This document shows positions 1 through 64,000 of a stretch of DNA of 64,000 nt, piece by piece (positions within the stretch are counted from its first letter, which is position 1; each line of letters begins with the position of its first letter). Source of the stretch: Kiritimatiellia bacterium (GTDB lineage: Bacteria; Verrucomicrobiota; Kiritimatiellia; RFP12; UBA1067). The stretch spans positions 1-64,000 of the forward strand of contig JAFRDO010000064.1 in assembly GCA_017403825.1 (NCBI GenBank), given 5' to 3'. Made by a program: the position numbers and the translations under genes. Below the pieces are notes generated by a model. It was not told where the DNA came from and did no database searches. It was given only the letters and a program-made list of their open reading frames with translations.

Positions 1-2
1 GC

Positions 3-44
3 GGCTTCGGCGACCGCGGCCCCAGGCGCGAGACCCGCTGGTAA
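3..44 (+). CDS. 3' end of an unidentified upstream gene (partial)
   Basis: Reading from base 3 gives a short peptide ending GFGDRGPRRETRW and a TAA stop at 42-44. The stop lies 25 bases before a strong hairpin terminator, as expected for the last codons of a gene entering from the left. Frame 1 is also open up to a TGA at 61-63, so the frame choice is an inference. Nothing can be said about function. Confidence 0.35.
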   Translation, partial: GFGDRGPRRETRW

Positions 45-68
45 TCCCACGGTTCATACCTGAAGCGG

Positions 69-104
69 GAAGGGGTGCAGACGGTTGCGCCCCTTCTTGT
101 TTTC
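69..104 (+). terminator. Rho-independent terminator of the upstream gene
   Basis: An 11-bp stem (69-79 pairing with 86-96, one G-T pair) with a 6-nt loop is followed by a T-rich tract (TTGTTTT). It sits between the end of the upstream reading frame and the promoter of the next gene. Confidence 0.75.
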
Positions 105-119
105 TGCCCCGCAGGGCAC

Positions 120-149
120 TTGACTTACATACCCGAAAGTATGTATAAT
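120..149 (+). promoter_or_regulatory. Sigma70-type promoter of the efflux operon, apparently leaderless
   Basis: TTGACT (120-125), an 18-bp spacer and TATAAT (144-149) form a near-consensus promoter. Only 7 bases separate the -10 box from the ATG at 157, so transcription would begin at or next to the start codon, giving a leaderless mRNA. Confidence 0.8.
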
Positions 150-156
150 AACCGTC

Positions 157-1578
157 ATGACGATTCGTCTTGTCAGCGTGTCCGTCGCCCTCGCCGCGGC
201 GGTCGGATGTTCGGCGGTACGTAATGCGCGTAACGCGCAGGAGGCCGTGTCGGCGAAAGGCTCTGGGGCCGTGCCTTCGGAGGCGCGCGTGGATTTTCGG
301 GGCCGCACTCTCGAATGGCTCGTTGGCTTCGCGCTTACGAACCGTCCGTCCGTAGTTTCGAAGCGTCTCGCCGTCGAAGACGCGCGTCTCGCGTTGAAGT
401 CGCTTGCGGCCGATGCTCCGCTCGTGAGCGACACGCCGTGGACGGCACCGGTGCTTTCGCTTTCCGGCGGACATTCTGAGTCGAGCGGCGGCACGGCGTT
501 GCGCAATCACCGCTTTTCCACTGACGGCAGCCCGTCCGCAGCACTGTCTCTCGACCTGTTGATCTGGGACTTCGGGCGTTACGATGCCAGGGCGAAGGCG
601 CAGTCCGAGGAGGTGGTGGCGGCGGAAGTCTCGCTGATGGACGAAGGCTGCCGCGTGTTCGAGGAGGTGTCCAGGGCCTATTTCACGTTCCTCGAAAAGC
701 GTGCGCTCCTCGAGGTGGCGCTCACCAACGAGGCGCAGTACGCAAGCCACCTCGCGCGTGCCGAAGAGAAGCTTAACGCCGGCGAGGCCAATCGGCTGGA
801 CGTGCTGAAGGCCAGGCTTGACCTTGCCAATGCCCGTCAGGTCGCCGTTGCGGCGTCCAACCTGGTGGCGACGTCTGGCGCGGTGCTGATGAACGCGCTC
901 GGGGTCGATGCGTCGCGCGGCACGTGCGAAGATGCGTTCGGCGAGACGACGCTCGGAATGGACGAGGTGTATCGCGGTTTTGCCGGTTCTTCCGAAGGAG
1001 TCGAAGAGCTGTTCTGCTTCGCCCGCACGAACGCACCGTCGATGCAGGCTGTGCGGGCCCGTCTTCGCGCGGCATCGCACGCGGTGGACTATGCGGTTGC
1101 CGACCTAGGGCCGACGATTTCGGCGTCGACGTCGCTCAGCTGGACTGATCCGCTGTGGTTCTGGAAGTGGGGTGTGTCCGCGGCACAGTCGCTTTTCCAG
1201 GGTTTCCGCAAGACGACCGCCATTGACAGGGCGGTGGTGGCGATGCGCCAGGCGGAGGCTGCGGTGGACGAGGCCGAGCAGAGCCTGTCGGCCAGCCTTG
1301 AGTCCGCAGTCGCCGTGCGCGACAACTCGGTGCAGGCCGTGGCGAGCGCGCTCGCCGCGGTCCGGAGTGCGAAGGAGAACCTCGACACTGCCCAGGAGCA
1401 GCTGTCGGTCGGATCGGTGAGCCGCATTGAGCTGTCAGATGCGATCGCCTCGTATTCGTCGGCGCTTGGCGACAGCATCACTGCGTTTTACGACGGGCAA
1501 CGTGCGGAGGCCGCGCTGATCGCGCTCGTCGGGCGGTATCCCGCATATGCGGAGGAGACGGTCAGGGGGGTGAAATGA
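157..1578 (+). CDS. TolC-like outer-membrane efflux lipoprotein
   Basis: A 473-aa protein whose N-terminus is a short lipoprotein signal (lipobox AAVGC at about residues 14-18). The body has two halves of long alanine/glutamate-rich helices and ends in a heptad-rich segment (QAEAAVDEAEQSLSASLESA), the pattern of the outer membrane efflux protein (OEP/TolC) family, which forms trimeric channels across the outer membrane. It is the first gene of a four-gene operon with the adaptor and the MacB-type ATPase and permease, and its stop overlaps the next start as ATGA. The ATG at 157 is supported by the promoter immediately upstream. The exported substrate cannot be deduced. Confidence 0.85.
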   Translation: MTIRLVSVSVALAAAVGCSAVRNARNAQEAVSAKGSGAVPSEARVDFRGRTLEWLVGFALTNRPSVVSKRLAVEDARLALKSLAADAPLVSDTPWTAPVLSLSGGHSESSGGTALRNHRFSTDGSPSAALSLDLLIWDFGRYDARAKAQSEEVVAAEVSLMDEGCRVFEEVSRAYFTFLEKRALLEVALTNEAQYASHLARAEEKLNAGEANRLDVLKARLDLANARQVAVAASNLVATSGAVLMNALGVDASRGTCEDAFGETTLGMDEVYRGFAGSSEGVEELFCFARTNAPSMQAVRARLRAASHAVDYAVADLGPTISASTSLSWTDPLWFWKWGVSAAQSLFQGFRKTTAIDRAVVAMRQAEAAVDEAEQSLSASLESAVAVRDNSVQAVASALAAVRSAKENLDTAQEQLSVGSVSRIELSDAIASYSSALGDSITAFYDGQRAEAALIALVGRYPAYAEETVRGVK

Positions 1579-2855
1579 GTTCGGAAAATGTGATGCTAGG
1601 CGCGGCGGTCATGCTGGCGGCGCTGGTCGCAGGCTGCGACGCCGCAGGCGATAAGTCGGGCAGGAGCCAGCCGAAGTTCAGGTTTGCGCCGATCACGCGG
1701 GCGGACGTTATCCGCACGGTCGAGGCTACCGGCACGGTCACGCCGCGCAACACTTCGAGCGGCATACCAGTGGGCGCACAGGTGAACGGCAAGGTCATCA
1801 AGCTGTTCGTCGATTACAATTCGACCGTAACTAACGGGCAGGTCGTGGCGCTCATCGATCCGCTTGTGTACGAGGCCACGTACAAGAGTGCGGTCGCGCA
1901 GCTGCACGTGAACCAGGCGAACGTTGAGGTGCGACGTGCCGCAATCAAGACTTGCGAGGCGGAGCTGACCCTTGCCGAGAAGACGTATGCCCGAAAGAAG
2001 AGCCTGACGGAAAAGGCGATGGCGTCCGTCGCCGACCTCGATGCCGCCACCGAAGCGTTCGAGAAGGCGAAGGCCGGCCTTGAAAGCGCGAAGGCCGGCC
2101 TGTCGAGCGCACTGGCGGCGGTGGAGCAGAGCGAGGCGGCCGTCAGCAAGGCCAAGGCCGACCTGGACTACTGCACGATACGTTCGCCGGTGAACGGCGT
2201 CGTAATCGCCCGCAAGGTCGAGGAGGGCGAAACCGTGGTGTCTTCCTACAACGCCGTGCCGGTGCTGACCATAGCCGAGGACCTGAAGGTCGTCTGGGTC
2301 GAGGCGACCGTGCCGGAGGCCGACGTCGGGAACGTCAAGGTCGGGCAGGAGGTTATGTTTACCGCCGACGCCTACCGCCGCAGGTTCAAGGGACGCGTCA
2401 AGCAGGTGCGCAAGGCGGCGACCACGTTGAATAACGTCGTGACGTATCCGATCATCATCGAGGCCGACAATCCCGACGAGATGCTCTTTCCCGGAATGAC
2501 GGCGACGCTTTCCATTGAGACGGCGCGCGCCGAAAATGCGGTTGTCGTGTCCGCCGCGGCGTTCCGCTTCCGTCCGAAGGAAGAGGACCGTCGCCCGGGC
2601 GAAGTGCCGCGCGGACGCAAGCTGTGGCTCGTAGGCGATGACGGGCTGCTAGAGCCGACCGTCGTCACCGAAGGCGTCTCCGACGCCTCGTTCACGCAGA
2701 TCGTCGGCAATGACGCGCTGGAGGGCAAGCAGGCCGCCGTAGGCTACGAGACCCCCGCAACGCTCGCCGCCAAGGACGACACCACCAATCCGTTCAAGCC
2801 GAAGTTCCCGCAGCGGAACAAGAACAGAGGCACGGCTCCCGAGCCGAAGAAATAG
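1575..2855 (+). CDS. MacA-like periplasmic adaptor (membrane fusion protein), lipoprotein
   Basis: A 426-aa HlyD/MacA-type membrane fusion protein linking an inner-membrane ABC transporter to the outer-membrane channel. A lipobox (LVAGC, about residues 17-21) marks it as a probable lipoprotein rather than a transmembrane-anchored adaptor. A lipoyl/barrel-sandwich half (VNGKVIKLFVDYNSTV), a long coiled-coil hairpin rich in Ala/Glu/Lys (about 100-190), the second lipoyl half (CTIRSPVNGVVIARKVEEGE) and a beta-barrel domain follow in order. It overlaps the upstream gene by ATGA, implying translational coupling. The Lys/Pro-rich C-terminal tail is not part of the conserved fold. Confidence 0.88.
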   Translation: MSSENVMLGAAVMLAALVAGCDAAGDKSGRSQPKFRFAPITRADVIRTVEATGTVTPRNTSSGIPVGAQVNGKVIKLFVDYNSTVTNGQVVALIDPLVYEATYKSAVAQLHVNQANVEVRRAAIKTCEAELTLAEKTYARKKSLTEKAMASVADLDAATEAFEKAKAGLESAKAGLSSALAAVEQSEAAVSKAKADLDYCTIRSPVNGVVIARKVEEGETVVSSYNAVPVLTIAEDLKVVWVEATVPEADVGNVKVGQEVMFTADAYRRRFKGRVKQVRKAATTLNNVVTYPIIIEADNPDEMLFPGMTATLSIETARAENAVVVSAAAFRFRPKEEDRRPGEVPRGRKLWLVGDDGLLEPTVVTEGVSDASFTQIVGNDALEGKQAAVGYETPATLAAKDDTTNPFKPKFPQRNKNRGTAPEPKK

Positions 2856-2871
2856 GCGGAGCCGCTGGCAG

Positions 2872-3588
2872 ATGGCGCATCTGATCGAGTTCAGGGACCT
2901 GAAGAAGATATACGCGCAGGGCGAGGAGCCGGTGCATGCGCTCGACGGAGTATCCCTCGACATCGACGAAGGCGAGTTTGTCGCCATCATGGGCGCGTCG
3001 GGATCCGGCAAGTCGACGCTCCTGAACATTCTCGGCTGCCTCGACACGCCGACAAGCGGCAGCTACCGCCTGGACGGAATGGAGATCGCACGCCGCACGC
3101 GCAAGGAGCTCGCGCTCATCAGGAACCGCAAGCTCGGCTTCGTGTTCCAGAACTTCAACCTGCTGCCGCGCACGAGCGCCATCGAGCAGGTGGAGCTGCC
3201 GGACCTCTACATGGGGCGCCTCTCCCGCCGCGACCGCCGCAGGCGCGCCCTGGAACTTCTTAAGCGGGTCGGGCTCGGGGGACGCGGCACGCACACTCCG
3301 GCGCAGCTTTCCGGCGGACAGCAGCAGCGCGTCGCCATCGCCCGCGCACTGATGAACGAGCCTCCCGTGCTGTTCGCCGACGAGCCGACGGGCAACCTCG
3401 ACACAAAGGCGTCCGTGGAAATCATGAAGCTCTTCACCGAGCTCTCGAACGAGGGCATCACGATCGTGATGGTCACGCACGAGGACGACATCGCGGCATA
3501 CGCGAAGCGGCACCTGCTGATGAAGGACGGCCGTCTCGTGCGTGACGACCGTCGCGAACCCGCGCCAGGGAAGGGGGCGGCAGGGTGA
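2872..3588 (+). CDS. MacB-type ABC transporter ATP-binding protein
   Basis: A 238-aa ATPase subunit of a MacB/LolD-type ABC exporter. Walker A is GASGSGKST (about 41-49), the signature is LSGGQQQR, and Walker B is VLFADEP followed by TGNLD, typical of the LolD/MacB/FtsE subgroup. In E. coli MacB the ATPase is fused to the permease; here they are separate genes, with a GTGA stop/start overlap to the permease. With the adaptor and outer-membrane factor upstream it should power a tripartite mechanotransmission exporter. LolCDE is less likely because adaptor and OEP genes are present. Confidence 0.9.
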   Translation: MAHLIEFRDLKKIYAQGEEPVHALDGVSLDIDEGEFVAIMGASGSGKSTLLNILGCLDTPTSGSYRLDGMEIARRTRKELALIRNRKLGFVFQNFNLLPRTSAIEQVELPDLYMGRLSRRDRRRRALELLKRVGLGGRGTHTPAQLSGGQQQRVAIARALMNEPPVLFADEPTGNLDTKASVEIMKLFTELSNEGITIVMVTHEDDIAAYAKRHLLMKDGRLVRDDRREPAPGKGAAG

Positions 3589-4811
3589 ACTTCGTGATGA
3601 TATTCAAGGTCGCGATTCTCGCGATCCTGCGCAACAAGACCCGTTCGTTGCTCACCTGTCTCGGCATCATCGTGGGCATCGCTGCGGTAATCGCGGTACT
3701 GGCCATCGGCAAGGGCGCCTCGACCATGATGCTCAACGAGATATCTACGATGGGCAACAACCTCGTGATGGTGTTTCCGGACTCGAACCGGCGCGGACAG
3801 GTTCGCAGCGGCATGGGAGCCGGGCAGACGATGACGGCGGACGACGCCGAGGCCATCAAGAGGGAACTCGGACATCTCGTCCGCTACGTCTCTCCGGCCG
3901 TGAACGTCAATTCCCAGCTCGTCTATCAGAACAAGAACTGGAGCTGCCGCGTCTCCGGCGTCTCGTGCGACATGCCGGAGATACGGAACTGGCAGGTCGG
4001 AGAGGGACGCTTCTTCACCGAGGACGAAGAGCGCAACTATGCGCGTGTCTGCGTAATCGGCACCACCGTGCAGAACAACCTCTTTGACGACGAGGATCCG
4101 GTCGGGCGGACGCTCCGCATAGGGGCCATGCCGTTCAAGATTGTCGGCGTCCTGCGCTCGAAAGGTGCCAACGGCTGGGGGCAGGACCAGGACGATACGG
4201 TGATGGCTCCCTACACGACGGTCGGACGCGTGCTGACGCGCTCCAAGTTCAGGTCCATCAACATGATGAACCTTTCGCTTCATGACATGAGCGATCTTGA
4301 CGAGGCTAAGCGCGAGATTACGGCGCTTCTCCGGCAGCGGCACAAGCTGCCGGACTACCAGGACGACGACTTCGAGACCCGCGACACGACCGAGATCATG
4401 TCCACGATGGGCTCGGTGTCGTCGCTGATGACGGTGCTGCTCACTGCCGTGGCGGCGATCTCGCTTCTCGTCGGCGGCATCGGAATCATGAACATCATGC
4501 TAGTCTCGGTCACGGAGCGCATACGCGAGATCGGCCTCAGGATGGCCATCGGGGCAACACCGTTCATGATCCTCTCGCAGTTCATAATCGAGGCGGTCGT
4601 GCTCTCTACCGTCGGCGGAGCGCTGGGGGTAGGCTTGGGCGTAGTCGTCGCGAACGTCATCGGTGAAGTCAACCACTGGCCTATCGTGATCGAGTTCTCC
4701 AGTGCGCTCTACTCTTTTCTCTTCTCCGCATTCGTCGGAATGTTCTTCGGCTTCTACCCCGCCTACCGTGCGTCGAAGCTGAACCCCATCGACTGCCTGC
4801 GCTACGAATAG
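3585..4811 (+). CDS. MacB-type ABC transporter permease
   Basis: A 408-aa MacB/FtsX-family permease. One transmembrane helix near residues 15-40 (LLTCLGIIVGIAAVIAVLAI) is followed by a large periplasmic MacB core domain (about 45-280) and three C-terminal helices containing the conserved GGIGIMNIMLVSVTERIREIG motif region. The GTG start overlaps the ATPase stop; an ATG four codons later (3597) is an alternative. It is the last gene of the efflux operon and converges with folC after a 14-bp gap. Confidence 0.9.
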   Translation: MNFVMIFKVAILAILRNKTRSLLTCLGIIVGIAAVIAVLAIGKGASTMMLNEISTMGNNLVMVFPDSNRRGQVRSGMGAGQTMTADDAEAIKRELGHLVRYVSPAVNVNSQLVYQNKNWSCRVSGVSCDMPEIRNWQVGEGRFFTEDEERNYARVCVIGTTVQNNLFDDEDPVGRTLRIGAMPFKIVGVLRSKGANGWGQDQDDTVMAPYTTVGRVLTRSKFRSINMMNLSLHDMSDLDEAKREITALLRQRHKLPDYQDDDFETRDTTEIMSTMGSVSSLMTVLLTAVAAISLLVGGIGIMNIMLVSVTERIREIGLRMAIGATPFMILSQFIIEAVVLSTVGGALGVGLGVVVANVIGEVNHWPIVIEFSSALYSFLFSAFVGMFFGFYPAYRASKLNPIDCLRYE

Positions 4812-4825
4812 GGTGCAGCGACGCT

Positions 4826-6085
4826 TCAGTTAGGCATGTTGCCTTGGCCCCTAAGCAATTCTGCAGGGTCGCGGCGCATCGATGGCCAGGGAAAGGCGTT
4901 CAGCTCTTTCAAGGCGAGCCCCGCGAGGAAAAGAGACCCGCAGACCAGCGTTTGGCTGTTGCCGGCGGCGGCGATGGCGGCGCCGACGCTTTCGAGAGGC
5001 ACGGCATCCATTCCGACGCGGCGCATTCGCGCCGCCGTTTCTGCGGCGGAGAGCGAACGCGGGTTTCCCGTATGGACGGCGAAGGCGCGGCGGACGACTG
5101 GCGCGAGGGTGCGCAGAACGCAGTCGGCGTCCTTGTCGCCGCAGAATCCGGCGACGAGAATCAAGGATCGGTCCTCCGTGCCGGCTTCCCGCAGCGCGGC
5201 TACGAGCGCCTCTGCGGCCGGAGGGTTGTGTGCGCCGTCCACGATGAAGTTCCCGATACGCTGGAAGCGTCCCGGCCATGTGACATTCGCAAGGCTGTTT
5301 GAAAGACAAGGCGCTTTCAGCACCTTCAGCGCGGCGAGGGCCGTGACGGCGTTTTCACGGTTGAAGCGTCCTGCGAGTGCAAAGTCGGCGGGTATTTCCG
5401 ATTCGTCCGCGTCGTCGGGCGCGTAGTGGAAGGGGGCGCCGAGAGCGGCGGCGCGTGCCTCCACGACGGCACGGACGGACGGTTCGTTCCGTCCGAGGAC
5501 GATCGGCACGCCTGGCTTGACTATGCCGGCTTTTTCCGAGGCTATCGCTTCCGCTGTGTTGCCGAGCCAATCGCAGTGGTCTAGCCCGATGCGAGTGATT
5601 ACGCAGAGAGCGGGTTCGCAGACGTTGGTTGCGTCGAGGCGTCCGCCGAGTCCGCATTCGAGGATTGTCCAGTCTGGACGCCGATCGGCGAACAGCAGGA
5701 ATGCGACGGCCGTAAGGGCTTCGAAGTAGGTGATTTCCGGGGTCTGTCCCCTGCTGTCAGGGGCAAGCTCCCGGATTGCGCGGAAAACGCGCTCGGCGAT
5801 TGCTTCGAGCGGTTTGTCGTCGATGGGAGCGCCGTCGAGGCAGAAACGCTCGTTGATTGCGAGCAGATGCGGAGAGGTGTAGCGGCCTGTCGTTCGTCCT
5901 GCCGCCAGCAGGCAGGCGTCAAGGATTGCGCAGACCGCGCCCTTGCCGTTCGTTCCTGCCACATGTATTGCGCGCAAGCGTCGCTGCGGATCGCCCAGTG
6001 CGGCGCAGAGGCTGCGCATTGAGCGCAGGCCCGGCTTCATGCCGAAGCGGCGGCGCGCTGCGAGTTCGGCGAGGAATTCCGTCAT
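4826..6085 (-). CDS. folC: Folylpolyglutamate synthase / dihydrofolate synthase
   Basis: A 419-aa Mur-ligase-type enzyme that adds glutamate to folates and probably also makes dihydrofolate from dihydropteroate. Diagnostic features are the ATP-binding loop HVAGTNGKG, the LTAVAF segment after TYFEA, and the GGLGGRLDATN region with the DHCDWLG motif. The ATG at 6085 is chosen because the upstream alternative (TTG at 6115) would overlap the preceding UbiA-family gene. A segment coding SRGQTPE carries GGGGTCTGTCCCC (5739-5751), the same core as the REP-like repeats around the transposase near 41 kb, so a small repeat may have been inserted in frame here. Confidence 0.93.
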   Translation of the reverse strand: MTEFLAELAARRRFGMKPGLRSMRSLCAALGDPQRRLRAIHVAGTNGKGAVCAILDACLLAAGRTTGRYTSPHLLAINERFCLDGAPIDDKPLEAIAERVFRAIRELAPDSRGQTPEITYFEALTAVAFLLFADRRPDWTILECGLGGRLDATNVCEPALCVITRIGLDHCDWLGNTAEAIASEKAGIVKPGVPIVLGRNEPSVRAVVEARAAALGAPFHYAPDDADESEIPADFALAGRFNRENAVTALAALKVLKAPCLSNSLANVTWPGRFQRIGNFIVDGAHNPPAAEALVAALREAGTEDRSLILVAGFCGDKDADCVLRTLAPVVRRAFAVHTGNPRSLSAAETAARMRRVGMDAVPLESVGAAIAAAGNSQTLVCGSLFLAGLALKELNAFPWPSMRRDPAELLRGQGNMPN

Positions 6086-6095
6086 GGCGGGGCGT

Positions 6096-7001
6096 TCAAG
6101 CGGAGATGGCGACAACCACGACCGATGACACGGCGTAACCGCCGATGGCGGCCCAGAGCCAGCGATCGTTGAGCAGCACGCGCTCCGGGCGGCCGACGTC
6201 GCCGCGCCGCCAGGCGAGGAAGAGGTAGCGGGCTATTCCCGCAGCGACGAAAATCGAGGTGCACCACAGTCCCGGGAACCTGATTCCCATCTTCGACGTG
6301 ATCGTGTAGGCGAGGTATTCGCCTACCGATGCGGCGGCCGCGAGCAGTATGAGAGCCTTGAGTATGCGCGGATGGTAGTGCTTCAGCACGGCGCGCGATT
6401 CGAGCGCCGTCTCCAATTCGTTCTTCCTCTTGCAAAACGCCAGGAACATCGAGAGCGTGAAAGTGCAGACGAGAAGCCACGGAGATATGTATGCGGAGAT
6501 GATTGCCGCGCCTGCGATGGCGCGAAGGACGAATCCGGACGCGAGCGTTGCCGCGTCCAGGTACGGTATGCGCTTCAGGATGCCGGTGTAGAGGCATTGC
6601 AGCACGACGTAGGCGAGCATGGTCGCGAACGCGACGGTGCGAGTCGGCAGGAATATCACGACAAGCGCGGGGTAGGAGAAGCCGATGGCGAAGAGGACGA
6701 GCGCGACGCGGACGGCGGTCATGCGCGGGATGAGGCCTGCGGCAATCGGGCGGAAGCGCTTCACCGGGTGCAGCTTGTCGGCTTCGAAGTCGGAAACGTC
6801 GTTCAGGAGGTAGAATGCCGACGAGACTAGCGAGAAGGCCCCCGCCATTGCTACGGCCATGAGGAACGATTCCCAGCCGCGTGCGATCTCGCGCTGCGAA
6901 GCGTCTGCTACGGAAAAGAACCACGCCATCATCACGACGCCGTTCTTCGTCCATTGCTCGACGCGCAGCGCCCGTGCCCAAGTCCTGAACTTGTCAGTCA
7001 T
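6096..7001 (-). CDS. UbiA-family prenyltransferase (decaprenyl-phosphate phosphoribosyltransferase-like)
   Basis: A 301-aa polytopic membrane protein with about nine hydrophobic segments. The first Asp-rich motif is NDVSDFEADKLHP followed by KRFRPIA, which matches the subgroup of UbiA enzymes that transfer phosphoribose to polyprenyl phosphate rather than the quinone-pathway enzymes (family knowledge). The N-terminal LRVEQWTKN is also typical of that group. The ATG at 7001 overlaps the end of the preceding gene by 8 bases. The exact acceptor is inferred only from motif similarity; a role in envelope glycan precursor synthesis is plausible given the neighbouring membrane glycosyltransferase-like gene. 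Confidence 0.75.
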   Translation of the reverse strand: MTDKFRTWARALRVEQWTKNGVVMMAWFFSVADASQREIARGWESFLMAVAMAGAFSLVSSAFYLLNDVSDFEADKLHPVKRFRPIAAGLIPRMTAVRVALVLFAIGFSYPALVVIFLPTRTVAFATMLAYVVLQCLYTGILKRIPYLDAATLASGFVLRAIAGAAIISAYISPWLLVCTFTLSMFLAFCKRKNELETALESRAVLKHYHPRILKALILLAAAASVGEYLAYTITSKMGIRFPGLWCTSIFVAAGIARYLFLAWRRGDVGRPERVLLNDRWLWAAIGGYAVSSVVVVAISA

Positions 7002-8082
7002 CAAACGTCCTCCATCGGATCAGTCCCCATAGGAGCGAGTGGCTGGTACAGCCGGGCGCGGATTCCGACTCGTAGAACGTCCAGAACTTCGCCCAGTTGC
7101 GGTCTACGGCGTCGACCCAGCGTATCGGAAAGAGCGAGAGGATTCGTCCGCGGGTTATGCCGTCCTTCGCCCTTGACGACTCCCAGAACGGCCAGACGCG
7201 CAGGTAGTCGTCGCTTTTCACGTAGAACGGGAAAACTCGCGTCTCGTCCGGAAGGAGCTCTACGAGGCGCCAGCCAAAACGCGTTATGCGGCCTGTCTCG
7301 GCGCGGTCCTTGTAGCTGTAGTTCACGATATGCTCGTAGAAAGGGAATACGCTGGTGCGGTCGCGGTTCCGGAGACGTTCGATCTCCACGAGCGGGAAGG
7401 GGAACCGTCCTCTCCAGCCGTCGGGCGTCTTGGCGGACGAGAAGAGGGGCGGCAGGAAGAGCCACTGTGACTCTCGTTCCCGGCTGACTGCACCGCAGAT
7501 TGGCCAGAGCATCCATGCGGAGCCGGCTCCGGACGTGTCGCGGTCTTCGGCGCAATCCTTCCAGTTCAGGAGAGGCCAGAGTACATAGCGGTGGTCGTCG
7601 GCCCGGTTGTGGCTGACGCCGTAGAACGGCCAGGCCCCCCAGGAGCCGTCGTCACGCCAGTGAAAGAAGGGGAAGAGGACTGCGTTGGAGGTCATGAAGC
7701 CGCCGTCCGCCGCCTTTCGCGGCATGCGGTAGCGCATCCAGACCGGCCAGAGGCAGAACTGAAAGTCGTACATCGCGAGCGCATGAGGGTGATTGCCCCA
7801 TATCGGGAACAGCCCCCAGTAGGGGTCGCTGTCCCTGTCTTCCTTTCCGTTCCACCAGATCGGCAGTATGTCGAACTGGTAGCCGTTCTCAGGGTAGGAC
7901 TGCCAGTGAGTGAAGTAGCAGAACCGCCACCAGTCGCGATGGAAAGTGAATACGGGCCATAGCACGTCTGTCGTCTCTCCATCCACGGAAACGAACGGAC
8001 GTAACGCCGCGTAGTCGTGCCGTTGCTCGTAGAATGGCCCGATCTCGAAGGCCGTCGCGAGAACGAGGAACTCAGCGAACAC
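6994..8082 (-). CDS. Hypothetical protein with recurring W/F-P-F/W aromatic motifs
   Basis: No family is recognised for this 362-aa protein. Its striking feature is a repeated hydrophobic motif of the form (L/F)(W/F)P(F/L/V/I)(W/F), spaced roughly every 20-45 residues from end to end: LWPVF, LPIWW, LFPIW, LWPVW, LFPFF, AWPFY, LWPLL, LWPIC, VFPFY, VFPFY, VWPFW, LFPIR. This looks like about a dozen beta-strand or blade units. A short hydrophobic N-terminus (MFAEFLVLATAFE) may be a signal. The GTG start overlaps the preceding 1038-aa gene by 11 bases, and the 3' end overlaps the UbiA-family gene, so all three are probably co-translated in an envelope-related operon. Confidence 0.6.
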   Translation of the reverse strand: MFAEFLVLATAFEIGPFYEQRHDYAALRPFVSVDGETTDVLWPVFTFHRDWWRFCYFTHWQSYPENGYQFDILPIWWNGKEDRDSDPYWGLFPIWGNHPHALAMYDFQFCLWPVWMRYRMPRKAADGGFMTSNAVLFPFFHWRDDGSWGAWPFYGVSHNRADDHRYVLWPLLNWKDCAEDRDTSGAGSAWMLWPICGAVSRERESQWLFLPPLFSSAKTPDGWRGRFPFPLVEIERLRNRDRTSVFPFYEHIVNYSYKDRAETGRITRFGWRLVELLPDETRVFPFYVKSDDYLRVWPFWESSRAKDGITRGRILSLFPIRWVDAVDRNWAKFWTFYESESAPGCTSHSLLWGLIRWRTFDD

Positions 8083-11000
8083 TCTTGCGGATCTCCTCGA
8101 ACTCCTTCTTTTCGAAGTCAGACAGCTCGTTGGTCCGGTTCTGGATCTTGCGGATGGTGACTTTCGCGTGCTGCATGTCGTCGCGCTTGATCTGGACGCG
8201 CGCGAGAGACATCAGCATGCGCACGTCGGCGTCCTTGCCTTCTTTGGTTCGGGAGAGTTCGCAGGCGCGGCGTATGCAGTTCTCTGCCTCGTCCATGTTG
8301 CGGTTCGCATCCATCAGCACCGATCCCAGCGTCTCCCAGGCGACATAGAGGTTGGGCGCCACTGCCGTGGCCTTGCGGGCGAAGCGCTCGGCCTCGTCAA
8401 GCTTCTTGACGCGGCGAAGAGTCTCGGCGAGGTCGTTGAGGGCGAGCGGCGTCGGTTGCGGGGCCGCCACGGCTTTGCGCAGGAACGCCTCGGCGTCCGC
8501 GTAGTTTTCCTTGTCGAGTGCGAGCGAGCCCATCACGTAGTTTGCGAGCGGCGCGTTGCGGTTTCGGCGCAACACGTCGCGGGCATGCTCCTCGGCGCTG
8601 GTCTTGTCGTCGAGAGAGATGTCGAGCCCGAGCACCAGGTCTTGGGTTGCGTTGACGTCGGGACGGGCCTTCATGGCTGACAGGAAGGCGTTGCGGGCTT
8701 CCTCGCGGTGCTCTTCCCCGTGCCGCAGGAGCAGGAATCCCTTTATGGTCTGGAGGTAGTAGTCGTATGTTCCTGCGGCCTGCTTCTCCATCGCCGGCAG
8801 TATCTCTCCCTCGAGTTCCTTCATAAGAGGCGCGATTGCGGCCTTGTCGTTCTTTGCGGCATCGATCTGCTGCATGACCACGGTAGCTAGGAGCGACCAT
8901 GCCTGCATGTCCTTCGGATCCTCGTCGACGGCCCGGCGCAGCCGCTTCTTGGCGGACGCGTTGTCGTTCTGCATCATGGCCGCCATCGCGCTTTCGATGT
9001 TAGCGCGCCGTGCGTCGGTGTTGGCCGCGGAAGCGCGCTGCAGGTATTCGAGTGCCTGAGCGCTGTTGCCTGCGGCAAGCTCGAGGCGCATGAGGCCGAC
9101 GAGCGCGTCGTGGTCCTTCGCGTTTTTCGCCAGTATCGACTCGTAGATGCTCCGCGACTTCTGCTGGTCGTTCTCGCTGGCGTAGAGCGCAGCCATCATG
9201 TTCAGCAGGACAGCCCTCTTGTCCGTCGGCACGAAGTCGATGGCGCGGCGGATCTGCGAGAGCGCGTCGCCAGGCCTGCCGGACTTCGCCCAAGAGTGGC
9301 CGAGGCGTATGAAGATGGCTGGGTCGCGTATGTAGCCGTAGTAGGTTCCGAGGCGCCAGAGGATGTAGCGGCGGTTCTTGTCCTCCGTCGCGGACTTGAG
9401 CATTCGCTCGAGGTCGCGTTGCTTCGAAAGCGCGGCTGCGTGCTTGGAGCCGACCATGGCTACTTCGTTGAAGATTGCGCAGATGTTGTCGTGGTCGATC
9501 TCGTTCAGCACGAGCTCGTACATCTTCCATGCGTCGTCGTCACGGTGCTTGTCCTGCAGCCAGACGCCGCGGTTGTTGGCGACGAAGCCCATGTGGCGGC
9601 GTATCGAGAGTCGCAGCCTGTCGACGGGATTGGACACCTTGCGGTCGTGGTAGCTGCCCCAGCCCTTGGGCGCCTCGAGAATGTTGTCGAACTCCTTCCA
9701 TGCGGACCAGTCCGGGACCCTCGACTCGTCGGCTCCGAAGAACAGGAACTCCGGGACCGGGGTGATGCCTGCTGAGTACCAGAGGTCCGGCGCGCCGTAG
9801 ATGGCTACGGTTTTCGCGGCGCTTGGGTCGGCCGCGAACCAGTCCTGCACGAATGGCAGCACGCCGAGCGAGAGCGAAAGCCTCAGCTCGCCGTTTTTCT
9901 CGCCTCCGATGCCGGTCTTCTTCACCGTTTCTCCAAGCTTGGCCAGGTAGTCGGTGTCAAGGTCGCGTGCGAGCGAGACGATGTGCAGTTCGCGGCCATC
10001 CTTGGCAGCGGCCAGCTGCAGGTGGCTGTCCAGCGTGCCGTCCGAGATAAACCACGTGCGGTCTCCCAGGTCGGCGAGGATCTTCTGCGCGACCTTGTCG
10101 GCGAATTCGCCGGTTCCGCCGTCGAACGAGAAGAGGTTCCACAGGCAGCTTACTGCTAGCACGAACGCTAGGATGCCGCCGGCGACTATGCCCACGATCC
10201 CCTTGCGGAGCATCCACCAGTACGCGAAGAGATAACCCGCTACCGCCGCCACGAAGGCGCTTGCCGTTACCGGCAGCAGTCCGTACGGCTCCATCAGGGC
10301 CGACGGCGAGAGCGGCGTCGCCACGGCGAGGATGGAAACGAACGTCATCGCGCCGTGGAATATCCACTGCACTGGTCCGGACTGTTCGCCGAACGCCTTG
10401 CCGCTGGAGAAAAGCGCCGTCACGAAAGGCAGCGTCGCGAAAATCGCCACGAACATCCATCCGGGCAAGGTGTGGTAAGAGTGCAGCTCGTCAGCCGTGC
10501 CGCGGAGGGCTTCGGCAATGTCCACTCCGAACGCTCCGAGCGCAAGCGGCGCGGCCGCAAGGACGACTGCGACGAACATGAGCAGCGGCAGGTACGGCTT
10601 CTTGCCCTTGCGTATCGCAGTCATCGCGACGAGCGTCAGATAAAACGGCAGGAAGGCGACGAAGATCGCCGAGTCGCAGAAGCCTAGCGCGACCATGATT
10701 CCGAGCGCCGGCGGGAACAGCCAGTACAGGTTGCTGGGTCCGCGCAGGAAGGGCAGCGCCAGGACGAACGACAGCAGCGCCCACGTGAAGTCGAACATCT
10801 TTGGCTCCAGGTGGGTCGCGGCGGACCTCACCGCCGGCGAGAGCATGAACACGGTCGCGGCGACGATGCCGGCCAGGATGGATATGGGCTCGCGCTGCTG
10901 GCGGATTTGCTCTCCGCGGACGCGCCAGCCTATGAACGCCGCGACAAGCCAGAACATGGCGGCGACGGCAATTGCTCCGCATACCGGGGCCAGCGCGTTG

Positions 11001-11188
11001 CCAGCGCCGAAGAGCGCCGCGAACACCGCCATCAGCGGACATGGCGGCACCTTTGGCATGTCGATCCCGTGCCAGCATGCCATCAGCTTGGCGCTTTCGC
11101 CAGGGAAGGCGTAGTCCGCCATCGATGCAAAGTACAGGATGGCGGCCACTATTCCGAGCGCGCCAGCGATCAGGTGGGTCTTTTTCAT
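8072..11188 (-). CDS. Large polytopic membrane protein with C-terminal TPR repeats (DUF2723-like)
   Basis: A 1038-aa protein. The N-terminal third has roughly 10-12 hydrophobic helices beginning MKKTHLIAGALGIVAAILYF, with a short acidic/aromatic loop (DYAFPGESAKLMACWHG) after the first helix that resembles DUF2723, a GT-C-like family related to protein O-mannosyltransferases. The C-terminal half (about 560-1030) is a run of TPR-like helices (for example WAKSGRPGDALSQIRRAIDFVP and LGSVLMDANRNMDEAENCI). An ATG preceded by AAAGGAAC supports the start. A role as a glycosyltransferase or glycosylation scaffold is inference from fold and neighbours; no catalytic residue was verified. Confidence 0.65.
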   Translation of the reverse strand: MKKTHLIAGALGIVAAILYFASMADYAFPGESAKLMACWHGIDMPKVPPCPLMAVFAALFGAGNALAPVCGAIAVAAMFWLVAAFIGWRVRGEQIRQQREPISILAGIVAATVFMLSPAVRSAATHLEPKMFDFTWALLSFVLALPFLRGPSNLYWLFPPALGIMVALGFCDSAIFVAFLPFYLTLVAMTAIRKGKKPYLPLLMFVAVVLAAAPLALGAFGVDIAEALRGTADELHSYHTLPGWMFVAIFATLPFVTALFSSGKAFGEQSGPVQWIFHGAMTFVSILAVATPLSPSALMEPYGLLPVTASAFVAAVAGYLFAYWWMLRKGIVGIVAGGILAFVLAVSCLWNLFSFDGGTGEFADKVAQKILADLGDRTWFISDGTLDSHLQLAAAKDGRELHIVSLARDLDTDYLAKLGETVKKTGIGGEKNGELRLSLSLGVLPFVQDWFAADPSAAKTVAIYGAPDLWYSAGITPVPEFLFFGADESRVPDWSAWKEFDNILEAPKGWGSYHDRKVSNPVDRLRLSIRRHMGFVANNRGVWLQDKHRDDDAWKMYELVLNEIDHDNICAIFNEVAMVGSKHAAALSKQRDLERMLKSATEDKNRRYILWRLGTYYGYIRDPAIFIRLGHSWAKSGRPGDALSQIRRAIDFVPTDKRAVLLNMMAALYASENDQQKSRSIYESILAKNAKDHDALVGLMRLELAAGNSAQALEYLQRASAANTDARRANIESAMAAMMQNDNASAKKRLRRAVDEDPKDMQAWSLLATVVMQQIDAAKNDKAAIAPLMKELEGEILPAMEKQAAGTYDYYLQTIKGFLLLRHGEEHREEARNAFLSAMKARPDVNATQDLVLGLDISLDDKTSAEEHARDVLRRNRNAPLANYVMGSLALDKENYADAEAFLRKAVAAPQPTPLALNDLAETLRRVKKLDEAERFARKATAVAPNLYVAWETLGSVLMDANRNMDEAENCIRRACELSRTKEGKDADVRMLMSLARVQIKRDDMQHAKVTIRKIQNRTNELSDFEKKEFEEIRKSVR

Positions 11189-11240
11189 GTTCTGGTGTTC
11201 CTTTGTTACTTGTCGGGTGCTTGTTCCGGCAGTTTCCGCC

Positions 11241-12515
11241 CTATGCCTTGGCCAGGGCCTGCTTGAGGTCGGCGATCAGGTCGTCCGGGTCTTCGAGCCC
11301 GATCGACAGGCGGATGAGGTCTGGCGGTATGCCCGCCGCCTTCAGCTGCTCGTCTGTAAGCTGGCGGTGCGTGTGCGACGCCGGGTGCAGGACGCAGCTC
11401 CATGCGTCGGCCACGTGCGTGACGATGCCGATGACCTTGAGCGAGTCCATGAACCTGATCGACGCCTCGCGTCCGCCCTTGACGCCGAACGTCATCACGC
11501 CGCATGGCGAAGGGCCGTCGAACTGCTTCTTGACGAGCTTGGCGTACTTCGAGCCGGGAAGGCCCGCGAAGTTCACCCACGCGACCTTCTTCTGAGCCTT
11601 GAGCCACTTTGCGATCTTGAGCGCCGATTCGGCGTGGCGGCGGATCCTGAGGTGCAGCGATTCCAGCCCGATGTTCACGAGAAACGCGTTGAACGGCGAC
11701 GGAATGGACCCGAAGTCGCGCATCAGGTGCGCCGTGCACTTGACGATGTAGGCCATTTTGCCGAACTGCTTTGCGTAGGAGAGACCGTGGTACGAGGCGT
11801 CGGGCTCGACAAGGCCCGGGAACTTGTCCGCATGCTTCGTCCAGTCGAAGTTCCCGGAGTCGACGATGCACCCGCCGACCTGCGACGAGTGCCCGTCCAT
11901 GTACTTCGTCGTCGCATGCGTCACGATGTCGCAGCCGAACTCGATCGGACGGCACAGGACCGGGGTCGGGAACGTGTTGTCGACGATGAGCGGCACGCCG
12001 TTTTTATGCGCTACCTTCGCGAACTTCGCGATGTCGAGGACGGCGCCCGACGGGTTCGACACCGTCTCGCCGAAGACGCATTTAGTGTTCGGGCGGAACG
12101 CCTTCTGGAGTTCCTTCTCGGAAGCGTCAGGGTCTACGAACGTGAACTCTATCCCCAGCTTCTTCAGCGAGACCGCGAAGAGGTTGAACGTTCCGCCGTA
12201 GATCTGCGCCGACGATACGACGTGGTCGCCGGCGTTGCAGAGGTTGAGAATCGAGAACGTCGAGGCCGCCTGGCCGGAGCTCGTAAGGATCGCCGCGACG
12301 CCGCCTTCCAGCGCGGCGATCTTCTTCGCCACCAGGTCGTTCGTCGGGTTCGCCAGGCGCGTATAGAAGTAGCCGGACGCCTTGAGGTCGAACAGGTCGG
12401 CCATGTGCTGCGTCGTGTCGTACTTGAACGTCGTTGTCGCGTATATGGGGACCTGACGAGGTTCTCCGCACTTCGGCTGGTAGCCTCCCTGTACGCACAA
12501 TGTGTCGATCTTCAT
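11241..12515 (-). CDS. metY: O-acetylhomoserine (thiol)-lyase / Cys-Met metabolism PLP enzyme
   Basis: A 424-aa PLP-dependent enzyme of the Cys/Met metabolism family. The length, the start TLCVQGGYQPKCGEPRQVPIYATTTF and the long C-terminal half favour O-acetylhomoserine sulfhydrylase (MetY), which forms homocysteine from O-acetylhomoserine and sulfide, over the shorter MetB/MetC. The PLP lysine is K204 in ATTKYMDGH, and NPTND and SSGQAA line the cofactor site. A clear Shine-Dalgarno (AAGGAG) precedes the ATG. A cysteine synthase gene at 51.2 kb indicates that this cell assimilates sulfide by both routes. Confidence 0.88.
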   Translation of the reverse strand: MKIDTLCVQGGYQPKCGEPRQVPIYATTTFKYDTTQHMADLFDLKASGYFYTRLANPTNDLVAKKIAALEGGVAAILTSSGQAASTFSILNLCNAGDHVVSSAQIYGGTFNLFAVSLKKLGIEFTFVDPDASEKELQKAFRPNTKCVFGETVSNPSGAVLDIAKFAKVAHKNGVPLIVDNTFPTPVLCRPIEFGCDIVTHATTKYMDGHSSQVGGCIVDSGNFDWTKHADKFPGLVEPDASYHGLSYAKQFGKMAYIVKCTAHLMRDFGSIPSPFNAFLVNIGLESLHLRIRRHAESALKIAKWLKAQKKVAWVNFAGLPGSKYAKLVKKQFDGPSPCGVMTFGVKGGREASIRFMDSLKVIGIVTHVADAWSCVLHPASHTHRQLTDEQLKAAGIPPDLIRLSIGLEDPDDLIADLKQALAKA

Positions 12516-12559
12516 CTTTTCCCTGCTCCTTAGTTCTTTCCTTGTGTTTTCCCTTGTTT

Positions 12560-12838
12560 TCAGAAAGCCGTTTCCTCCGCGTCAGTCATCTGCAGCTCGC
12601 GCAGCTGCCGCGCCTGCGCCAGGGCGACTATGCCCAGCACGACGAGCGCGGCAGACAGCACGAGATACCCGGCTGAGATCGCCCACGGCCGCCAGTTCCA
12701 CGGGTCGTCGCCGATCACGCGGTACGGACGAATGCCCTGCTTCCGCAGGCGCAGGTACACGTCAGCGCGGTCGCGGGCGTCGATCTCGCCTTCGAGATTT
12801 CGGTTCTCCCGGTCTTGATAGAGGTATCTGTATTTCAA
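12560..12838 (-). CDS. Small membrane protein with a GspF/PilC-N-like head
   Basis: A 92-aa protein. Residues 1-42 (YRYLYQDRENRNLEGEID, then a helix ending LRKQGIRPYRVI) resemble the N-terminal cap of type II secretion F proteins, in which a Y-x-A-x-D...G.I.A...LR..G..P pattern precedes the first helical domain. Residues 51-77 form a single transmembrane helix, and a short charged tail follows. There is no room for the F-protein helical domains, so it is a stand-alone stub or an unrelated small protein. The start is TTG (12838), placed 8 bases after a TATAAT box on the reverse strand (12847-12852), suggesting a leaderless transcript. Confidence 0.55.
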   Translation of the reverse strand: MKYRYLYQDRENRNLEGEIDARDRADVYLRLRKQGIRPYRVIGDDPWNWRPWAISAGYLVLSAALVVLGIVALAQARQLRELQMTDAEETAF

Positions 12839-12846
12839 GTGTCCGT

Positions 12847-12900
12847 ATTATATCATAAATAATGAGGGCAGATACGGCGGGCCGATTTTTTTGGTATAAT
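12847..12900. promoter_or_regulatory. Divergent -10 boxes serving two apparently leaderless genes
   Basis: A reverse-strand TATAAT (12847-12852) lies 8 bases before the TTG start at 12838, and a forward TATAAT (12895-12900, within TTGGTATAAT) lies 6 bases before the GTG at 12907. No convincing -35 boxes are seen for either. Confidence 0.65.
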
Positions 12901-12906
12901 ACGCTC

Positions 12907-13671
12907 GTGAGCAAGAAGCATACAGTCATTACGGTTGCGCTTGTACTGGCCGTGTCCGCGGCGCAGGCGGAGAAGCAACCGTTTTCCCGCTACCAGACCA
13001 TCGTGGACCGGCAGATGTTCGGCGAGCTGCCTCCGGGCTTCGACCCTACGAAAATGCCGAGCGAGGTCGCGCGGTCGTCCGCAAAGCAGGGCCAGGAGCT
13101 TACCAAGGAACAGGAGAAGCTCCAGAGCGCAATCCATTTCTCGGCGATCAACGTCACGCCAGACGGCACGACCGCCGTCGGTTTCACCGACAACTCGAAC
13201 CCAAAGGCGCCGGTGCACTATTATCTTAAGGAGGGCGAGACCCGCGACGGCTGGAGGGTCGTTGAGGCTGATCCCAAGGCGGCGACGATGACGATTGCCA
13301 AGGAAGACATCGAGGTGTCGCTGTCGCTGGGCGGCAATTCCGGGAAGGGCGCGGGGCAGACGAAGTCCCGCTCCGGCGCTGGCGAACCCGCCGCCGGCGG
13401 CTCGTCGATGCTCAAGACGTTGCGAGGCCGTAGGGCGCAGCGCGAGCAGCGTGAAGCGGCCGAGCGCGAGAGGCTTCGCGCGGAGCAGGAGGCGAAAGAT
13501 GCCGAGCGCGAGGAACAGGCTGAGAAGGACAAGGCTCAGCGCGAGGCCGAGCGTGAGGAGACCCGCAGCCAGATGAGGACTCTTATGGAGGAGCTGCGCC
13601 GGGTCCGCGAGGAGAAGGCCAAGCAACAGCCCCAGCAGGCGGAAGACGATGCGAACAACGACCCTGAGTGA
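12907..13671 (+). CDS. Secreted Glu/Arg-rich coiled-coil hypothetical protein
   Basis: A 254-aa protein starting at GTG 12907, chosen because it directly follows a -10 box and begins with a good Sec signal (VSKKHTVITVALVLAVSAAQA, cleavage near residue 21). The mature N-terminal half (about 22-145) is an unrecognised domain with little repetition. The C-terminal half (about 165-240) is a highly charged helix of Glu/Arg/Ala/Gln (QREQREAAERERLRAEQEAK), probably a long coiled coil. It resembles small periplasmic coiled-coil proteins of Planctomycetes/Verrucomicrobia relatives in general design only. It overlaps the next gene by 23 bases. Confidence 0.65.
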   Translation: MSKKHTVITVALVLAVSAAQAEKQPFSRYQTIVDRQMFGELPPGFDPTKMPSEVARSSAKQGQELTKEQEKLQSAIHFSAINVTPDGTTAVGFTDNSNPKAPVHYYLKEGETRDGWRVVEADPKAATMTIAKEDIEVSLSLGGNSGKGAGQTKSRSGAGEPAAGGSSMLKTLRGRRAQREQREAAERERLRAEQEAKDAEREEQAEKDKAQREAEREETRSQMRTLMEELRRVREEKAKQQPQQAEDDANNDPE

Positions 13672-14488
13672 CTTCCGGGCGGAGCTGGCCGCCACAGGAG
13701 CCTACCGTACCCATGACGACTGTCGTCCGCCGCGCCGGGCGCGTCCCGGAGCCTGGTCCACGATCCGCTACACGTGGGGGACCGTTAAGGTATTTCCCTA
13801 TTGCGCAGTGACGGAGCCGCTGGGCCGTCTCACGACCGAGCGTTGGGCGGGGGTGTGCTTCTCGTCGGTAACGGCGGCGGAGCGGCTTGGCATTTGCGTC
13901 AGCGTGGAGGGTTTCGGCGTGCGCATGGCGCACAAGGGCCCGGTCGTCTATCTCAGCAACCACATGTCGATGACCGAGACTATAATGTTGCCACCTATCC
14001 TTATGACGGCGGGCCCGTTCAGCTACGTTGCAAAGGCGTCGCTTGCGCATCTGCCGTTCCTTGAGCGCGTGGCGGAGCACATGCGAATGGTGCCGATAAG
14101 CCGCAAGTCGCCGCGCGAGGACCTGGTGAACATACTGCGCATCGGCTCCGAACGGCTTCAGGGCGGCGACAGCTTCCTCATCTTTCCCCAGGGCACGCGC
14201 TGCTCGGTGTTCAGCCGCAAGCGCTACTCGTCCATCGGGGCGAAGCTTGCCGAGCGCGCTGGCTGCCCGGTTGTTCCGATCGTCGTAGACACGCGCTGCC
14301 AGCCTACACGAGAAAAGGGGCTTTTACGCAAGGTGTTCCATGACTTCGGCCCCGTGGACACCTCGAAGGATATCCGCATCGCCTTCGGTCCGGTCATTCC
14401 TTGCGGCAAGTCGCGCGACCTGCACGAGGCCGCCTTCGCGTGGATGGCCGACCGGCTCGAGTCATGGGGGCTTCCGGTGGAGCGCTAG
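13649..14488 (+). CDS. PlsC-like 1-acylglycerol-3-phosphate acyltransferase
   Basis: A 279-aa LPLAT-superfamily acyltransferase. The catalytic block is SNHMSMTE (about 110-117), an NHX4E variant in place of the usual NHX4D. The glycerol-phosphate-binding block is FPQGTR where FPEGTR is standard, and VVPIVVD supplies motif IV. Both substitutions are conservative, but they suggest either an altered acyl acceptor or a PlsC paralogue. It probably acylates lysophosphatidate or a lipid A/ornithine-lipid-like substrate at the inner membrane. It lies between a secreted coiled-coil gene (overlapping) and secDF. Confidence 0.8.
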   Translation: MRTTTLSDFRAELAATGAYRTHDDCRPPRRARPGAWSTIRYTWGTVKVFPYCAVTEPLGRLTTERWAGVCFSSVTAAERLGICVSVEGFGVRMAHKGPVVYLSNHMSMTETIMLPPILMTAGPFSYVAKASLAHLPFLERVAEHMRMVPISRKSPREDLVNILRIGSERLQGGDSFLIFPQGTRCSVFSRKRYSSIGAKLAERAGCPVVPIVVDTRCQPTREKGLLRKVFHDFGPVDTSKDIRIAFGPVIPCGKSRDLHEAAFAWMADRLESWGLPVER

Positions 14489-14494
14489 CCTCCC

Positions 14495-14524
14495 TTGATT
14501 TCATGCGCCGCGATATGGTATAAT
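14495..14524 (+). promoter_or_regulatory. Promoter of secDF
   Basis: TTGATT (14495-14500), an 18-bp spacer and TATAAT (14519-14524, within ATGGTATAAT) precede the secDF start by 35 bases. The leader contains only a weak Shine-Dalgarno (AGGGAAAAG). Confidence 0.75.
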
Positions 14525-14559
14525 TTCACACCAATCTCAAAACATAGGGAAAAGTTGAC

Positions 14560-17118
14560 ATGTCCAAAGATTCTGTCGTTCGCAACAACATCTGGAAGTG
14601 GCTCGTCCTCGCGCTGATCGCAGTCATTTCGTTCTATGTCTGCAATCCGCCGTCGGAGAAGCTCCGGTTCGGGCTCGACCTGAAGGGCGGGACGTCGTTC
14701 ACGCTTGGCGTAGACACGGCCAAGCTGACCGAGTCGATCATTGCGGCGGATCCGGCGCTCACCAACACGCCCGGCGCTGTCCAGAGGAAGGTCGAGGAGA
14801 CGCTTGTCGGCTGCGACGACCGCATAATTTCTGTTATCCGCCGCCGCGTTGATGCGATGGGCACCAACGAGCCGGTCATTCAGGGCATGAAGGACCACAG
14901 GCTCCTCGTGCAGCTGCCCGGCGTCGACGAGAACGTGCGCAGGGCCGCGAAGGCTAGCCTGCAGAGCGCGGCGTTCCTTGAGTTCCGCCTGACGCACCCG
15001 AAGAACGATCAGCTTGTCGCTAAGCTCCTGTCGAAGGACGTCGCGCCGGAGGGCTATAAGAAGAGCGGCAACGGGTATGCTCGCGTAGAGAACTGGGGCG
15101 AGATATCGCAGACGCCCGGCTATGCGGCGAGGCTGGCGGCGTTCGAGTCGCCCGACGCACGCTACACTTTCATGCTTGAGGACAATGGGGACGGCACGTA
15201 TTCGCCGAATTTCGTGGCCCGCCACACCGAGCCGCGCGTGACCGGCGAAGACCTCGTTTCCGCGGCGGTCCAGCGCGACCCGACCGCCGGCGGCCTGTCC
15301 ATTGGCTTCCGCCTCTCGGCGGAGGGCGGGCGCAAGTTCGCCACCCTGACGCGCAACTACAAGGCGCACGGCCCGAAGAACCCGACCGACCGCGGCCGTC
15401 AGCTGGCCATCATTCTTGACTCCACCCTCATCTCCGCTCCGGTCATCAATTCCGAGATCGGCTCCTCGGGCGAGATCACGGGCCGCTTCGACGCGAAGAG
15501 CGCCAAGAAGCTCGCTGACGAGCTGAACGCCGGCGCGTTGCCCGCTCCGCTCAAGATCCTCGCCGAGACTACCGTGGCGCCTACGGTCGGCGAAGACGCC
15601 ATTCACGCCGGCCTCGTGGCCGCAGGCCTTGGCTTCGCGCTCGTCGCGATCTTCATGTTCATCTACTACTGGGGCACGGGTCTAGTGGCGGACATCGCGC
15701 TCTTCCTTGACGTTGCGCTGTTGCCGACCGCGCTCGTCATCGTAGCCAATATCCTCGGCGTATTCGCGCACGATCCCTCGATGGGCGGCGGAGGCTCGAT
15801 GCAGCTGCCGGTGCTTACGATGCCAGGCATCGCAGGCCTGGTCCTGTCGCTCGGCATGGCGGTCGACGCGAACGTGCTCATCTTTGAGCGCATCCGCGAG
15901 GAGTTCCAGCGCGGCAAGGCCGCCGGCGAGGCGATCAGCAACGGTTACGGCCGTGCCTTCACCGCGATCTTTGACTCGAACCTTACTACCATAATCACGG
16001 GCATAATCCTCTTTGTAGTGGGAACCGGTCCGGTGCGCGGCTTCGCCATCACCCTCACCGCCGGCGTCGTGATCTCCATGTTCACCGCCGTCGTTGTGAC
16101 GCGTCTCGTCTTCGACCACTGCGTTGATCCCTACAGGACCAAGCCCTTCAAGATGCTCCAGATCTTTAAGGATCCCAAGTTCGACTTCGTGAAGTGGTCG
16201 AAGCCGGCGTTCATCACCGCGTTCGCGATAATCATCGTGTCGCTCTCGATCTTCACGGTCCGGCTCGTCCATAACAAGGCCGACGTGTTGTCTGTCGACC
16301 TCACGGGCGGAACCTCGATCGTCTACAGCATGAAGCAGGGCTCCAAGCCCGCCGTCGCAGACATCCGCGCCGCGCTCAACGAATTCGACAACGCCGCCGT
16401 CATTCAGTATCAGGAAGGTGTTGGCGACACCACGCTCCTCGTCAAGACCGGCGAGACCGCAGAGACGCAGAAGGGCCAGGCCCTGGAAGGCAGCGACGTC
16501 GGCGCCCATGTCACGAAGCTCCTTCAGGCGAAGTTCCCGGATTCCGGGTTCGCCGCAGCGTCGGTGGACGAGGTCGGCTCGATCGTCGGCGCGGACCTCA
16601 AGAGGAGCGGAACCTACGCCGTCCTCTTCTCGCTCGTGGCAATTCTCATCTACGTCGGCTTCCGCTTCCAGTTCGGCTTCGGTCTCGGTGCGCTCGTGGC
16701 CCTAGCTCACGACGCTCTCATATCCCTTGGCCTGTTCTCGCTTTGCGGACGCCAGGTGTCGCTCATCGTGATCACGGCGCTCCTTACGATCATCGGCTAC
16801 TCGGTCAACGACACGGTCGTCGTGTTCGACCGCATCCGCGAGACGCTGCGCCATGACAAGCGCCTCCAGTTCCGCGAGCTGTGCAACGTGTCGCTCAACG
16901 CCTGCCTGGGCCGCACGGTTATCACGTCCGTCACCACGTTCTTCGCGGTGCTCGCGCTCTTCGCGTTCGGCGACGGGTCGATATTCGACTTCGCGCTGAT
17001 CATGCTCTTCGGCGTCATTGCGGGAACGTTCTCGTCGGTGTTCATCGCGACGCCGGTCATGTACTGGTGGTACAAAGGCAAGCGCCCCGACTTCGAGGCT
17101 GAGGAGAGGAAGGCCTGA
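14560..17118 (+). CDS. secDF: SecDF fusion protein-export membrane protein
   Basis: An 852-aa fusion of SecD and SecF, which use the proton gradient to pull secreted proteins out of the SecYEG channel. The SecD half has TM1 (about 12-28), the FGLDLKGGTSFTL motif, the P1 head domain and helices containing MPGIAGLVLSLGMAVDANVLIFERIREE. The SecF half begins near residue 545 with its own TM1 and the DLTGGTSIVYS motif, and carries NDTVVVFDRIRE. Both halves keep the motif-D4 Asp/Arg features of functional subunits. Fused SecDF is common in PVC-superphylum bacteria and Bacteroidetes (family knowledge). Confidence 0.97.
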   Translation: MSKDSVVRNNIWKWLVLALIAVISFYVCNPPSEKLRFGLDLKGGTSFTLGVDTAKLTESIIAADPALTNTPGAVQRKVEETLVGCDDRIISVIRRRVDAMGTNEPVIQGMKDHRLLVQLPGVDENVRRAAKASLQSAAFLEFRLTHPKNDQLVAKLLSKDVAPEGYKKSGNGYARVENWGEISQTPGYAARLAAFESPDARYTFMLEDNGDGTYSPNFVARHTEPRVTGEDLVSAAVQRDPTAGGLSIGFRLSAEGGRKFATLTRNYKAHGPKNPTDRGRQLAIILDSTLISAPVINSEIGSSGEITGRFDAKSAKKLADELNAGALPAPLKILAETTVAPTVGEDAIHAGLVAAGLGFALVAIFMFIYYWGTGLVADIALFLDVALLPTALVIVANILGVFAHDPSMGGGGSMQLPVLTMPGIAGLVLSLGMAVDANVLIFERIREEFQRGKAAGEAISNGYGRAFTAIFDSNLTTIITGIILFVVGTGPVRGFAITLTAGVVISMFTAVVVTRLVFDHCVDPYRTKPFKMLQIFKDPKFDFVKWSKPAFITAFAIIIVSLSIFTVRLVHNKADVLSVDLTGGTSIVYSMKQGSKPAVADIRAALNEFDNAAVIQYQEGVGDTTLLVKTGETAETQKGQALEGSDVGAHVTKLLQAKFPDSGFAAASVDEVGSIVGADLKRSGTYAVLFSLVAILIYVGFRFQFGFGLGALVALAHDALISLGLFSLCGRQVSLIVITALLTIIGYSVNDTVVVFDRIRETLRHDKRLQFRELCNVSLNACLGRTVITSVTTFFAVLALFAFGDGSIFDFALIMLFGVIAGTFSSVFIATPVMYWWYKGKRPDFEAEERKA

Positions 17119-17156
17119 CGCCACCTTAGTCATCCACGGCATTGGAGGAGGCTGCG

Positions 17157-18836
17157 ATGACGATAAGGGGACTTCTCGAAAGGCAGGCCGCCGCCCGACC
17201 AGGCGCGGCGGCCATGCGTTTCTTTGCGGACGGCGCGTGGCGCGTCCGCTCTTACGGCGAGACGCTGAAGGGCGTTCGCGAGATTGCAGAAGGCTACGGC
17301 GTCCGGTTCGGGCTGAAGCCGAGCGAGGAGAATGCCGCGCTGATACTTGGAAACGGGCCCGAATGGGTAGAGTCCTACCTGGCCCAGGCTGGCACCGGCG
17401 CAGCGGTCGTGCCGATCGACCCTAAGCTTCACAACGACGAGGTGGCATACATACTGAAGGACGCCGAGGTGCGCGTGGTGACGACCGATCCGCGTCACCT
17501 GCGCATGATTATGGCGATCGCCAAGCAGCTGCCCGCGCTGCGCGGCGTAGTCGTGGTGGGTGGCGTCATCAACCCGGGGCAGAAGATCGACGGGCGGATA
17601 GACGTAGCCGGCTATGAGTCGCTGCGAGTCGCCGGGGGCGGTGCCTGGTACGACGCCCATGTCGCGAATCCGGACGACATAGCGTCCATAATCTACACGT
17701 CCGGCACTACCGGCCGGCCGAAGGGCGCGATGCTGCGCCACTCGAACTTCGTGGCCGACCTTGAAGGCGCCTACGAGGTGTTCGGTGCGCCCGTGGGGCC
17801 GTCGGACTCTTTCTTCGTCGTCCTCCCGCTTTTCCACGCGTTCTCGTTCTCGGCGAACTTCGTCGCGTCGTTCATGAAGGGCGCGTCGATGAGCTTCTGC
17901 CAGTCGTTGCGCACGGTAGGGCAGGACATCCATGACCTCAAGCCCACCGTCATCTGCGCGGTGCCGCTCCTCGCCGAGAAGTTGCACGACAAGATCGAAT
18001 CGGCTCTCGCGAAGTCGAAGGTTGCGCGATTCCTCATGAAGATCGGCTTGCGCGGACCTGTTATGCACATGGTGAAGTTGAGGCTTGGCGGGCACCTCAG
18101 GTTCTTCATAACCGGCGGCGCGCCGTGTCCGCGCCACGTGATGGACAGCTTCAAGCGCATACACGTCCGCTTCCTTGAGGGCTACGGCCTCACCGAATGT
18201 TCCCCGATCGTCTCCGTCTGCCCGCCGGAAGTCATCAAGACGGGCACCATCGGTCCGGCAATCTGCGGAATCGAGGTGCGGTTGGCGGACAGGAACGAGG
18301 CGGGTGTCGGCGAGATACAGGTCAAAGGGCCGATCGTCATGCAGGGCTACTACCACAATCCGGAGGCGACCGCGGAGTCGTTCGACGACGACGGGCATGG
18401 CGGACTGTGGTTCAGGACGGGCGATCTGGCGTCCATGGATGAAGACGGCTTCATCACGATACGCGGACGCAAGAAAGCGCTGATCGTCAACCGCGAGGGC
18501 AAGAACATCTACCCCGAAGAGGTCGAGATCATGATCGCCAAGGAGCCGAGCGTGCAGGACGTGGTGGTCATCGGCTACACCCACGGCGACGATCCCGGCG
18601 AGAAGGTCGGCGCAATCATCTATCCGAACGAGGACTGGTTCCGCGAGCAGAACGGAGGCGAGCTTCCCGACTGGGAGACGATGGAGAAGACTGCCGTCAA
18701 GCGCGCGCAGGAGAAGTGCGCGGAGCTGGCGGACTACAAGCGCGTTCGCAAGGTCGTCGTTTCGCACGAGCCGCTTCAGCGCACGTCCATCGGCAAGGTC
18801 CGCCGCGTAGCCTACAAGGGTGCGCTGAACGAATAG
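17157..18836 (+). CDS. AMP-dependent acyl-CoA synthetase (long-chain fatty acid CoA ligase-like)
   Basis: A 559-aa ANL-superfamily enzyme that activates a carboxylic acid to acyl-AMP and then a thioester. The P-loop-like motif is IYTSGTTGRPKGAML (about 179-193), the adenine motif is EGYGLTECSP, and the hinge/ribose motif is WFRTGDLASMDEDGF. The catalytic lysine lies in QRTSIGKVRR near the C-terminus. The ATG at 17157 follows a strong GGAGGAGG Shine-Dalgarno; a TTG 15 bases upstream is less likely. Overall layout is closest to FadD/LCFA-CoA ligases or acyl-ACP synthetases. It follows secDF by 38 bases and may be co-transcribed. Confidence 0.88.
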   Translation: MTIRGLLERQAAARPGAAAMRFFADGAWRVRSYGETLKGVREIAEGYGVRFGLKPSEENAALILGNGPEWVESYLAQAGTGAAVVPIDPKLHNDEVAYILKDAEVRVVTTDPRHLRMIMAIAKQLPALRGVVVVGGVINPGQKIDGRIDVAGYESLRVAGGGAWYDAHVANPDDIASIIYTSGTTGRPKGAMLRHSNFVADLEGAYEVFGAPVGPSDSFFVVLPLFHAFSFSANFVASFMKGASMSFCQSLRTVGQDIHDLKPTVICAVPLLAEKLHDKIESALAKSKVARFLMKIGLRGPVMHMVKLRLGGHLRFFITGGAPCPRHVMDSFKRIHVRFLEGYGLTECSPIVSVCPPEVIKTGTIGPAICGIEVRLADRNEAGVGEIQVKGPIVMQGYYHNPEATAESFDDDGHGGLWFRTGDLASMDEDGFITIRGRKKALIVNREGKNIYPEEVEIMIAKEPSVQDVVVIGYTHGDDPGEKVGAIIYPNEDWFREQNGGELPDWETMEKTAVKRAQEKCAELADYKRVRKVVVSHEPLQRTSIGKVRRVAYKGALNE

Positions 18837-18854
18837 GCTTTTCTCTGCCGCCGG

Positions 18855-19361
18855 TTAAGCCGGAATGACGAGCAGCAGGATTAGGTTCGTCAGGTTGAAG
18901 AGGAAGTGGTTCAGCATCGGACACCAGATTCGGTCTGTCTTTGCATAGAGCCAGCATTGCGCAAGCCCGAAGAAGAACAACGCCAGGAACGCCGCGTCGG
19001 GGAACGGCTGTGCGATGTAGTGCGCGGCGGAAAAAAGAACGGAGGAAAGAACCGCAAGCGCAAGACGCAATCTTCCTCCAAATGCCCTTGACGGCAGCTT
19101 CCACAGCAGGCCTCTGAAGATGGCCTCTTCTATCACTGGCAGCAGTATTAGCACTTGCGTGAGCAGGAACGCACAGGTCGCGAAGTTTTTAGCGGAGTCG
19201 AATGCGTGTTGAAGCCACTGGCGCACGATGTCAATGTTCTGCTGGTCTGGAAGGTCTACGCCGAAGAGCTTTGCGACATGCTGCGTAAGAAAGCACAGGC
19301 CGATTGTCACGCCCGCAATCACCGGCCAGGCCCGGAGGGTCATCTTTAGTTTCCCGTTCAT
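18855..19361 (-). CDS. CPBP-family intramembrane metalloprotease (CAAX-protease-like)
   Basis: A 168-aa protein with about five hydrophobic helices and the three ABI/CPBP motifs: EEAIFRG (EExxxR), SAAHY (FxxxH-like) and NHFLFN (HxxxN/B). The family includes prenyl-protein CAAX proteases and bacterial proteins linked to bacteriocin self-immunity. The ATG at 19361 is preferred to a longer reading frame because TATAAT on the reverse strand (19369-19374) ends 7 bases before it. It is convergent with the acyl-CoA synthetase gene and marks the left edge of the accessory island. Confidence 0.82.
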   Translation of the reverse strand: MNGKLKMTLRAWPVIAGVTIGLCFLTQHVAKLFGVDLPDQQNIDIVRQWLQHAFDSAKNFATCAFLLTQVLILLPVIEEAIFRGLLWKLPSRAFGGRLRLALAVLSSVLFSAAHYIAQPFPDAAFLALFFFGLAQCWLYAKTDRIWCPMLNHFLFNLTNLILLLVIPA

Positions 19362-19368
19362 GTTTCGT

Positions 19369-19374
19369 ATTATA
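19369..19374 (-). promoter_or_regulatory. -10 box of the CPBP protease gene (leaderless)
   Basis: TATAAT on the reverse strand is followed after 7 bases by the ATG. No clear -35 is seen. Confidence 0.6.
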
Positions 19375-19546
19375 GCATAAGCCGCCGCCCGCAGGTAGCG
19401 GATCGGTGGCTGCCGTCCATGCGGCTTTGCTTCTGCACGGTAACGCCGGAATATGATAAAATACTGGCATCTCATTCAGCAGCGGCATTGATTCTGTTTT
19501 ACGCAGATAAGCATTGCTGGTTGCAAGATGAAGAAGAGGGAGAAGG

Positions 19547-20674
19547 ATGATGCCGTATGACGATCCAAGCTTGAAGCAATTTGAAAACTACTACCTGTCA
19601 CACAAGCCTAACGAGCGCGAGCGCGCCGAGAACTGGGCCATTGCAATCGGCTTGCAGAAGGTAGATGGCCTTACGCCGTCCGAGCATCTAATCTCCGTCG
19701 CAAAGAAGCACATTGAGGGCAAGATATCCAGCGAAAAGGCCGTTCGGCTGGTTGACAGATATTACGAGACAAAGTCCGGACATGACGAACCGGAGGACAA
19801 GAAAGAGGCGGACCGCGTTTCAGCCCGCATCAACCAGATTATCGAAGAGGACGGATTTTACCTTTCGCCCACGTATTTGACAGGCTTGCATGGTCTTATC
19901 TTCGATGGTGTGTTCCCGCATGCTGGCGCGATTCGCGAAGTCAACCTTAGAAAGCGCGAGTGGGTCCTGCGAGGCGACAGCGTGACCTATGGACACGCCC
20001 CGGTCATCGAAAAGACCCTTGAATACGACTTTGACAGGGAGAAGGACTATAGCTACGTGCGCAAGAGCAAGAAGAAGATCGTCGAGCATTTTGCGAGATT
20101 CATCGCCGGGATATGGCAGATTCATCCTTTCCGAGAGGGTAACACGCGCACGATTGCGGTTTTTGCGATAAAGTATCTGCAATCGATGAGGATTGCCGCC
20201 ACGAACGAGCTTTTCGCAGTGAACTCCTGGTATTTCCGCAATGCTCTCGTTAGGGCGAATTATGACAATCCGTTGAAAGGCATCGCCAAGGACTTTGGGC
20301 CTTTGGAAAGGTTTTTCGGCAACCTCATACTCGGTGAACAAAACGAGTTGAAAAGCCGGTATCTTCTTGTGGGGCTGACTGAGGAGGGCAAGCGCATGCT
20401 TCGCGAATTTAGCGAAGGGAAGGTCGGCAATGGCGGTCTGAAAGTGAAAAGCGGTAAGAAAAAAGCGGTAAGAAAAAGCGGTAAGAAAACCGTAGACAGA
20501 CTTTGGGAATTGCTGAAGGATCATCCACATCTGACGCTTGCCGGAATGGTTTCTGCTTTGGGAATAACCAGAAGTACAATTCAGAAACATCTCGAGAACC
20601 TCAAATCATCTGGTCGCCTTCGTCGCGTCGGCCCCGACAAGGGCGGGCATTGGGAGGTTATTGAGTCTGTGTAA
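19547..20674 (+). CDS. Fic-domain protein (AMPylator-type) with C-terminal winged HTH
   Basis: A 375-aa Fic/DOC-family protein. The N-terminal helical region (about 25-70; AENWAIAIGLQKVDGLTPSE) is the VbhA-like head often fused to Fic cores. The Fic motif is HPFREGNTR (193-201), differing from the canonical HPFx[D/E]GNGRxxR at the second glycine (Thr), though the catalytic His and acidic residue are retained. A Lys-rich linker (about 300-320) leads to a C-terminal winged helix (LTLAGMVSALGITRSTIQKHLENL), suggesting DNA binding or autoregulation. Likely activity is nucleotidyl transfer to a target protein. A TAAAAT box at 19457-19462 is a candidate promoter. The gene ends in one copy of the recurring GTGTAAG tail motif. 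Confidence 0.85.
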   Translation: MMPYDDPSLKQFENYYLSHKPNERERAENWAIAIGLQKVDGLTPSEHLISVAKKHIEGKISSEKAVRLVDRYYETKSGHDEPEDKKEADRVSARINQIIEEDGFYLSPTYLTGLHGLIFDGVFPHAGAIREVNLRKREWVLRGDSVTYGHAPVIEKTLEYDFDREKDYSYVRKSKKKIVEHFARFIAGIWQIHPFREGNTRTIAVFAIKYLQSMRIAATNELFAVNSWYFRNALVRANYDNPLKGIAKDFGPLERFFGNLILGEQNELKSRYLLVGLTEEGKRMLREFSEGKVGNGGLKVKSGKKKAVRKSGKKTVDRLWELLKDHPHLTLAGMVSALGITRSTIQKHLENLKSSGRLRRVGPDKGGHWEVIESV

Positions 20675-20716
20675 GGCTTTGGTGTGTGATGCGAGCATAG
20701 TACGGACGGAGGGAAA
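20669..20716 (+). repeat. Intergenic tail motif, copy 1
   Basis: Begins GTGTAAGGCTTTGG; its TAA is the Fic stop codon. It ends in GACGGAGGGAAA, which supplies the ribosome-binding site of the next gene. It is the most diverged of five related copies in the island. Confidence 0.5.
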
Positions 20717-21043
20717 ATGACACGCGAAAACTTCCGTTGCCGTTGTTGCGGGGAGTGCTGCCGCATCAAGGATGGCATTGTTCGCGTGTCGCACGCGGAA
20801 GTGAAACGCATTGCCTCGTTTCTCGGCATGAGCGAGAGCGACTTCATAGAGCGCGAGACGGAGCTTGCCCCCGACCGCAAGAGTCTCATGCTCAAGAGCC
20901 GTCCCGATGGGTCGTGCGCATACCTTACCGCCGACAATCTCTGTCGAATCAACCAGGTCAAGCCCGACAAGTGCCGAACCTTTCCCTTCGAGTGGACCAA
21001 TCCCGATTCGGCGACTGTTTGCCCGGCGCTGGCCACGCCGTAA
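20717..21043 (+). CDS. YkgJ-family cysteine-cluster protein
   Basis: A 108-aa protein of the zinc/iron-chelating YkgJ family. It begins with the cluster CRCCGECC (about 7-14) and has two more conserved cysteines, in GSCAYL and NLCRINQVKPDKCRTFPF, the pattern that binds a metal or Fe-S centre. The biochemical role of the family is not settled. A GACGGAGGGAAA ribosome-binding site 1-12 bases before the ATG comes from the recurring tail motif. The neighbours are mobile/defence-type genes, but this family is also widespread in core genomes. Confidence 0.8.
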   Translation: MTRENFRCRCCGECCRIKDGIVRVSHAEVKRIASFLGMSESDFIERETELAPDRKSLMLKSRPDGSCAYLTADNLCRINQVKPDKCRTFPFEWTNPDSATVCPALATP

Positions 21044-21131
21044 TCCTTGGATCTGCAACAGTGCGAAACGCTACCGTTGCATGACGCAAGTCGGCTCAGG
21101 AGGCACAATGGCGTGATTAAGGGAGAAAAAA

Positions 21132-21145
21132 TGCGCCTAGGCGCA
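21132..21145. promoter_or_regulatory. 14-bp perfect palindrome flanked by A tracts, candidate operator or terminator
   Basis: TGCGCCTAGGCGCA is self-complementary and flanked by runs of A on both sides. It lies 18 bases before the -35 box of the AAA ATPase promoter, so it could be an operator; as RNA on the reverse strand it would be a short hairpin followed by U residues. Confidence 0.45.
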
Positions 21146-21162
21146 AAAAATATCCTTTCGTA

Positions 21163-21192
21163 TTGATTTTGTGGCAAGAGATGTGGTATAAT
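21163..21192 (+). promoter_or_regulatory. Promoter of the AAA/DUF4143 ATPase
   Basis: TTGATT (21163-21168), 18-bp spacer, TATAAT (21187-21192, within GTGGTATAAT). A Shine-Dalgarno (AAAGGAT) lies between it and the ATG at 21215. Confidence 0.75.
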
Positions 21193-21214
21193 TTGCGCCA
21201 AAGGATGGCGGATT

Positions 21215-22525
21215 ATGATGAAGGTCAAAAGAGACTTGTTCTTGAATCGTCTGATGGCCAGACGTTTTAATGGCATGGTAAAGGTCATTACCGGACTTAG
21301 GAGATGCGGCAAATCGTATTTGCTTGGAATCCTTTACAAGGAGTACCTGATTTCGCTTGGAGTGTCCCCGGATCATATTGTGGAGGTTGCGTTGGACGAG
21401 CCTGAAAACTACAAGCTTCACAATCCGCTGAAACTTGACGCCTATCTGAAGTCGAAGATCAAGGACGATGGCGAGTATTATGTGTTCATCGACGAGGTGC
21501 AGTTCGTCAAGCGCGTGAAGGTGAAGGATCCAGCGTTGAAGGCCCCGGATGAAATCACATTTTATTCGGTGATCAATGCCCTTATGCGTCGGCATAACGT
21601 AGATGTCTATGTGACGGGCTCGAATTCGAAGATGCTCTCTTCCGACATCAGAACCGAGTTCCGCGGCCGCGGTGACGAAGTGAGACTTACGCCGTTCACG
21701 TTTGCCGAGTTCATGCAGACCTTCGGTGGAGATGCGCGTGACGCCTGGGATGAGTATGTCGTCTATGGCGGTATGCCGCTAGCGGTGTTTGCCAAAGGGC
21801 ACGAGGCTAAAAGCCTCTATCTGAAGGGACTGTTTGAAGAGACGTACATTAAGGATGTCGTCGAGCGCAATGCCATAAGGAAGCCGGAATGCCTTGGCGA
21901 CGTGTTGGACGTTCTCGCGTCCTCAGTAGGGTCGCTTACCAATTCCGTGAATCTTGAAAATACTTTCCGGACTATGAAGCGCACGGCAATCAAGGCAAAG
22001 ACGCTCGATTCTTATATTGCCAAGCTCGGAAGAGCTTTTCTAGTCGAGGAGGCGCGGCGATATGACATAAAGGGGCGAAAGCACATCGGTGCCTTGCGCA
22101 AATACTATTTTGCCGATCTCGGACTTCGCAATGCCCGTCTTGGTTTTCGGCAGATTGAAGAGACTCATTTGATGGAGAATGCCATATTCAACGAGCTGAA
22201 GGCGCAAGGCTTTGACGTGGACGTTGGAATCGTAGACGTGTTCGAGAAGAATGGCGCCGGGAGCGGGATCAGGAAGCAGCTCGAGATCGACTTTGTCGCC
22301 AACCGTGGCAGAGAGAGGTTCTATGTGCAGTCCGCGCTCAGCATCGACGATCCGGAAAAGGCCGTTCAGGAAAGACGTCCATTCGGTCATGTCGGTGATT
22401 CGTTCAGAAAGATCATCGTCGTCAAGGGGAAGATGCCGCTTCGCATTGACGATTCCGGCTATGCCATTGTTGGATTGATCGATTTTCTTCTTGATTCAAA
22501 TGCCGTACTGGGGGCGAACAGGTAA
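21215..22525 (+). CDS. AAA_14/DUF4143 P-loop ATPase
   Basis: A 436-aa protein with an N-terminal AAA_14 domain (Walker A GLRRCGKS at 27-34, Walker B VFIDEVQ at 90-96, sensor region VTGSNSKML) and a C-terminal DUF4143 domain (roughly 230-430) containing the RYYFADLGLRN-type segment (here KYYFADLGLRN) and an acidic/lysine stretch (LEIDFVANRG) reminiscent of a PD-(D/E)xK fold. These ATPases are abundant and mobile in gut and archaeal genomes, often as multiple near-identical copies; their function is not established. The gene has its own promoter, and the 75 bp around its 3' end are repeated 345 bp downstream, so a second copy once existed. Confidence 0.85.
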   Translation: MMKVKRDLFLNRLMARRFNGMVKVITGLRRCGKSYLLGILYKEYLISLGVSPDHIVEVALDEPENYKLHNPLKLDAYLKSKIKDDGEYYVFIDEVQFVKRVKVKDPALKAPDEITFYSVINALMRRHNVDVYVTGSNSKMLSSDIRTEFRGRGDEVRLTPFTFAEFMQTFGGDARDAWDEYVVYGGMPLAVFAKGHEAKSLYLKGLFEETYIKDVVERNAIRKPECLGDVLDVLASSVGSLTNSVNLENTFRTMKRTAIKAKTLDSYIAKLGRAFLVEEARRYDIKGRKHIGALRKYYFADLGLRNARLGFRQIEETHLMENAIFNELKAQGFDVDVGIVDVFEKNGAGSGIRKQLEIDFVANRGRERFYVQSALSIDDPEKAVQERRPFGHVGDSFRKIIVVKGKMPLRIDDSGYAIVGLIDFLLDSNAVLGANR

Positions 22526-22552
22526 CAGGAACTTAGCGTGTAAGATTTTGGC
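22478..22552 (+). repeat. Direct repeat A (3' end of the AAA ATPase gene)
   Basis: The last 48 bases of the ATPase gene plus 27 bases downstream align without gaps to 22823-22897, with 9 mismatches in 75 (by eye). The downstream part contains tail-motif copy 2. Confidence 0.8.
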
Positions 22553-22822
22553 TAATGGTGCGCACTTGTACTGTACAGAAGAGTATGGTACAATTCAGCA
22601 CCATGAGAAGTGGCATTATGGGGTGGACATTATGGGGTGGGACCCCGTTGAGCATGGCGATTTTTTGCGATTTTTATATGATTATGGCAAGATAGCGGTG
22701 TGCGCTGTCAATAATCAATGAAAGCAATCCACTGCCACCCCCGTTGCTGCTCTGGTTATTTGGCTTTCTCTACTGACGTGAGTGGCGCGTTTTGCCATTC
22801 TGCAACCTCTGGCGCCGTGGTG
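22526..22822. other. Non-coding stretch between two repeats
   Basis: No convincing gene is seen. It contains a promoter-like TACAAT (in TATGGTACAATTC near 22590) and a local doublet of ATTATGGGGTGG. A 30-codon ATG frame at about 22603 has no recognisable product. The stretch is probably residue from rearrangement between two ATPase copies. Confidence 0.5.
22538..22560 (+). repeat. Intergenic tail motif, copy 2
   Basis: GTGTAAGATTTTGGC, 13 bases after the ATPase stop, matches the other copies over the first 13-15 bases only. Confidence 0.55.
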
Positions 22823-22876
22823 ATTGATTTTCTTCTCGATTCAAATGCCGTACTGGGGTCGAACAGGCAGCAGTGA
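22796..22876 (+). pseudogene. Relic 3' end of a second DUF4143 ATPase
   Basis: The open frame ends in VIDFLLDSNAVLGSNRQQ and TGA; the intact gene upstream ends LIDFLLDSNAVLGANR. Only about 18 codons remain recognisable. Everything 5' of them is gone, leaving a decayed duplicate or the scar of a deletion between tandem copies. Confidence 0.75.
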
Positions 22877-22897
22877 CTTGGCGTGTAAGATTTCGGC
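22823..22897 (+). repeat. Direct repeat B (relic ATPase 3' end)
   Basis: Ungapped partner of 22478-22552, about 88% identical, offset exactly 345 bp. Confidence 0.8.
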
Positions 22898-22920
22898 ATA
22901 TTGCGCGAGTATGAGGTAGG
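22883..22920 (+). repeat. Intergenic tail motif, copy 3
   Basis: GTGTAAGATTTCGGC, then GCGAGTATGAGGTAGGAGG, similar in spacing to copy 5 (ACGAGTAGGAGACGGAGG). The next gene starts 106 bases later. Confidence 0.6.
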
Positions 22921-23025
22921 AGGAGTGGTGTGGGAGAATGGAAATGCACGGAAACTTGCAGAGTCACACAACAACGCTGGAATATGGTAGAATATAAGTA
23001 TCAATGACAAAGAGACGAAGAGATC

Positions 23026-23577
23026 ATGGAATTCAAGATTTTCATATCGAGCGTTCAGCGCGAGTTTGCCAAGGAGCGCAAGGCGCTCGCGGAGTATGTG
23101 CGCAGGGACGCGATCCTTGGTCGATTGACCGTGGCAATGCCCAAGCGGCGGCATCGTTCGATCCCAGTGAATCCTCTTCTTGCCCAGGGCATGCACCTCC
23201 GTGGCTACATCGAGCATGTCGGTTCCGGCACTGGCGACATCATCGAAAAGTGCCGCGAAAGCGGGCTCCCGCCTCCGCAGTGGGAAAGCGAAGACGATGG
23301 ACTCACGATAATCCTGCGGCGCGCGACTATTGTTTCATGGCCGCAAACCGACAAGGGAGCGCAAGATGTCGATTTGGGTGTCGGTTTGGATGTCGGTTTG
23401 GAGCGTGCGGTGATAGATGAAATTCGTGCTCGCCCCAAGATTAGGATGTCTGAAATTGCCATGAAATACCAAGTCACCAAGCGTACTGTTGAGCGAGTTT
23501 TCAGCAAGCTGACACAACAAGGGAGAATTGCTCGTGTCGGCGGTAAGCGCTTCGGCCATTGGGAGGTTCTGTCATGA
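23026..23577 (+). pseudogene. Internally deleted DUF4062/AlbA-type ATP-binding regulator
   Basis: An open frame of 183 codons joining two ends of a normally longer protein. Residues 1-33 (KIFISSVQREFAKERKALAEYV) are the start of DUF4062-type proteins. After residue 38 the sequence jumps to HRSIPVNPLLAQGMHLRGYIEHVGSGTGDII, the C-terminal portion of the linked AlbA/GHKL-like ATP-binding region. The C-terminal winged HTH (KIRMSEIAMKYQVTKRTVERVFSKL) is intact. The family usually runs to about 500 residues, so roughly 300 central residues, including the AlbA domain, are missing without loss of frame. A linker shows a short repeat (DLGVGLDVGLE). It may still make a small DNA-binding protein. Its TGA overlaps the next ATG. 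Confidence 0.75.
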
Positions 23578-24713
23578 ACAAGAAGCGACAGATCCTCGTT
23601 GCCGGCATGGGCACCTCGCCGGCGGTGCTGACGAACGCAGTCTGGGCGCTCGCGCACCAGAAGAAGCCGGTCGTGCCGGACGAGATTGTGGTGCTGATCA
23701 CGAGAAACGGCAAGGAACTGCTGAGACGGGAACTTATTGCGAACGGTGTCTGGGATGAAATGCTTGCCCAGATGAAGCGCGAGAAAATCGACATCGACGG
23801 ACGGCTGGTCTTTGGCGAGACGTCGATACGTACGATCCCCGATGTGCGCGGCAACGAGATCGACGATCTGCGTACGGGCGAGGACAATCTTCGCGCGGCG
23901 GACTTCATGCTCGCGCAGCTTCGGCAGTACACGGAGGACGGCGGGACCGAGTTGCATGTCTCCATCGCGGGCGGACGCAAGACGATGAGTGCGCTCCTTT
24001 TCTCCTGCATGACGCTGCTTGGGCGCGAATGCGACAAGGTCTATCATGTCCTTCTTCCGCAGGCGATTGAGGCTGGTGCAACGCCGACATTCTACTTTCC
24101 AAAGCGCGGCGAAACGTACACGGCCAGGTCCACAGGTAAAAAGCACAAGGCAAAGGATCTGCAATGCGAACTTTTCGAGGTTCCGTTTGTGCGTATGCGC
24201 GGCTGGTATCAGGACAAGTTCAAGACGATTCCGCCGAGCTACCGCACGCTCATCTCGCGCGTTCAGGAAGTTGCCCCGCCCGCTGTCGCCTATCCAGACA
24301 TTGAAATCGACGCTTGGAACGGCTGGGTAAAGATTGATGGTAATGCCGTGGCGATGAGCAAGTCGTGCTTTGCTATGTTGCTGCTTCTGGCGAGCGGATG
24401 CCCCGCGAAGGATCTACACGCGAAGCTCCTGGCGCTTCATAGCGCACATGGCGCGGCACAGTGCGACTGGCTTGCGACATTCCAAGAAGGTTCGCGTTTC
24501 GCCGACGAAAACTGCCCCGAGGACATCTACAAGGTGCAATCCGAGCTTCGCAAAAAGCTGAAGTCCGCTGGCTTCGCCGCCGCCGAATCTCTTGTCCCCC
24601 AGCGCGCCGCGCCTGTCACCTTCCCCATCTCGCGTATCAGGTGGCAGAGACGTAGTTTTTTGAGGATGTTTGACATTCACATATTACCTAGTAGGATTGA
24701 GGATAATGGATAA
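23574..24713 (+). CDS. NE0113-family CARF-domain protein (CRISPR-associated, stand-alone)
   Basis: A 379-aa protein with the hallmark of the Cas_NE0113 family: ILVAGMGTSPAVLT at 7-20 (Rossmann-like CARF strand and loop), a conserved Glu/Arg region (DLRTGEDN), and VSIAGGRKTM at 129-138. CARF domains bind cyclic oligoadenylates, and some NE0113-like proteins are thought to act as ring nucleases or sensors (family knowledge). No cas gene or repeat array is visible within 23 kb upstream or 39 kb downstream, so a source of cOA would have to lie elsewhere. The start overlaps the preceding stop (ATGA). The last 25 or so codons cross into AT-rich DNA and look unlike the rest of the gene, so the original C-terminus may have been replaced by insertion of the next module. 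Confidence 0.8.
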   Translation: MNKKRQILVAGMGTSPAVLTNAVWALAHQKKPVVPDEIVVLITRNGKELLRRELIANGVWDEMLAQMKREKIDIDGRLVFGETSIRTIPDVRGNEIDDLRTGEDNLRAADFMLAQLRQYTEDGGTELHVSIAGGRKTMSALLFSCMTLLGRECDKVYHVLLPQAIEAGATPTFYFPKRGETYTARSTGKKHKAKDLQCELFEVPFVRMRGWYQDKFKTIPPSYRTLISRVQEVAPPAVAYPDIEIDAWNGWVKIDGNAVAMSKSCFAMLLLLASGCPAKDLHAKLLALHSAHGAAQCDWLATFQEGSRFADENCPEDIYKVQSELRKKLKSAGFAAAESLVPQRAAPVTFPISRIRWQRRSFLRMFDIHILPSRIEDNG

Positions 24714-25308
24714 TCCAGGGGGTAGAATCGAAACGTGTTGGTCTCCGGCTGTACGTGCGTTGGAAAACAATCTAACGCGTTTGGTTGATCGAAGCGCTCG
24801 ACTTTGCGAATTTGGCGAAGATCCTTTGTCGTGGGTAACATATTTTGAATTGATAGTAGTTCAGCTTCGAGCCATAGCATGTGAGACCCAAGGTGCTACT
24901 AGTAAAAAGAACTTCACGGTTCAGGGGATATTAACTCGTTTGGGTGAAGGTGAATTGAAGAAACATTTCGATCAGTTCATGAATACAAGTATTGGACGTG
25001 ATCGTTTTGGGCGGCAATATAGTTATCGGGATGCGGTCAAAACACTTGCTGATAAATTTATATGTCACTATGACAATTACGATGAAACAGAAAATAGTAA
25101 CGCGATTCCAATTGAAGTATACATGGATCTGATTGCTATACTGAAAGCGGGGGCGCTTGAGTGTTTGGTCGGGAAAGTTGTAGATACCATCCGACAAGCC
25201 ATGAATCACAATCTAGAGACGTTTAAGAAGGAGCTGATATGCCGTTTGTTTGGAAGTCAAGAAGAGTATGAACGGATATTAAATATCAACTGGCCACGTG
25301 CAGATTAA
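24706..25308 (+). CDS. Unknown 200-aa helical protein, first gene of the AT-rich module
   Basis: Not assigned to a family. The 200-aa sequence is predicted mostly helical, with no signal peptide or membrane segment. A segment YRDAVKTLADKFICHYDNYDE recalls the RDKYxAH-type loop of AbiU2-like HEPN proteins, but the Arg of an Rx4-6H pair is absent (ADKFICH), so any HEPN relationship would be to an inactive form; this is a weak inference. The ATG at 24706 overlaps the end of the CARF gene by 8 bases. GC content and codon use change sharply here compared with the CARF gene. An AAGGAG Shine-Dalgarno after its stop serves the next gene 17 bases away, so the two are probably one operon. Confidence 0.6.
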   Translation: MDNPGGRIETCWSPAVRALENNLTRLVDRSARLCEFGEDPLSWVTYFELIVVQLRAIACETQGATSKKNFTVQGILTRLGEGELKKHFDQFMNTSIGRDRFGRQYSYRDAVKTLADKFICHYDNYDETENSNAIPIEVYMDLIAILKAGALECLVGKVVDTIRQAMNHNLETFKKELICRLFGSQEEYERILNINWPRAD

Positions 25309-25325
25309 GTAAGGAGAACTTTGTG

Positions 25326-28300
25326 ATGAAAGCAATTGGTTATATCAAGATGGTGAACAATGAAAAGGGATTTGGTTTTATTTATACCATTCCGTTAAGC
25401 GTAACGGAACATAAAACGATAGATGTTCATTTTAAATTAAGAGAGTGGTGTGAGAAATATGAACCCGAAGTGGGAATGTGCGTGTATTTTGGTAGAAAGA
25501 ATGGTGGGGCCAAAGGAGAGGAGGCTGTTCAAGTTGTTGAACTGAGCCTGTCAAGAAATCATTTGTGCTTAGCTTTAGATTATGCTGTGCATGGGTATAA
25601 GATTTTAGGATTTGATAAGAAAACAGGAAAAACCTTTCCTCGAAATGTTTTGCACGATTTACTCGCTAGATCAACAGGAAATGACGAAGGTGCTAAGCTA
25701 ATAAGGGATGTTGTTAGTGGCTTTTTTCGTTCCCACCCTGAGATTAATTGTGAATCTGTAATCGATAAGTTGGCTAAGAGCAATATGGTTCGTGAAACAC
25801 TCATATCTGTATTTGATAAAGGCTGCGAAGATTGCGATGAGAGAATACTGAATGCCATCAGACATTTGAAAGAGCGAAAAATTGAAGAAATAAACCATAA
25901 ACGGAGTCATGGTAGATTCATCGGGATTGTGAAATGGTTTGCTCCAGGTAAGGACGGCTCTGGTCAAGGTTATATAGTGACTAATCGTCATGGGTATGCT
26001 GACTTAAAAAATGCTCAGGGCGAATTGATTGAGCCGCGGTTTGATGAAGAGGCATGGCTTGAAAAAGATATTCGGCCACGACAGGATGACGTTGTTATTT
26101 ATGAGCGAGGTGGACGATTTGGGGAGGTGGCAATAAAAGTTAGACTACTAACCGATTCTGTGGATGATTTGATAGTGGTATTTCGATATGCCCCTGAGTC
26201 GATAAAGATTGAGGGGAAGGCATTTGTATCATCGCGCTCTGATAGACCACCGAAGGATTATAAAGTCGATTTGCTGAACTACGCATCCAGAAAAGTATTA
26301 ATGCAACATGATAGGCGCAAAGCACTTACAACATTCAGCGAGGCTTTGTCTTATGTTGATGAGCAGCGGCGGATTTTCATCTGTGAGAAACTAATATTAG
26401 ATTCATGTTTGGCGGTTAAATTACGCGAACTCTTTTTTAATGATGAGAACAAAGTGGAAGATGATATAGTATCTAAATTAGTGAGGGCGAAACTTCTGGC
26501 AAGTCTTAAAGAGACAATGTTGGCCGAACAAGAGAGGCTTATTGAGGAATGTGAATTAAATTACTGGCGTGATGCAAATAATGATGGTAGATTGATTGGA
26601 AGATTTGCCAAAAGCAAAACGAAAGTAGAGGATGTCCGATTCCCGACTTTTGGTCGGTTGAAAAAAGAGCTCTCGGTGGTTACCAATTACATTCCTTCCG
26701 GTAGTGAGGAGTATTGCTTCTTTGAATGGAAATTCTCAAACAATAATCCGAATTGTCCATGTCAAATTGAGACGGTTGGAGATCCTGTCCCAATTACGGC
26801 TCAAGAGATCGTTGATATGGTAAGGAAACAGGTTGATAAGGACCCTGACACAAGAATACGTTATGAAGGTGCTGTAGAGACAATTAGGAACCAACTTGTT
26901 GGAAGTGGTGCAGAAGTCTTTATTTATGAGTTGTTGCAAAATGCTGATGATTATCCTTATGGGAATGACCCTGTAGATGTGGAAATTGTACTCACGAATG
27001 AGTATTTGATATTTCGACATTCCGGCCGTAGTTTCGGGGCGGAAAATGTTGCTGCCATCTGTGATATCAATGCTGGCGAGAAGACAAGAAAGAGGTGCAC
27101 GATTGGATATAAAGGCATTGGCTTTAAGACAGTGTTTGCTGGTACAGATTGTGTATACATCAAAACTGGTGAATACACTTTTGCTTTCGACAGGAGAGAA
27201 AGCGAGAAAAAACATATTCCTTGGGAAGTTACGCCATACTGGAGAACTGATGACGAAATCAATGATGAAGTTCTGTCCTGTCTCCAATCTGAGGAACATA
27301 AATATCGTGTGAATATTGCCATCCACCCAGATAGCCCTGAACAGATTTCTGGATATGCTTCAGTTCTCAATACAATGTTTTCCGATGAGAAATCAATTCT
27401 GTTTCTGCGAAAAGTTCGTAGTGTCAGTGTCAAATTTGTCGATGGAAGTGTGAAATGCGTGTCAAACGATGGAGGAGTGTGGGAAAGGTCGCGCAACCCA
27501 TATTTTGATAGGGTTTCAGAATCCGCACGAAGAATCATTGAAGGGGCAGTAGCTGTAAACAATCCTAAGATACCCAAAAAATACATTGAGGTCATCGAAA
27601 CGGGCGTGAGCGTAAGTTTTGCATGCCGTGTTGATTACACAAACCCAGAGCGATTAGAATTGGAAAATGACGAAGGAAGCACTCTGTATTGCTACCTTCC
27701 AGCAAAAAATGCCCAATGGGGCTTTGGCTTTATCTTCAATTCAGACATGATCCCAAACGGCCGAAGAGACGATATCGAGCTAAAAGATGAGTATGATACA
27801 ACAAATCCTGCCCACGATCTAAACTTAATTCTGGCGCGACAATGTGGCAGTCGTTTCTTTGATTGGGTTGAAGAATTATTGGCAACAAATAGATTTTCGT
27901 ATGAGTCGTTATTTGCGCTTATCCCCAATTTTGATAAGTGTATGAGGGATCATCCAAAATACAAAGATTTTATAAACGAATTCAGGAGCGGTTTTAAGAG
28001 TCGACTTGGCGAACTGAAATTGCCAAATGAAGAAGGTAAAATGCTCGAGGCGCGTCAATTCACTTTAGATGAGACTGAGGTTGTCAGCAGATTTTCTGAT
28101 GGCTTCGTATCCATACGGTCTCAATTTAAGTCTTTGATTCCGATTGAACTAAGTCAAAGCAAGTCATTTAGAAATTTTCTAACGGAATATTCAAGTGATG
28201 TTGTTATTGACCGATACACATACGACAGACTGAGGGCCGATATCTCTACCGATGGTGTCGCTATAAATTGGTTGAAAGACGCAAGCAATAATAAGGATTT

Positions 28301-31300
28301 TATACGGTACCTTGCAAGGGCAGATAAGCTTGACTTGTTTTTGTCTGCGCCAGTATTTCTTGATAATCACGGAGAACTCGGTTGTGCTTCCGACATGTAT
28401 GGATATTCGAATGATATAAGATACCTTGAAGAACGCTTGCCTGAATTTGTTGGGGCGGCAAGATATCTATCTCCTGAGGTGAGTTGCGATGAGAATGATG
28501 CCAATGATGATTATCTTGGAAAACTGAAGGATGTGAATTTCAAGGCGTTTGGTCCAAGGACATTTATCCGTGAGACGATTCTGGCCAGAGGAATTGGACC
28601 AGTTTACGAAGAATCAAGAGAAAAATTAAAGGACATCAGGGTCTCCAAGCGGTTCTGGGCGTATATTGCCCATTATAGGCTATGGGAAAATAGGCAACGT
28701 TTTGAGGATGATTATCAACTATTATCTAAGTTGCCGTTTGTGGACGAAGATGGTATGCCAGTGGATTCCTTTGAGAGTGAAGCATTTAGTGTTTATGTGA
28801 AAGATGAATCATCGGTTGCTGAATTAGTTAAGGCCAAGTGGTATGTTCGTGAGAGAGTAAAAGTAATTAACTCGGAGTATTTCGTTGGTGATGAAGGAAG
28901 AGCAATAAAGGATTTCTTTTGTGACGGCAAGGTGTTTAAGAATTCAAAACAACTTGCTTATGGGTTCAATACTTTGGGGTGCTATTTACCATTGGCGGTA
29001 AAATTTAAGGATGAAATTAAAGATCTAATGTTGAGTAGGAAAGACGACTTGGGCTTTTATAATTATCTTTCTATGTGTTTTTCGAATAATAGAATTTCTC
29101 ATGAGAAAATGAAGGCGAGGTTTTGTGGATTCCCAGTTCTCGATACAGGAGGACAACTGATTGATAGAGAAGGGAAGGCGGTTTTTTATTATGGTGAAGA
29201 ACTTTCCTTATGGTTACGAAATGGATGGATCAAGGAAGATGCTATTGTCGTTTTGAATGAAAAATATTCAAGCTGGAATGATTTGTTCGATCTTCTAGGT
29301 GCGAGAAAGTATGTGGGAGATAATTTCGGAGAGATATTCAGAACATTACTTGTACCGCATTTGGATTTAGATTCCCGTGAGAAGGTGATAGCATTCCATC
29401 GTTTCATGGCAACGAAGAAAAACTTGCTTAACGACAATCAAGTTGCGGAACTTAAAAAGGCGCCAATACTTGTTCAGGGGCATGTAGAGCCTGTTGATGG
29501 ACTTAATGGGGTATATCTTCCTAAAGAGATTGACAGGCAAGAGATTGACAGGGAGATTGCGGCAGGGATTATTTCTGCCGACACCAAGATTCTTGATAAT
29601 GATCTTTACGGTAATGACGATACTTATTGGGGCGAAAAGTTGAGGGTCAAGCCCCTAAATGTCAAGGAAAACCTTAAGTTGTATCTGGAGAAATATCTAG
29701 AACGGCAAAAAGAATTTTTGGAGAATAGTGCGAGCGATCCTGATTTCAAGGAATTTCATCGGTTATTTATTTGCGAATTGGCTTCGAAAAAAGCATTGGA
29801 AATACGCAAAGATAGTGGATGTGGTGCTGCGATAAAGAAAGTTGGATTGTTTGCAAAGGATGGCAAACTACGTTTGCCGACTGAAATGAGATTCTCTAAC
29901 GAATACATGCCATTGTGCGATTTTGAATCGTTTGACAATAGCGGCACCTATGTATCAGAGTTGTATTGCGGGATTGAAAACATTTCAGAACTCTTCAAGG
30001 AGCTTGGTGTCAAAGGCAACTTTTCGAAAGAAGATGTTGCGTTACTTGCAAACAAAGAATTCTGTGAATATTTTTGGACGAAGTATCTGGCACAGAATAA
30101 GTTGGAATGGAGCGAAGTCAAGGATTGCCTCCGGGCGGACTTGCCGTGCGTGTTGGACAGAACGGGCGAAGTACGCAAGCCCGAAGAACTTTATCATCTT
30201 TGCATAGAGGATTACGTTCTGGGATTGTCCGACAGTGATTCCAAACTTCCAATGATGGATGGGATCGACAAGGACTGCCTGTCGGAACTTGAAATGAAAA
30301 TATCTCTGTCAGTTGAAGACTCGTTGGCATTCCTACTCTCTGATTCTGAATGTAAGATGTACAATAAGCGGGGGAGAGTGTTGCAGTGGATTGCAGATGG
30401 ATGTAGTAAAGTTTCTCACGATCTTGCAGAGAAGTATAGAAATGACGAGCTGGCCAAATGGAGGAATAGGCAAAAGGAGGTTGTAAGCGTCAAAGAGTTA
30501 TGCGCAATCCGTCGGGATGAGTCCTCTAGTCGTGTTCGCCTCTTTGCAAATAATCCACATGTCATGGATTTGATGGGACGCAGTATTGGGATTCCGGGTG
30601 AGGATGCTGGAACGATGTGGAGAAATGCAGAAGAAGCACTCGTTTGGTTGGGTGTGGAATTTGTCGACCATGATAGTATTATTTTCACACCAGATAATAA
30701 AAAGTTGGATGATAAAGTAATTTCTGCCATTTCAGTACGGATGCTAGTATTTCTAGCCGAACGTTATCCTGATGCGTGGGAACATGAATTTGATTTCGTG
30801 GAACAGCAATTGAAGAATGTTAAGTTCTATAGATGTAACAAACTATTGGTCCAATGCCGGGATATTGAGTGGCTGCGTGCCGAATATGGTACATTCCTTC
30901 CAGACAATGGGATCTTCTATTCTGCGGAGGATTGGTTGCATCCACTTGTGTATTGCGACGTAATTGCTAGATTAGGGGAAGATGTATTTAGGAAGCGATA
31001 TTCAATTGACGATCTTAAAATCGCTTTGTATGCCGAAGGTGGTGATAAGCAGATAGCGAAAAGAATATCGTCGGACACGGTGGGCTTATTGGCTGATGAA
31101 CAGTTCATGAAAAAACTACAGAAGTTGTTCCCCGATGTTCACGGCATGGTATGTGATATGTTGCGCGAAAATGAAAGTGCGTCTAATCAAACGACAGGGG
31201 AGGAGAATCAATCTGGCGCTGCAGAAGCCGCCCAGCCCGTCAACGAAGAAATGGGGAAAGACGAAATTCCGCCCCAAAAACCTGAGACTAAAAAGAACTA

Positions 31301-31961
31301 CTCTGAAGAAGAGCAGGAACAAATGTATCGTGTCTTTGGGAATGATTTAACTCCTGATCAGATGAATGATATCAATCGTATTGATTGCATCCGGTTGTTT
31401 AATAGTCTGATGCGAAAAGGGCTAGCGCCGAAATACCTTATAGGAGGTAATGACCAACGGGAGAAAATGTATGGCGATAACGAACGAGACGCAGAGCGCG
31501 ACTTTGTCAAAGATATGTTTGATAAAAAACAAAAAAGAAAAATAGATCATTCGGCGACTATTGAAACCAATGATGGCCGGATAATTCACGTTGTTGGGGC
31601 TATAAATGGTGTTGCACATCTGCCTCCTAGATGGTGGACAAGGCTTGCCAAACAAAATGATAAGGCGAGTGCAAAATATGTTGTGTGCGCAGTTGTGTAC
31701 CATCAAGATGATGGGTTTCAGTATCTAGAAACAAGAGGTGAGTTGATGGATGCAATAGGCGATAATTTTACCGTTATAAGAGTTCAGAGCGAATTGCGAG
31801 AGGAGCGATTCGCAAAGACACTTGCCCTATTTGGTTCGAATCCTGAATGTTCGGATTATAGTACATATTCATTATTGCTGTTGCATAAGATGAAAAGTGA
31901 TAGGTCGTATGAGTGCGTATTCACAAAAGAGTTTGGCAATGAGTCAATTAATGAGTGGTGA
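25326..31961 (+). CDS. Giant protein with two cold-shock-like domains and a Sacsin/HSP90-type ATPase
   Basis: A 2211-aa protein. Residues 2-70 (GYIKMVNNEKGFGFI) and about 196-275 (GIVKWFAPGKDGSGQGYI) both resemble cold-shock/OB nucleic-acid-binding domains. A GHKL ATPase of the Sacsin/NO VEIN type follows: N-box ELLQNADD (535-542), HSGRSF in the place of DxGxG, and GYKGIGFKTVF (594-604). The remaining 1500 residues contain no recognised domain and are rich in Asp/Glu/Lys, with helical stretches. A low-complexity acidic/Gln linker near 1955-2000 leads to a C-terminal domain (about 2010-2211) with conserved-looking GRIIHVVGAINGVAHLPPRWW. Similar giant HSP90-like ATPases occur in bacterial defence islands. 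The start follows AAGGAG; a GTG one codon upstream is possible. Strongly AT-rich relative to the core. Confidence 0.75.
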   Translation: MKAIGYIKMVNNEKGFGFIYTIPLSVTEHKTIDVHFKLREWCEKYEPEVGMCVYFGRKNGGAKGEEAVQVVELSLSRNHLCLALDYAVHGYKILGFDKKTGKTFPRNVLHDLLARSTGNDEGAKLIRDVVSGFFRSHPEINCESVIDKLAKSNMVRETLISVFDKGCEDCDERILNAIRHLKERKIEEINHKRSHGRFIGIVKWFAPGKDGSGQGYIVTNRHGYADLKNAQGELIEPRFDEEAWLEKDIRPRQDDVVIYERGGRFGEVAIKVRLLTDSVDDLIVVFRYAPESIKIEGKAFVSSRSDRPPKDYKVDLLNYASRKVLMQHDRRKALTTFSEALSYVDEQRRIFICEKLILDSCLAVKLRELFFNDENKVEDDIVSKLVRAKLLASLKETMLAEQERLIEECELNYWRDANNDGRLIGRFAKSKTKVEDVRFPTFGRLKKELSVVTNYIPSGSEEYCFFEWKFSNNNPNCPCQIETVGDPVPITAQEIVDMVRKQVDKDPDTRIRYEGAVETIRNQLVGSGAEVFIYELLQNADDYPYGNDPVDVEIVLTNEYLIFRHSGRSFGAENVAAICDINAGEKTRKRCTIGYKGIGFKTVFAGTDCVYIKTGEYTFAFDRRESEKKHIPWEVTPYWRTDDEINDEVLSCLQSEEHKYRVNIAIHPDSPEQISGYASVLNTMFSDEKSILFLRKVRSVSVKFVDGSVKCVSNDGGVWERSRNPYFDRVSESARRIIEGAVAVNNPKIPKKYIEVIETGVSVSFACRVDYTNPERLELENDEGSTLYCYLPAKNAQWGFGFIFNSDMIPNGRRDDIELKDEYDTTNPAHDLNLILARQCGSRFFDWVEELLATNRFSYESLFALIPNFDKCMRDHPKYKDFINEFRSGFKSRLGELKLPNEEGKMLEARQFTLDETEVVSRFSDGFVSIRSQFKSLIPIELSQSKSFRNFLTEYSSDVVIDRYTYDRLRADISTDGVAINWLKDASNNKDFIRYLARADKLDLFLSAPVFLDNHGELGCASDMYGYSNDIRYLEERLPEFVGAARYLSPEVSCDENDANDDYLGKLKDVNFKAFGPRTFIRETILARGIGPVYEESREKLKDIRVSKRFWAYIAHYRLWENRQRFEDDYQLLSKLPFVDEDGMPVDSFESEAFSVYVKDESSVAELVKAKWYVRERVKVINSEYFVGDEGRAIKDFFCDGKVFKNSKQLAYGFNTLGCYLPLAVKFKDEIKDLMLSRKDDLGFYNYLSMCFSNNRISHEKMKARFCGFPVLDTGGQLIDREGKAVFYYGEELSLWLRNGWIKEDAIVVLNEKYSSWNDLFDLLGARKYVGDNFGEIFRTLLVPHLDLDSREKVIAFHRFMATKKNLLNDNQVAELKKAPILVQGHVEPVDGLNGVYLPKEIDRQEIDREIAAGIISADTKILDNDLYGNDDTYWGEKLRVKPLNVKENLKLYLEKYLERQKEFLENSASDPDFKEFHRLFICELASKKALEIRKDSGCGAAIKKVGLFAKDGKLRLPTEMRFSNEYMPLCDFESFDNSGTYVSELYCGIENISELFKELGVKGNFSKEDVALLANKEFCEYFWTKYLAQNKLEWSEVKDCLRADLPCVLDRTGEVRKPEELYHLCIEDYVLGLSDSDSKLPMMDGIDKDCLSELEMKISLSVEDSLAFLLSDSECKMYNKRGRVLQWIADGCSKVSHDLAEKYRNDELAKWRNRQKEVVSVKELCAIRRDESSSRVRLFANNPHVMDLMGRSIGIPGEDAGTMWRNAEEALVWLGVEFVDHDSIIFTPDNKKLDDKVISAISVRMLVFLAERYPDAWEHEFDFVEQQLKNVKFYRCNKLLVQCRDIEWLRAEYGTFLPDNGIFYSAEDWLHPLVYCDVIARLGEDVFRKRYSIDDLKIALYAEGGDKQIAKRISSDTVGLLADEQFMKKLQKLFPDVHGMVCDMLRENESASNQTTGEENQSGAAEAAQPVNEEMGKDEIPPQKPETKKNYSEEEQEQMYRVFGNDLTPDQMNDINRIDCIRLFNSLMRKGLAPKYLIGGNDQREKMYGDNERDAERDFVKDMFDKKQKRKIDHSATIETNDGRIIHVVGAINGVAHLPPRWWTRLAKQNDKASAKYVVCAVVYHQDDGFQYLETRGELMDAIGDNFTVIRVQSELREERFAKTLALFGSNPECSDYSTYSLLLLHKMKSDRSYECVFTKEFGNESINEW

Positions 31962-31968
31962 GGTGAAC

Positions 31969-34287
31969 ATGAACCAGACATTAGCCAATTATGTTGATTT
32001 TTTTAACGATCAGAAAAATGAAAGGCTTGTCGAATATCGTAAATTGCTGCATACACCGATGAAGCAATTGTTATCTGAGGATCAAGTTTTTTATGGCGTT
32101 GTGCATGGGATAAGTAAGGAACGAGGTCATGTTGTACTTCAGTTCAATAGGAAGCATTCGCCGAGATTGAAAGAGCAGAGGACGTTGGTTGTCATTAAAC
32201 ATAAGGCACGAGATCTTTATGGTGAATCCCCTTACGTTTGGAATTGTTCTTTTGCGGACTTCCTGTCTAAAGATGAGCTGCATTCTGGTTCGTCTTTAGC
32301 TCTGCCGTTATATTATCTTCGCGGAAATAATGATGATTTTGTTTATGTTGGGTGTAGTGCCGTCGATTTGCGAATGTTTGGAAAAATAGGGGATGCGCTG
32401 TCTGCGGGTGTCAGGATTCATGTCTTATTGTATGAGTCGGAGCCGCCGATACGCTATCTCGCAAATCTTGTTGATTATATTGAGAAAAATCCTGAAGATG
32501 GCGTGTTGATGTGCAGACCGGCAGTTTGCTATGATGAATGGAAGCCGCAGCTGTTGGCCTATGATCCGAAGGATGGGGAAGGAATTTCAAAGACTTTGCT
32601 AAATGCTTTGTCGCAGAGGAATAAAATCGTTCTTCAGGGTCCGCCTGGTACGGGCAAGAGTTTTAATGCCGCGCAAGTGATTGCGGATTATCTCTCAAGG
32701 AATAAGTCTGTTTGCGTGGCGGCGATGGCCAACAAGGCGTTAATGGAGCTTATCCTGCAATCGCCATTGTCGAGTTACTTGTCGGCGGGGAAGTTGTACA
32801 AGACTATGTTGACATCAGACGAGGCCTTGACAGCAAAAGGGCTAAAGGGTGCTGGTTCCGATTTTATTGCCCCCAAAGGGTCGGCTGTATTTGCGACATA
32901 TTATAAAGTCTCGGATCAGTTCCGACACATCAAGGAGTCCAATGGCGTGCCGCTATATGACCTTGTAGTAGTGGAGGAGGCATCGCAGGCATATCTAACA
33001 ACCATTGCCGCGTTGTTACGGCTCGGAACGAGATGCCTTATTGTTGGTGATCCGATGCAGCTTGCGCCTATCGTTGTCGCGGAGAACAAGCCGGAGTACA
33101 AACGTTGGAATGCGGTGACGCAGGCTGATGGTTTGACATCATTTGTGCTGGGATCGAACGTGGATAGTTTTAGAATAACCACCACATTCAGATTGACGCC
33201 ATCAGCGGCTGAGTTGACTGGTGTTTTCTATGGGAATACGCTTCGGTCGGTTGCGCCGAAAACGATTGATTGGTCAAATATAGACAATCGGTATTTCCCG
33301 GTCGGCGGAGGCGTTGTTTTGGAGGTGCTATCTGGTGGAGAGGGCGCCGTTCTTTCTCCAGCGGCTGTTAAGGTTCTTGGGAATGTGCTTGATAAGATTG
33401 AGTCCAACTGCGAGGGTGCGCGAGTCGCTGTCATTACGCCGTTCAGAAACTCGGCCAAGGCAATACAAAGCCGATTTGCTATAGCAGGTCGCAAGTTGGA
33501 TTTGTCAATAGAAACAATAGATCGGGTGCAGGGGGCAACGGTTGATTATGCAATTCTTTACTTTCCGCTGCGCAATGTTTCTTTCTCGTTTGACGAACGG
33601 CGTTTTAACGTCGCAACAAGTCGTTCTCGGACAACGACTTTGATCTTGAGTGACTACGAGATGCTAGAGATGCGGTCTATAACGGGCAAGGTACGAGAGT
33701 TCTTGGAGAGAGTCAAGGGTGTTTACAGGGATGCGCCTCAAGATAATTCAGACGCACCATCGTCGGTGGCGATACAACCATTGACATGTGAGAGGGCCGA
33801 AGTATCTGCGATGCCGACACTCGCCGATGTTCAATCGTTGTTGGACAAGCTTCAGGCGCGCTTGGCATTGTGGCTTCAAGCTTGGTTGGCTGTAATGTAT
33901 CCTACCAATCTTTGGCAGAATGCGGTTGTTCCAAATTTGAGCTCTTTGCAGTTGCAGAATGCAAAGGACAATGGTGATAGAAGAATTGTCGACCTGGATC
34001 TTACCGCACTGCTGTCTGTCTTTATCGGCAATTTTAGGGCGTTGCGCACGCAGGCGCACATTAAACCGGAAATGCAAACGATGGCGTTTCATATCAAGGA
34101 TGTTCGTCATGACTATGCGCATAAGAAAACAACCGTAATATTGAATGTTGAGCCCAAGACGTTGCGCTATCATATCGACACAATGTCTCGGTTTTTGGAA
34201 GGTCTTTCAGAGATGCCGCCCAAGACTCCGCCGTCGAAGCCGCCCGCCGTGATAAAGCGTGGTGGGATCACCATAACCGCGTCATAG
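31969..34287 (+). CDS. SF1 DNA2/NAM7-like helicase with C-terminal HEPN-like domain
   Basis: A 772-aa protein. The N-terminal 200 residues are unassigned. The helicase core carries Walker A GPPGTGKS (224-231), Walker B VVVEEAS (E336-E337 in place of DE), motif III GDPMQLAP (360-367), RVQGATVDY (519-527) and RRFNVATSRSR, matching the Upf1/DNA2/AAA_12 group of SF1 helicases. The C-terminal region (about 640-760) resembles the Swt1-type HEPN domain: YPTNLWQNAVVPNL, then an all-helical stretch and RHDYAH (R713-H718), an Rx4H motif of the type that is catalytic in HEPN ribonucleases. The ATG at 31969 lies 7 bases after the giant ATPase stop. The pairing suggests a nucleic-acid-sensing remodelling ATPase delivering an RNase, by inference. 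Confidence 0.78.
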   Translation: MNQTLANYVDFFNDQKNERLVEYRKLLHTPMKQLLSEDQVFYGVVHGISKERGHVVLQFNRKHSPRLKEQRTLVVIKHKARDLYGESPYVWNCSFADFLSKDELHSGSSLALPLYYLRGNNDDFVYVGCSAVDLRMFGKIGDALSAGVRIHVLLYESEPPIRYLANLVDYIEKNPEDGVLMCRPAVCYDEWKPQLLAYDPKDGEGISKTLLNALSQRNKIVLQGPPGTGKSFNAAQVIADYLSRNKSVCVAAMANKALMELILQSPLSSYLSAGKLYKTMLTSDEALTAKGLKGAGSDFIAPKGSAVFATYYKVSDQFRHIKESNGVPLYDLVVVEEASQAYLTTIAALLRLGTRCLIVGDPMQLAPIVVAENKPEYKRWNAVTQADGLTSFVLGSNVDSFRITTTFRLTPSAAELTGVFYGNTLRSVAPKTIDWSNIDNRYFPVGGGVVLEVLSGGEGAVLSPAAVKVLGNVLDKIESNCEGARVAVITPFRNSAKAIQSRFAIAGRKLDLSIETIDRVQGATVDYAILYFPLRNVSFSFDERRFNVATSRSRTTTLILSDYEMLEMRSITGKVREFLERVKGVYRDAPQDNSDAPSSVAIQPLTCERAEVSAMPTLADVQSLLDKLQARLALWLQAWLAVMYPTNLWQNAVVPNLSSLQLQNAKDNGDRRIVDLDLTALLSVFIGNFRALRTQAHIKPEMQTMAFHIKDVRHDYAHKKTTVILNVEPKTLRYHIDTMSRFLEGLSEMPPKTPPSKPPAVIKRGGITITAS

Positions 34288-34312
34288 CCATGAGGCATCA
34301 TCTCAAAAGTGA

Positions 34313-34318
34313 TATAAT
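34313..34318 (+). promoter_or_regulatory. -10 box for the AlbA_2 gene
   Basis: TATAAT within GTGATATAATCTCG, 19 bases before the ATG at 34338 with GGAGAAAG between. No clear -35. Confidence 0.5.
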
Positions 34319-34337
34319 CTCGAATGGAGAAAGCGAC

Positions 34338-35747
34338 ATGAAGAAGGAAGACCAGAACGTTGAGTACAAGCAGAGCTGGAGGGATGAATACCTCAAGTGG
34401 ATTTGCGGATTCGCCAATTCTGCTGGCGGGCGGATGCTAATCGGCATTGCCGACGACAAGAAAGGCAATGAAGTTGTCGGCGTCGCTGACTGGAAGTCGT
34501 TGCTTGAAATTATCCCCAACTTGATGCGCGACACAATGGGGATGATTGCGGACGTTAATCATGTCCGCAAGGACGGCAAGGATGTCGTTGAAATCATCGT
34601 TCCGGCCTATCCCGTGCCTATCTCGCTGCGCGGCGTTTATTACGTAAGACGCGGCGCCACGAATCAGCGGCTGTCGGGGCCGGGTCTGGAGTCATTCCTC
34701 CTCAAACGGCGCGGGCTCCACTGGGAGAACCTGCCGTGTCCTCGACTGAAGCTGAAGGACATATCAGCGAGAGAGATAAAGCGATTCAAAGACCTTGCGA
34801 TAGACAAGGGAAGGCTTGTCGCTTCCGTCCGGCGCGAAACGAAGGAGAACTTCATTTCAAATCTCCATCTTGTCGGCAAGGACGGCATTTCATACGCTGG
34901 AGCGTTGCTATTCACCGAGAAGGCCGAGAAATGGATCGCTGGCGCATACATCAAGGTCGGAAAGTTTGGCGAAAACGAGGCCGATCTTGTCTATCACGAC
35001 GACGTTCACGGCTCTCTGATTGAGCAGGCCGAGAAAGCACTTGACCTCATCTACTTCAAATACCTCAAGGCGAAGATAAGCTATGAGGACGGGTTGCATC
35101 GCGTCGAAAAGTTCCCATTCCCCCGCGAAGCATTGCGCGAACTGGTTCTCAATGCCCTTGTCCACAAGGACTATTCGAGCAATATCCCGATCCAGATAAG
35201 TGTTTCCGACGATAAGATATACATCGCAAACACCGGCTCGCTTCCCGACGATTGGACGGTTAAGCAGCTTCTCGGCAAGCATTCATCATGTCCGCGCAAT
35301 CCCACTATTGCCGGATGCGTATATCTTACCGGGATGATCGAGACTTGGGGGCGAGGCATCCGCAAGGTGTTCGACGAGTGCAAGAGACATGGATGCCCGC
35401 AGCCCGCGTACGAGGTCAATACAGGAGATCCCGGCGACATAATGGTGCGGATAGATGCCGCGCCCGACGCTTTGGTGGATGAGGCGCAAGCAAAAGATAA
35501 TGGTGGTGTAAGCGGTGCTGTAAATGGGGCGTTAAATGGGGCGTTAAATGGGGCGTTAAACCTGTCTCCTACACAACAGAAGGTGCATGGTGAAATTGCC
35601 GCGAAGCAAGGCATTACTGCGGAACAAATAGTTTCTTCTATTGGTCTTGGCAAGTCAACAGTTGATAGATGCATCCAATACCTTAAGTCTATAAATCTTA
35701 TTGAGCGCAGAGGAAGCCGAAAGACAGGCGGCTACTTTCTGAAATAG
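34338..35747 (+). CDS. AlbA_2-domain ATP-binding transcriptional regulator-like protein
   Basis: A 469-aa protein. The N-terminal AlbA_2 (Schlafen-like) domain (about 1-125) has EYKQSW, FANSAGGRMLIGIADD and YYVRRGATNQR. A GHKL-like ATP-binding subdomain (about 240-370) contains ALVHKDYSSNIPIQISV and LTGMIETWGRGIRKV. The C-terminal winged HTH (QGITAEQIVSSIGLGKSTVDRCI) is separated by a linker of four NGAL-type repeats coded by tandem 12-bp units. The family is common in mobile and defence contexts and is often annotated as a putative transcriptional regulator; the function is unproven. The ATG at 34338 is preferred, with a promoter just upstream. The GC content returns to core-like values here, marking the right edge of the AT-rich module. 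Confidence 0.82.
   Translation: MKKEDQNVEYKQSWRDEYLKWICGFANSAGGRMLIGIADDKKGNEVVGVADWKSLLEIIPNLMRDTMGMIADVNHVRKDGKDVVEIIVPAYPVPISLRGVYYVRRGATNQRLSGPGLESFLLKRRGLHWENLPCPRLKLKDISAREIKRFKDLAIDKGRLVASVRRETKENFISNLHLVGKDGISYAGALLFTEKAEKWIAGAYIKVGKFGENEADLVYHDDVHGSLIEQAEKALDLIYFKYLKAKISYEDGLHRVEKFPFPREALRELVLNALVHKDYSSNIPIQISVSDDKIYIANTGSLPDDWTVKQLLGKHSSCPRNPTIAGCVYLTGMIETWGRGIRKVFDECKRHGCPQPAYEVNTGDPGDIMVRIDAAPDALVDEAQAKDNGGVSGAVNGALNGALNGALNLSPTQQKVHGEIAAKQGITAEQIVSSIGLGKSTVDRCIQYLKSINLIERRGSRKTGGYFLK
35514..35560 (+). repeat. Tandem 12-bp repeat inside the AlbA_2 gene
   Basis: Three exact units of GGGGCGTTAAAT (35526-35560, last base differing) preceded by a degenerate unit (GGTGCTGTAAAT). They encode repeated N-G-A-L. 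Unit length is a multiple of three, so slippage would change linker length without frameshift. Confidence 0.85.
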
Positions 35748-35780
35748 GGGTTAACAGCCGCGCTCCCCAGTATGGATGTT

Positions 35781-35794
35781 TGCGGATATCCGCA
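35781..35794. promoter_or_regulatory. 14-bp palindrome upstream of the RT unit
   Basis: TGCGGATATCCGCA is perfectly self-complementary and lies 12 bases before the -35 box. A second inverted pair (GCATATC at 35808-35814 and GATATGC at 35824-35830) sits within the promoter spacer. Either could be an operator. Confidence 0.45.
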
Positions 35795-35805
35795 GATGTC
35801 TAAAA

Positions 35806-35836
35806 TTGCATATCGTCAATGAGGATATGCGATAAT
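35806..35836 (+). promoter_or_regulatory. Promoter of the micro-ORF / RNA / reverse transcriptase unit
   Basis: TTGCAT (35806-35811), a 19-bp spacer and GATAAT (35831-35836) with an upstream TG (TGCGATAAT). The transcript would begin near 35843 and include the micro-ORF, the stem-rich region and the RT. Confidence 0.6.
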
Positions 35837-35871
35837 ACGCTCGTCTTCAAAAGACAAGAAAGGAGATCGAG

Positions 35872-36030
35872 ATGTACGGCAACTTGTTTGATGACTTCGA
35901 CTATGACAGCGGTCAGCTGGATGGCTGCGGGTATGACCCAGAGTCAGGTGGCTACTGCTATGACGGCTTCGTATGTCCTGACGCCAGCGACATGGAAGAA
36001 GCCGAGATGGAATACTGGAATACTCATTGA
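35872..36030 (+). CDS. 52-aa acidic micro-ORF upstream of the reverse transcriptase
   Basis: ATG at 35872 with a good Shine-Dalgarno (AAAGGAGA) 7 bases upstream, ending at TGA 36028-36030. The 52-residue product starts MYGNLFDDFDYDSG, contains three cysteines, six tyrosines and 17 Asp/Glu against no Lys or Arg, and ends EMEYWNTH. A length this short with a strong ribosome-binding site and promoter is suggestive of a real gene. It resembles nothing that can be named. By composition it could be a DNA-mimic or an antitoxin-like or adaptor peptide; that is speculation. It sits directly before the stem-rich region and RT. Confidence 0.55.
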   Translation: MYGNLFDDFDYDSGQLDGCGYDPESGGYCYDGFVCPDASDMEEAEMEYWNTH

Positions 36031-36190
36031 CAATTTTGGAGAGGGTGGCGGCGAAGGGCTTGCCGCCGTGGGCGGCCATCAGTGCGGGGCCAAAGGGGCG
36101 GCGGTTGCGATGCCGACGCTTTCCCGCAACAACCGAATCTGTTGCTCGGTTAATGATTCCGCTTCCCGCCGCCCCCTCCGGCTTATGTAA
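36031..36190 (+). ncRNA. Candidate structured RNA between the micro-ORF and the reverse transcriptase
   Basis: About 160 bases with four perfect stems: 36047-36052 with 36062-36067 (GGCGGC/GCCGCC); a 10-bp closing stem 36095-36104 with 36166-36175; and inside it two hairpins, 36104-36109 with 36125-36130 (GTTGCG/CGCAAC) and 36131-36136 with 36146-36151 (AACCGA/TCGGTT). The nested branched layout immediately 5' of an RT resembles the location of retron and DRT non-coding RNAs. The region is GC-rich, so some pairing is expected by chance. The reverse strand also shows protein-like stretches (LTEQQIRLLRES), so a decayed gene is an alternative explanation. Confidence 0.45.
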
Positions 36191-36220
36191 TAGTGGTTGG
36201 TGGATATTGGTTAAATCGTG

Positions 36221-37744
36221 ATGAAATTCGAAGACTACTTCTCGTTCGAGGCGATACTAGGCGACCTCGTAAAATGGCGGCTTGCCGGCAAGGATGTCGG
36301 CGGGACGCTTCCGCCGCGTGCGGCGTGGAAGCGCGGCGGATTCCGTGAGCGCAAGGGCAGAAGTGCGGAGTCCGTCCGGCGGGCGGCTATTTTGCGGACG
36401 GTTCGGTTAGCACGGGGAGCACTTGCTGATTGTCGATGGGGTACTGCACTTATTGACCTGGTTGACAAGGTGCGCGAGGCGGTCTTTTCGGGGAGCGTCG
36501 AATTTGATAAGCCGCGGATGATCAAGGTTCCGAAAGGATACAAAGACGGTCGGATGGAGTTTCGGGATGTTGCGTCTTTCGACCGCGTTGCGGATCGTGT
36601 CATCATGAGTCGCACGACGGCGTATGTACGCGACGTGCTAGAGGAGGTGCTGACCGAACATTGCTATTCGTTTCGACGTGACGGACGGATCACGCATCAG
36701 CTCGCGGTCGAGCACCTCAAGGAGTGGCGCGGCAAATTCGCAGAGGGCACGCTTGCCGTCGCGGAATGTGACATCAGAAAGTTTTTTGACAACATCAGCC
36801 ATGATGTCGTCCGGCGGCGTTGGGATGAGGTCGGATTCGATGCGAAAGCAAAAAAGGTGCTGGATGCGTATCTGCGTGCATATTCGTTTAGCGGAGAAGT
36901 AGGACGAGGGTTGCCGCAGGGCGGATCGTTCTCGACGGTGCTGGCGAACCTTGTCCTTGCCGAGGCGGACGCTGCAGTCCTGCGCGAGGCGGGTGCTAAT
37001 GCATTTTATGCCCGCTACTGCGATGACGTGGTGTTTGCAAGCGTTGATGATGGTGAATGTCGCAGAATGATGTCAGCGTATGGCGATGCATTGGCTTGGC
37101 TGGACCTGCTGATGCATCCGGTTGAGCCGTTCGTCTATCGTCCGGAAGATGGAAAGAAGACGCGGTATTACTCCATCAAGAGCAAGGGGCCGTTTCGTTG
37201 GAGGGAGGTGGAGGTCGGCGAGGAGAACTGTGCGCCGTGGGTGAGCTTTCTCGGTTGTCAGGTTCGCTACGACGGGGAGACGCGGATTCGCGAGGAGTCC
37301 ATCAACAAGCACATCCGCTCGCTCGGGCACGAGACGGCAAGGAAAGTGAAGGAGGTCGAGCGGGGAAGCCTTGATGGTAAGTCGCGTGACGAAGTGGCGA
37401 AGTGGTTCGCGTGCTTCCGCAATCGCTTGATCGCGAAAGGGGTTGGGTATGTAACGGAGAAGGTGAAGGACTGCCACCTTTGTTGGGTTGGGGCGTTCCC
37501 GAGCGTGACGGTGTGTGCCGATACGAAGATGCAGATGCGGCGGCTGGACCGAGTTCGTAACGGGATGCTGACGCGAGTTGCCAGCGCAATCCGTTCGCGC
37601 GGCAAGGCCACCGGCGGATTCGTATTGGCGCGGCACCGCTACAAGGGTCGTCCGTTCAGCTATTTTGGCTTTCTGGAAGAGGCTGCCCGCCCGACGAACA
37701 TGGCGCGACGGTGTGTGCGAGTTCTGCCGTATTCGGAATTGTGA
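36221..37744 (+). CDS. Reverse transcriptase of unassigned class (YCDD motif)
   Basis: A 507-aa RNA-directed DNA polymerase. The N-terminal 95 residues are basic and unassigned. RT blocks are: PRMIKVPKGYKDGRMEF with the ASFDRVADRV segment (about 98-126), YSFRRDGR (149-156), catalytic D184 in AECDIRKFFDNI, LPQGGSFSTVLANLVL (231-246), RYCDD (265-269, cysteine where YADD is usual) and FLGCQVRYDG (343-352). A C-terminal part of about 150 residues (thumb and beyond) has no HNH or maturase signature. The LPQG motif excludes a typical DGR RT, which has xGxxxSQ. It is therefore retron-, DRT/UG- or group-II-like, and cannot be placed more precisely by eye. No Shine-Dalgarno is obvious before the start; GTG at 36218 is an alternative. 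Confidence 0.85.
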   Translation: MKFEDYFSFEAILGDLVKWRLAGKDVGGTLPPRAAWKRGGFRERKGRSAESVRRAAILRTVRLARGALADCRWGTALIDLVDKVREAVFSGSVEFDKPRMIKVPKGYKDGRMEFRDVASFDRVADRVIMSRTTAYVRDVLEEVLTEHCYSFRRDGRITHQLAVEHLKEWRGKFAEGTLAVAECDIRKFFDNISHDVVRRRWDEVGFDAKAKKVLDAYLRAYSFSGEVGRGLPQGGSFSTVLANLVLAEADAAVLREAGANAFYARYCDDVVFASVDDGECRRMMSAYGDALAWLDLLMHPVEPFVYRPEDGKKTRYYSIKSKGPFRWREVEVGEENCAPWVSFLGCQVRYDGETRIREESINKHIRSLGHETARKVKEVERGSLDGKSRDEVAKWFACFRNRLIAKGVGYVTEKVKDCHLCWVGAFPSVTVCADTKMQMRRLDRVRNGMLTRVASAIRSRGKATGGFVLARHRYKGRPFSYFGFLEEAARPTNMARRCVRVLPYSEL

Positions 37745-37751
37745 GACTGTC

Positions 37752-37800
37752 ATGTAAGATTTTGTCGTAAGAAGCGAATAAGATATAGAAAGGAAATTGA
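37752..37800 (+). repeat. Intergenic tail motif, copy 4
   Basis: ATGTAAGATTTTGTCG, then GCGAATAAGATATAGAAAGGAAA, placed 7 bases after the RT stop and ending in the ribosome-binding site of the next gene. Confidence 0.55.
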
Positions 37801-37801
37801 A

Positions 37802-38710
37802 ATGGAAAAGGAAGAGGCCAAGCAAACGATCTTGGAGGAAAGCGTCCAGGCGTCGGAAGGCGTTATGTCGCATGAGAATCCCAATGTCGGTATGATTGGT
37901 GCAATCGTAGGCGACATCGCTGGGTCGCGGTTCGAGTGGCACAACCGCAAGAGCAAGCGGTTTACACTCCTGAAAAGCGGGGATGAGTCGCGGCATCTTT
38001 GTCGCTTCACGGATGACACCGTGATGACGCTGGCCATTGCGAACGCCTTCTTAAGGTGGCGGGAATCGGGCGATGGTTCGTACGCCGCGCTTTCTGCCGA
38101 AGCTGTCCGGCAGATGCAGGCGTTTGGACGGCGCTTTCCGCGTGCTGGGTACGGGGGTGCGTTCCAGCGATGGCTTCGTGACGACAATCCGCAGCCCTAC
38201 AACAGCTGGGGGAACGGGTCGGCGATGCGCGTTAGCGCGTGCGGCTGGGCCGGGCGGACGCTTGACGAGGTGAAGGCGATGTCCCGCGCCGTCACGGAGG
38301 TAACGCACAACCATCCCGAGGGCATCAAGGGCGCGGAGGCCGCCGCCGTTGCGACGTTCCTCGCACGGATGGGCACGCCGAAGAATGTGATCAAGGAGGT
38401 CGTCTTGCGTGACTACTACCCGATTGACTTCACTCTAGACGAGATACGCCCCGGCTATTCGTTTGACGTGTCGTGCCAAGGTTCAGTGCCGCAGGCGCTT
38501 GAGGCGTTCTTCGAGTCGACTTCCTTCGAGGATGCCATACGCAATGCAATCTCCATCGGCGGAGACTCGGACACCATTGGTGCCATCTGCGGAGCGGTGG
38601 CCGGTGCCTACTACGGAGTCCCAGCCGATATCCGCAACAAGGCGGAGAGTTTCCTCGATCCGTATCTTCTCGAAACGCTCCATGCGTTCGAGCAGAAGTT
38701 CGCCGTGTAA
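37802..38710 (+). CDS. ADP-ribosylglycohydrolase (DraG/ARH family)
   Basis: A 302-aa protein of the ADP-ribosyl-glycohydrolase family, which removes ADP-ribose from proteins or small molecules using two magnesium ions. Metal ligands are visible in MIGAIVGDIAGSRFEW and FTDDTVMTLAI near the N-terminus and in GGDSDTIGAICGAVAGAYYG near the C-terminus. The first 28 residues are a non-conserved charged extension. AAAGGAAA before the ATG comes from tail-motif copy 4. Reversal of a toxin-type ADP-ribosylation is possible, but no ADP-ribosyltransferase gene is seen in the window. Its final codons run into copy 5 of the tail motif. Confidence 0.88.
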   Translation: MEKEEAKQTILEESVQASEGVMSHENPNVGMIGAIVGDIAGSRFEWHNRKSKRFTLLKSGDESRHLCRFTDDTVMTLAIANAFLRWRESGDGSYAALSAEAVRQMQAFGRRFPRAGYGGAFQRWLRDDNPQPYNSWGNGSAMRVSACGWAGRTLDEVKAMSRAVTEVTHNHPEGIKGAEAAAVATFLARMGTPKNVIKEVVLRDYYPIDFTLDEIRPGYSFDVSCQGSVPQALEAFFESTSFEDAIRNAISIGGDSDTIGAICGAVAGAYYGVPADIRNKAESFLDPYLLETLHAFEQKFAV

Positions 38711-38750
38711 GATTTCGTTGCGAGATACGAGTAGGAGACGGAGGGAAACG
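38705..38750 (+). repeat. Intergenic tail motif, copy 5
   Basis: GTGTAAGATTTCGTTG, then ACGAGTAGGAGACGGAGGGAAA; its TAA is the stop of the ADP-ribosylglycohydrolase gene, as in copy 1. It gives a strong ribosome-binding site for a 22-codon frame. Confidence 0.6.
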
Positions 38751-38819
38751 ATGCCTGTGAATTTCAATGACAGTGAAGTGCTTCCGGCGATTAACGAGTG
38801 CGCGAAGAAAGAACCGTAG
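38751..38819 (+). CDS. 22-codon mini-ORF (remnant or leader peptide)
   Basis: ATG immediately after the GACGGAGGGAAA ribosome-binding site of tail-motif copy 5; the product is MPVNFNDSEVLPAINECAKKEP. It stops 4 bases before the next gene's ATG. It may be the truncated start of a lost gene or a coupling leader for the membrane protein. Not recognised. Confidence 0.35.
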   Translation: MPVNFNDSEVLPAINECAKKEP

Positions 38820-38823
38820 CAAA

Positions 38824-39273
38824 ATGATAGGCTCAATCATCTGCGATGCTCTGCGCGGCGACTCGAGGTTCGAGACGGTGATTAACGCCTGTCTCACGTT
38901 GGCCTTGCTGCTGCTTGGCATCGCGTTGGCCGTTGCGGTGATTATGATACATCAGCCGCTTGGCATTTCTGCAACGGGCGCAGTTGTGCTTTTGCTGCTT
39001 CGCCGTGTGATCGGGCGGCGAGTGTTCGGTGGTGCGCTCATGTTGCTGGGGGTGTTTCTTCTTGCGGTGGTGCTTTTCGGCGGTGAATCCTGGAATCCGA
39101 CTGCTTACGAAATCGAATATTCCCAGTGGGTTGGCGGAATGCGCCGCGATCCTTGTGGACCGCGCGAACTTGAACTGTTCATCTCCATCGCATTCCTGCT
39201 GGTCGGCGGATATGCGTTGGCGTTAAAGGCGTTTCGGCGGACGAAGGAGGGAAGTGATGAGGCCAATAATTAA
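38824..39273 (+). CDS. Small membrane protein of unknown function
   Basis: A 149-aa protein with about four hydrophobic segments: VINACLTLALLLLGIALAVA (about 18-37), LGISATGAVVLLLLRRVIG, GGALMLLGVFLLAVVLF, and ELFISIAFLLVGGYALALKA. The loop between the third and fourth helices holds a WNPTAYEIEYSQWVGG segment. No family is recognised. The ATG at 38824 is chosen over a longer frame because it follows the mini-ORF directly. Its end overlaps the start of the Deg-like protease gene, so the two are probably expressed together. Confidence 0.6.
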   Translation: MIGSIICDALRGDSRFETVINACLTLALLLLGIALAVAVIMIHQPLGISATGAVVLLLLRRVIGRRVFGGALMLLGVFLLAVVLFGGESWNPTAYEIEYSQWVGGMRRDPCGPRELELFISIAFLLVGGYALALKAFRRTKEGSDEANN

Positions 39274-40813
39274 AATAAGGAATGCAGTTATGATCAATTC
39301 ACGGTTTGTGCCGCTAGCCATGGCGGCTTCTCTGGCCATTGTCGGTTCGTTATGGGCGCAAGAAGAGGCCGATGCATTGTCGCCAAAGCAAGGCAACGAT
39401 CCCATCAACGCCATAGTAAAGCTCGAAGTTTCCACGACAAGTTCGGACGTGCTTTGTCCGTGGATCAATACCACCGACAGCAGCACGGGGTCGGGCGTGG
39501 TGATCGGCAGCGGACGCATTCTCACATGCGCACATTGCATCGCCGACGCCGCGTATATCCGCGTTCGCAAGCAGAACGAGGACACGCTCTACCATGCCAC
39601 GGTCCATTCCGTGGACAACGATGCCGACCTCGCGCTTGTCGATGTCGAGGATCCGAAGTTTATGGTAGATGTCACGCCGTTGGAGATCGGCGAAACGCCG
39701 CGTGTCCAGGATGACGTGCTGGCTGTCGGCTATCCCGTTGGCGGAGATGACATCTCCTACACTCGCGGCATTGTCTCTCGGATTGAGGACATAAGGTATT
39801 CTCACGGATGGACGAGGCTGCTCGGGATCCAGGTGGACGCTGCCGTCAATCCGGGAAACAGCGGAGGCCCCGTGCTCGACTTGAAGAACGGCAAGATCGC
39901 CGGAATCGCCTTCCAGTGCAAGGACAAGAAAAAGAGCGAGGCCCTGGGATATGTCATACCGCCTGACATAATCCGGCACATCTTTGCGGACATCAAGGAC
40001 GGCAGAGTCGACGGATTCCCTGACAGTCTGTTCGCATGGGGACAGATGGAGAGTCCTTCCAAAAGACGGTATTATAAGATGGACGCAGGGCTGACGGGCG
40101 TAATCGTCGAGCATGTGGACTCGGTTCTCGGAAAAGACTCCATTCGCACGGACGACGTGATTCTTGAGATCGACGGGCACAAAGTCTCGAACAACGGACG
40201 GATTCGTCTTGAGAGCGGCGAGGCGCGTTCGCTTTACTATCCTCTCTACATTCGTCAGATCGGCGAGAAAATCCCTGTGAAGGTGTTTCGCGAAGGTGCC
40301 GTTGCGGAGACGTTCATTACAGCGGCCAAGCGAAAACAGCGCATCAGGAGGTGGATACATGACGGCAAGCCTGACTATTTTCTATATGGAGGCTTTGTTT
40401 TCACGACGGTCTCCTACGACTATATGGTTGAAACCGAAGCCGAATTCCACGATAAGCTCTTCAAGGACAAGGAGTTTGAGGACGATGAGCCGGTCGTAAT
40501 ATCATTCTGTTTTGCCGACAAGGGGATTGAAGGCTATATTGGTTGTGACAAATCACTTGTGCGGAGCGTTAATGGCATGAAGGTCCGTAATCTTCGCCAC
40601 TTGGTAGAGATAGTCGAGAAGAGTCAAGATGGCTTTGTCTGCTTCAACACCGACAGGGGTTCCGAGTGGGATTACAAGATTGTCGTCGATGCAAAGGAGA
40701 TGCGCGAGACGACGGCCCGTGTTATGAAGCGCAACCAGATTCCGTTCGACAGGAGCGAAGACCTGCGGGTAACACCGAATCCTTTGGGGACAGGCCCCGC
40801 AAAACCCTTGTAA
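39257..40813 (+). CDS. Deg/HtrA-like trypsin-fold serine protease with PDZ domain
   Basis: A 518-aa exported protease. A signal peptide ends near WAQ (residue 35). The chymotrypsin-like domain carries the triad H93 (TCAHC), D124 (NDADLALV) and S202 (NPGNSGGP), with the oxyanion loop intact. A PDZ-like domain follows at about 270-365 (GLTGVIVEHVDSVLG, DDVILEIDGHKV), and a second degenerate repeat of it may occupy 365-500. Deg proteases degrade misfolded envelope proteins. AAGGAGG lies 6-7 bases before the ATG at 39257; an internal ATG at 39290 would give a more typical signal. The final codons (LGTGPAKPL) are encoded by a REP-like repeat belonging to the adjacent transposase element, so the native C-terminus may have been altered. 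Confidence 0.85.
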   Translation: MRPIIKIRNAVMINSRFVPLAMAASLAIVGSLWAQEEADALSPKQGNDPINAIVKLEVSTTSSDVLCPWINTTDSSTGSGVVIGSGRILTCAHCIADAAYIRVRKQNEDTLYHATVHSVDNDADLALVDVEDPKFMVDVTPLEIGETPRVQDDVLAVGYPVGGDDISYTRGIVSRIEDIRYSHGWTRLLGIQVDAAVNPGNSGGPVLDLKNGKIAGIAFQCKDKKKSEALGYVIPPDIIRHIFADIKDGRVDGFPDSLFAWGQMESPSKRRYYKMDAGLTGVIVEHVDSVLGKDSIRTDDVILEIDGHKVSNNGRIRLESGEARSLYYPLYIRQIGEKIPVKVFREGAVAETFITAAKRKQRIRRWIHDGKPDYFLYGGFVFTTVSYDYMVETEAEFHDKLFKDKEFEDDEPVVISFCFADKGIEGYIGCDKSLVRSVNGMKVRNLRHLVEIVEKSQDGFVCFNTDRGSEWDYKIVVDAKEMRETTARVMKRNQIPFDRSEDLRVTPNPLGTGPAKPL

Positions 40814-41850
40814 ATTGCGCCTTTGCGCATTTCGGCTGAATAAGAGGCCGTCCATGCCAACTTCCCTGCCTCGAAAATAAGGCACGAAAAAGATGCCTTT
40901 ATGACCCGCCGCTTTCCGCCATTTGCTATCCTACACTTGCGTTTGCGGGGTCTTGTCCTCGACGGGCGTAGAAAGAAAGGAGAAATGGCATGGCAAGGAC
41001 GGCAAGAATCAAGAAGTCGGGCATCGGAACCTCGTTCTACCACCTCATGTCGAGGACGAACGACAAGAGGTTTCTGTTCGAGAAGGGGAGGGTCAAGACG
41101 CAGCTCGTGGACGCATTAAAGCGCGCCGCGGCGTTCTCGGGGATCGAGATTGACGCATATGTGGCGATGGACAACCACTTCCATGTGGTCTGTAAGGTGG
41201 TACGCCCCGAGGAGCCAGTCCCAGAGGACGAGATAGTCCGCCGCGTCGCGGTGCTTAAGGGCGAGCGCGCGGCTGATGAGCTTTTGTCGCACTGGAAGGA
41301 GCTCCGCAGTATCGGCATGGAGGCCGCCGTCGCTGAGGCGCAGGAGCGGCTCCGTGCGCGTATGAACGACATAAGTGAGTTCATGAAGACATTCAAGGAG
41401 ACCTTCAACGTCTGGTACAAGCACGACTGGAAGTACACGGGGACGATCTGGAGCGGCAGGTTCGCGTCGACCCTCGTCGAGGGCGGGTGCTACCTGGCGA
41501 CGTGTATGCGTTACGTCTACTTCAACCCGATTCGCGCGGGCATCGTCTCCCGCGCTACCGACTATGTCTGGTGCTGGATGGCCGAGCCGGAGGCTCCTTT
41601 TGCGGGGCCTGATGGAGGGCTGATGAGGAGGGTGGCGCAGATAGAGGGAGGGAAGATATTCGGGAGCGAGGCGTTTGTTGTGGAGATGGTGTTCGTGCTT
41701 GGCGACAGGTTTCGATCGCGGCACGTTCCGGCTCGGGCGGTGGAGGATATGGGTTTCGCGACGCATGGCTGGAGGCTCGCTAAGGAGGTCGCAGTATGAT
41801 CTTGATGTGCAAGAACCTTGTAAAAGTGGCCTTTTGTGGGGTCTGTCCCC
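40786..41850 (+). mobile_element. RAYT-type element bounded by inverted REP-like repeats
   Basis: GGGGACAGGCCCCGCAAAA (40786-40804) and TTTTGTGGGGTCTGTCCCC (41832-41850) are inverted copies with two mismatches in 19, flanking a Y1 transposase gene. CCTTGTAAA occurs beside both ends (about 40807 and 41815). A degenerate third copy (GCGGGGTCTTGTCCTC) is at 40945-40960, and another core copy lies inside folC at 5739-5751. Confidence 0.75.
40990..41799 (+). CDS. REP-associated tyrosine transposase (Y1_Tnp/IS200-like)
   Basis: A 269-aa single-stranded-DNA transposase of the RAYT group. The HUH metal motif is HFHVV (63-67) in YVAMDNHFHVVCKV, and the C-terminal YVYFNPIRAGIV is typical of RAYT proteins. 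The catalytic Tyr is probably in the KTFKETFNVWYKHDW segment (residue near 142), by family pattern. RAYTs act on REP hairpins and are often domesticated. The ATG at 40990 follows AAAGGAGAAATGGC. Matching inverted repeats lie on both sides. Confidence 0.85.
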   Translation: MARTARIKKSGIGTSFYHLMSRTNDKRFLFEKGRVKTQLVDALKRAAAFSGIEIDAYVAMDNHFHVVCKVVRPEEPVPEDEIVRRVAVLKGERAADELLSHWKELRSIGMEAAVAEAQERLRARMNDISEFMKTFKETFNVWYKHDWKYTGTIWSGRFASTLVEGGCYLATCMRYVYFNPIRAGIVSRATDYVWCWMAEPEAPFAGPDGGLMRRVAQIEGGKIFGSEAFVVEMVFVLGDRFRSRHVPARAVEDMGFATHGWRLAKEVAV

Positions 41851-41943
41851 GAGGGAATTTGTCCCCAAGAGAATTTAAAGGCCATAGCCGATATCGGAGC
41901 GCGAGTATTTGTTTGGGTGCGTGAAAGGCAAAGACGTTTTTGG

Positions 41944-41949
41944 TATAAT
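41944..41949 (+). promoter_or_regulatory. -10 box of the FAD oxidoreductase gene
   Basis: TATAAT within TTTTTGGTATAATG; the ATG at 41987 follows a GGATGGAGG Shine-Dalgarno. Confidence 0.6.
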
Positions 41950-41986
41950 GCCTGTGTCGGTAAAACTAGGGGATGGAGGAACAGGC

Positions 41987-43402
41987 ATGGACAGACGCGA
42001 TTTTCTGAAACGCTTCGGGCTGGGCGCGGCTTCGCTGGGCGCCGGTGCGGCACTGGGTGACGAATGGGTTGACGCTGCGAAAAGCCTGCCGGAGGGATCG
42101 GTGGGTGACCCCAGGAACGTATGGTTCGGCCAGCGGATATTCCCGATTCCGCACACGATCGAGGACGGCCCGAGCTGCCGGATTGAGAACGGCAAGATCG
42201 TGATGCCGGCCCGGGAAGTGCCGGTGTTCCACCGTGCCGACGTTGCCGTGGTCGGCGGCGGCCCCGCCGGCTTCGCGGCGGCGGTCGCGTCAGCCCGCGC
42301 CGGTGCGAAGACCGTCCTTATAGAGAAGAGCGGTTCGCTCGGAGGGCTTTTTACCAATGGCATGGTTCTTCTCATGTTGTGCAGCTCGGCGCGCGAGGAC
42401 GGCAAGTACAGGCTTGTCACGCGCGGCATCTGCGAGGAGTTCATGACGCGCGCGCAGAAGATGGGCCCGTACGCCTCGACGGGACCTGTGCCGGAAACCC
42501 GCCACTGGCAGCCGACTGTCGATCCGGAGGCGGCGAAGTACCTGATGGATTCCATGTGCGCCGAAGCTGGAGTCGAGACGTTCTTTCACGCGAGCGGCAT
42601 AGACGTCGTGCAGGAAGGCGACGCCGTGCGCGGAGTCGTGTTCTCGTCCAAGCAAGGCTTTCAGGCGGTGCTCGCCAGCCAGGTCGTGGATTGCACTGGC
42701 GACGGCGATGTCTTCTTCGCAGCCGGGTGCGGCTACCGCCAGATAACGCACGGAATCGGCTTCACCGTGAGGCTTGGCAACATTGACAAGGTGACGGCGA
42801 AGGAGAAGCCGCCGAAGCGTGACGATGACCCGATTCCCAGGCGCTGGCCCGTCCGTTCGAACGAAGGCAACCCTGCGACGTGGTGGGGCGGCGCGCTCGG
42901 TCCCAAGGGCGACGGGCTTTCCGTGCGCGACCTGTCGCGGGCGGAAGTCGAGCACCGCCGCAGATGGTGGAAGCACGTGGAGATCATGCGTGGCACGCCC
43001 GGGTGGGAGAAGACGTTCATACTCAACACGTGTTCGCAGATCGGGCCGCGCGCGACGCGCCTTCTGGAGTCGGAAGTCATCTTCGACCGTGCGGCTGCCG
43101 CTGCGGGCACCGAGAAGGACAACGCAATCGGCTGGTTCGGCGACGATGGCCCTCACGCCGCCATGCCGATTCCTTACGGAGCGCTAGTGCCGCGGCGCGG
43201 CGACAACGTGCTGGCCGCCGGACGGTGCATTGGCGCGCCGGACACAATCGACACGTTCCGCCTGATCTGCCCGTGCTTTGTGACTGGCCAGGCCGCCGGC
43301 ACGGCCGCCGCGCTTGCGGCAGCACGCAGCGTGACTCCGCGCAGCCTGCCCGTCGCCGATCTCCGTCGCCGCCTCGCTGCGGACGGGGTGTTCCTCGGCT
43401 GA
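41987..43402 (+). CDS. Tat-exported FAD-dependent oxidoreductase
   Basis: A 471-aa protein of the FAD_oxidored (PF12831-like) family. It starts with a twin-arginine signal (MDRRDFLKRFGLGAASLGAGAALG), placing the enzyme in the periplasm. The dinucleotide-binding motif is VVGGGPAGFAAAVASA (about 86-101), followed by GSLGGLFTNGMV and, near the C-terminus, NVLAAGRCIGA and GQAAGTAAAL. This subfamily is greatly expanded in Planctomycetes/Verrucomicrobia/Kiritimatiellae, usually near glycan-degradation genes; substrates are mostly unknown. The ATG at 41987 is fixed by the Tat motif and ribosome-binding site. It is convergent with the SNF2 gene. Confidence 0.88.
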   Translation: MDRRDFLKRFGLGAASLGAGAALGDEWVDAAKSLPEGSVGDPRNVWFGQRIFPIPHTIEDGPSCRIENGKIVMPAREVPVFHRADVAVVGGGPAGFAAAVASARAGAKTVLIEKSGSLGGLFTNGMVLLMLCSSAREDGKYRLVTRGICEEFMTRAQKMGPYASTGPVPETRHWQPTVDPEAAKYLMDSMCAEAGVETFFHASGIDVVQEGDAVRGVVFSSKQGFQAVLASQVVDCTGDGDVFFAAGCGYRQITHGIGFTVRLGNIDKVTAKEKPPKRDDDPIPRRWPVRSNEGNPATWWGGALGPKGDGLSVRDLSRAEVEHRRRWWKHVEIMRGTPGWEKTFILNTCSQIGPRATRLLESEVIFDRAAAAAGTEKDNAIGWFGDDGPHAAMPIPYGALVPRRGDNVLAAGRCIGAPDTIDTFRLICPCFVTGQAAGTAAALAAARSVTPRSLPVADLRRRLAADGVFLG

Positions 43403-43421
43403 AGCCGATTGCCATAAGCGC

Positions 43422-45953
43422 TTACGAAAGCAACTCGTTCAGGTCGGCAGCAGTGAGCGATTCCATTACGGCCGCGTCGGTCGTGGAGACCGTCGCGGCA
43501 ATGACCGCCTGCTTCCTGCGCTGGAGCGCCAGCACCTTCTCCTCGATGCTGCCTGCGGCGATCATCTTCATTACGTACACCGTCTTCTTCTGCCCGATGC
43601 GGTGTGCACGGTCCGTGGCCTGGTCCTCGACGGCCGGGTTCCACCACGGGTCGTAGTGCATCACCATGTCCGCTCCCGTAAGGTTCAGTCCCGTGCCGCC
43701 TGCCATCAGCGAAATCAGGAACACTGGAATCTCGGGCGTTCGATTGAAGCGGTCGCATTCGCCCAGCCTGTCCTTAGTGGATCCGTCGAGGTAGCAGAAC
43801 TTCACGCCTTCGTTGCGGAGACGTTCCGCGAGTGTCTTCAGCATCGTGACGAACTGCGAGAACACGAGAATCTTGTGTCCGCCGGCGACAGCGGAGAGAA
43901 GCTGTTCCATGAAAGGCTCCACCTTCGCGCGCGATGCGATCTGTCGGAGCTTCATGAGCATCGCCAGCAACTCGAACTTCGACTTCGCGAATCCCTTCGC
44001 CCGTATGACGCCGCCTGCCTGTGCGCGTGTCTTCGCCAGGGCCTCCGAGTATTCGCGCTGAGCCTCGTCAGACATCGGGCAGTACGATATCTTCACGATC
44101 TTGTCGGGAAGGTCTTTTGCGACCATCTTCTTCAGGCGGCGCAGTATGAACGGGTGGAGCTTGCGCTTCAGCCGCGCGAGCGCATCGTCGGCTCCGTCCG
44201 CGCCGTCGCGGATCGGGTCTTCGAACGAGGCCTTGAACGCCGTGTAGTCGCCGAGGTATTCAGGCGAGAGGAAGTCGAATATCGACCAGACGTCGGCTAC
44301 GGAGTTCTCGACCGGCGTGCCGGTGAGCACGAGGCGCCTCCGTGCGTCCAGCATCTTCACGGCCTTCGCGTTCTTCGTGTCGCGGTTCTTGATGTGCTGG
44401 GCTTCGTCCAGCACGACGACGGAGAAGGGTATTCCGAGGTATGCGGCCTCGATGTCGCGTTGCAGGAGCGCGTATGACGTGACGACGATGTCCGCGGATT
44501 GAATCTGCGCGAATGAGGCGGCGCGGTCGGGGCCTGAGATGACCAGTGTCTTCAGCCACGGCGTGAACTTTTCCGATTCGGCCTGCCAGTTGCGTACGAG
44601 AGACGTCGGACACACGATGAGTGCCGGTGCCTTCGGTGCTCCTCCGGTGCGAGGGAGCGCGAGCCACGTCAACGTCTGCAGCGTCTTGCCGAGGCCCATC
44701 TCGTCCGCAAGAAGTCCGGAGAGCCCGGCTTCCTCCAGGAACCTGAGCCAGTAGACGCCTTGCTTCTGGTATGGACGTAGCACCTTTTCCAGCCGTCCGA
44801 GTGCAACGGGCTCGAATCGCGCGTTCTCGTTGCGCGCGTTGCGTGCTGCCGCAGTGGTGCGCCAGCGCGGCGCCGCAGTGTCGGCAAGGTCGATGCAGTC
44901 GCCGAGTCCGTCGAGCGATGCCTTTACGTAAGGGGCGTAGACGCCTCTGACGCGGAAGCTTCCGGCGGCGGCTCCGTTCTGGCTCGTCGCGCAGTCGCGG
45001 AAGACGTCCGAGACTGCCTCCAGCGCGGCGATGTCGAGGAGCGCAACCTTTCCCTCCCTCAGGACGTATCCGTCGCCGCGGTTTACGGCGGCCTGTATTT
45101 CAGCAGGAGAAATGTCGAGGCGTCCGGTATCGAACGAGATGCAGACGTCGAAGTCGCCGTTCGGCGCGTCGCGGACTTCGACTACGGGCACGACGGACTG
45201 CATCGTGTCGGTCAGGTCGGACAGTTTTTGGGAGAGCTCCACGAACCAGCCCTTTCGGCGCAGTGCGGGGAGACCAGTGCCGAGGAACGACAGCAGCTTC
45301 TGCGAGTCGGTGATATAGAGCCGCATGTCGCCTTCCTTGTAGCCTGGCTCGAACCCCCACGCTTTCACGGTGCGTATGGCGGCCTGCTCGGCGGGCAAGG
45401 AGCGTACACGGCGCACGAGGTCGTCGTCTGGGTCGGGGAGGAAGACCGTGTGCTCCGACTGGATCGAGCAGGCCGGGAAGTCGATTTCGCCGTAGTGCGC
45501 GTCGATCTCGATTGAAAGCGAGGCCCGCGAGCCGGAGACGAGCGCGGAGAAGGCTGGGACGGCAGGGACCTCGATGAAGGAAGTCGCATCGCCGGATCCG
45601 TCCTCCGTCATATCGTCGTCAGACGCGGCGGCGGGATTCTCCATCTCCTCGTCTTCCATCTCGGTTATCATTTGCGCGATGCCGAGCGCGACGACGTGCG
45701 GGCAGATCCGCCCGTACCGCTGGTTGATGGCGCACGGGCATCGCGACTCAATGCAGCCTCCTGCGGTGAGCTTGAGGCTGACCGGCATTTCCCATCCGTC
45801 GGGCTGCTCTATCCGCCCTGAGATTATGAGCGTGTCATCGTCGTAGCGGACGTCCCGCACGTCGCCGGAATTGCAGAGGGCGAGCGCCTGGTTGAACACT
45901 TCCTGTCCGCCCCAGCCGATGATTTCATCGTTTGTGATTCCGCTCTTGACCAT
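43422..45953 (-). CDS. SNF2/RapA-type helicase with SWIM zinc finger
   Basis: An 843-aa SF2 ATPase. A SWIM-like CxC...CxH cluster (CPCAINQRYGRICPH, about 70-84) lies near the N-terminus. The SNF2 core has GLLADEMGLGKTLQTL (motif I), VVLDEAQHIKN (motif II), LTGTPVENS (motif III), LDGSTKDR, and GGTGLNLTGAD...AHRIGQ (motifs V-VI). Such proteins move along duplex DNA and remodel DNA-protein complexes, possibly recycling RNA polymerase. The ATG at 45953 is chosen because TTGACC-18 bp-TATCAT lies directly upstream; the longer frame would run through the rnhC gene. It is transcribed divergently from rnhC. Confidence 0.9.
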   Translation of the reverse strand: MVKSGITNDEIIGWGGQEVFNQALALCNSGDVRDVRYDDDTLIISGRIEQPDGWEMPVSLKLTAGGCIESRCPCAINQRYGRICPHVVALGIAQMITEMEDEEMENPAAASDDDMTEDGSGDATSFIEVPAVPAFSALVSGSRASLSIEIDAHYGEIDFPACSIQSEHTVFLPDPDDDLVRRVRSLPAEQAAIRTVKAWGFEPGYKEGDMRLYITDSQKLLSFLGTGLPALRRKGWFVELSQKLSDLTDTMQSVVPVVEVRDAPNGDFDVCISFDTGRLDISPAEIQAAVNRGDGYVLREGKVALLDIAALEAVSDVFRDCATSQNGAAAGSFRVRGVYAPYVKASLDGLGDCIDLADTAAPRWRTTAAARNARNENARFEPVALGRLEKVLRPYQKQGVYWLRFLEEAGLSGLLADEMGLGKTLQTLTWLALPRTGGAPKAPALIVCPTSLVRNWQAESEKFTPWLKTLVISGPDRAASFAQIQSADIVVTSYALLQRDIEAAYLGIPFSVVVLDEAQHIKNRDTKNAKAVKMLDARRRLVLTGTPVENSVADVWSIFDFLSPEYLGDYTAFKASFEDPIRDGADGADDALARLKRKLHPFILRRLKKMVAKDLPDKIVKISYCPMSDEAQREYSEALAKTRAQAGGVIRAKGFAKSKFELLAMLMKLRQIASRAKVEPFMEQLLSAVAGGHKILVFSQFVTMLKTLAERLRNEGVKFCYLDGSTKDRLGECDRFNRTPEIPVFLISLMAGGTGLNLTGADMVMHYDPWWNPAVEDQATDRAHRIGQKKTVYVMKMIAAGSIEEKVLALQRRKQAVIAATVSTTDAAVMESLTAADLNELLS

Positions 45954-45959
45954 GCCGTT

Positions 45960-45989
45960 ATGATAGCACATCTGCCGTCGCCCGGTCAA
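45960..45989 (-). promoter_or_regulatory. Promoter of the SNF2 gene (leaderless)
   Basis: On the reverse strand TTGACC (45984-45989), 18 bp, TATCAT (45960-45965), then 6 bases to the ATG at 45953. Confidence 0.7.
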
Positions 45990-46036
45990 ACGCCGGAAGC
46001 GGTGCAACAGCGTCACCGCCGACGGGCAAACTTTGG

Positions 46037-46042
46037 TATAAT
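46037..46042 (+). promoter_or_regulatory. -10 box of rnhC (leaderless)
   Basis: TATAAT within TTTGGTATAATACG, 7 bases before the ATG at 46050. No ribosome-binding site is possible in that space. Confidence 0.65.
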
Positions 46043-46049
46043 ACGTGGC

Positions 46050-47093
46050 ATGGAACCGCCGAAGAAAACATGCTTCACCTACGAGCTGACGAACGACCAG
46101 CAGGAGATCCTGCTGGGCTTGATGGTGAACGGCAACTATCGGCGGCGCGAGGTGCCGTATTCGCTCTGGTCCATCGAAGGCGACGGCTTCAACGCAACGC
46201 TTTACTCGAAGGAGAAGCACGGCCTGCGCAAGCTTTGCGTGCAGGGGTCGAAGGCGGAAGATTTCGTGCTCTTCCAGCTGGAGCCGATAGTTCTCGGCGG
46301 CGCGTCTCTCGGTTACGAGAAGGTGCTGAACCCGGAGAGCGTCGCTCCACACGCCGGCAGCGACGAGTCTGGGAAAGGCGACTACTTCGGACCCCTCGTC
46401 GTATGCTGCGCATACACGGACGAGCGCCTGTCGGACGAGATGGCGAAGCTGGGCGTAAGGGACTGCAAGCAGATGTCCGACAAGGCGGTGCTTGCGGCCG
46501 GTGCCGCGCTTCGGCATCTGCTGGGTCCGACTGGCTACGCGACCGTGAAGCTTGGCCCTGCCGCATACAACAGGCTTTACGCGAAGATGCGGAACATAAA
46601 CCGCATGCTCGCCTGGGCGCACGGCACGGCCATCGAGGAGCTTCTGGAGAAGCGTCCGGGTTGCGGTCGCGTAGTAGTGGACCAGTTCGCGCCAACTGAG
46701 GACACGATCCGCCGCGCTCTGAAGCCGCACGGACGCGCAGCGACGATCGAGCAGCGTCACAGGGCCGAGAGCGACATCGCAGTCGCGGCGGCTTCGGTGA
46801 TTGCCCGCGAGCTTTTTCTCCGTGCCATCGCCGACATGACGGCCGAGGTGTTCGGTCCGCCGCCTGCGGACGGCGAACCGTCCGGACGCGTCCCCGCAGG
46901 CTCCTCGGACCCGCGAGTGCGCGAACTTGCGGAGGAGATGGTGCGCAAGCACGGCCCGACGTGGCTTATGAACCACTGCAAGGCGCATTTCCAGACGACA
47001 GACAAGGTGCTGTCCGCCTGCGGCAAGGGCCGTGAAGATCTACCACCCGAAGGACAAATCGTTTCGAAAGGAAAAAGAGATGCTGATAGCTGA
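46050..47093 (+). CDS. rnhC: Ribonuclease HIII
   Basis: A 347-aa RNase H type 2 enzyme that cleaves the RNA strand of RNA-DNA hybrids. The active-site segment is GSDESGKGDYFGPLVV (103-118), the DESGKGD form typical of RNase HIII rather than HII (DEAGRG). The N-terminal 85 residues form the TBP-like substrate-binding domain characteristic of HIII. VVVDQFA and ESDIAVAAASVIAREL complete the catalytic site. A short low-complexity loop (GPPPADGEPSGRVPAGSSDPR) sits before the last helix. The ATG at 46050 is preferred because it directly follows the -10 box. Its 3' end overlaps the TolQ-like gene by 14 bases. Confidence 0.93.
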   Translation: MEPPKKTCFTYELTNDQQEILLGLMVNGNYRRREVPYSLWSIEGDGFNATLYSKEKHGLRKLCVQGSKAEDFVLFQLEPIVLGGASLGYEKVLNPESVAPHAGSDESGKGDYFGPLVVCCAYTDERLSDEMAKLGVRDCKQMSDKAVLAAGAALRHLLGPTGYATVKLGPAAYNRLYAKMRNINRMLAWAHGTAIEELLEKRPGCGRVVVDQFAPTEDTIRRALKPHGRAATIEQRHRAESDIAVAAASVIARELFLRAIADMTAEVFGPPPADGEPSGRVPAGSSDPRVRELAEEMVRKHGPTWLMNHCKAHFQTTDKVLSACGKGREDLPPEGQIVSKGKRDADS

Positions 47094-47799
47094 CTCACTC
47101 ATCAACGGATTCCTCAGCTCCAACCTGATGGGGCAGGGGATTGTAATCGTCCAGCTGCTAGCCTCGGTCGTCATGGTCGCGACGATCATCGGCAAGGCTA
47201 AGGAGCTTGGCTTCGTCGGACGGACGACGCGGAGGTTCCTGCGGGACTTCTCCACCGGACGCGACGTGCTGGAATACTACCTGCAGCGCCGTCCGACGGT
47301 GACGACAGGTATAGAGGGCATCTACAAGGAGACGTGCGAGAGGCTGCTGAAGCTGCTTACGCCGGACGTTCGCTCTCTCCTAGTCGGGCGCCAGACCGGT
47401 GACGCGGCGGCTGCGCTTACTGCACGCGAGATAGAGCTGGTGCGCGGAACGTGCGAGCATGTCCTTGACGAGGAGGAGATTCGCGTCGAGCACGGCATGG
47501 GCGTCGTCTCCACGATCGTCACGTTCACGCCGATGCTCGGACTGCTCGGCACGGTGTGGGGCGTGCTTGACGCGTTCGCGGAGATGGGCGCGGCAGGCAG
47601 CGCGAACCTGGCGACGATCGCGCCGTCCATCTCCGCCGCGCTCGTCACGACGGTCGTGGGCCTGCTGATCGCGATCCCCGGCGTCATAGCGTCCAACCGC
47701 ATGGGCGCGGCGATCCGCAAGATCACCTCCGACATGGAAGGTTTCGCGGACGAGCTGATCGGCCGCATCGCGTGCGAGTTCCAGGGCCGGGGGGCGTGA
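47080..47799 (+). CDS. MotA/TolQ/ExbB proton channel family protein
   Basis: A 239-aa inner-membrane protein. Three transmembrane segments lie at about 18-38, 135-160 and 185-205, with the family motif region LGLLGTVWGVLDAF and the proton-path segment ATIAPSISAALVTTVVGLLIAIPGV. It forms the stator with the next gene product. The ATG at 47080 follows GAAAGGAAAAAGAG inside the end of rnhC. With ExbD/TolR-like and TonB-like genes directly downstream it should energise an outer-membrane process such as uptake or envelope constriction. Confidence 0.92.
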   Translation: MLIADSLINGFLSSNLMGQGIVIVQLLASVVMVATIIGKAKELGFVGRTTRRFLRDFSTGRDVLEYYLQRRPTVTTGIEGIYKETCERLLKLLTPDVRSLLVGRQTGDAAAALTAREIELVRGTCEHVLDEEEIRVEHGMGVVSTIVTFTPMLGLLGTVWGVLDAFAEMGAAGSANLATIAPSISAALVTTVVGLLIAIPGVIASNRMGAAIRKITSDMEGFADELIGRIACEFQGRGA

Positions 47800-47800
47800 C

Positions 47801-48217
47801 ATGTCGCTAAGGAGAAGGATGCGAGCGCGCCGCGAGGGCGCGAAGGCGTCGATCGACATGAATTCGCTGATCGACCTGACGTTCCTGCTTCTCGTCGTGT
47901 TCATCGTCACGCTGCCGACGCTGGAGCAGTCGATTCACGTGATGCTTCCGGTCGGGAAGACATCGAAGGCGCAGGACGACAAGAAGAAGACGTTCTCTAT
48001 TACCGTCAACTCGACCGGGCAAATATACGTTGGCGAGGTTCCGACAACGCGTGACGACCTCAAGGCGTCGCTTACCAAGGCTGTTGCCGACGACCCGGAA
48101 CTGAGCGTGCTAGTGCGCGGTGACGTGCGCGTTGGATATGGCGACGTGTACGAGGTGGTGAAGATCGCCAAGGACTGCAACGTCAAGCATCTTGGGCTCG
48201 TGTCGAAGGAGAAGTGA
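47801..48217 (+). CDS. ExbD/TolR family protein
   Basis: A 138-aa protein with a single N-terminal transmembrane helix (about 24-42) preceded by SIDMNSLIDLTFLLLVVF, in which the second Asp (DLTFLLL) is the conserved proton-carrying residue. A periplasmic domain with KTFSITVNSTGQIYVGE and LSVLVRGDVRVGYGDVYEVV follows. It pairs with the TolQ/ExbB-like protein one base upstream and feeds the TonB-like protein downstream. Confidence 0.92.
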   Translation: MSLRRRMRARREGAKASIDMNSLIDLTFLLLVVFIVTLPTLEQSIHVMLPVGKTSKAQDDKKKTFSITVNSTGQIYVGEVPTTRDDLKASLTKAVADDPELSVLVRGDVRVGYGDVYEVVKIAKDCNVKHLGLVSKEK

Positions 48218-48226
48218 GGCGCCAAG

Positions 48227-49147
48227 GTGGAAGTCTGGAGAGTAGAGGACCTTGAGGGTCAGAGGCCGAAGGTGCTCGGTACGAGCAGCTTCGTGCTTGC
48301 GCTCTGTCTCCACATCGCCTTCTTCCTCGTCTGCTGGGCCGCGGCAAAATGGCATTTCCGGGAGAAGGAAGTCATTACGCCGATTGACCTGACGGTCGTT
48401 GTTGTCGAGAACCTGGACGGCAATCCAGACGAGCCACCACCGCTTAAAAAGCCGGATCCGCCGCCGCCTCCGCCTCCGCCGCCACCACCGAAGCCTCCAA
48501 AGCCGAAGCCGAAGCCCAAGGAGCCGGAAAAGCCGAAAGAGCTCGAGAAGATCGTCACGAACATTGTCGAGAAGGTCGAGAAGAAAAAGGAGCCAGACCC
48601 TCCGAAGCCGCCTGAGCCTCCAAAGAAGGAGCTTCCGAAGCCTCCGGAACCTCCGAAGAAGACTGCGAAGGAACTGCGCGAGGAACGCATCAAAAGGATG
48701 CAGCAAAGCGCTAAGGACACGAAGCGCAGGGTTGAGTCTGCCAAACCTTCGCCCCCGCAGCCGAACGGACGTACGGACAAGAAGACTCTCTCCGACGCGG
48801 AGATACAGAAACTGCTGAATGCCGGATACAAGCCTGGCAGTTCGACGAACCTGGCGGCCAGCGAGGAGCAGCTCTGCTATTCGCTGATAAAACAGGCGTT
48901 CGAGGCGAAGTGGGACGTTCCGCCTTGGACGGACACGCTGAAACCCATCTCCATTCGCGTCTGGTTCGGCAATGGCGGGAGCATCTTGAAGTACAAGCTG
49001 GTGTCGAGTTCAAGCGATAGGAGCGTGGACGCCACGATTACGTCCGCCGCGTCGCGCGTCGGTGCTGTCAGGGGCCTTACCGCAGGCTTCATCGAGAAGT
49101 ACGGGAAAAATGGTGTGGTGATACAGTTTGAGGTGAAGCCGAAATAA
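48227..49147 (+). CDS. TonB-like energy transducer with long proline-rich spacer
   Basis: A 306-aa protein. One transmembrane helix (about 22-42, FVLALCLHIAFFLVCWAAA), then a Pro/Lys/Glu-rich stretch (about 65-155) including an 11-proline run, then a Lys-rich helix and a C-terminal domain (about 195-306) resembling TonB/TolA C (CYSLIKQAFEAKWDVP, SIRVWFGNGGSILKYKL). The architecture couples the TolQ/TolR stator to outer-membrane receptors or to Pal/TolB. The start is GTG, 9 bases after the ExbD stop; no upstream ATG is available. Confidence 0.85.
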   Translation: MEVWRVEDLEGQRPKVLGTSSFVLALCLHIAFFLVCWAAAKWHFREKEVITPIDLTVVVVENLDGNPDEPPPLKKPDPPPPPPPPPPPKPPKPKPKPKEPEKPKELEKIVTNIVEKVEKKKEPDPPKPPEPPKKELPKPPEPPKKTAKELREERIKRMQQSAKDTKRRVESAKPSPPQPNGRTDKKTLSDAEIQKLLNAGYKPGSSTNLAASEEQLCYSLIKQAFEAKWDVPPWTDTLKPISIRVWFGNGGSILKYKLVSSSSDRSVDATITSAASRVGAVRGLTAGFIEKYGKNGVVIQFEVKPK

Positions 49148-49178
49148 TCTGTCTGGCAAGGCGTTCGCCATTTTATGG

Positions 49179-49184
49179 TATAAT
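49179..49184 (+). promoter_or_regulatory. -10 box of the Fe-S oxidoreductase operon
   Basis: TATAAT within TTTTATGGTATAATACG. The mRNA leader contains CAGGAG before the ATG at 49212. Confidence 0.65.
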
Positions 49185-49211
49185 ACGCTCTCACAGGAGC
49201 AACGACGAGAA

Positions 49212-51236
49212 ATGATCAATCTGACGATAGACGGCGCGAAGGTGTCCGTTCCGGAAGGTTCTACCATATTGGATGCCGCCAACGCGGCGGGCATAGAGAT
49301 ACCCAACCTCTGCTTTATGAAGGAGCTGAAGCCCTACGGGGCGTGCGGCGTGTGCGTGGTTGAGGTCGAGAAATGCCCGAAGCTGCTGCGCGCGTGCGCG
49401 ACGAAGGTGGCGGAGGGCATGGTTGTAAGCACCAAAGGCGAGCGGGCGCTAAGGGCCCGCAGCCTTGCGCTGGAGCTTCTGATGGGCGACCACGACGGTG
49501 ACTGCCAGGGCCCGTGCAAGCTGAACTGCCCCGCGCACACCGATTGCCAGAAGTACGTCAAGGAGATTGCCGAAGGCCGCTTTGCGGACGCCGTGGCCAC
49601 GGTGATGGATACGTTCCCGTTCCCTGCGGCGATCGGGCGGGTGTGTCCGCACCCCTGCGAGAAATCGTGCCGCCGCAGGCTCGTCGAGGCTCCGATATCG
49701 ATAGCGCAGCTCAAGTATTTCGCGGCCGACCAGGTAAGGAAGGTCGGCAACGCGCATCCTGTAAAGGTCGCTCCGCCGACCGGCAAGAAGGTCGGCATCA
49801 TAGGAGGCGGTCCCGCCGGGCTGACCGCCGCGTTCAAGCTGGCGCAATGGGGTCACTCCGTCACGGTATACGACCAGATGCCGGAGATGGGCGGAATGCT
49901 GCGCTACGGCATACCCGCCTACAGACTGCCGAAGGACGTGCTGAAGGCCGAGACGGACGCGATAGAGGCCCTTGGCGTGACGTTTGTCAACGGCTTCAAG
50001 ATTGGGCGAGATGCGGATTTCGGCAAGTTTCGCGGCTGGTTTGACGCGGTGATCGTCGCCAACGGCGCATGGAAGTCGTCGGCGATGCGCGTGAAGGGCG
50101 AGGAGCTGAAGGGCGTCTGGGGCGGTATCGACTTCCTTCGCGCGGTCGCCACCGGACAGAAGCCGGACATCGGCGAGCGCGTGGCGGTCGTCGGCGGCGG
50201 CAACACTGCGATGGACGCCTGCCGCACAGCAGTGCGCGTCGGGGCGAAGGAGGTGTTCGTCATCTACCGCCGCACCCGCAAGGAAATGCCGGCTGAAGAC
50301 GTGGAGATTGCGGAGGCTGAGGAAGAGGGCGTCAAGTTCAGGTTCCTCTGCGCTCCAGACGAGATAATCGGCAGCGACGGACGCGTGTCCGCCATGCGGC
50401 TTCAGGCGATGGAGCTGGGCGAGCCGGACGAGCGCGGCAGGCGCAAGCCGTTTCCCGTGCCCGGCAAGTTCGAGGAGATTGCGCTCGACAGCGTGATCGC
50501 TGCCATCGGACAGCGTAACGATCCCGAGGGATTCGAGTCGCTGCCGCAAACGCAAAAGGGCACGATAGCGGCGGATGAAGCGACGTTCGCGACGTCGTTG
50601 CCAGGCGTGTTCGCCTGCGGCGACACGGTGAACAAGGGCGCAGGCATAGCCATCGGCGCGATCGCACAGGCGAACGAGGCGGCGCTCGCCGTTAATGCAT
50701 ACCTGCGCGGCGGTGAATACCGTCCGGTCAAGCCGATACTGTCCGAGCGCGACGTGACCGAAAAGGACTTCGCCGACCGCGAGCGCATCGAGCGCGTCAA
50801 GATGCCGCAGCGTCCGCCGGAGGAACGCCGGCGCGACTTCCGCGAGGTCAATCTCGGCCTTTCGCCGGAAATGGCGATGGCAGAGGCGAAGCGCTGCCTG
50901 GAGTGTGGTTGCCACGACTACGCAGACTGCAAGCTTATCCGCACGGCGAATATGCTCAGGACTGACGTGAAGCGGCTTCGCGGCGAGTTTCACCCGGGAT
51001 TCGTGGAGAAGGACCTTGGAGCGATAGAGCGCAACCAGCGCAAGTGCATCACGTGCGGACAGTGCGTGCGCGTCTGCGAGGAGATTGCTAAGAAGGGCCT
51101 GCTCGGGCTCGTGGGGCGCGGTTTCACGACGGTCATCAAGCCGGAGTTCCGCGATCCGTCGGCGACGGCCGGCTGCGCGGAGTGCCATCTTTGCGTCGAC
51201 AATTGCCCGACGGGCGCGTTGCGGCTTTTGGTGTGA
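49212..51236 (+). CDS. 2Fe-2S / GltD-like FAD / 4Fe-4S multidomain oxidoreductase
   Basis: A 674-aa modular redox protein. Residues 1-80 form a plant-type 2Fe-2S ferredoxin (CFMKELKPYGACGVCVVEVEKC). Residues about 95-165 form a cysteine-rich GltD-like linker (CQGPCKLNCPAHTDCQKYV, CPHPCEKSC). Residues about 195-510 carry two dinucleotide-binding domains, VGIIGGGPAGLTAAFKLA for FAD and VAVVGGGNTAMDACR for NAD(P)H. The C-terminus has a cysteine motif (CLECGC) and two 4Fe-4S clusters (CITCGQCVRVC and CAECHLCVDNCP). The layout matches NAD(P)H-linked electron-transfer or bifurcating subunits of anaerobes, such as those associated with hydrogenases or formate dehydrogenases. No partner subunits are in the window, and the physiological partner is unknown. 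Confidence 0.82.
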   Translation: MINLTIDGAKVSVPEGSTILDAANAAGIEIPNLCFMKELKPYGACGVCVVEVEKCPKLLRACATKVAEGMVVSTKGERALRARSLALELLMGDHDGDCQGPCKLNCPAHTDCQKYVKEIAEGRFADAVATVMDTFPFPAAIGRVCPHPCEKSCRRRLVEAPISIAQLKYFAADQVRKVGNAHPVKVAPPTGKKVGIIGGGPAGLTAAFKLAQWGHSVTVYDQMPEMGGMLRYGIPAYRLPKDVLKAETDAIEALGVTFVNGFKIGRDADFGKFRGWFDAVIVANGAWKSSAMRVKGEELKGVWGGIDFLRAVATGQKPDIGERVAVVGGGNTAMDACRTAVRVGAKEVFVIYRRTRKEMPAEDVEIAEAEEEGVKFRFLCAPDEIIGSDGRVSAMRLQAMELGEPDERGRRKPFPVPGKFEEIALDSVIAAIGQRNDPEGFESLPQTQKGTIAADEATFATSLPGVFACGDTVNKGAGIAIGAIAQANEAALAVNAYLRGGEYRPVKPILSERDVTEKDFADRERIERVKMPQRPPEERRRDFREVNLGLSPEMAMAEAKRCLECGCHDYADCKLIRTANMLRTDVKRLRGEFHPGFVEKDLGAIERNQRKCITCGQCVRVCEEIAKKGLLGLVGRGFTTVIKPEFRDPSATAGCAECHLCVDNCPTGALRLLV

Positions 51237-51238
51237 TT

Positions 51239-52171
51239 ATGATTTCAGATACTATACTTGATGCCGTAGGGCATACGCCGCTGGTGCGGCTGCACCGCAT
51301 GGTCGGCGACGGCTCCGCAGAGGTCCTGGTGAAGTTCGAGGCCTTGAACGTGGGAGGCTCCATCAAGACGCGCACTGCGTGGAACATGATCTGTGATGCA
51401 GAGAAGAAGGGCCTGATCGGTCCGGATTCCGTGATAGTGGAGCCTACGAGCGGCAACCAGGGCATCGGCCTTGCGCTTGTAGGCGCAGTGCGCGGCTACC
51501 GCACCGTCATAATAATGCCGGACTCCGTCTCCGAGGAGCGTCGCAAGCTGATGCGCCACTACGGGGCCGAGGTGGTGCTGGTGCATGACGCCGGCAACAT
51601 CGGCGAAGCCATTGCCGAATGTGTGCGCCTCGCTGAGGAGATGCGCAAGACCGATCCGAAGGTGTACGTGCCGCAGCAGTTTTCCAATCCGGCAAATCCC
51701 GCGGCCCACAAGCTGCATACGGCTCTCGAAATAATGGAGCAGGCGGCGAGGCCTATACACGGTTTCTGCTCCGGCATTGGAACCGGCGGAACGCTGAGCG
51801 GAATTGGAGAGGTGCTGAAGGCCCAGAATCCGGACATCGAGATCTGGGCCGTTGAACCCGAGAACGCCGCAATCCTCGCGGGCGGAACCGTTGGCACGCA
51901 TCTGCAGATGGGCATAGGCGACGGGCTGATACCAGACAATCTCAACAGGAAGATATATTCGCACATCTGCGTCGTGTCCGACAACGACGCGCTTGAGACG
52001 GCGCGCGACCTTGCCCGCAAGGAGGGCCTCATGGCCGGCATATCCGCCGGCACGAACGTCTATGCGGCGCTGCGTCTTGCGAAGAAGCTAGGCCCGGGCA
52101 AGACCGTCGTGACCGTATTGCCCGACACTGCCGAGCGGTACTTCTCCACGCCGCTTTTCGAGGGAGAGTGA
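51239..52171 (+). CDS. cysK: Cysteine synthase (O-acetylserine sulfhydrylase)
   Basis: A 310-aa PLP fold-type II enzyme making cysteine from O-acetylserine and sulfide. PLP lysine K43 sits in GGSIKTR (the K of the usual S(V/I)KDR; here Thr replaces Asp). Phosphate-binding and substrate loops are TSGNQGIGLA and GIGTGGTLSGIG, and the C-terminal SAGTN motif is present. The ATG at 51239 begins 3 bases after the preceding stop, so it is the second gene of a redox/sulfur operon. CysK and CysM cannot be told apart by eye. Confidence 0.92.
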   Translation: MISDTILDAVGHTPLVRLHRMVGDGSAEVLVKFEALNVGGSIKTRTAWNMICDAEKKGLIGPDSVIVEPTSGNQGIGLALVGAVRGYRTVIIMPDSVSEERRKLMRHYGAEVVLVHDAGNIGEAIAECVRLAEEMRKTDPKVYVPQQFSNPANPAAHKLHTALEIMEQAARPIHGFCSGIGTGGTLSGIGEVLKAQNPDIEIWAVEPENAAILAGGTVGTHLQMGIGDGLIPDNLNRKIYSHICVVSDNDALETARDLARKEGLMAGISAGTNVYAALRLAKKLGPGKTVVTVLPDTAERYFSTPLFEGE

Positions 52172-52172
52172 A

Positions 52173-53057
52173 ATGCCGCCTCCCGGTCTTCTGCAGACGC
52201 TTGCAAAGCGCGCGGAGATCGTGCGGGCGGTCAGGGCTTTCTTCGACGCGCAGGGCTTTATCGAAGTTGAGACGCCGGTGCTGATTGCCGCGCCTGCGCC
52301 GGAGGAACACATAGACTGCCCTGCCGTGCGCGGGGCGGACGTAAGAGTAGAATACCTGCGGGCCAGTCCGGAACTGCAGATGAAGAAGCTGCTTGCGGCT
52401 GGAATGGACAGGATCTACCAGCTCGGGCCGTGCTTCAGGGAGGGAGAGCGAGGTTCGCGTCACAACCCCGAGTTCACAATGCTCGAATGGTATCGTCGTG
52501 GCGCCGGTTACCTTGACATTGCCGACGATTTCGCACGGCTTCTGCGTGCGGCGGCCGCGGCCGTTGGAGCGGACGACGCCAGGTTCTCCGCCGAGGCGAA
52601 GCGACTGACCGTCCGTGAGGCTTATCGTACATACGCAGGGTGGGATCCGTGGAAGGCATTTGACGCCGACCGTTTCGACGTTGACATGGCGACAAAGGTC
52701 GAACCGGCGATCGGGGCGCTGGGAGGCGGAGTGTTCCTGATGGACTATCCGGTGCAGGCGGCAAGCCTTGCAAGGGTTCGCGGCGATGTCGCCGAGCGCT
52801 GGGAGTTCTACTGGGACGGGTTGGAGCTGGCCAACTGCTTCACGGAACTGTGCGATGAAACCGAGCAGGCGGCTCGCTTTGCGAGGGCCAAAGCGGCGCG
52901 GCAGACCCTTGGAGAGGCGGATTACCCGATTGACGGGGACTTTCTGGCGTGCCTTCCGCTGATAGGCTCGGCGGCTGGCGTTGCGGTCGGAATCGACCGC
53001 TTGGTAATGGCCTTGACCGGCGCTTCGACAATCGCCTTGGTGCGCGCTGGTGGTTGA
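52173..53057 (+). CDS. epmA: EpmA-like lysyl-tRNA synthetase paralogue (EF-P lysylation)
   Basis: A 294-aa class II synthetase core without the tRNA-binding N-terminal domain, the size and design of EpmA/GenX/PoxA, which attaches beta-lysine to elongation factor P. Motif 2 is RIYQLGPCFREGERGSRHNPEFTMLEWY; motif 3 is GVAVGIDRLVMAL. The substrate-pocket region ELANCFTELCD is conserved. The partner 2,3-aminomutase EpmB and EF-P are not in this window. It starts one base after cysK, so the two are co-translated. Confidence 0.88.
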   Translation: MPPPGLLQTLAKRAEIVRAVRAFFDAQGFIEVETPVLIAAPAPEEHIDCPAVRGADVRVEYLRASPELQMKKLLAAGMDRIYQLGPCFREGERGSRHNPEFTMLEWYRRGAGYLDIADDFARLLRAAAAAVGADDARFSAEAKRLTVREAYRTYAGWDPWKAFDADRFDVDMATKVEPAIGALGGGVFLMDYPVQAASLARVRGDVAERWEFYWDGLELANCFTELCDETEQAARFARAKAARQTLGEADYPIDGDFLACLPLIGSAAGVAVGIDRLVMALTGASTIALVRAGG

Positions 53058-53092
53058 TCTGATGTGAAACATCCCTAAAGGAAGGAGTGTCT

Positions 53093-55348
53093 ATGCAACA
53101 TGACTGCAAACGGCTGATGATCGGTGCGTTGGCGGTGCTTGCGCTGTTTGGTGTTGACGCATACGCGCAGTCTGACGTGATCGTGTTCGAAAACGAGGCG
53201 TTCAGACTTGAAATCGGAACCAATGCGGTGGCACGGTCTCTGGTTGTTAAGGCGACCGGCGAGGAGATGATAGACGCCCGCGATGGAATTGCGATGTTTT
53301 CCGTCACGCAGGAGCGTCCGTTCAACAACGAGATCAAGCTCATGTGGCCGAACAAGCGTACGACGTATCCGGCGAATAGGGTGCGTTGCGATGGCGATCG
53401 GCTCGTCATCGGTTTCGAAACCGCTCCTTACGAGGCGGTTGTGGGCGTGAATTCCGGTAGTGGATATATCGCATTTGAGCTTAAGGGGTTCGACTGTCCG
53501 CATCAGTTGAAGTACGGGGGGCTTTGCATGGACGTGCCGCCTGCGGTGAGATTCCGTGTGCTGCAGCTGCCGGTTAAGATTCGCGAGAACGTAGGTGACT
53601 GGCTGAATGTCGTCTGGGATGACCGCGCCGCTGTCGCGGTGGTAGGCGCGGATCCGTACGCCGAGGTTGATCACGAGCGCCGCGCCGGATGCGAGGAGCT
53701 CTATGCCGATTTCGCCCGCGGCCTGAGGCTGAAGGGCGGTCGTGCGGCAATCGTGGCCGGAGCCGGGCGTGACGGATTCCTTGCGGCGATGGACGGATTC
53801 GAGCGCGACTTCAACTTGCCGCGTGGCGTGCAGAGCCGACGCGACCCACGCCTCAACGCGTCCATCTACTGGACGGGCGACATAAATCCAACCAACGTCG
53901 ATGAGCACATCGCGGCGGCGAAGCGCGGAGGTTTCCGCATGATGCTCGTCTATTTCATCGCGATGACAAAGGCTCAGCACTCGAATCTTTCGCACTCCTA
54001 TTATTACAGAAGGCTGGGCGACTATGACTGGAACGACGCCTATCCGAACGGCGTGGAGGATCTCAAAGGAGTGCTTTCCAAAATCAAGGCGGCAGGCATT
54101 ACCCCCGGCTTCCACACGCTCCAGACGCACATCGGTTGCGACAGCCGTTACGTGATGCCCGTTGCCGACCCGCGGCTCAACCTGACTCGGCGCTTCACTC
54201 TTGCCCGTCCTGTGGCGGCTGACGGCGATCCGCAGGAGATCGAGGTGCTGGAGAATCCGGTCGATGCCCCGCTTTACGCGAAATCGCCAGATCGGACGGC
54301 GCGGGTGCTCAAGTTTGGCGGCGAGCTGTTCAGCTACGGTGGTTACACGACTGAGCCGCCGTACCGATTCACGGACGTAAAGCGCGGTCACTGGAACACC
54401 GCCCCCGCCGCACATCCGCGCGGCGAGATCGGCGGCGTGCTCGACGTCAGCGAATTCGGCGGGATGAGCTGCTACATCGATCAGACAACGGACCTTCAGG
54501 ACGAGGTCGCCGCGAAGATCGCTAAAATATACGATGCCGGTTTCGAGTTCTGCTACTTCGACGGATCCGAGGGCGTCAATCCGCCTTGCGGCGTAAATGT
54601 GTCCCTTTCGCAGTGGCGCGTGGCGTCAAGGCTGGCAAAGCCGCCGATATTCACCGAGGGTGCGGCGAAAAGCCACTTCGGATGGCATCTCCAGGCAGGA
54701 GCGAACGCATTCGACATGTTCCATCCTGAGATCTTCAAGGAGATGATCGTGAAGTTCCCGCAGTCCGAGGCTCCAATCATTCGCAAGGACTTCACACGCA
54801 TAGACTTCGGATGGTGGACGCTCTACCTTCCGGGGCAGGGGAGCATAAGGACAATCGGCACGCAGCCGGACATGTGGGAGTTCGGCACGAGCCGCGCGGC
54901 CGCATGGGACTGTCCGACGACGGTACAGTTTGACCTCGACCGAATCGCGCGCCATCCGCGCATCAAAGATCTCATGGAGGTCATGCGCCGTTGGGAGGAC
55001 GTGCGGGCGAAGAACTGGCTTACGCCGGAACAGAAGGAGATGTTGAAGGATCCGGTGCGCGAGCATCACCTTTACTTGAACGAGGCGGGCGGGTACGAGC
55101 TTGTCGAATGGAAGCAGATTCCAATTGGCGGCAAAAAGCTTTCTTCCGGGCTTCGTGCCTTCCTGTTTGAACGCGGAGGGGAGCGCGTTGTAGCCTACTG
55201 GCATACTTGTGGACGCGCAAGGTATGCGCTTGCGGACGAGGCCGGCACAGAGATTGAGGCGGAGGGACTCAAGTATTTCAAAACTAGTCTTTCTGCGGCG
55301 GCGGTGGCAGACGCTTTCGCCAACAGCCGTGAGGTTGGGCGACCATAG
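53093..55348 (+). CDS. Secreted glycoside-hydrolase-like protein (TIM-barrel, family unassigned)
   Basis: A 751-aa protein with a Sec signal (KRLMIGALAVLALFGVDAYA, cleaved near residue 25). A beta-rich N-terminal domain (about 30-240) is followed by a probable TIM barrel (about 255-640) with NASIYWTGDINPTNVDEHI, GITPGFHTLQTHIGCDSRYV and GFEFCYFDGSEGVNPPCG; the last resembles an active-site strand with acidic residues of alpha-galactosidase-like clans. A small C-terminal beta domain follows. No catalytic residues are proven. Such proteins are frequent in glycan-degrading Verrucomicrobiota relatives. The ATG at 53093 follows GGAAGGAG; a GTG at 53087 is possible. Confidence 0.65.
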   Translation: MQHDCKRLMIGALAVLALFGVDAYAQSDVIVFENEAFRLEIGTNAVARSLVVKATGEEMIDARDGIAMFSVTQERPFNNEIKLMWPNKRTTYPANRVRCDGDRLVIGFETAPYEAVVGVNSGSGYIAFELKGFDCPHQLKYGGLCMDVPPAVRFRVLQLPVKIRENVGDWLNVVWDDRAAVAVVGADPYAEVDHERRAGCEELYADFARGLRLKGGRAAIVAGAGRDGFLAAMDGFERDFNLPRGVQSRRDPRLNASIYWTGDINPTNVDEHIAAAKRGGFRMMLVYFIAMTKAQHSNLSHSYYYRRLGDYDWNDAYPNGVEDLKGVLSKIKAAGITPGFHTLQTHIGCDSRYVMPVADPRLNLTRRFTLARPVAADGDPQEIEVLENPVDAPLYAKSPDRTARVLKFGGELFSYGGYTTEPPYRFTDVKRGHWNTAPAAHPRGEIGGVLDVSEFGGMSCYIDQTTDLQDEVAAKIAKIYDAGFEFCYFDGSEGVNPPCGVNVSLSQWRVASRLAKPPIFTEGAAKSHFGWHLQAGANAFDMFHPEIFKEMIVKFPQSEAPIIRKDFTRIDFGWWTLYLPGQGSIRTIGTQPDMWEFGTSRAAAWDCPTTVQFDLDRIARHPRIKDLMEVMRRWEDVRAKNWLTPEQKEMLKDPVREHHLYLNEAGGYELVEWKQIPIGGKKLSSGLRAFLFERGGERVVAYWHTCGRARYALADEAGTEIEAEGLKYFKTSLSAAAVADAFANSREVGRP

Positions 55349-55374
55349 GGGAAGATAGCAGTAATACGCCCTTA

Positions 55375-55404
55375 TTGCATCGGAAAGCTCGTTTGTGTTA
55401 AAAT
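55375..55404 (+). promoter_or_regulatory. Promoter of the FGE-fold gene cluster
   Basis: TTGCAT (55375-55380), 18-bp spacer, TAAAAT (55399-55404), 46 bases before the first start codon. Confidence 0.65.
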
Positions 55405-55450
55405 GTGTGTCAGAAGGGCAAGTAGTCAACTAAGAAGGGAGACGTTAATC

Positions 55451-55738
55451 GTGAAAAGCAAACCTAACCGAATGGGCGGCACGCCACTTGTCGCTTTGTT
55501 TGTCGGCGTATTCCTGATGGGATTGTCGGCTTTGGCGAGTACGTGCATAGTCTCGTACCCGAGCGGCGACAGGGATCCGAAAAGTTCGCTGGCATCGGGG
55601 ACAGTCTCCGTTGATGCGGGCGCAGGGACGGCCGAGCCGTTGCAGTCGTGGCTAGAGTCTCGTTTTGTGACGTTTGACGTATCTCCGGGCATAGCGCTTA
55701 CCACGATGCCCCTTGGTATGGTATTTTCAATCCAATGA
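55451..55738 (+). CDS. Small secreted/membrane-anchored hypothetical protein
   Basis: A 95-aa protein. The GTG start follows GAAGGGAG. A hydrophobic segment TPLVALFVGVFLMGLSALAS (residues 11-30) acts as a signal or anchor. The rest (about 65 residues) is not recognised and has one cysteine, just after the signal. Its TGA overlaps an ATG (55735), and the FGE-fold protein starts 20 bases later, so it is likely co-expressed with that cluster. Confidence 0.55.
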   Translation: MKSKPNRMGGTPLVALFVGVFLMGLSALASTCIVSYPSGDRDPKSSLASGTVSVDAGAGTAEPLQSWLESRFVTFDVSPGIALTTMPLGMVFSIQ

Positions 55739-55758
55739 AAAGGCAGGGGGAATTCATC

Positions 55759-57030
55759 ATGAAGCGATTGACTCTGACGGCTCTTCTTCTCCTGTGCGGT
55801 GTTGCATTCGCGGCGAAGCCGAGGGCGGAGAACGTGAACATCACCGGAACCGGTTCGCGTGAAGTGACCATCACTTATACCTTGACCGCCGCGCCGGTCG
55901 TGGTGACGCTCGATATCGAGACGAACACCGCAAGCGGCGCTTGGGTGTCCATTGGCGGCGAACATATCCAGCGGGTCTCTGGTGACGTGAACCGTCAGGT
56001 CTCTGGCAAGGAAACGTACACAATCTCGTGGTTGCCCGACCGCGACTGGCCCGGCAACCTCGTGGAGTCCGGCCGGGCGCGGGCGGTTGTGACGGCGTGG
56101 CCTCTCGACAACACACCCGACTACCTCGTGGTGAACCTGCTGACCACGACGAACCTGCCGACGGCGCGCTACTACACCTCCACAAACTTCCTTCCGGGCG
56201 GACTCTTCTCGAATCCCGCCTACCGCACGTCGTCCATTTTGATGCGCAAGATTCTCGCCAAGGACGTGACATGGACGATGGGCAGCGTGAACGAGGTCAA
56301 TCGCCAGACTCAGGAAGTGCCGCATTCCGTCACGCTCACCAACAATTACTACATCGGCGTATTCGAGATGACGCAGCGGCAGTGGGCGCTTGTGTTTGGA
56401 GCCTACAACTCCAACAACTTCTCGTATGAGGCGGATCATGCCATGCGACCAGCCGAAGAAGTCTGCTTCAACCAGATCCGCAATTCCAGCGGTACAGCGG
56501 CGCAGACTGGATATGAATGGCCAGACGCCCCATTCGATGGCTCGATGCTCGGTACGTTGCGCAAGAAGACCGGCATCGACTTCGACCTGCCGAGCGATGC
56601 CGAATGGGAGTTCGCCTGCCGGGCCGGAAACGGCGAAGGGCTGTGGAACGACGGCTCCATCTACACCAATCATGTGCACGATGTTCATCTTGACAGGCTG
56701 GCGCGAAACAAGAACAACGTCGGTTCGCCTTCGTCGTCCAGCGACGCTTCGGCTGGTACGGCTATCGTGGGCAGTTACGCGCCAAATTCTTGGGGGCTTT
56801 ACGATATGCACGGGAATGTGGGCGAATGGTGTCTTGACTGGTACAAGGCGGATCTGTCTGGAACCGATGGTTCTGTCATGACCGATATGACATCTAGAAA
56901 TCATGTTCGGCGCAGCGGCTTGGCCAACGATAATATTTACCATCTTCGTTCTGCCGCGCGGGCATCGAATGCTCCGAACCTGCAACATCAGTACATCGGC
57001 TTGCGTCTTGCGTGCCGTGCAGGGCTTTGA
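55759..57030 (+). CDS. Secreted formylglycine-generating-enzyme-like (SUMF1 fold) protein, paralogue 1
   Basis: A 423-aa protein with signal peptide (KRLTLTALLLLCGVAFA), an N-terminal beta domain (about 20-160; VVTLDIETN, VSGKETYTISWL) and a C-terminal FGE-sulfatase/SUMF1 domain (about 170-423). Hallmarks include YYIGVFEMTQRQW, DFDLPSDAEWEFACRAG, WGLYDMHGNVGEWCLDWY and the closing IGLRLACRAGL. The Cys pair of active aerobic FGE is not clearly present, so it is probably a binding or structural member of the family. The ATG at 55759 follows AGGGGGA; a start at 55735 is possible. First of three tandem paralogues. Confidence 0.82.
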   Translation: MKRLTLTALLLLCGVAFAAKPRAENVNITGTGSREVTITYTLTAAPVVVTLDIETNTASGAWVSIGGEHIQRVSGDVNRQVSGKETYTISWLPDRDWPGNLVESGRARAVVTAWPLDNTPDYLVVNLLTTTNLPTARYYTSTNFLPGGLFSNPAYRTSSILMRKILAKDVTWTMGSVNEVNRQTQEVPHSVTLTNNYYIGVFEMTQRQWALVFGAYNSNNFSYEADHAMRPAEEVCFNQIRNSSGTAAQTGYEWPDAPFDGSMLGTLRKKTGIDFDLPSDAEWEFACRAGNGEGLWNDGSIYTNHVHDVHLDRLARNKNNVGSPSSSSDASAGTAIVGSYAPNSWGLYDMHGNVGEWCLDWYKADLSGTDGSVMTDMTSRNHVRRSGLANDNIYHLRSAARASNAPNLQHQYIGLRLACRAGL

Positions 57031-57050
57031 TCGAGAAAGGGGATTTGACG

Positions 57051-58337
57051 ATGAAAACTAAAACCACTTTGTCCATTCTGGCGGTTGGTGCGGCAATTTC
57101 CGCCCTTGCCGATCCTGTCGTGCAGAGCGTTGAGATGGCGCAGGCTGACGACCGTACCGTGACGATCACCTATACGCTTTCGGAATCTCCCGCAGTCGTG
57201 ACGCTCGATATCAAGACGAATGCGACTGGGGAATCCATCGGCGGAGAGAACATCCACTACGTGACGGGCGACGTGAACAAGAAGGTGTCCGGAAAGCCCA
57301 CTTACACGATCACGTGGCGTCCTGACTTCTCGTGGCAGGGGAATCTCGCCGATGTGAGGGCGGAGGTCACGGCATGGCCGCTCGACAATACGCCGGATTA
57401 TATGGTGGTTGACCTTACGGCCTCGAAGACGGACAACGTGCGCTACTACGCCTCCACGAACTTCCTGCCTGGCGGACTGATGGCAAACCGCAAGTATCGC
57501 ACCACGTCCATCGTGATGCGCAAGATTCTCGCCAAGGGCGTGACATGGTGGATGGGGAGCAGCAATGGGGATGGCGGACGTACGACTGGGTCGCAGGAAA
57601 TCCGTCATCAGGTCACGCTCACGAACAACTATTACATTGGAGTGTTTGAAGTTTCGCAGACGCAGTGGACGCTCGTGCAGACGGCGCGTCCGGATGCGGC
57701 GAAGTTCAACCTCTGCGGATATCGGGCGATGCGTCCTGTGGAGTATGTATGCTACAACGAGATTCGCATGGCGGCGAACAGCACGTCTGCCAACGCCAAT
57801 GCGAAGGAATGGCCGGAACCGCCGTACACCGGCTCCTATCTCGATCTGCTGCGCCAGAAGACGGATATCGACTTCGATCTGCCGAGCGATGCGGAATGGG
57901 AGTATGCCTGTCGTGCCGAACATGGCGACAACGAATGGAACAACGGTGTTGCCTACACGTCTTCGACTTTGGCCAGCACGGCTCCTGGACGGCATAACCA
58001 GAATGGCGGCAATAATACGACGGCAAGCAATATGGGCTTCGCAAATTGTCCGGCATCTATTGGTACCGCAGTTTGTGGCACATACGCGCCAAACGATTGG
58101 GGACTCTACGATATGCACGGAAATGTAGGTGAGTGGTGTCTCGACTGGTACAAGGCTGACCTTACGGGTACTGACGGTTCAGTGGTGACTGTACAGCAAA
58201 CGAACCGCGTCCGTCGCAGTGGGTTAGGCAGTGATGCTGCCGTGCATCTCCGTTCTGCGGCGCGAACGGGCAATGCTCCGGGTTTTCAGCATCAGTTCAT
58301 CGGATTCAGGTTGGCGTGCCGGGCGGGACTGAAGTAA
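57051..58337 (+). CDS. Secreted SUMF1-fold protein, paralogue 2
   Basis: A 428-aa protein with the same design as its neighbours: signal peptide (TTLSILAVGAAISALA), N-terminal beta domain (VVTLDIKTN, VSGKPTYTITWR) and FGE-like domain (YYIGVFEVSQTQW, WGLYDMHGNVGEWCLDWY, IGFRLACRAGLK). It is closest to paralogue 1. Starts at ATG 57051 after GAGAAAGGGG, 20 bases after the previous stop. The last 45 residues, equivalent to the variable region in diversity-generating retroelement targets, differ between paralogues, but no template repeat was seen. Confidence 0.82.
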   Translation: MKTKTTLSILAVGAAISALADPVVQSVEMAQADDRTVTITYTLSESPAVVTLDIKTNATGESIGGENIHYVTGDVNKKVSGKPTYTITWRPDFSWQGNLADVRAEVTAWPLDNTPDYMVVDLTASKTDNVRYYASTNFLPGGLMANRKYRTTSIVMRKILAKGVTWWMGSSNGDGGRTTGSQEIRHQVTLTNNYYIGVFEVSQTQWTLVQTARPDAAKFNLCGYRAMRPVEYVCYNEIRMAANSTSANANAKEWPEPPYTGSYLDLLRQKTDIDFDLPSDAEWEYACRAEHGDNEWNNGVAYTSSTLASTAPGRHNQNGGNNTTASNMGFANCPASIGTAVCGTYAPNDWGLYDMHGNVGEWCLDWYKADLTGTDGSVVTVQQTNRVRRSGLGSDAAVHLRSAARTGNAPGFQHQFIGFRLACRAGLK

Positions 58338-58362
58338 GCGACAGTAAGAAAGGAATCTGGTC

Positions 58363-59658
58363 ATGAAGAAGATGATGATTGCTGTTGGTGTTGCCCTTGC
58401 GGGCTCTATGCTGTCCGCCGCCGTGCCGGAAGTAGGGAACGTGGTGATGTCACAACCGTCCGGCACGCGCACGGTCACAATAACCTATACGCTTGCCAAC
58501 GCGCCGGCCGTTGTCACGCTCGATATCGAAACGAACGTGACGGGCAACGTGTGGGCGTCTATCGGCGCAGACAACATGCAGCGCGTTTCCGGAGACGTGA
58601 ACAAGATGGTCTCCGGCAATGGGAGCCATACGATCACATGGCTGGCGCGGCGCGACTGGCCCGACCGAATTGTTCCAACCGGCGGCATTCGGGCCGTCCT
58701 GACCGCATGGGCGCCAGATCACACGCCGGATTACATGGTGGTGGATCTGACAAAAGCGGCGGGCGACAACGTGCGCTACTACATCTCCACGAACGACTTG
58801 CCGGGCGGGCTTCTCGCAAATCCTGCCTATCGTACGACCTCCATTGTGATGCGCCGCATCGACGCCAAGAACGTGACATGGACGATGGGAAGTTGGGCTC
58901 AGGAAAAAGGTCGTGAACCGAATGACGAGCTCAAAGATACGGAGACGCCGCATGAGGTGACGCTCACCAACGACTACTATATTGGGGTGTTCGAGGTGAC
59001 GCAAGGACAGTGGGAGAGTATTAAGGGGTCTAACCCTGCCAAATGGACAGGTGCCACGCGCCCGGTGGAAAGGGTGTCCTACAATGAGATTCGTGTGTCG
59101 GCGACCAAGACGGCTACGGCGGCGGATTATGCCAGCTACGATTGGCCGAACGATCCGTACGGAGAGTCGTTCCTCGGCAAGCTGCGCACCCGGACGCAGG
59201 TCGATTTCGACTTGCCGAGCGAAGCGCAGTGGGAGTTTGCCTGCCGTGCCGGACTCCAGACGGGCTGTGAAACATGGAAGACGGGCTGCTGGAACGACGG
59301 ATCGAAGATCCTTGCCTCGACTTCCGCGGACGCGAATCTCGATCGTCTGGGGCGCTATAAGGAAAACGGCGGTTCGGCGATCGGAACCGCACCGGCTGGC
59401 TCGTACGCGCCGAACGCCTGGGGCTTGTACGATATGCACGGGAACGTGATCGAATGGAGCCTGGACTGGTTCGCCGTTGACATCACGGCGTTGAACGGGG
59501 CGGTGAATACCACGGTGGCCGAACTGCATGCGCGGCGTGACGGTGCCTTCAACAATTCGGCGAACTATCAGCGCATGGCTGCGCGTGGCCGCAATGTGCC
59601 GGATGGACAATTCGATGCCGTCGGTCTGCGCCTTGCCTGCCGCGCTGGACTTCGGTAA
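58363..59658 (+). CDS. Secreted SUMF1-fold protein, paralogue 3
   Basis: A 431-aa protein, the most diverged of the three. Signal peptide (MKKMMIAVGVALAGSMLSAA), beta domain (VVTLDIETNVTGNVWASIGADNMQ region) and FGE-like domain (YYIGVFEVTQGQW, FDLPSEAQWEFACRAG, WGLYDMHGNVIEWSLDWF, VGLRLACRAGLR). It lacks the GEWC cysteine (here IEWS). Spacing of 25 bases from paralogue 2 and 12 bases to the LarA-like gene suggests one long transcript. Confidence 0.82.
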   Translation: MKKMMIAVGVALAGSMLSAAVPEVGNVVMSQPSGTRTVTITYTLANAPAVVTLDIETNVTGNVWASIGADNMQRVSGDVNKMVSGNGSHTITWLARRDWPDRIVPTGGIRAVLTAWAPDHTPDYMVVDLTKAAGDNVRYYISTNDLPGGLLANPAYRTTSIVMRRIDAKNVTWTMGSWAQEKGREPNDELKDTETPHEVTLTNDYYIGVFEVTQGQWESIKGSNPAKWTGATRPVERVSYNEIRVSATKTATAADYASYDWPNDPYGESFLGKLRTRTQVDFDLPSEAQWEFACRAGLQTGCETWKTGCWNDGSKILASTSADANLDRLGRYKENGGSAIGTAPAGSYAPNAWGLYDMHGNVIEWSLDWFAVDITALNGAVNTTVAELHARRDGAFNNSANYQRMAARGRNVPDGQFDAVGLRLACRAGLR

Positions 59659-59670
59659 GGAGCCGTTTGC

Positions 59671-60969
59671 GTGACAATGGAGAAGATACTTTTGCCGTAC
59701 GGCAGGGAATCGGTTGCCGTAGAGATCGAGGATGAACACCTTGCGGGCGTGTTGCGCTCGGGCATACACGGCTACAAGCCGCCGATGGACGGCGCGGCGC
59801 TCGTGCGCGCATCGATGGAGCACCCGATCGGCACGCCCCGCCTCCGGGAGCTTGCGGCCGGGAAGCGGAAGATCGTAGTCATCGCCTCCGATCATACGCG
59901 TCCGGTGCCGAGCCGCGTGATCATGCCGCAGATGCTGGCCGAGATACGCGCCGGCAATCCGTCCGCCGACATCACGCTCCTTGTGGCGACGGGGCTTCAC
60001 CGCACCACGACACGCGACGAGCTGGCGACGAAGTTCGGCGACGAGATAACGGCGCGGGAGCGCATCGTGATACATGACTGCGACGACGCGGCGAACCTCG
60101 TCAACATCGGCAGGCTGCCGTCCGGCGGCGACCTGGTCGTGAACAGGCTTGCCGTCGAGGCCGACCTTCTCGTTGCGGAGGGTTTCATAGAGCCGCATTT
60201 CTTCGCCGGGTTCTCCGGCGGACGGAAGAGCGTCCTCCCGGGGATCGCGAGCCGGGCCACGGTGATGTACAACCACAACTCCGGCTTCATCGCGCATTCG
60301 AAGGCGCGGACGGGCATCCTGGACGGGAACCCGGTGCACGAGGACATGCTGTTCGCGGCGCGCGCGGCGAAGCTAGCGTTCGTGGTCAACGTGGTGATTG
60401 ACGCCGCGCACGACCCGATCTTCTGCGTGTCCGGCGACTGCGAGGCCGCCCACCGGGCCGGACGGGAGTTCCTCGCCGCAAAGTGCCAGGTGGACGCGAT
60501 TCCGGCCGACATCGCCATCTCCACTAACGGCGGTTATCCCCTTGACCAGAACATCTACCAGGCAGTGAAGGGCATGACCGCAGCCGAGGCTACGGTAAAG
60601 AAAGGCGGCGTGATCGTGATGTTCGCGAAGTCCCAGGACGGACATGGCGGCGCAAGCTTCCATCGCACGTTCCGCGACGAGCCTGACATTGGACGGATGA
60701 TGCGCACGTTCCTCTCGCGCCGTCCGGAAGAGACCATCATCGACCAGTGGCAATCGCAGATCCTTGCGCGCGTGCTGCTCAAGGCGCGTGTCGTATACGT
60801 GTCGGACTGCGACGACCAGATCGTGCGCGACTTGCACATGATTCCGGCCCACGGCGCGGCTGAGGCGATGGATATCGCAAAGTCTCTCGTCGGACGGCCA
60901 GACTACAAGGTGACTGTCATACCTGACGGCGTTTCCGTCATCGTCAGGGAAGCTTCGGTTCCGGCATGA
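59671..60969 (+). CDS. LarA-family nickel-pincer enzyme (2-hydroxyacid racemase/epimerase)
   Basis: A 432-aa member of the LarA family, whose founding enzyme racemises lactate using a nickel-pincer nucleotide. Likely active-site residues are H75 (SDHTRP), H176 (EPHFFAGFSGG), K186 (GGRKSV, the pincer-attachment Lys) and H202 (NHNSG). The gene for a KdgT-like sugar-acid permease is coupled by ATGA overlap, so the substrate is more likely a sugar acid than lactate (inference). LarB, LarC and LarE, which make the cofactor, are not in the window. The GTG at 59671 is preferred for its AAGGAG spacing; an ATG lies 6 bases later. Confidence 0.85.
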   Translation: MTMEKILLPYGRESVAVEIEDEHLAGVLRSGIHGYKPPMDGAALVRASMEHPIGTPRLRELAAGKRKIVVIASDHTRPVPSRVIMPQMLAEIRAGNPSADITLLVATGLHRTTTRDELATKFGDEITARERIVIHDCDDAANLVNIGRLPSGGDLVVNRLAVEADLLVAEGFIEPHFFAGFSGGRKSVLPGIASRATVMYNHNSGFIAHSKARTGILDGNPVHEDMLFAARAAKLAFVVNVVIDAAHDPIFCVSGDCEAAHRAGREFLAAKCQVDAIPADIAISTNGGYPLDQNIYQAVKGMTAAEATVKKGGVIVMFAKSQDGHGGASFHRTFRDEPDIGRMMRTFLSRRPEETIIDQWQSQILARVLLKARVVYVSDCDDQIVRDLHMIPAHGAAEAMDIAKSLVGRPDYKVTVIPDGVSVIVREASVPA

Positions 60970-61946
60970 AAATCCTGGCTACGGTAAAGAGGATCCCCGG
61001 CGGACTGATGGTGGTGCCGCTGATCCTTGGTGCGCTCGTGAACACGTTTTGCGGCGGCATATGGGAAAAGTTTGACGGCACGTTCACGACGTATCTCTGG
61101 AAGTCCGGAGCGATGCCGCTGCTGTCCGCATTCATCTTCTGCAACGCCACGACGATAGACTTCCGCAAGGCGGGCGTTGCGGCGTACAAGGGCGTGGTGC
61201 TCACGCTCGTGAAGGTTGGGCTCGGCACGGCTGTCGGGCTTCTGTGCGGGTGGCTGTTCGGCGAAGCTGGATTTCTCGGCCTTTCCACGCTGGCGATCGT
61301 GGCGGCGCTCGTCAATTCCAACGGCGGCCTCTACGCGGCGCTCGCCGGCGAGTACGGAGACGCCACCGACGTGGGCGCGGTCTCAATCCTCTCGATAAAC
61401 GACGGACCGTTCTTCACGATGCTGGCCCTGGGTGCGGCAGGCGCGGCGAACATTCCGCTGTCGGTTCTGCTAGGCTGCATCATTCCGGTCGTCGCGGGCT
61501 GCATTCTTGGCAACCTTGACGAGGACATACGCCGCTTCTGCGAGCCCGGTGCGACGCTGCTTATCCCGTTCTTTGCCTTTCCGCTTGGCGCCGGGCTGAA
61601 CATACTCAATCTGGTAAAGGCGGGGGCGTCCGGCATTCTGCTTGGAGTGGGCTGTCTCGCGATCACAGGCATTGGCGGATACATCGTATACAGGATTCTC
61701 CGCATTCGCCACCCTGAAGTCGGCGCGGCCATCGGTACCACGGCGGGGAATGCGGCGGCTACGCCTCTTGCAGTGGCGGCAGTCGATTCCTCCCTGCTGG
61801 CCGTGGCCGAAACCGCAACGGCGCAGATTACGGCGGCAATCATTGTCACCGCTATCGGTTGTCCGCTGCTCGTCTCTTTTCTGCATCGGAAGTGTTCTAC
61901 GATTGAAACTGGTTCGCAAGAAAATCAAAGGAAATCTGTAGCATGA
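60966..61946 (+). CDS. 2-keto-3-deoxygluconate permease (KdgT family)
   Basis: A 326-aa inner-membrane transporter with about ten hydrophobic segments. The N-terminus IPGGLMVVPLILGALVNTF, LVNSNGGLYAALAGEYGD and the C-terminal GTTAGNAAATPLAV segment are typical of KdgT proton-coupled 2-keto-3-deoxygluconate symporters. Its ATG overlaps the LarA-like stop, and its TGA overlaps the next ATG, so three genes are translationally coupled. This points to uptake of a product of extracellular uronic-acid or pectin-like breakdown. Confidence 0.9.
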   Translation: MKILATVKRIPGGLMVVPLILGALVNTFCGGIWEKFDGTFTTYLWKSGAMPLLSAFIFCNATTIDFRKAGVAAYKGVVLTLVKVGLGTAVGLLCGWLFGEAGFLGLSTLAIVAALVNSNGGLYAALAGEYGDATDVGAVSILSINDGPFFTMLALGAAGAANIPLSVLLGCIIPVVAGCILGNLDEDIRRFCEPGATLLIPFFAFPLGAGLNILNLVKAGASGILLGVGCLAITGIGGYIVYRILRIRHPEVGAAIGTTAGNAAATPLAVAAVDSSLLAVAETATAQITAAIIVTAIGCPLLVSFLHRKCSTIETGSQENQRKSVA

Positions 61947-64000
61947 AAGCATCATCGATGACTGTTTGCGCATTCGGCGCGGTGTTGGGTCTGGCGGCTT
62001 TTGCCGACAGCTGCAAGACAGCAACGGAGGCGCCGTACGATTTTCGCAAGCGGCTGGAAATCGTGCATGAGGCCGGAAGGCGCGATCCGGCGGCGAAGCC
62101 TACGGCGGACGAGTTTGTCTTCGCTGACGGTGCGATGGTGAACGTGCCGGCGTCTGTCGATGAGGTGCTGGCGCTGGCGGCGAAGGACTTTTGCGACTAC
62201 CTCGACGTGTCGATGGGGGTGAGTGCACGGTTCGCGCGCGGCGGCAAGGGAACGGTTACGATCTCGCTCGACGGCAACCTGCCTGCGCGGGCGTACCGCG
62301 TCGAGACTGGCGACGGCGTGAAGGTGACTGCGGCGGATTCGCGCGCGGCGGCTCAGGCGCTCTATCATCTTGAAGACATAATGAACCTCCGCGGCGCGCC
62401 GTTCCTGAAGAATGGCGTGGAGAACCGCTGTTCGATGTTCTCGCCTCGCATGACGCATTCCGGCTGGGCGGTGGACGTGTTTCCCGATGCGCACCTCGCG
62501 CAAATCGCCCATGTTGGCATGGACGCCATCGTCATCTTCGTGAAGGACGTTGACAAGACGAAGGGCGCGAACTATCAGGACGTGCGCGACGTGATCCGCC
62601 GCGCGAAGCGATACGGGCTGGACACTTACCTCTACAGCTACGTTGTTGCTTTCTTCCACCCTGACGATCCAGACGCGAAGGCGAAGTTTGACGCCGCCTA
62701 CGGGCGCATTGCCGCCGCCTATCCGGAGGCGAAGGGCATCGTGTTCGTGGGCGAGAGCTGCCAGTTCCCGACGAAGGACGAGCGCGCCCAGCCGCGCACG
62801 TGGAACAACAGGATTCCCGGCGACAAGCGCCCGACGGCTGGCTGGTGGCCGTGTCGCGACTACCCTGACTGGGTAAAGGCGGTCAAGGCGTCCATCGACG
62901 CGCACAGCAAGGGCATGGAGATCGTGTTCTGGTCGTACAACTGGGGCCGCCAGCCCGTCCAGCCGCGCATGGAGCTGATCGATGCGTTGCCGAAGGACAT
63001 CGTGCTGATGGCGACGTTCGAGATGTTCGAGCCGCAGGAGAAGCGCAACGGGCTGAATGCGCCGAGCGCGGACTACTCGCTCTCATTCGAGGGCCCAGGC
63101 CGCTACTTCGCGAGCGAGGCGGAGAGGGCGCACAAGAGGGGATTGAAACTCTATTCGATGTCCAACACGGGTGGCGTGACGTGGGACTACGGCTCGGCTC
63201 CCTACCAGCCGTGTCCGTTTCAGTGGAAGCGCCGCTACGACGGCATCGTGAAGGCCCAGAAAGACTGGGGCCTTTCTGGGCTGATGGAATGTCACCACTA
63301 CGGTTGGTGGCCGTCGTTCGTGAGCGAGCTGGAGAAGGAGGCGTTCACCGAGGGCGGCATTCCGTTCGATACGCATCTGCGCATGATTGCGGCGCGCGAC
63401 TTCGGCGCGGCGAACGCCGGGCGCGCGATCGAGGCCTGGAAGCTCTGGAGCGACACGGCGCGCGACTACGTGGCGAGCGACGTCAACCAGTACGGACCGT
63501 TCCGCACCGGCCCGTCCTACCCGTACAATTTCGGAGGCAAGCACATTTCGAACGGCGAATTCCCGATTTCGCGCCATGCTTCGAACAAGAACATCGCCCG
63601 CTACAACTACCTTGACAAGAGCAGCTACAATCCGGAGCTGGGCGAAGTCGGCAAGCTGGACGTGGAGAAGATGAACAAGGAGCTTGAGCTCCTGGAAGAC
63701 ATGCGCGTGGCGTTGGGGAAGGGCGCGGACATCTTCGATTCGATCGCTGCCTCCCTGCCTCCGGAACGGGCGGAGAGGGCGCGGCGCATGGCGGGTCTGG
63801 GGCGGTACATGCAGCGTACCGTGATCACGGCGATCAACGTGAAGCACGGCGCCATCGCGCATCGCGCCGGCGACAAGGCAGGCGTGCTGGAATGGGCGAA
63901 GAAGGAATACGCCAACGCCAAGGCCGCGCTGCCGCTCGTGGAGGCGGATTCGCGTCTCGGCTGGGAACCGTCGATGGAGTACGTTGGCGGACCGGAGCAG
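61943..64000 (+). CDS. Secreted glycoside-hydrolase-like protein (partial, runs off the window)
   Basis: At least 686 aa, open to the last base with no stop. A Sec signal (TVCAFGAVLGLAAFADSC, with a possible lipobox-like AFADSC) is followed by an alpha/beta domain (about 35-140) containing DFCDYLDVSMGV and GDGVKVTAADSRAAAQALYHLEDI, the layout of the GH20b/GH67N-like N-terminal domains found before TIM barrels of hexosaminidases and alpha-glucuronidases. A barrel-like region (about 145-500) includes DVFPDAHLAQIAHVGMDAIVIF, YPEAKGIVFVGESCQFP and GLMECHHYGWWPSF. The acidic candidates are E in GESC and E in MECHH; neither is proven. Coupled by ATGA overlap to the KdgT-like gene. Confidence 0.72.
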   Translation, partial: MKASSMTVCAFGAVLGLAAFADSCKTATEAPYDFRKRLEIVHEAGRRDPAAKPTADEFVFADGAMVNVPASVDEVLALAAKDFCDYLDVSMGVSARFARGGKGTVTISLDGNLPARAYRVETGDGVKVTAADSRAAAQALYHLEDIMNLRGAPFLKNGVENRCSMFSPRMTHSGWAVDVFPDAHLAQIAHVGMDAIVIFVKDVDKTKGANYQDVRDVIRRAKRYGLDTYLYSYVVAFFHPDDPDAKAKFDAAYGRIAAAYPEAKGIVFVGESCQFPTKDERAQPRTWNNRIPGDKRPTAGWWPCRDYPDWVKAVKASIDAHSKGMEIVFWSYNWGRQPVQPRMELIDALPKDIVLMATFEMFEPQEKRNGLNAPSADYSLSFEGPGRYFASEAERAHKRGLKLYSMSNTGGVTWDYGSAPYQPCPFQWKRRYDGIVKAQKDWGLSGLMECHHYGWWPSFVSELEKEAFTEGGIPFDTHLRMIAARDFGAANAGRAIEAWKLWSDTARDYVASDVNQYGPFRTGPSYPYNFGGKHISNGEFPISRHASNKNIARYNYLDKSSYNPELGEVGKLDVEKMNKELELLEDMRVALGKGADIFDSIAASLPPERAERARRMAGLGRYMQRTVITAINVKHGAIAHRAGDKAGVLEWAKKEYANAKAALPLVEADSRLGWEPSMEYVGGPEQ

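Follow-up and report, generated by a model that had tools for sequence, protein, structure and literature searches.

The Class 2 UG reverse transcriptases (RTs) studied so far use non-coding RNAs (ncRNAs) encoded in cis as templates (PMC12632851, PMC13174585). DRT2, DRT3, DRT9 and DRT10 each write a different DNA from such a cis ncRNA, and other Class 2 UG systems have been proposed to do so as well (PMC12632851). UG39 is one of the 'Unknown Group' RTs, a set of groups that includes defence-associated RTs (DRTs) (PADLOC). A literature search on UG39, whose scope stopped short of the founding UG/Abi survey, returned no associated RNA or mechanism, and an earlier report is possible; as far as these sources show, the RT group has been catalogued already, the RNA and accessory slot described below are undescribed, and priority is not certain.

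The locus analysed here comes from a gut bacterium and lies in a stretch of 64,000 nucleotides (the window) on contig C41; the genome (G000) measures 3.93 Mb. The named relatives are Kiritimatiellae and other Verrucomicrobia MAGs, with ruminant guts as the main source. The unit and its immediate neighbours comprise the following features:

34290–35747, + strand: gene with Schlafen/AlbA_2 and HATPase_c_4 domains (Pfam), directly upstream of the RT unit (context)
35780–35838, + strand: promoter/operator-like block with the palindrome GCGGATATCCGC, a GCATAT...ATATGC dyad and GATAATAC
35872–36030, + strand: acidic micro-ORF of 52 aa (pI 4.05; 14 Asp/Glu, no Lys or Arg)
36034–36183, + strand: structured RNA, the predicted UG39 ncRNA (core 36038–36179; 142.6 bits here with covariance model R1)
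36221–37744, + strand: UG39 RT of 507 aa when read from the ATG; a GTG start at 36218 is also possible
37802–38710, + strand: ADP-ribosylglycohydrolase (PF03747, 8.7e-39), a recurrent neighbour

Family of the reverse transcriptase

The RT open reading frame (36218/36221–37744) is intact and carries the motifs ECDIRKFFDN, LPQGG and YCDD, bearing out the full set of catalytic motifs claimed in an earlier note on this DNA; ATG at 36221 is the better start because relatives begin MKFE. The same note had called the RT unassigned, matching no class that could be named. The PADLOC model RT_UG39, however, recognizes it with 314.7 bits (E 3.4e-94), as against 79.2 bits for the next RT model, and in a maximum-likelihood tree of 35 RTs (20 UG39, nine group II, five Drt2 and one retron, without Class 1 or Class 3 UG references) a branch supported at 100/99 groups the window's RT with 19 others, and the group II, Drt2 and retron rows all lie outside this UG39 clade. 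By profile and tree the RT is thus a member of the named group UG39, which has been catalogued but little studied. The YCDD motif, previously taken as unclassifiable, points to the same group: CDD is invariant in 21 of 21 UG39 RTs in a 21-member alignment, so that what the note could not match to a class is a hallmark of the family itself. Retron RTs usually carry ADD at this position, where UG39 has CDD. Other positions held across UG39 in this alignment are R-[YF]-CDD, K-[ST]-[KR] and, in the C-terminal part, G-x3-S-[YF], where Ser481 is invariant and Tyr482 is present in 19 of the 21 (numbering from GTG); an insertion before LPQGG is absent or shortened in the window's branch of the group.

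UG39 also occurs in other phyla. Five relatives scanned there score 485–593 bits with the PADLOC UG39 model, and a profile built from 13 UG39 RTs of the same order sets full-length distant relatives (Acidobacteria, Methylobacter, Flavobacteriaceae, Sphingobacteriaceae and Bacteroidales; more than 300 bits) apart from the remaining RTs, none of which exceeds 73 bits. Scans of genome contigs and viral contigs with a single protein as query gave no relatives, an alignment query being required; the matches of this alignment query in the viral contigs were merely generic RTs (20–32% identity), and therefore no viral UG39 was found.

After UG39 the PADLOC ranking continues with Drt9 (73 bits, 3.9e-21), UG23, Drt2 and UG32. 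When an AlphaFold2 model of the RT (mean pLDDT 86) was used to search the PDB by fold, the six best matches were all DRT9 RT–ncRNA complexes, followed by group II (GsI-IIC), G2L4, DGR and DRT2 RTs. The HMM ranking and the DRT9 fold agree on Class 2, and the best reading of the predicted fold and the ranking, with a tree that lacks Class 1 and Class 3 references, is that the UG39 RT would be a Class-2-type DRT. The likeness to DRT9 extends to an RT with an adjacent structured ncRNA, but sequence similarity to the Drt9 model is limited to the score given above, and the conserved poly-U template tract of DRT9 is not seen, no poly-U tract being present within 36034–36183. DRT2 is likewise a Class 2 RT with a cis ncRNA but forms a separate clade in the tree, and the likeness to DGRs is one of fold, to a DGR RT.

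Membership in group II, the retrons or Drt2 was considered and rejected, UG39 being the top profile and a separate clade in the tree. Like UG39 as described here, retrons combine an RT, an ncRNA and accessory genes, but retron models match weakly compared with the UG39 profile, and this genome's own retron-like RT falls elsewhere in the tree, which has a single retron row. That RT (L001, G000:C90:119464–120042; PADLOC RT_III-A / Ec107-like) is the only other PF00078 match in the genome. A domesticated or decayed group II intron, in which the RNA would be what is left of the intron domains and the RT would derive from a maturase, would account for a weak match to a group II RT model (88 bits against a cut-off of 300) and for the presence of GsI-IIC among the fold matches. 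This origin is nevertheless highly improbable: UG39 forms its own clade, an Rfam search of 35700–38000 gave chance matches only, with no family and no group II hit, and the curated families that pass their cut-offs include neither a maturase nor an HNH domain, in line with the earlier note. The RT phylogeny that the note had proposed places the RT outside the group II rows.

A conserved RNA before UG39 reverse transcriptases

Seven UG39 loci can be aligned over the bases that precede the RT start. Among 162 genomes of the order, the covariance model R1 finds matches in 8, each with an E value of 2e-15 or better. Of these, seven lie directly before UG39 RTs and the eighth (L086 in G104) is a remnant from which the RT is gone, so that among the 162 genomes the covarying cis RNA is confined to UG39 loci plus a single remnant of such a locus; all eight matches belong to a single family, and five of the eight to a single genus. 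Its elements in the window are:

36038–36051, + strand: 5' arm of P1, GGAGAGGGTGGCGG, pairing with 36166–36179 to form a 14-bp outer helix
36053–36058, + strand: 5' arm of P1b, GAAGGG, pairing with 36159–36165; GAAG/CUUC is invariant and continues P1
36062–36076, + strand: hairpin P2, GCCGCC-GUG-GGCGGC (36062–36067 with 36071–36076), with double-sided changes in 3 of 6 pairs
36083–36128, + strand: P3 (36083–36088 with 36123–36128) and the capping helix P4 (36095–36105 with 36112–36122)
36129–36158, + strand: variable region between P3 and the 3' arm of P1, with a local hairpin P5 (36132–36135 with 36147–36150; 11-nt loop)
36166–36179, + strand: 3' arm of P1, CCGCCGCCCCCTCC, on the same evidence as the 5' arm

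In the eight model-aligned copies, 21 of the 47 pairs of the consensus structure are changed on both sides, 94.6% of cells are paired and the covariation score is 0.416, compared with 0.214 for shuffled and 0.07–0.10 for slid structures, in an alignment that is fitted to the structure and thus leans in its favour. A structure-blind MAFFT alignment of five sequences gives 94% of cells paired and 11 pairs with double-sided changes, whereas structures slid along it are only 42–53% paired. P1 and P1b together show compensatory changes in 10 of 20 pairs across the eight loci, and the P1 arms are rewritten in concert (GGAGUUGGCGCCGG/CCGGCGCCAACUCC in G006, GGAGGGAAUGACGG/CCGUCAUUCCCUCC in G012). It might be argued that this conservation reflects nothing more than the close relationship of the genomes, without selection on RNA structure, in view of the single family and genus-heavy sample noted above and of the fact that relatedness survives shuffling controls; however, slid structures keep the same relatedness and score far lower, the P1 arms change together, and the stems recur in other phyla, leaving this explanation with hardly any probability.

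Covariation across eight loci thus makes the structured region that the earlier note had pointed to more than chance, and the RNA is kept beside the RT's relatives, where the note had suggested looking. The particular 10-bp stem it named (36095–36104 with 36166–36175) does not hold: the stem is perfect in the window, yet only 74% of cells are paired in relatives (26% unpaired), no better than in shuffles, and in the conserved structure both arms pair otherwise (36166–36179 with 36038–36051, and 36095–36105 with 36112–36122). The folding energy of 36031–36217 as a single sequence is not below that of shuffles (z −0.31); in this GC-rich stretch stem-richness by itself is therefore no evidence, and comparison is. 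An RNA of this kind can go unnoticed when its folding energy is ordinary, and comparison brings it to light.

R1 does not reach the distant UG39 loci (G144 attains just 16.5 bits, E 0.31), and a pan-UG39 RNA alignment was abandoned as too diverged for a single model (the RNAalifold energy going from −111 to −17). When the best long-range helix was sought in the 300 bases before the RT, an outer helix with its 3' arm ending 2–23 nt before the start, and enclosing several hairpins, was found at most of these loci, namely G140, L100, L103, L104, L105, L107, L109, L110 and L111; outer stems at G106, G132 and L102 are weak. Because R1 fails to reach these loci, which extend to other phyla, we infer from place and shape, and not from alignment, that their outer stems belong to the same RNA element.

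The RNA could instead be a cis-regulatory leader of the RT mRNA (an attenuator, a control of ribosome access or an autoregulatory protein-binding site) and not a template, the RT making DNA independently of it in the manner of Class 1 enzymes. In favour of a leader, the RNA directly adjoins the RT start on its 5' side in the same transcript, and at many loci no more than about 40 nt separate the end of the outer stem from the start codon. A multi-helix fold of ~145 nt that encloses a variable region nevertheless exceeds common leaders, the RT fold is nearest that of ncRNA-bound DRT9, and downstream of P1 the window has no T-run terminator; a leader is on balance unlikely, although it is the alternative to which we give the most weight.

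The decayed unit at L086 (G104:C9) lacks the RT and consists of the RNA remnant followed by a small acidic ORF and then by an ADP-ribosylglycohydrolase gene that is broken; by eye the RNA remnant continues from a DUF1016-like reading frame.

Proposed mechanism and candidate template region

The core idea of the earlier note, that a non-mobile, defence-type RT acts with an adjacent non-coding RNA, gains support from the covariation, the exclusive co-occurrence and the DRT9-like fold. The outcome that the note had named as a refutation, a group II or mobile RT clade without conservation beside relatives, did not occur: the RT lies outside the group II rows, the RNA is kept at related loci, and the micro-ORF is kept beside two other UG39 RTs. 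Our preferred reading, which we consider likely, is that the UG39 DRT works as a ribonucleoprotein with the ~145-nt ncRNA encoded just upstream and copies it into defensive cDNA. By analogy with Class 2 UG systems that use cis ncRNAs, the RT and its RNA probably make antiviral DNA from that RNA. The operon would be transcribed from the block at 35780–35838, and the RNA would either be cut from the transcript or fold within it and be bound by the RT as in the Class 2 systems DRT9, DRT2, DRT10 and DRT3a. A short stretch, most likely within 36129–36158, would then be copied into repetitive single-stranded cDNA, primed by the invariant C-terminal Ser481 or the neighbouring Tyr482; these may be protein-priming residues, recalling the C-terminal priming residues of DRT10. 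Either the cDNA or the RT–RNA complex would block phage growth, and the micro-ORF and the ADP-ribosylglycohydrolase would be accessory genes that might serve as a regulator and as an effector or immunity factor.

The candidate template region is suggested by comparison with DRT10 (UG17), which resembles UG39 in a large outer stem bearing hairpins, a variable region 3' of a stable stem-loop, and a conserved C-terminal Ser (PMC12632851). The DRT10 template lies in a variable loop just past the stem-loop, with its ends repeated (A-B-A') (PMC12632851). The stretch 36129–36158 is the most variable part of the RNA, and a P5-like hairpin with an 8–11-nt loop is present in 8 of 8 loci; one of 3000 shuffle sets did equally well, with hairpin parameters that were picked after the data had been seen. 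A test for direct repeats (A-B-A') across loci gave a Fisher p of about 0.05, a signal explained in part by palindromic GATC stems of the local hairpin, and no direct repeats longer than 3 nt occur in the window's own loop. Since direct repeats are marginal and a short hairpin accounts for part of the signal, a template role for 36129–36158 would stand by analogy only. UG39 differs from DRT10 also in its HMM score, that of DRT10 being far under UG39, and in its neighbours (Schlafen, ADP-ribosylglycohydrolase and others), among which the SLATT gene of DRT10 is absent; the A-B-A' repeats of DRT10 are not significant here.

More tentatively, and with somewhat less than even confidence, UG39 might represent an uncharacterised kind of ncRNA-templated defence RT, which would make a new kind of cDNA from the variable hairpin region and would combine interchangeable small upstream proteins, either the acidic micro-ORF or membrane micropeptides, with an ADP-ribosylglycohydrolase partner. 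If so, that partner would suggest that cDNA synthesis is tied to ADP-ribose signalling or toxicity. With limits, helices and a candidate copied stretch assigned to its RNA, UG39 is open to direct tests, and the two linked genes, the micro-ORF and the ADP-ribosylglycohydrolase, are added as candidate regulators or effectors.

Micro-ORF, upstream block and neighbouring genes

The description of the micro-ORF as acidic, well-started and devoid of Lys and Arg is accurate, the sequence AAGGAG being found upstream of it. Homologues with 54–56% identity lie directly before the ncRNA in G012 and G132, and changes at codon positions 1, 2 and 3 number 4, 4 and 15 between G000 and G012 and 0, 1 and 8 between G012 and G132; judged by these mostly synonymous third-position changes, the micro-ORF is a real conserved gene. 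As a component of the unit, where the earlier note had placed it, it is conserved beside two other UG39 RTs but is not fixed: of 13 UG39 loci just 3 have it upstream of the RNA, and in most it is missing or replaced. Other UG39 loci fill this slot with ORFs whose ends lie between a few and about 55 nt upstream of the RNA: two membrane-like micropeptides in G001, an SF1 helicase in G015, a basic 54-aa ORF in G006, a DUF3127-like protein in G099 (and, by eye, in G106), and a TOTE S1/CSD-like protein in G048. We read the micro-ORF as one of several interchangeable accessory ORFs. The G001 micropeptides (27 and 25 aa, MREFWVTVGAMVLGYILYLGIKSMSKK and MLIQYIAAAMIVALIGIIVAVIKRK; L059, about 5660–5840) resemble small membrane toxins.

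In G140 (contig C164) two copies of the micro-ORF flank a UG39 RT (16051–17688), one intact and without an RT (21839–21985) and one degenerate (10836–10910). By eye the degenerate copy precedes a decayed-looking RNA, a remnant in G140 that the R1 model does not confirm. The intact copy, together with the protein-level constraint, would be in keeping with a toxin–antitoxin-like module built around the micro-ORF, which would act as an antitoxin or DNA-mimic regulator, with the RNA and RT as its passengers. We regard such a module as very unlikely, given how few UG39 loci carry the micro-ORF and how varied are the membrane peptides, helicase, DUF3127-like and TOTE S1/CSD-like proteins found elsewhere in its place.

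The promoter that the earlier note had placed before the micro-ORF is supported in part. The palindromic block, from GCGGATATCCGC to ATATGCGATAATAC, is kept before the UG39 unit in three genomes (G000, G001 and G006) although the upstream genes differ, and its exact 16-base core, GATATCCGCNGATRTC, occurs solely before the UG39 unit in each of them; a sigma-70 consensus scan of the block upstream of the micro-ORF, on the other hand, gave no match on the + strand. From this conservation the block at 35780–35838 may have promoter activity.

An ADP-ribosylglycohydrolase gene lies beside the RT or within about 1.5 kb of it in G000, G006, G132, G092 and G144. The enzymes near UG39 RTs share 67–82% identity with one another, and the one in G006 is the only ADP-ribosylglycohydrolase found in that genome. 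Those of G000 and G132 are about 80% identical, compared with just 44% for their RTs, and the two genes therefore have different rates or histories.

The genes upstream, which encode a TmtA-like ATPase, an AAA helicase bearing a Swt1-like HEPN, and Schlafen/AlbA_2, resemble defence genes. A clear homologue of the helicase, likewise preceded by a large protein, lies next to the UG39 RT of G001 and upstream of it, and a Schlafen homologue occupies the same place next to that of G006. In the window the stretch 25323–34287 holds the gene for this AAA helicase and, ahead of it, that for a protein of 2212 aa, which combines a TmtA/sacsin-like ATPase with a cold-shock-like domain at its N terminus; this gene pair is possibly a defence system of its own. 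Near these defence genes, an ORF at 40990–41799 resembles, by eye, a REP-associated (Y1-type) transposase.
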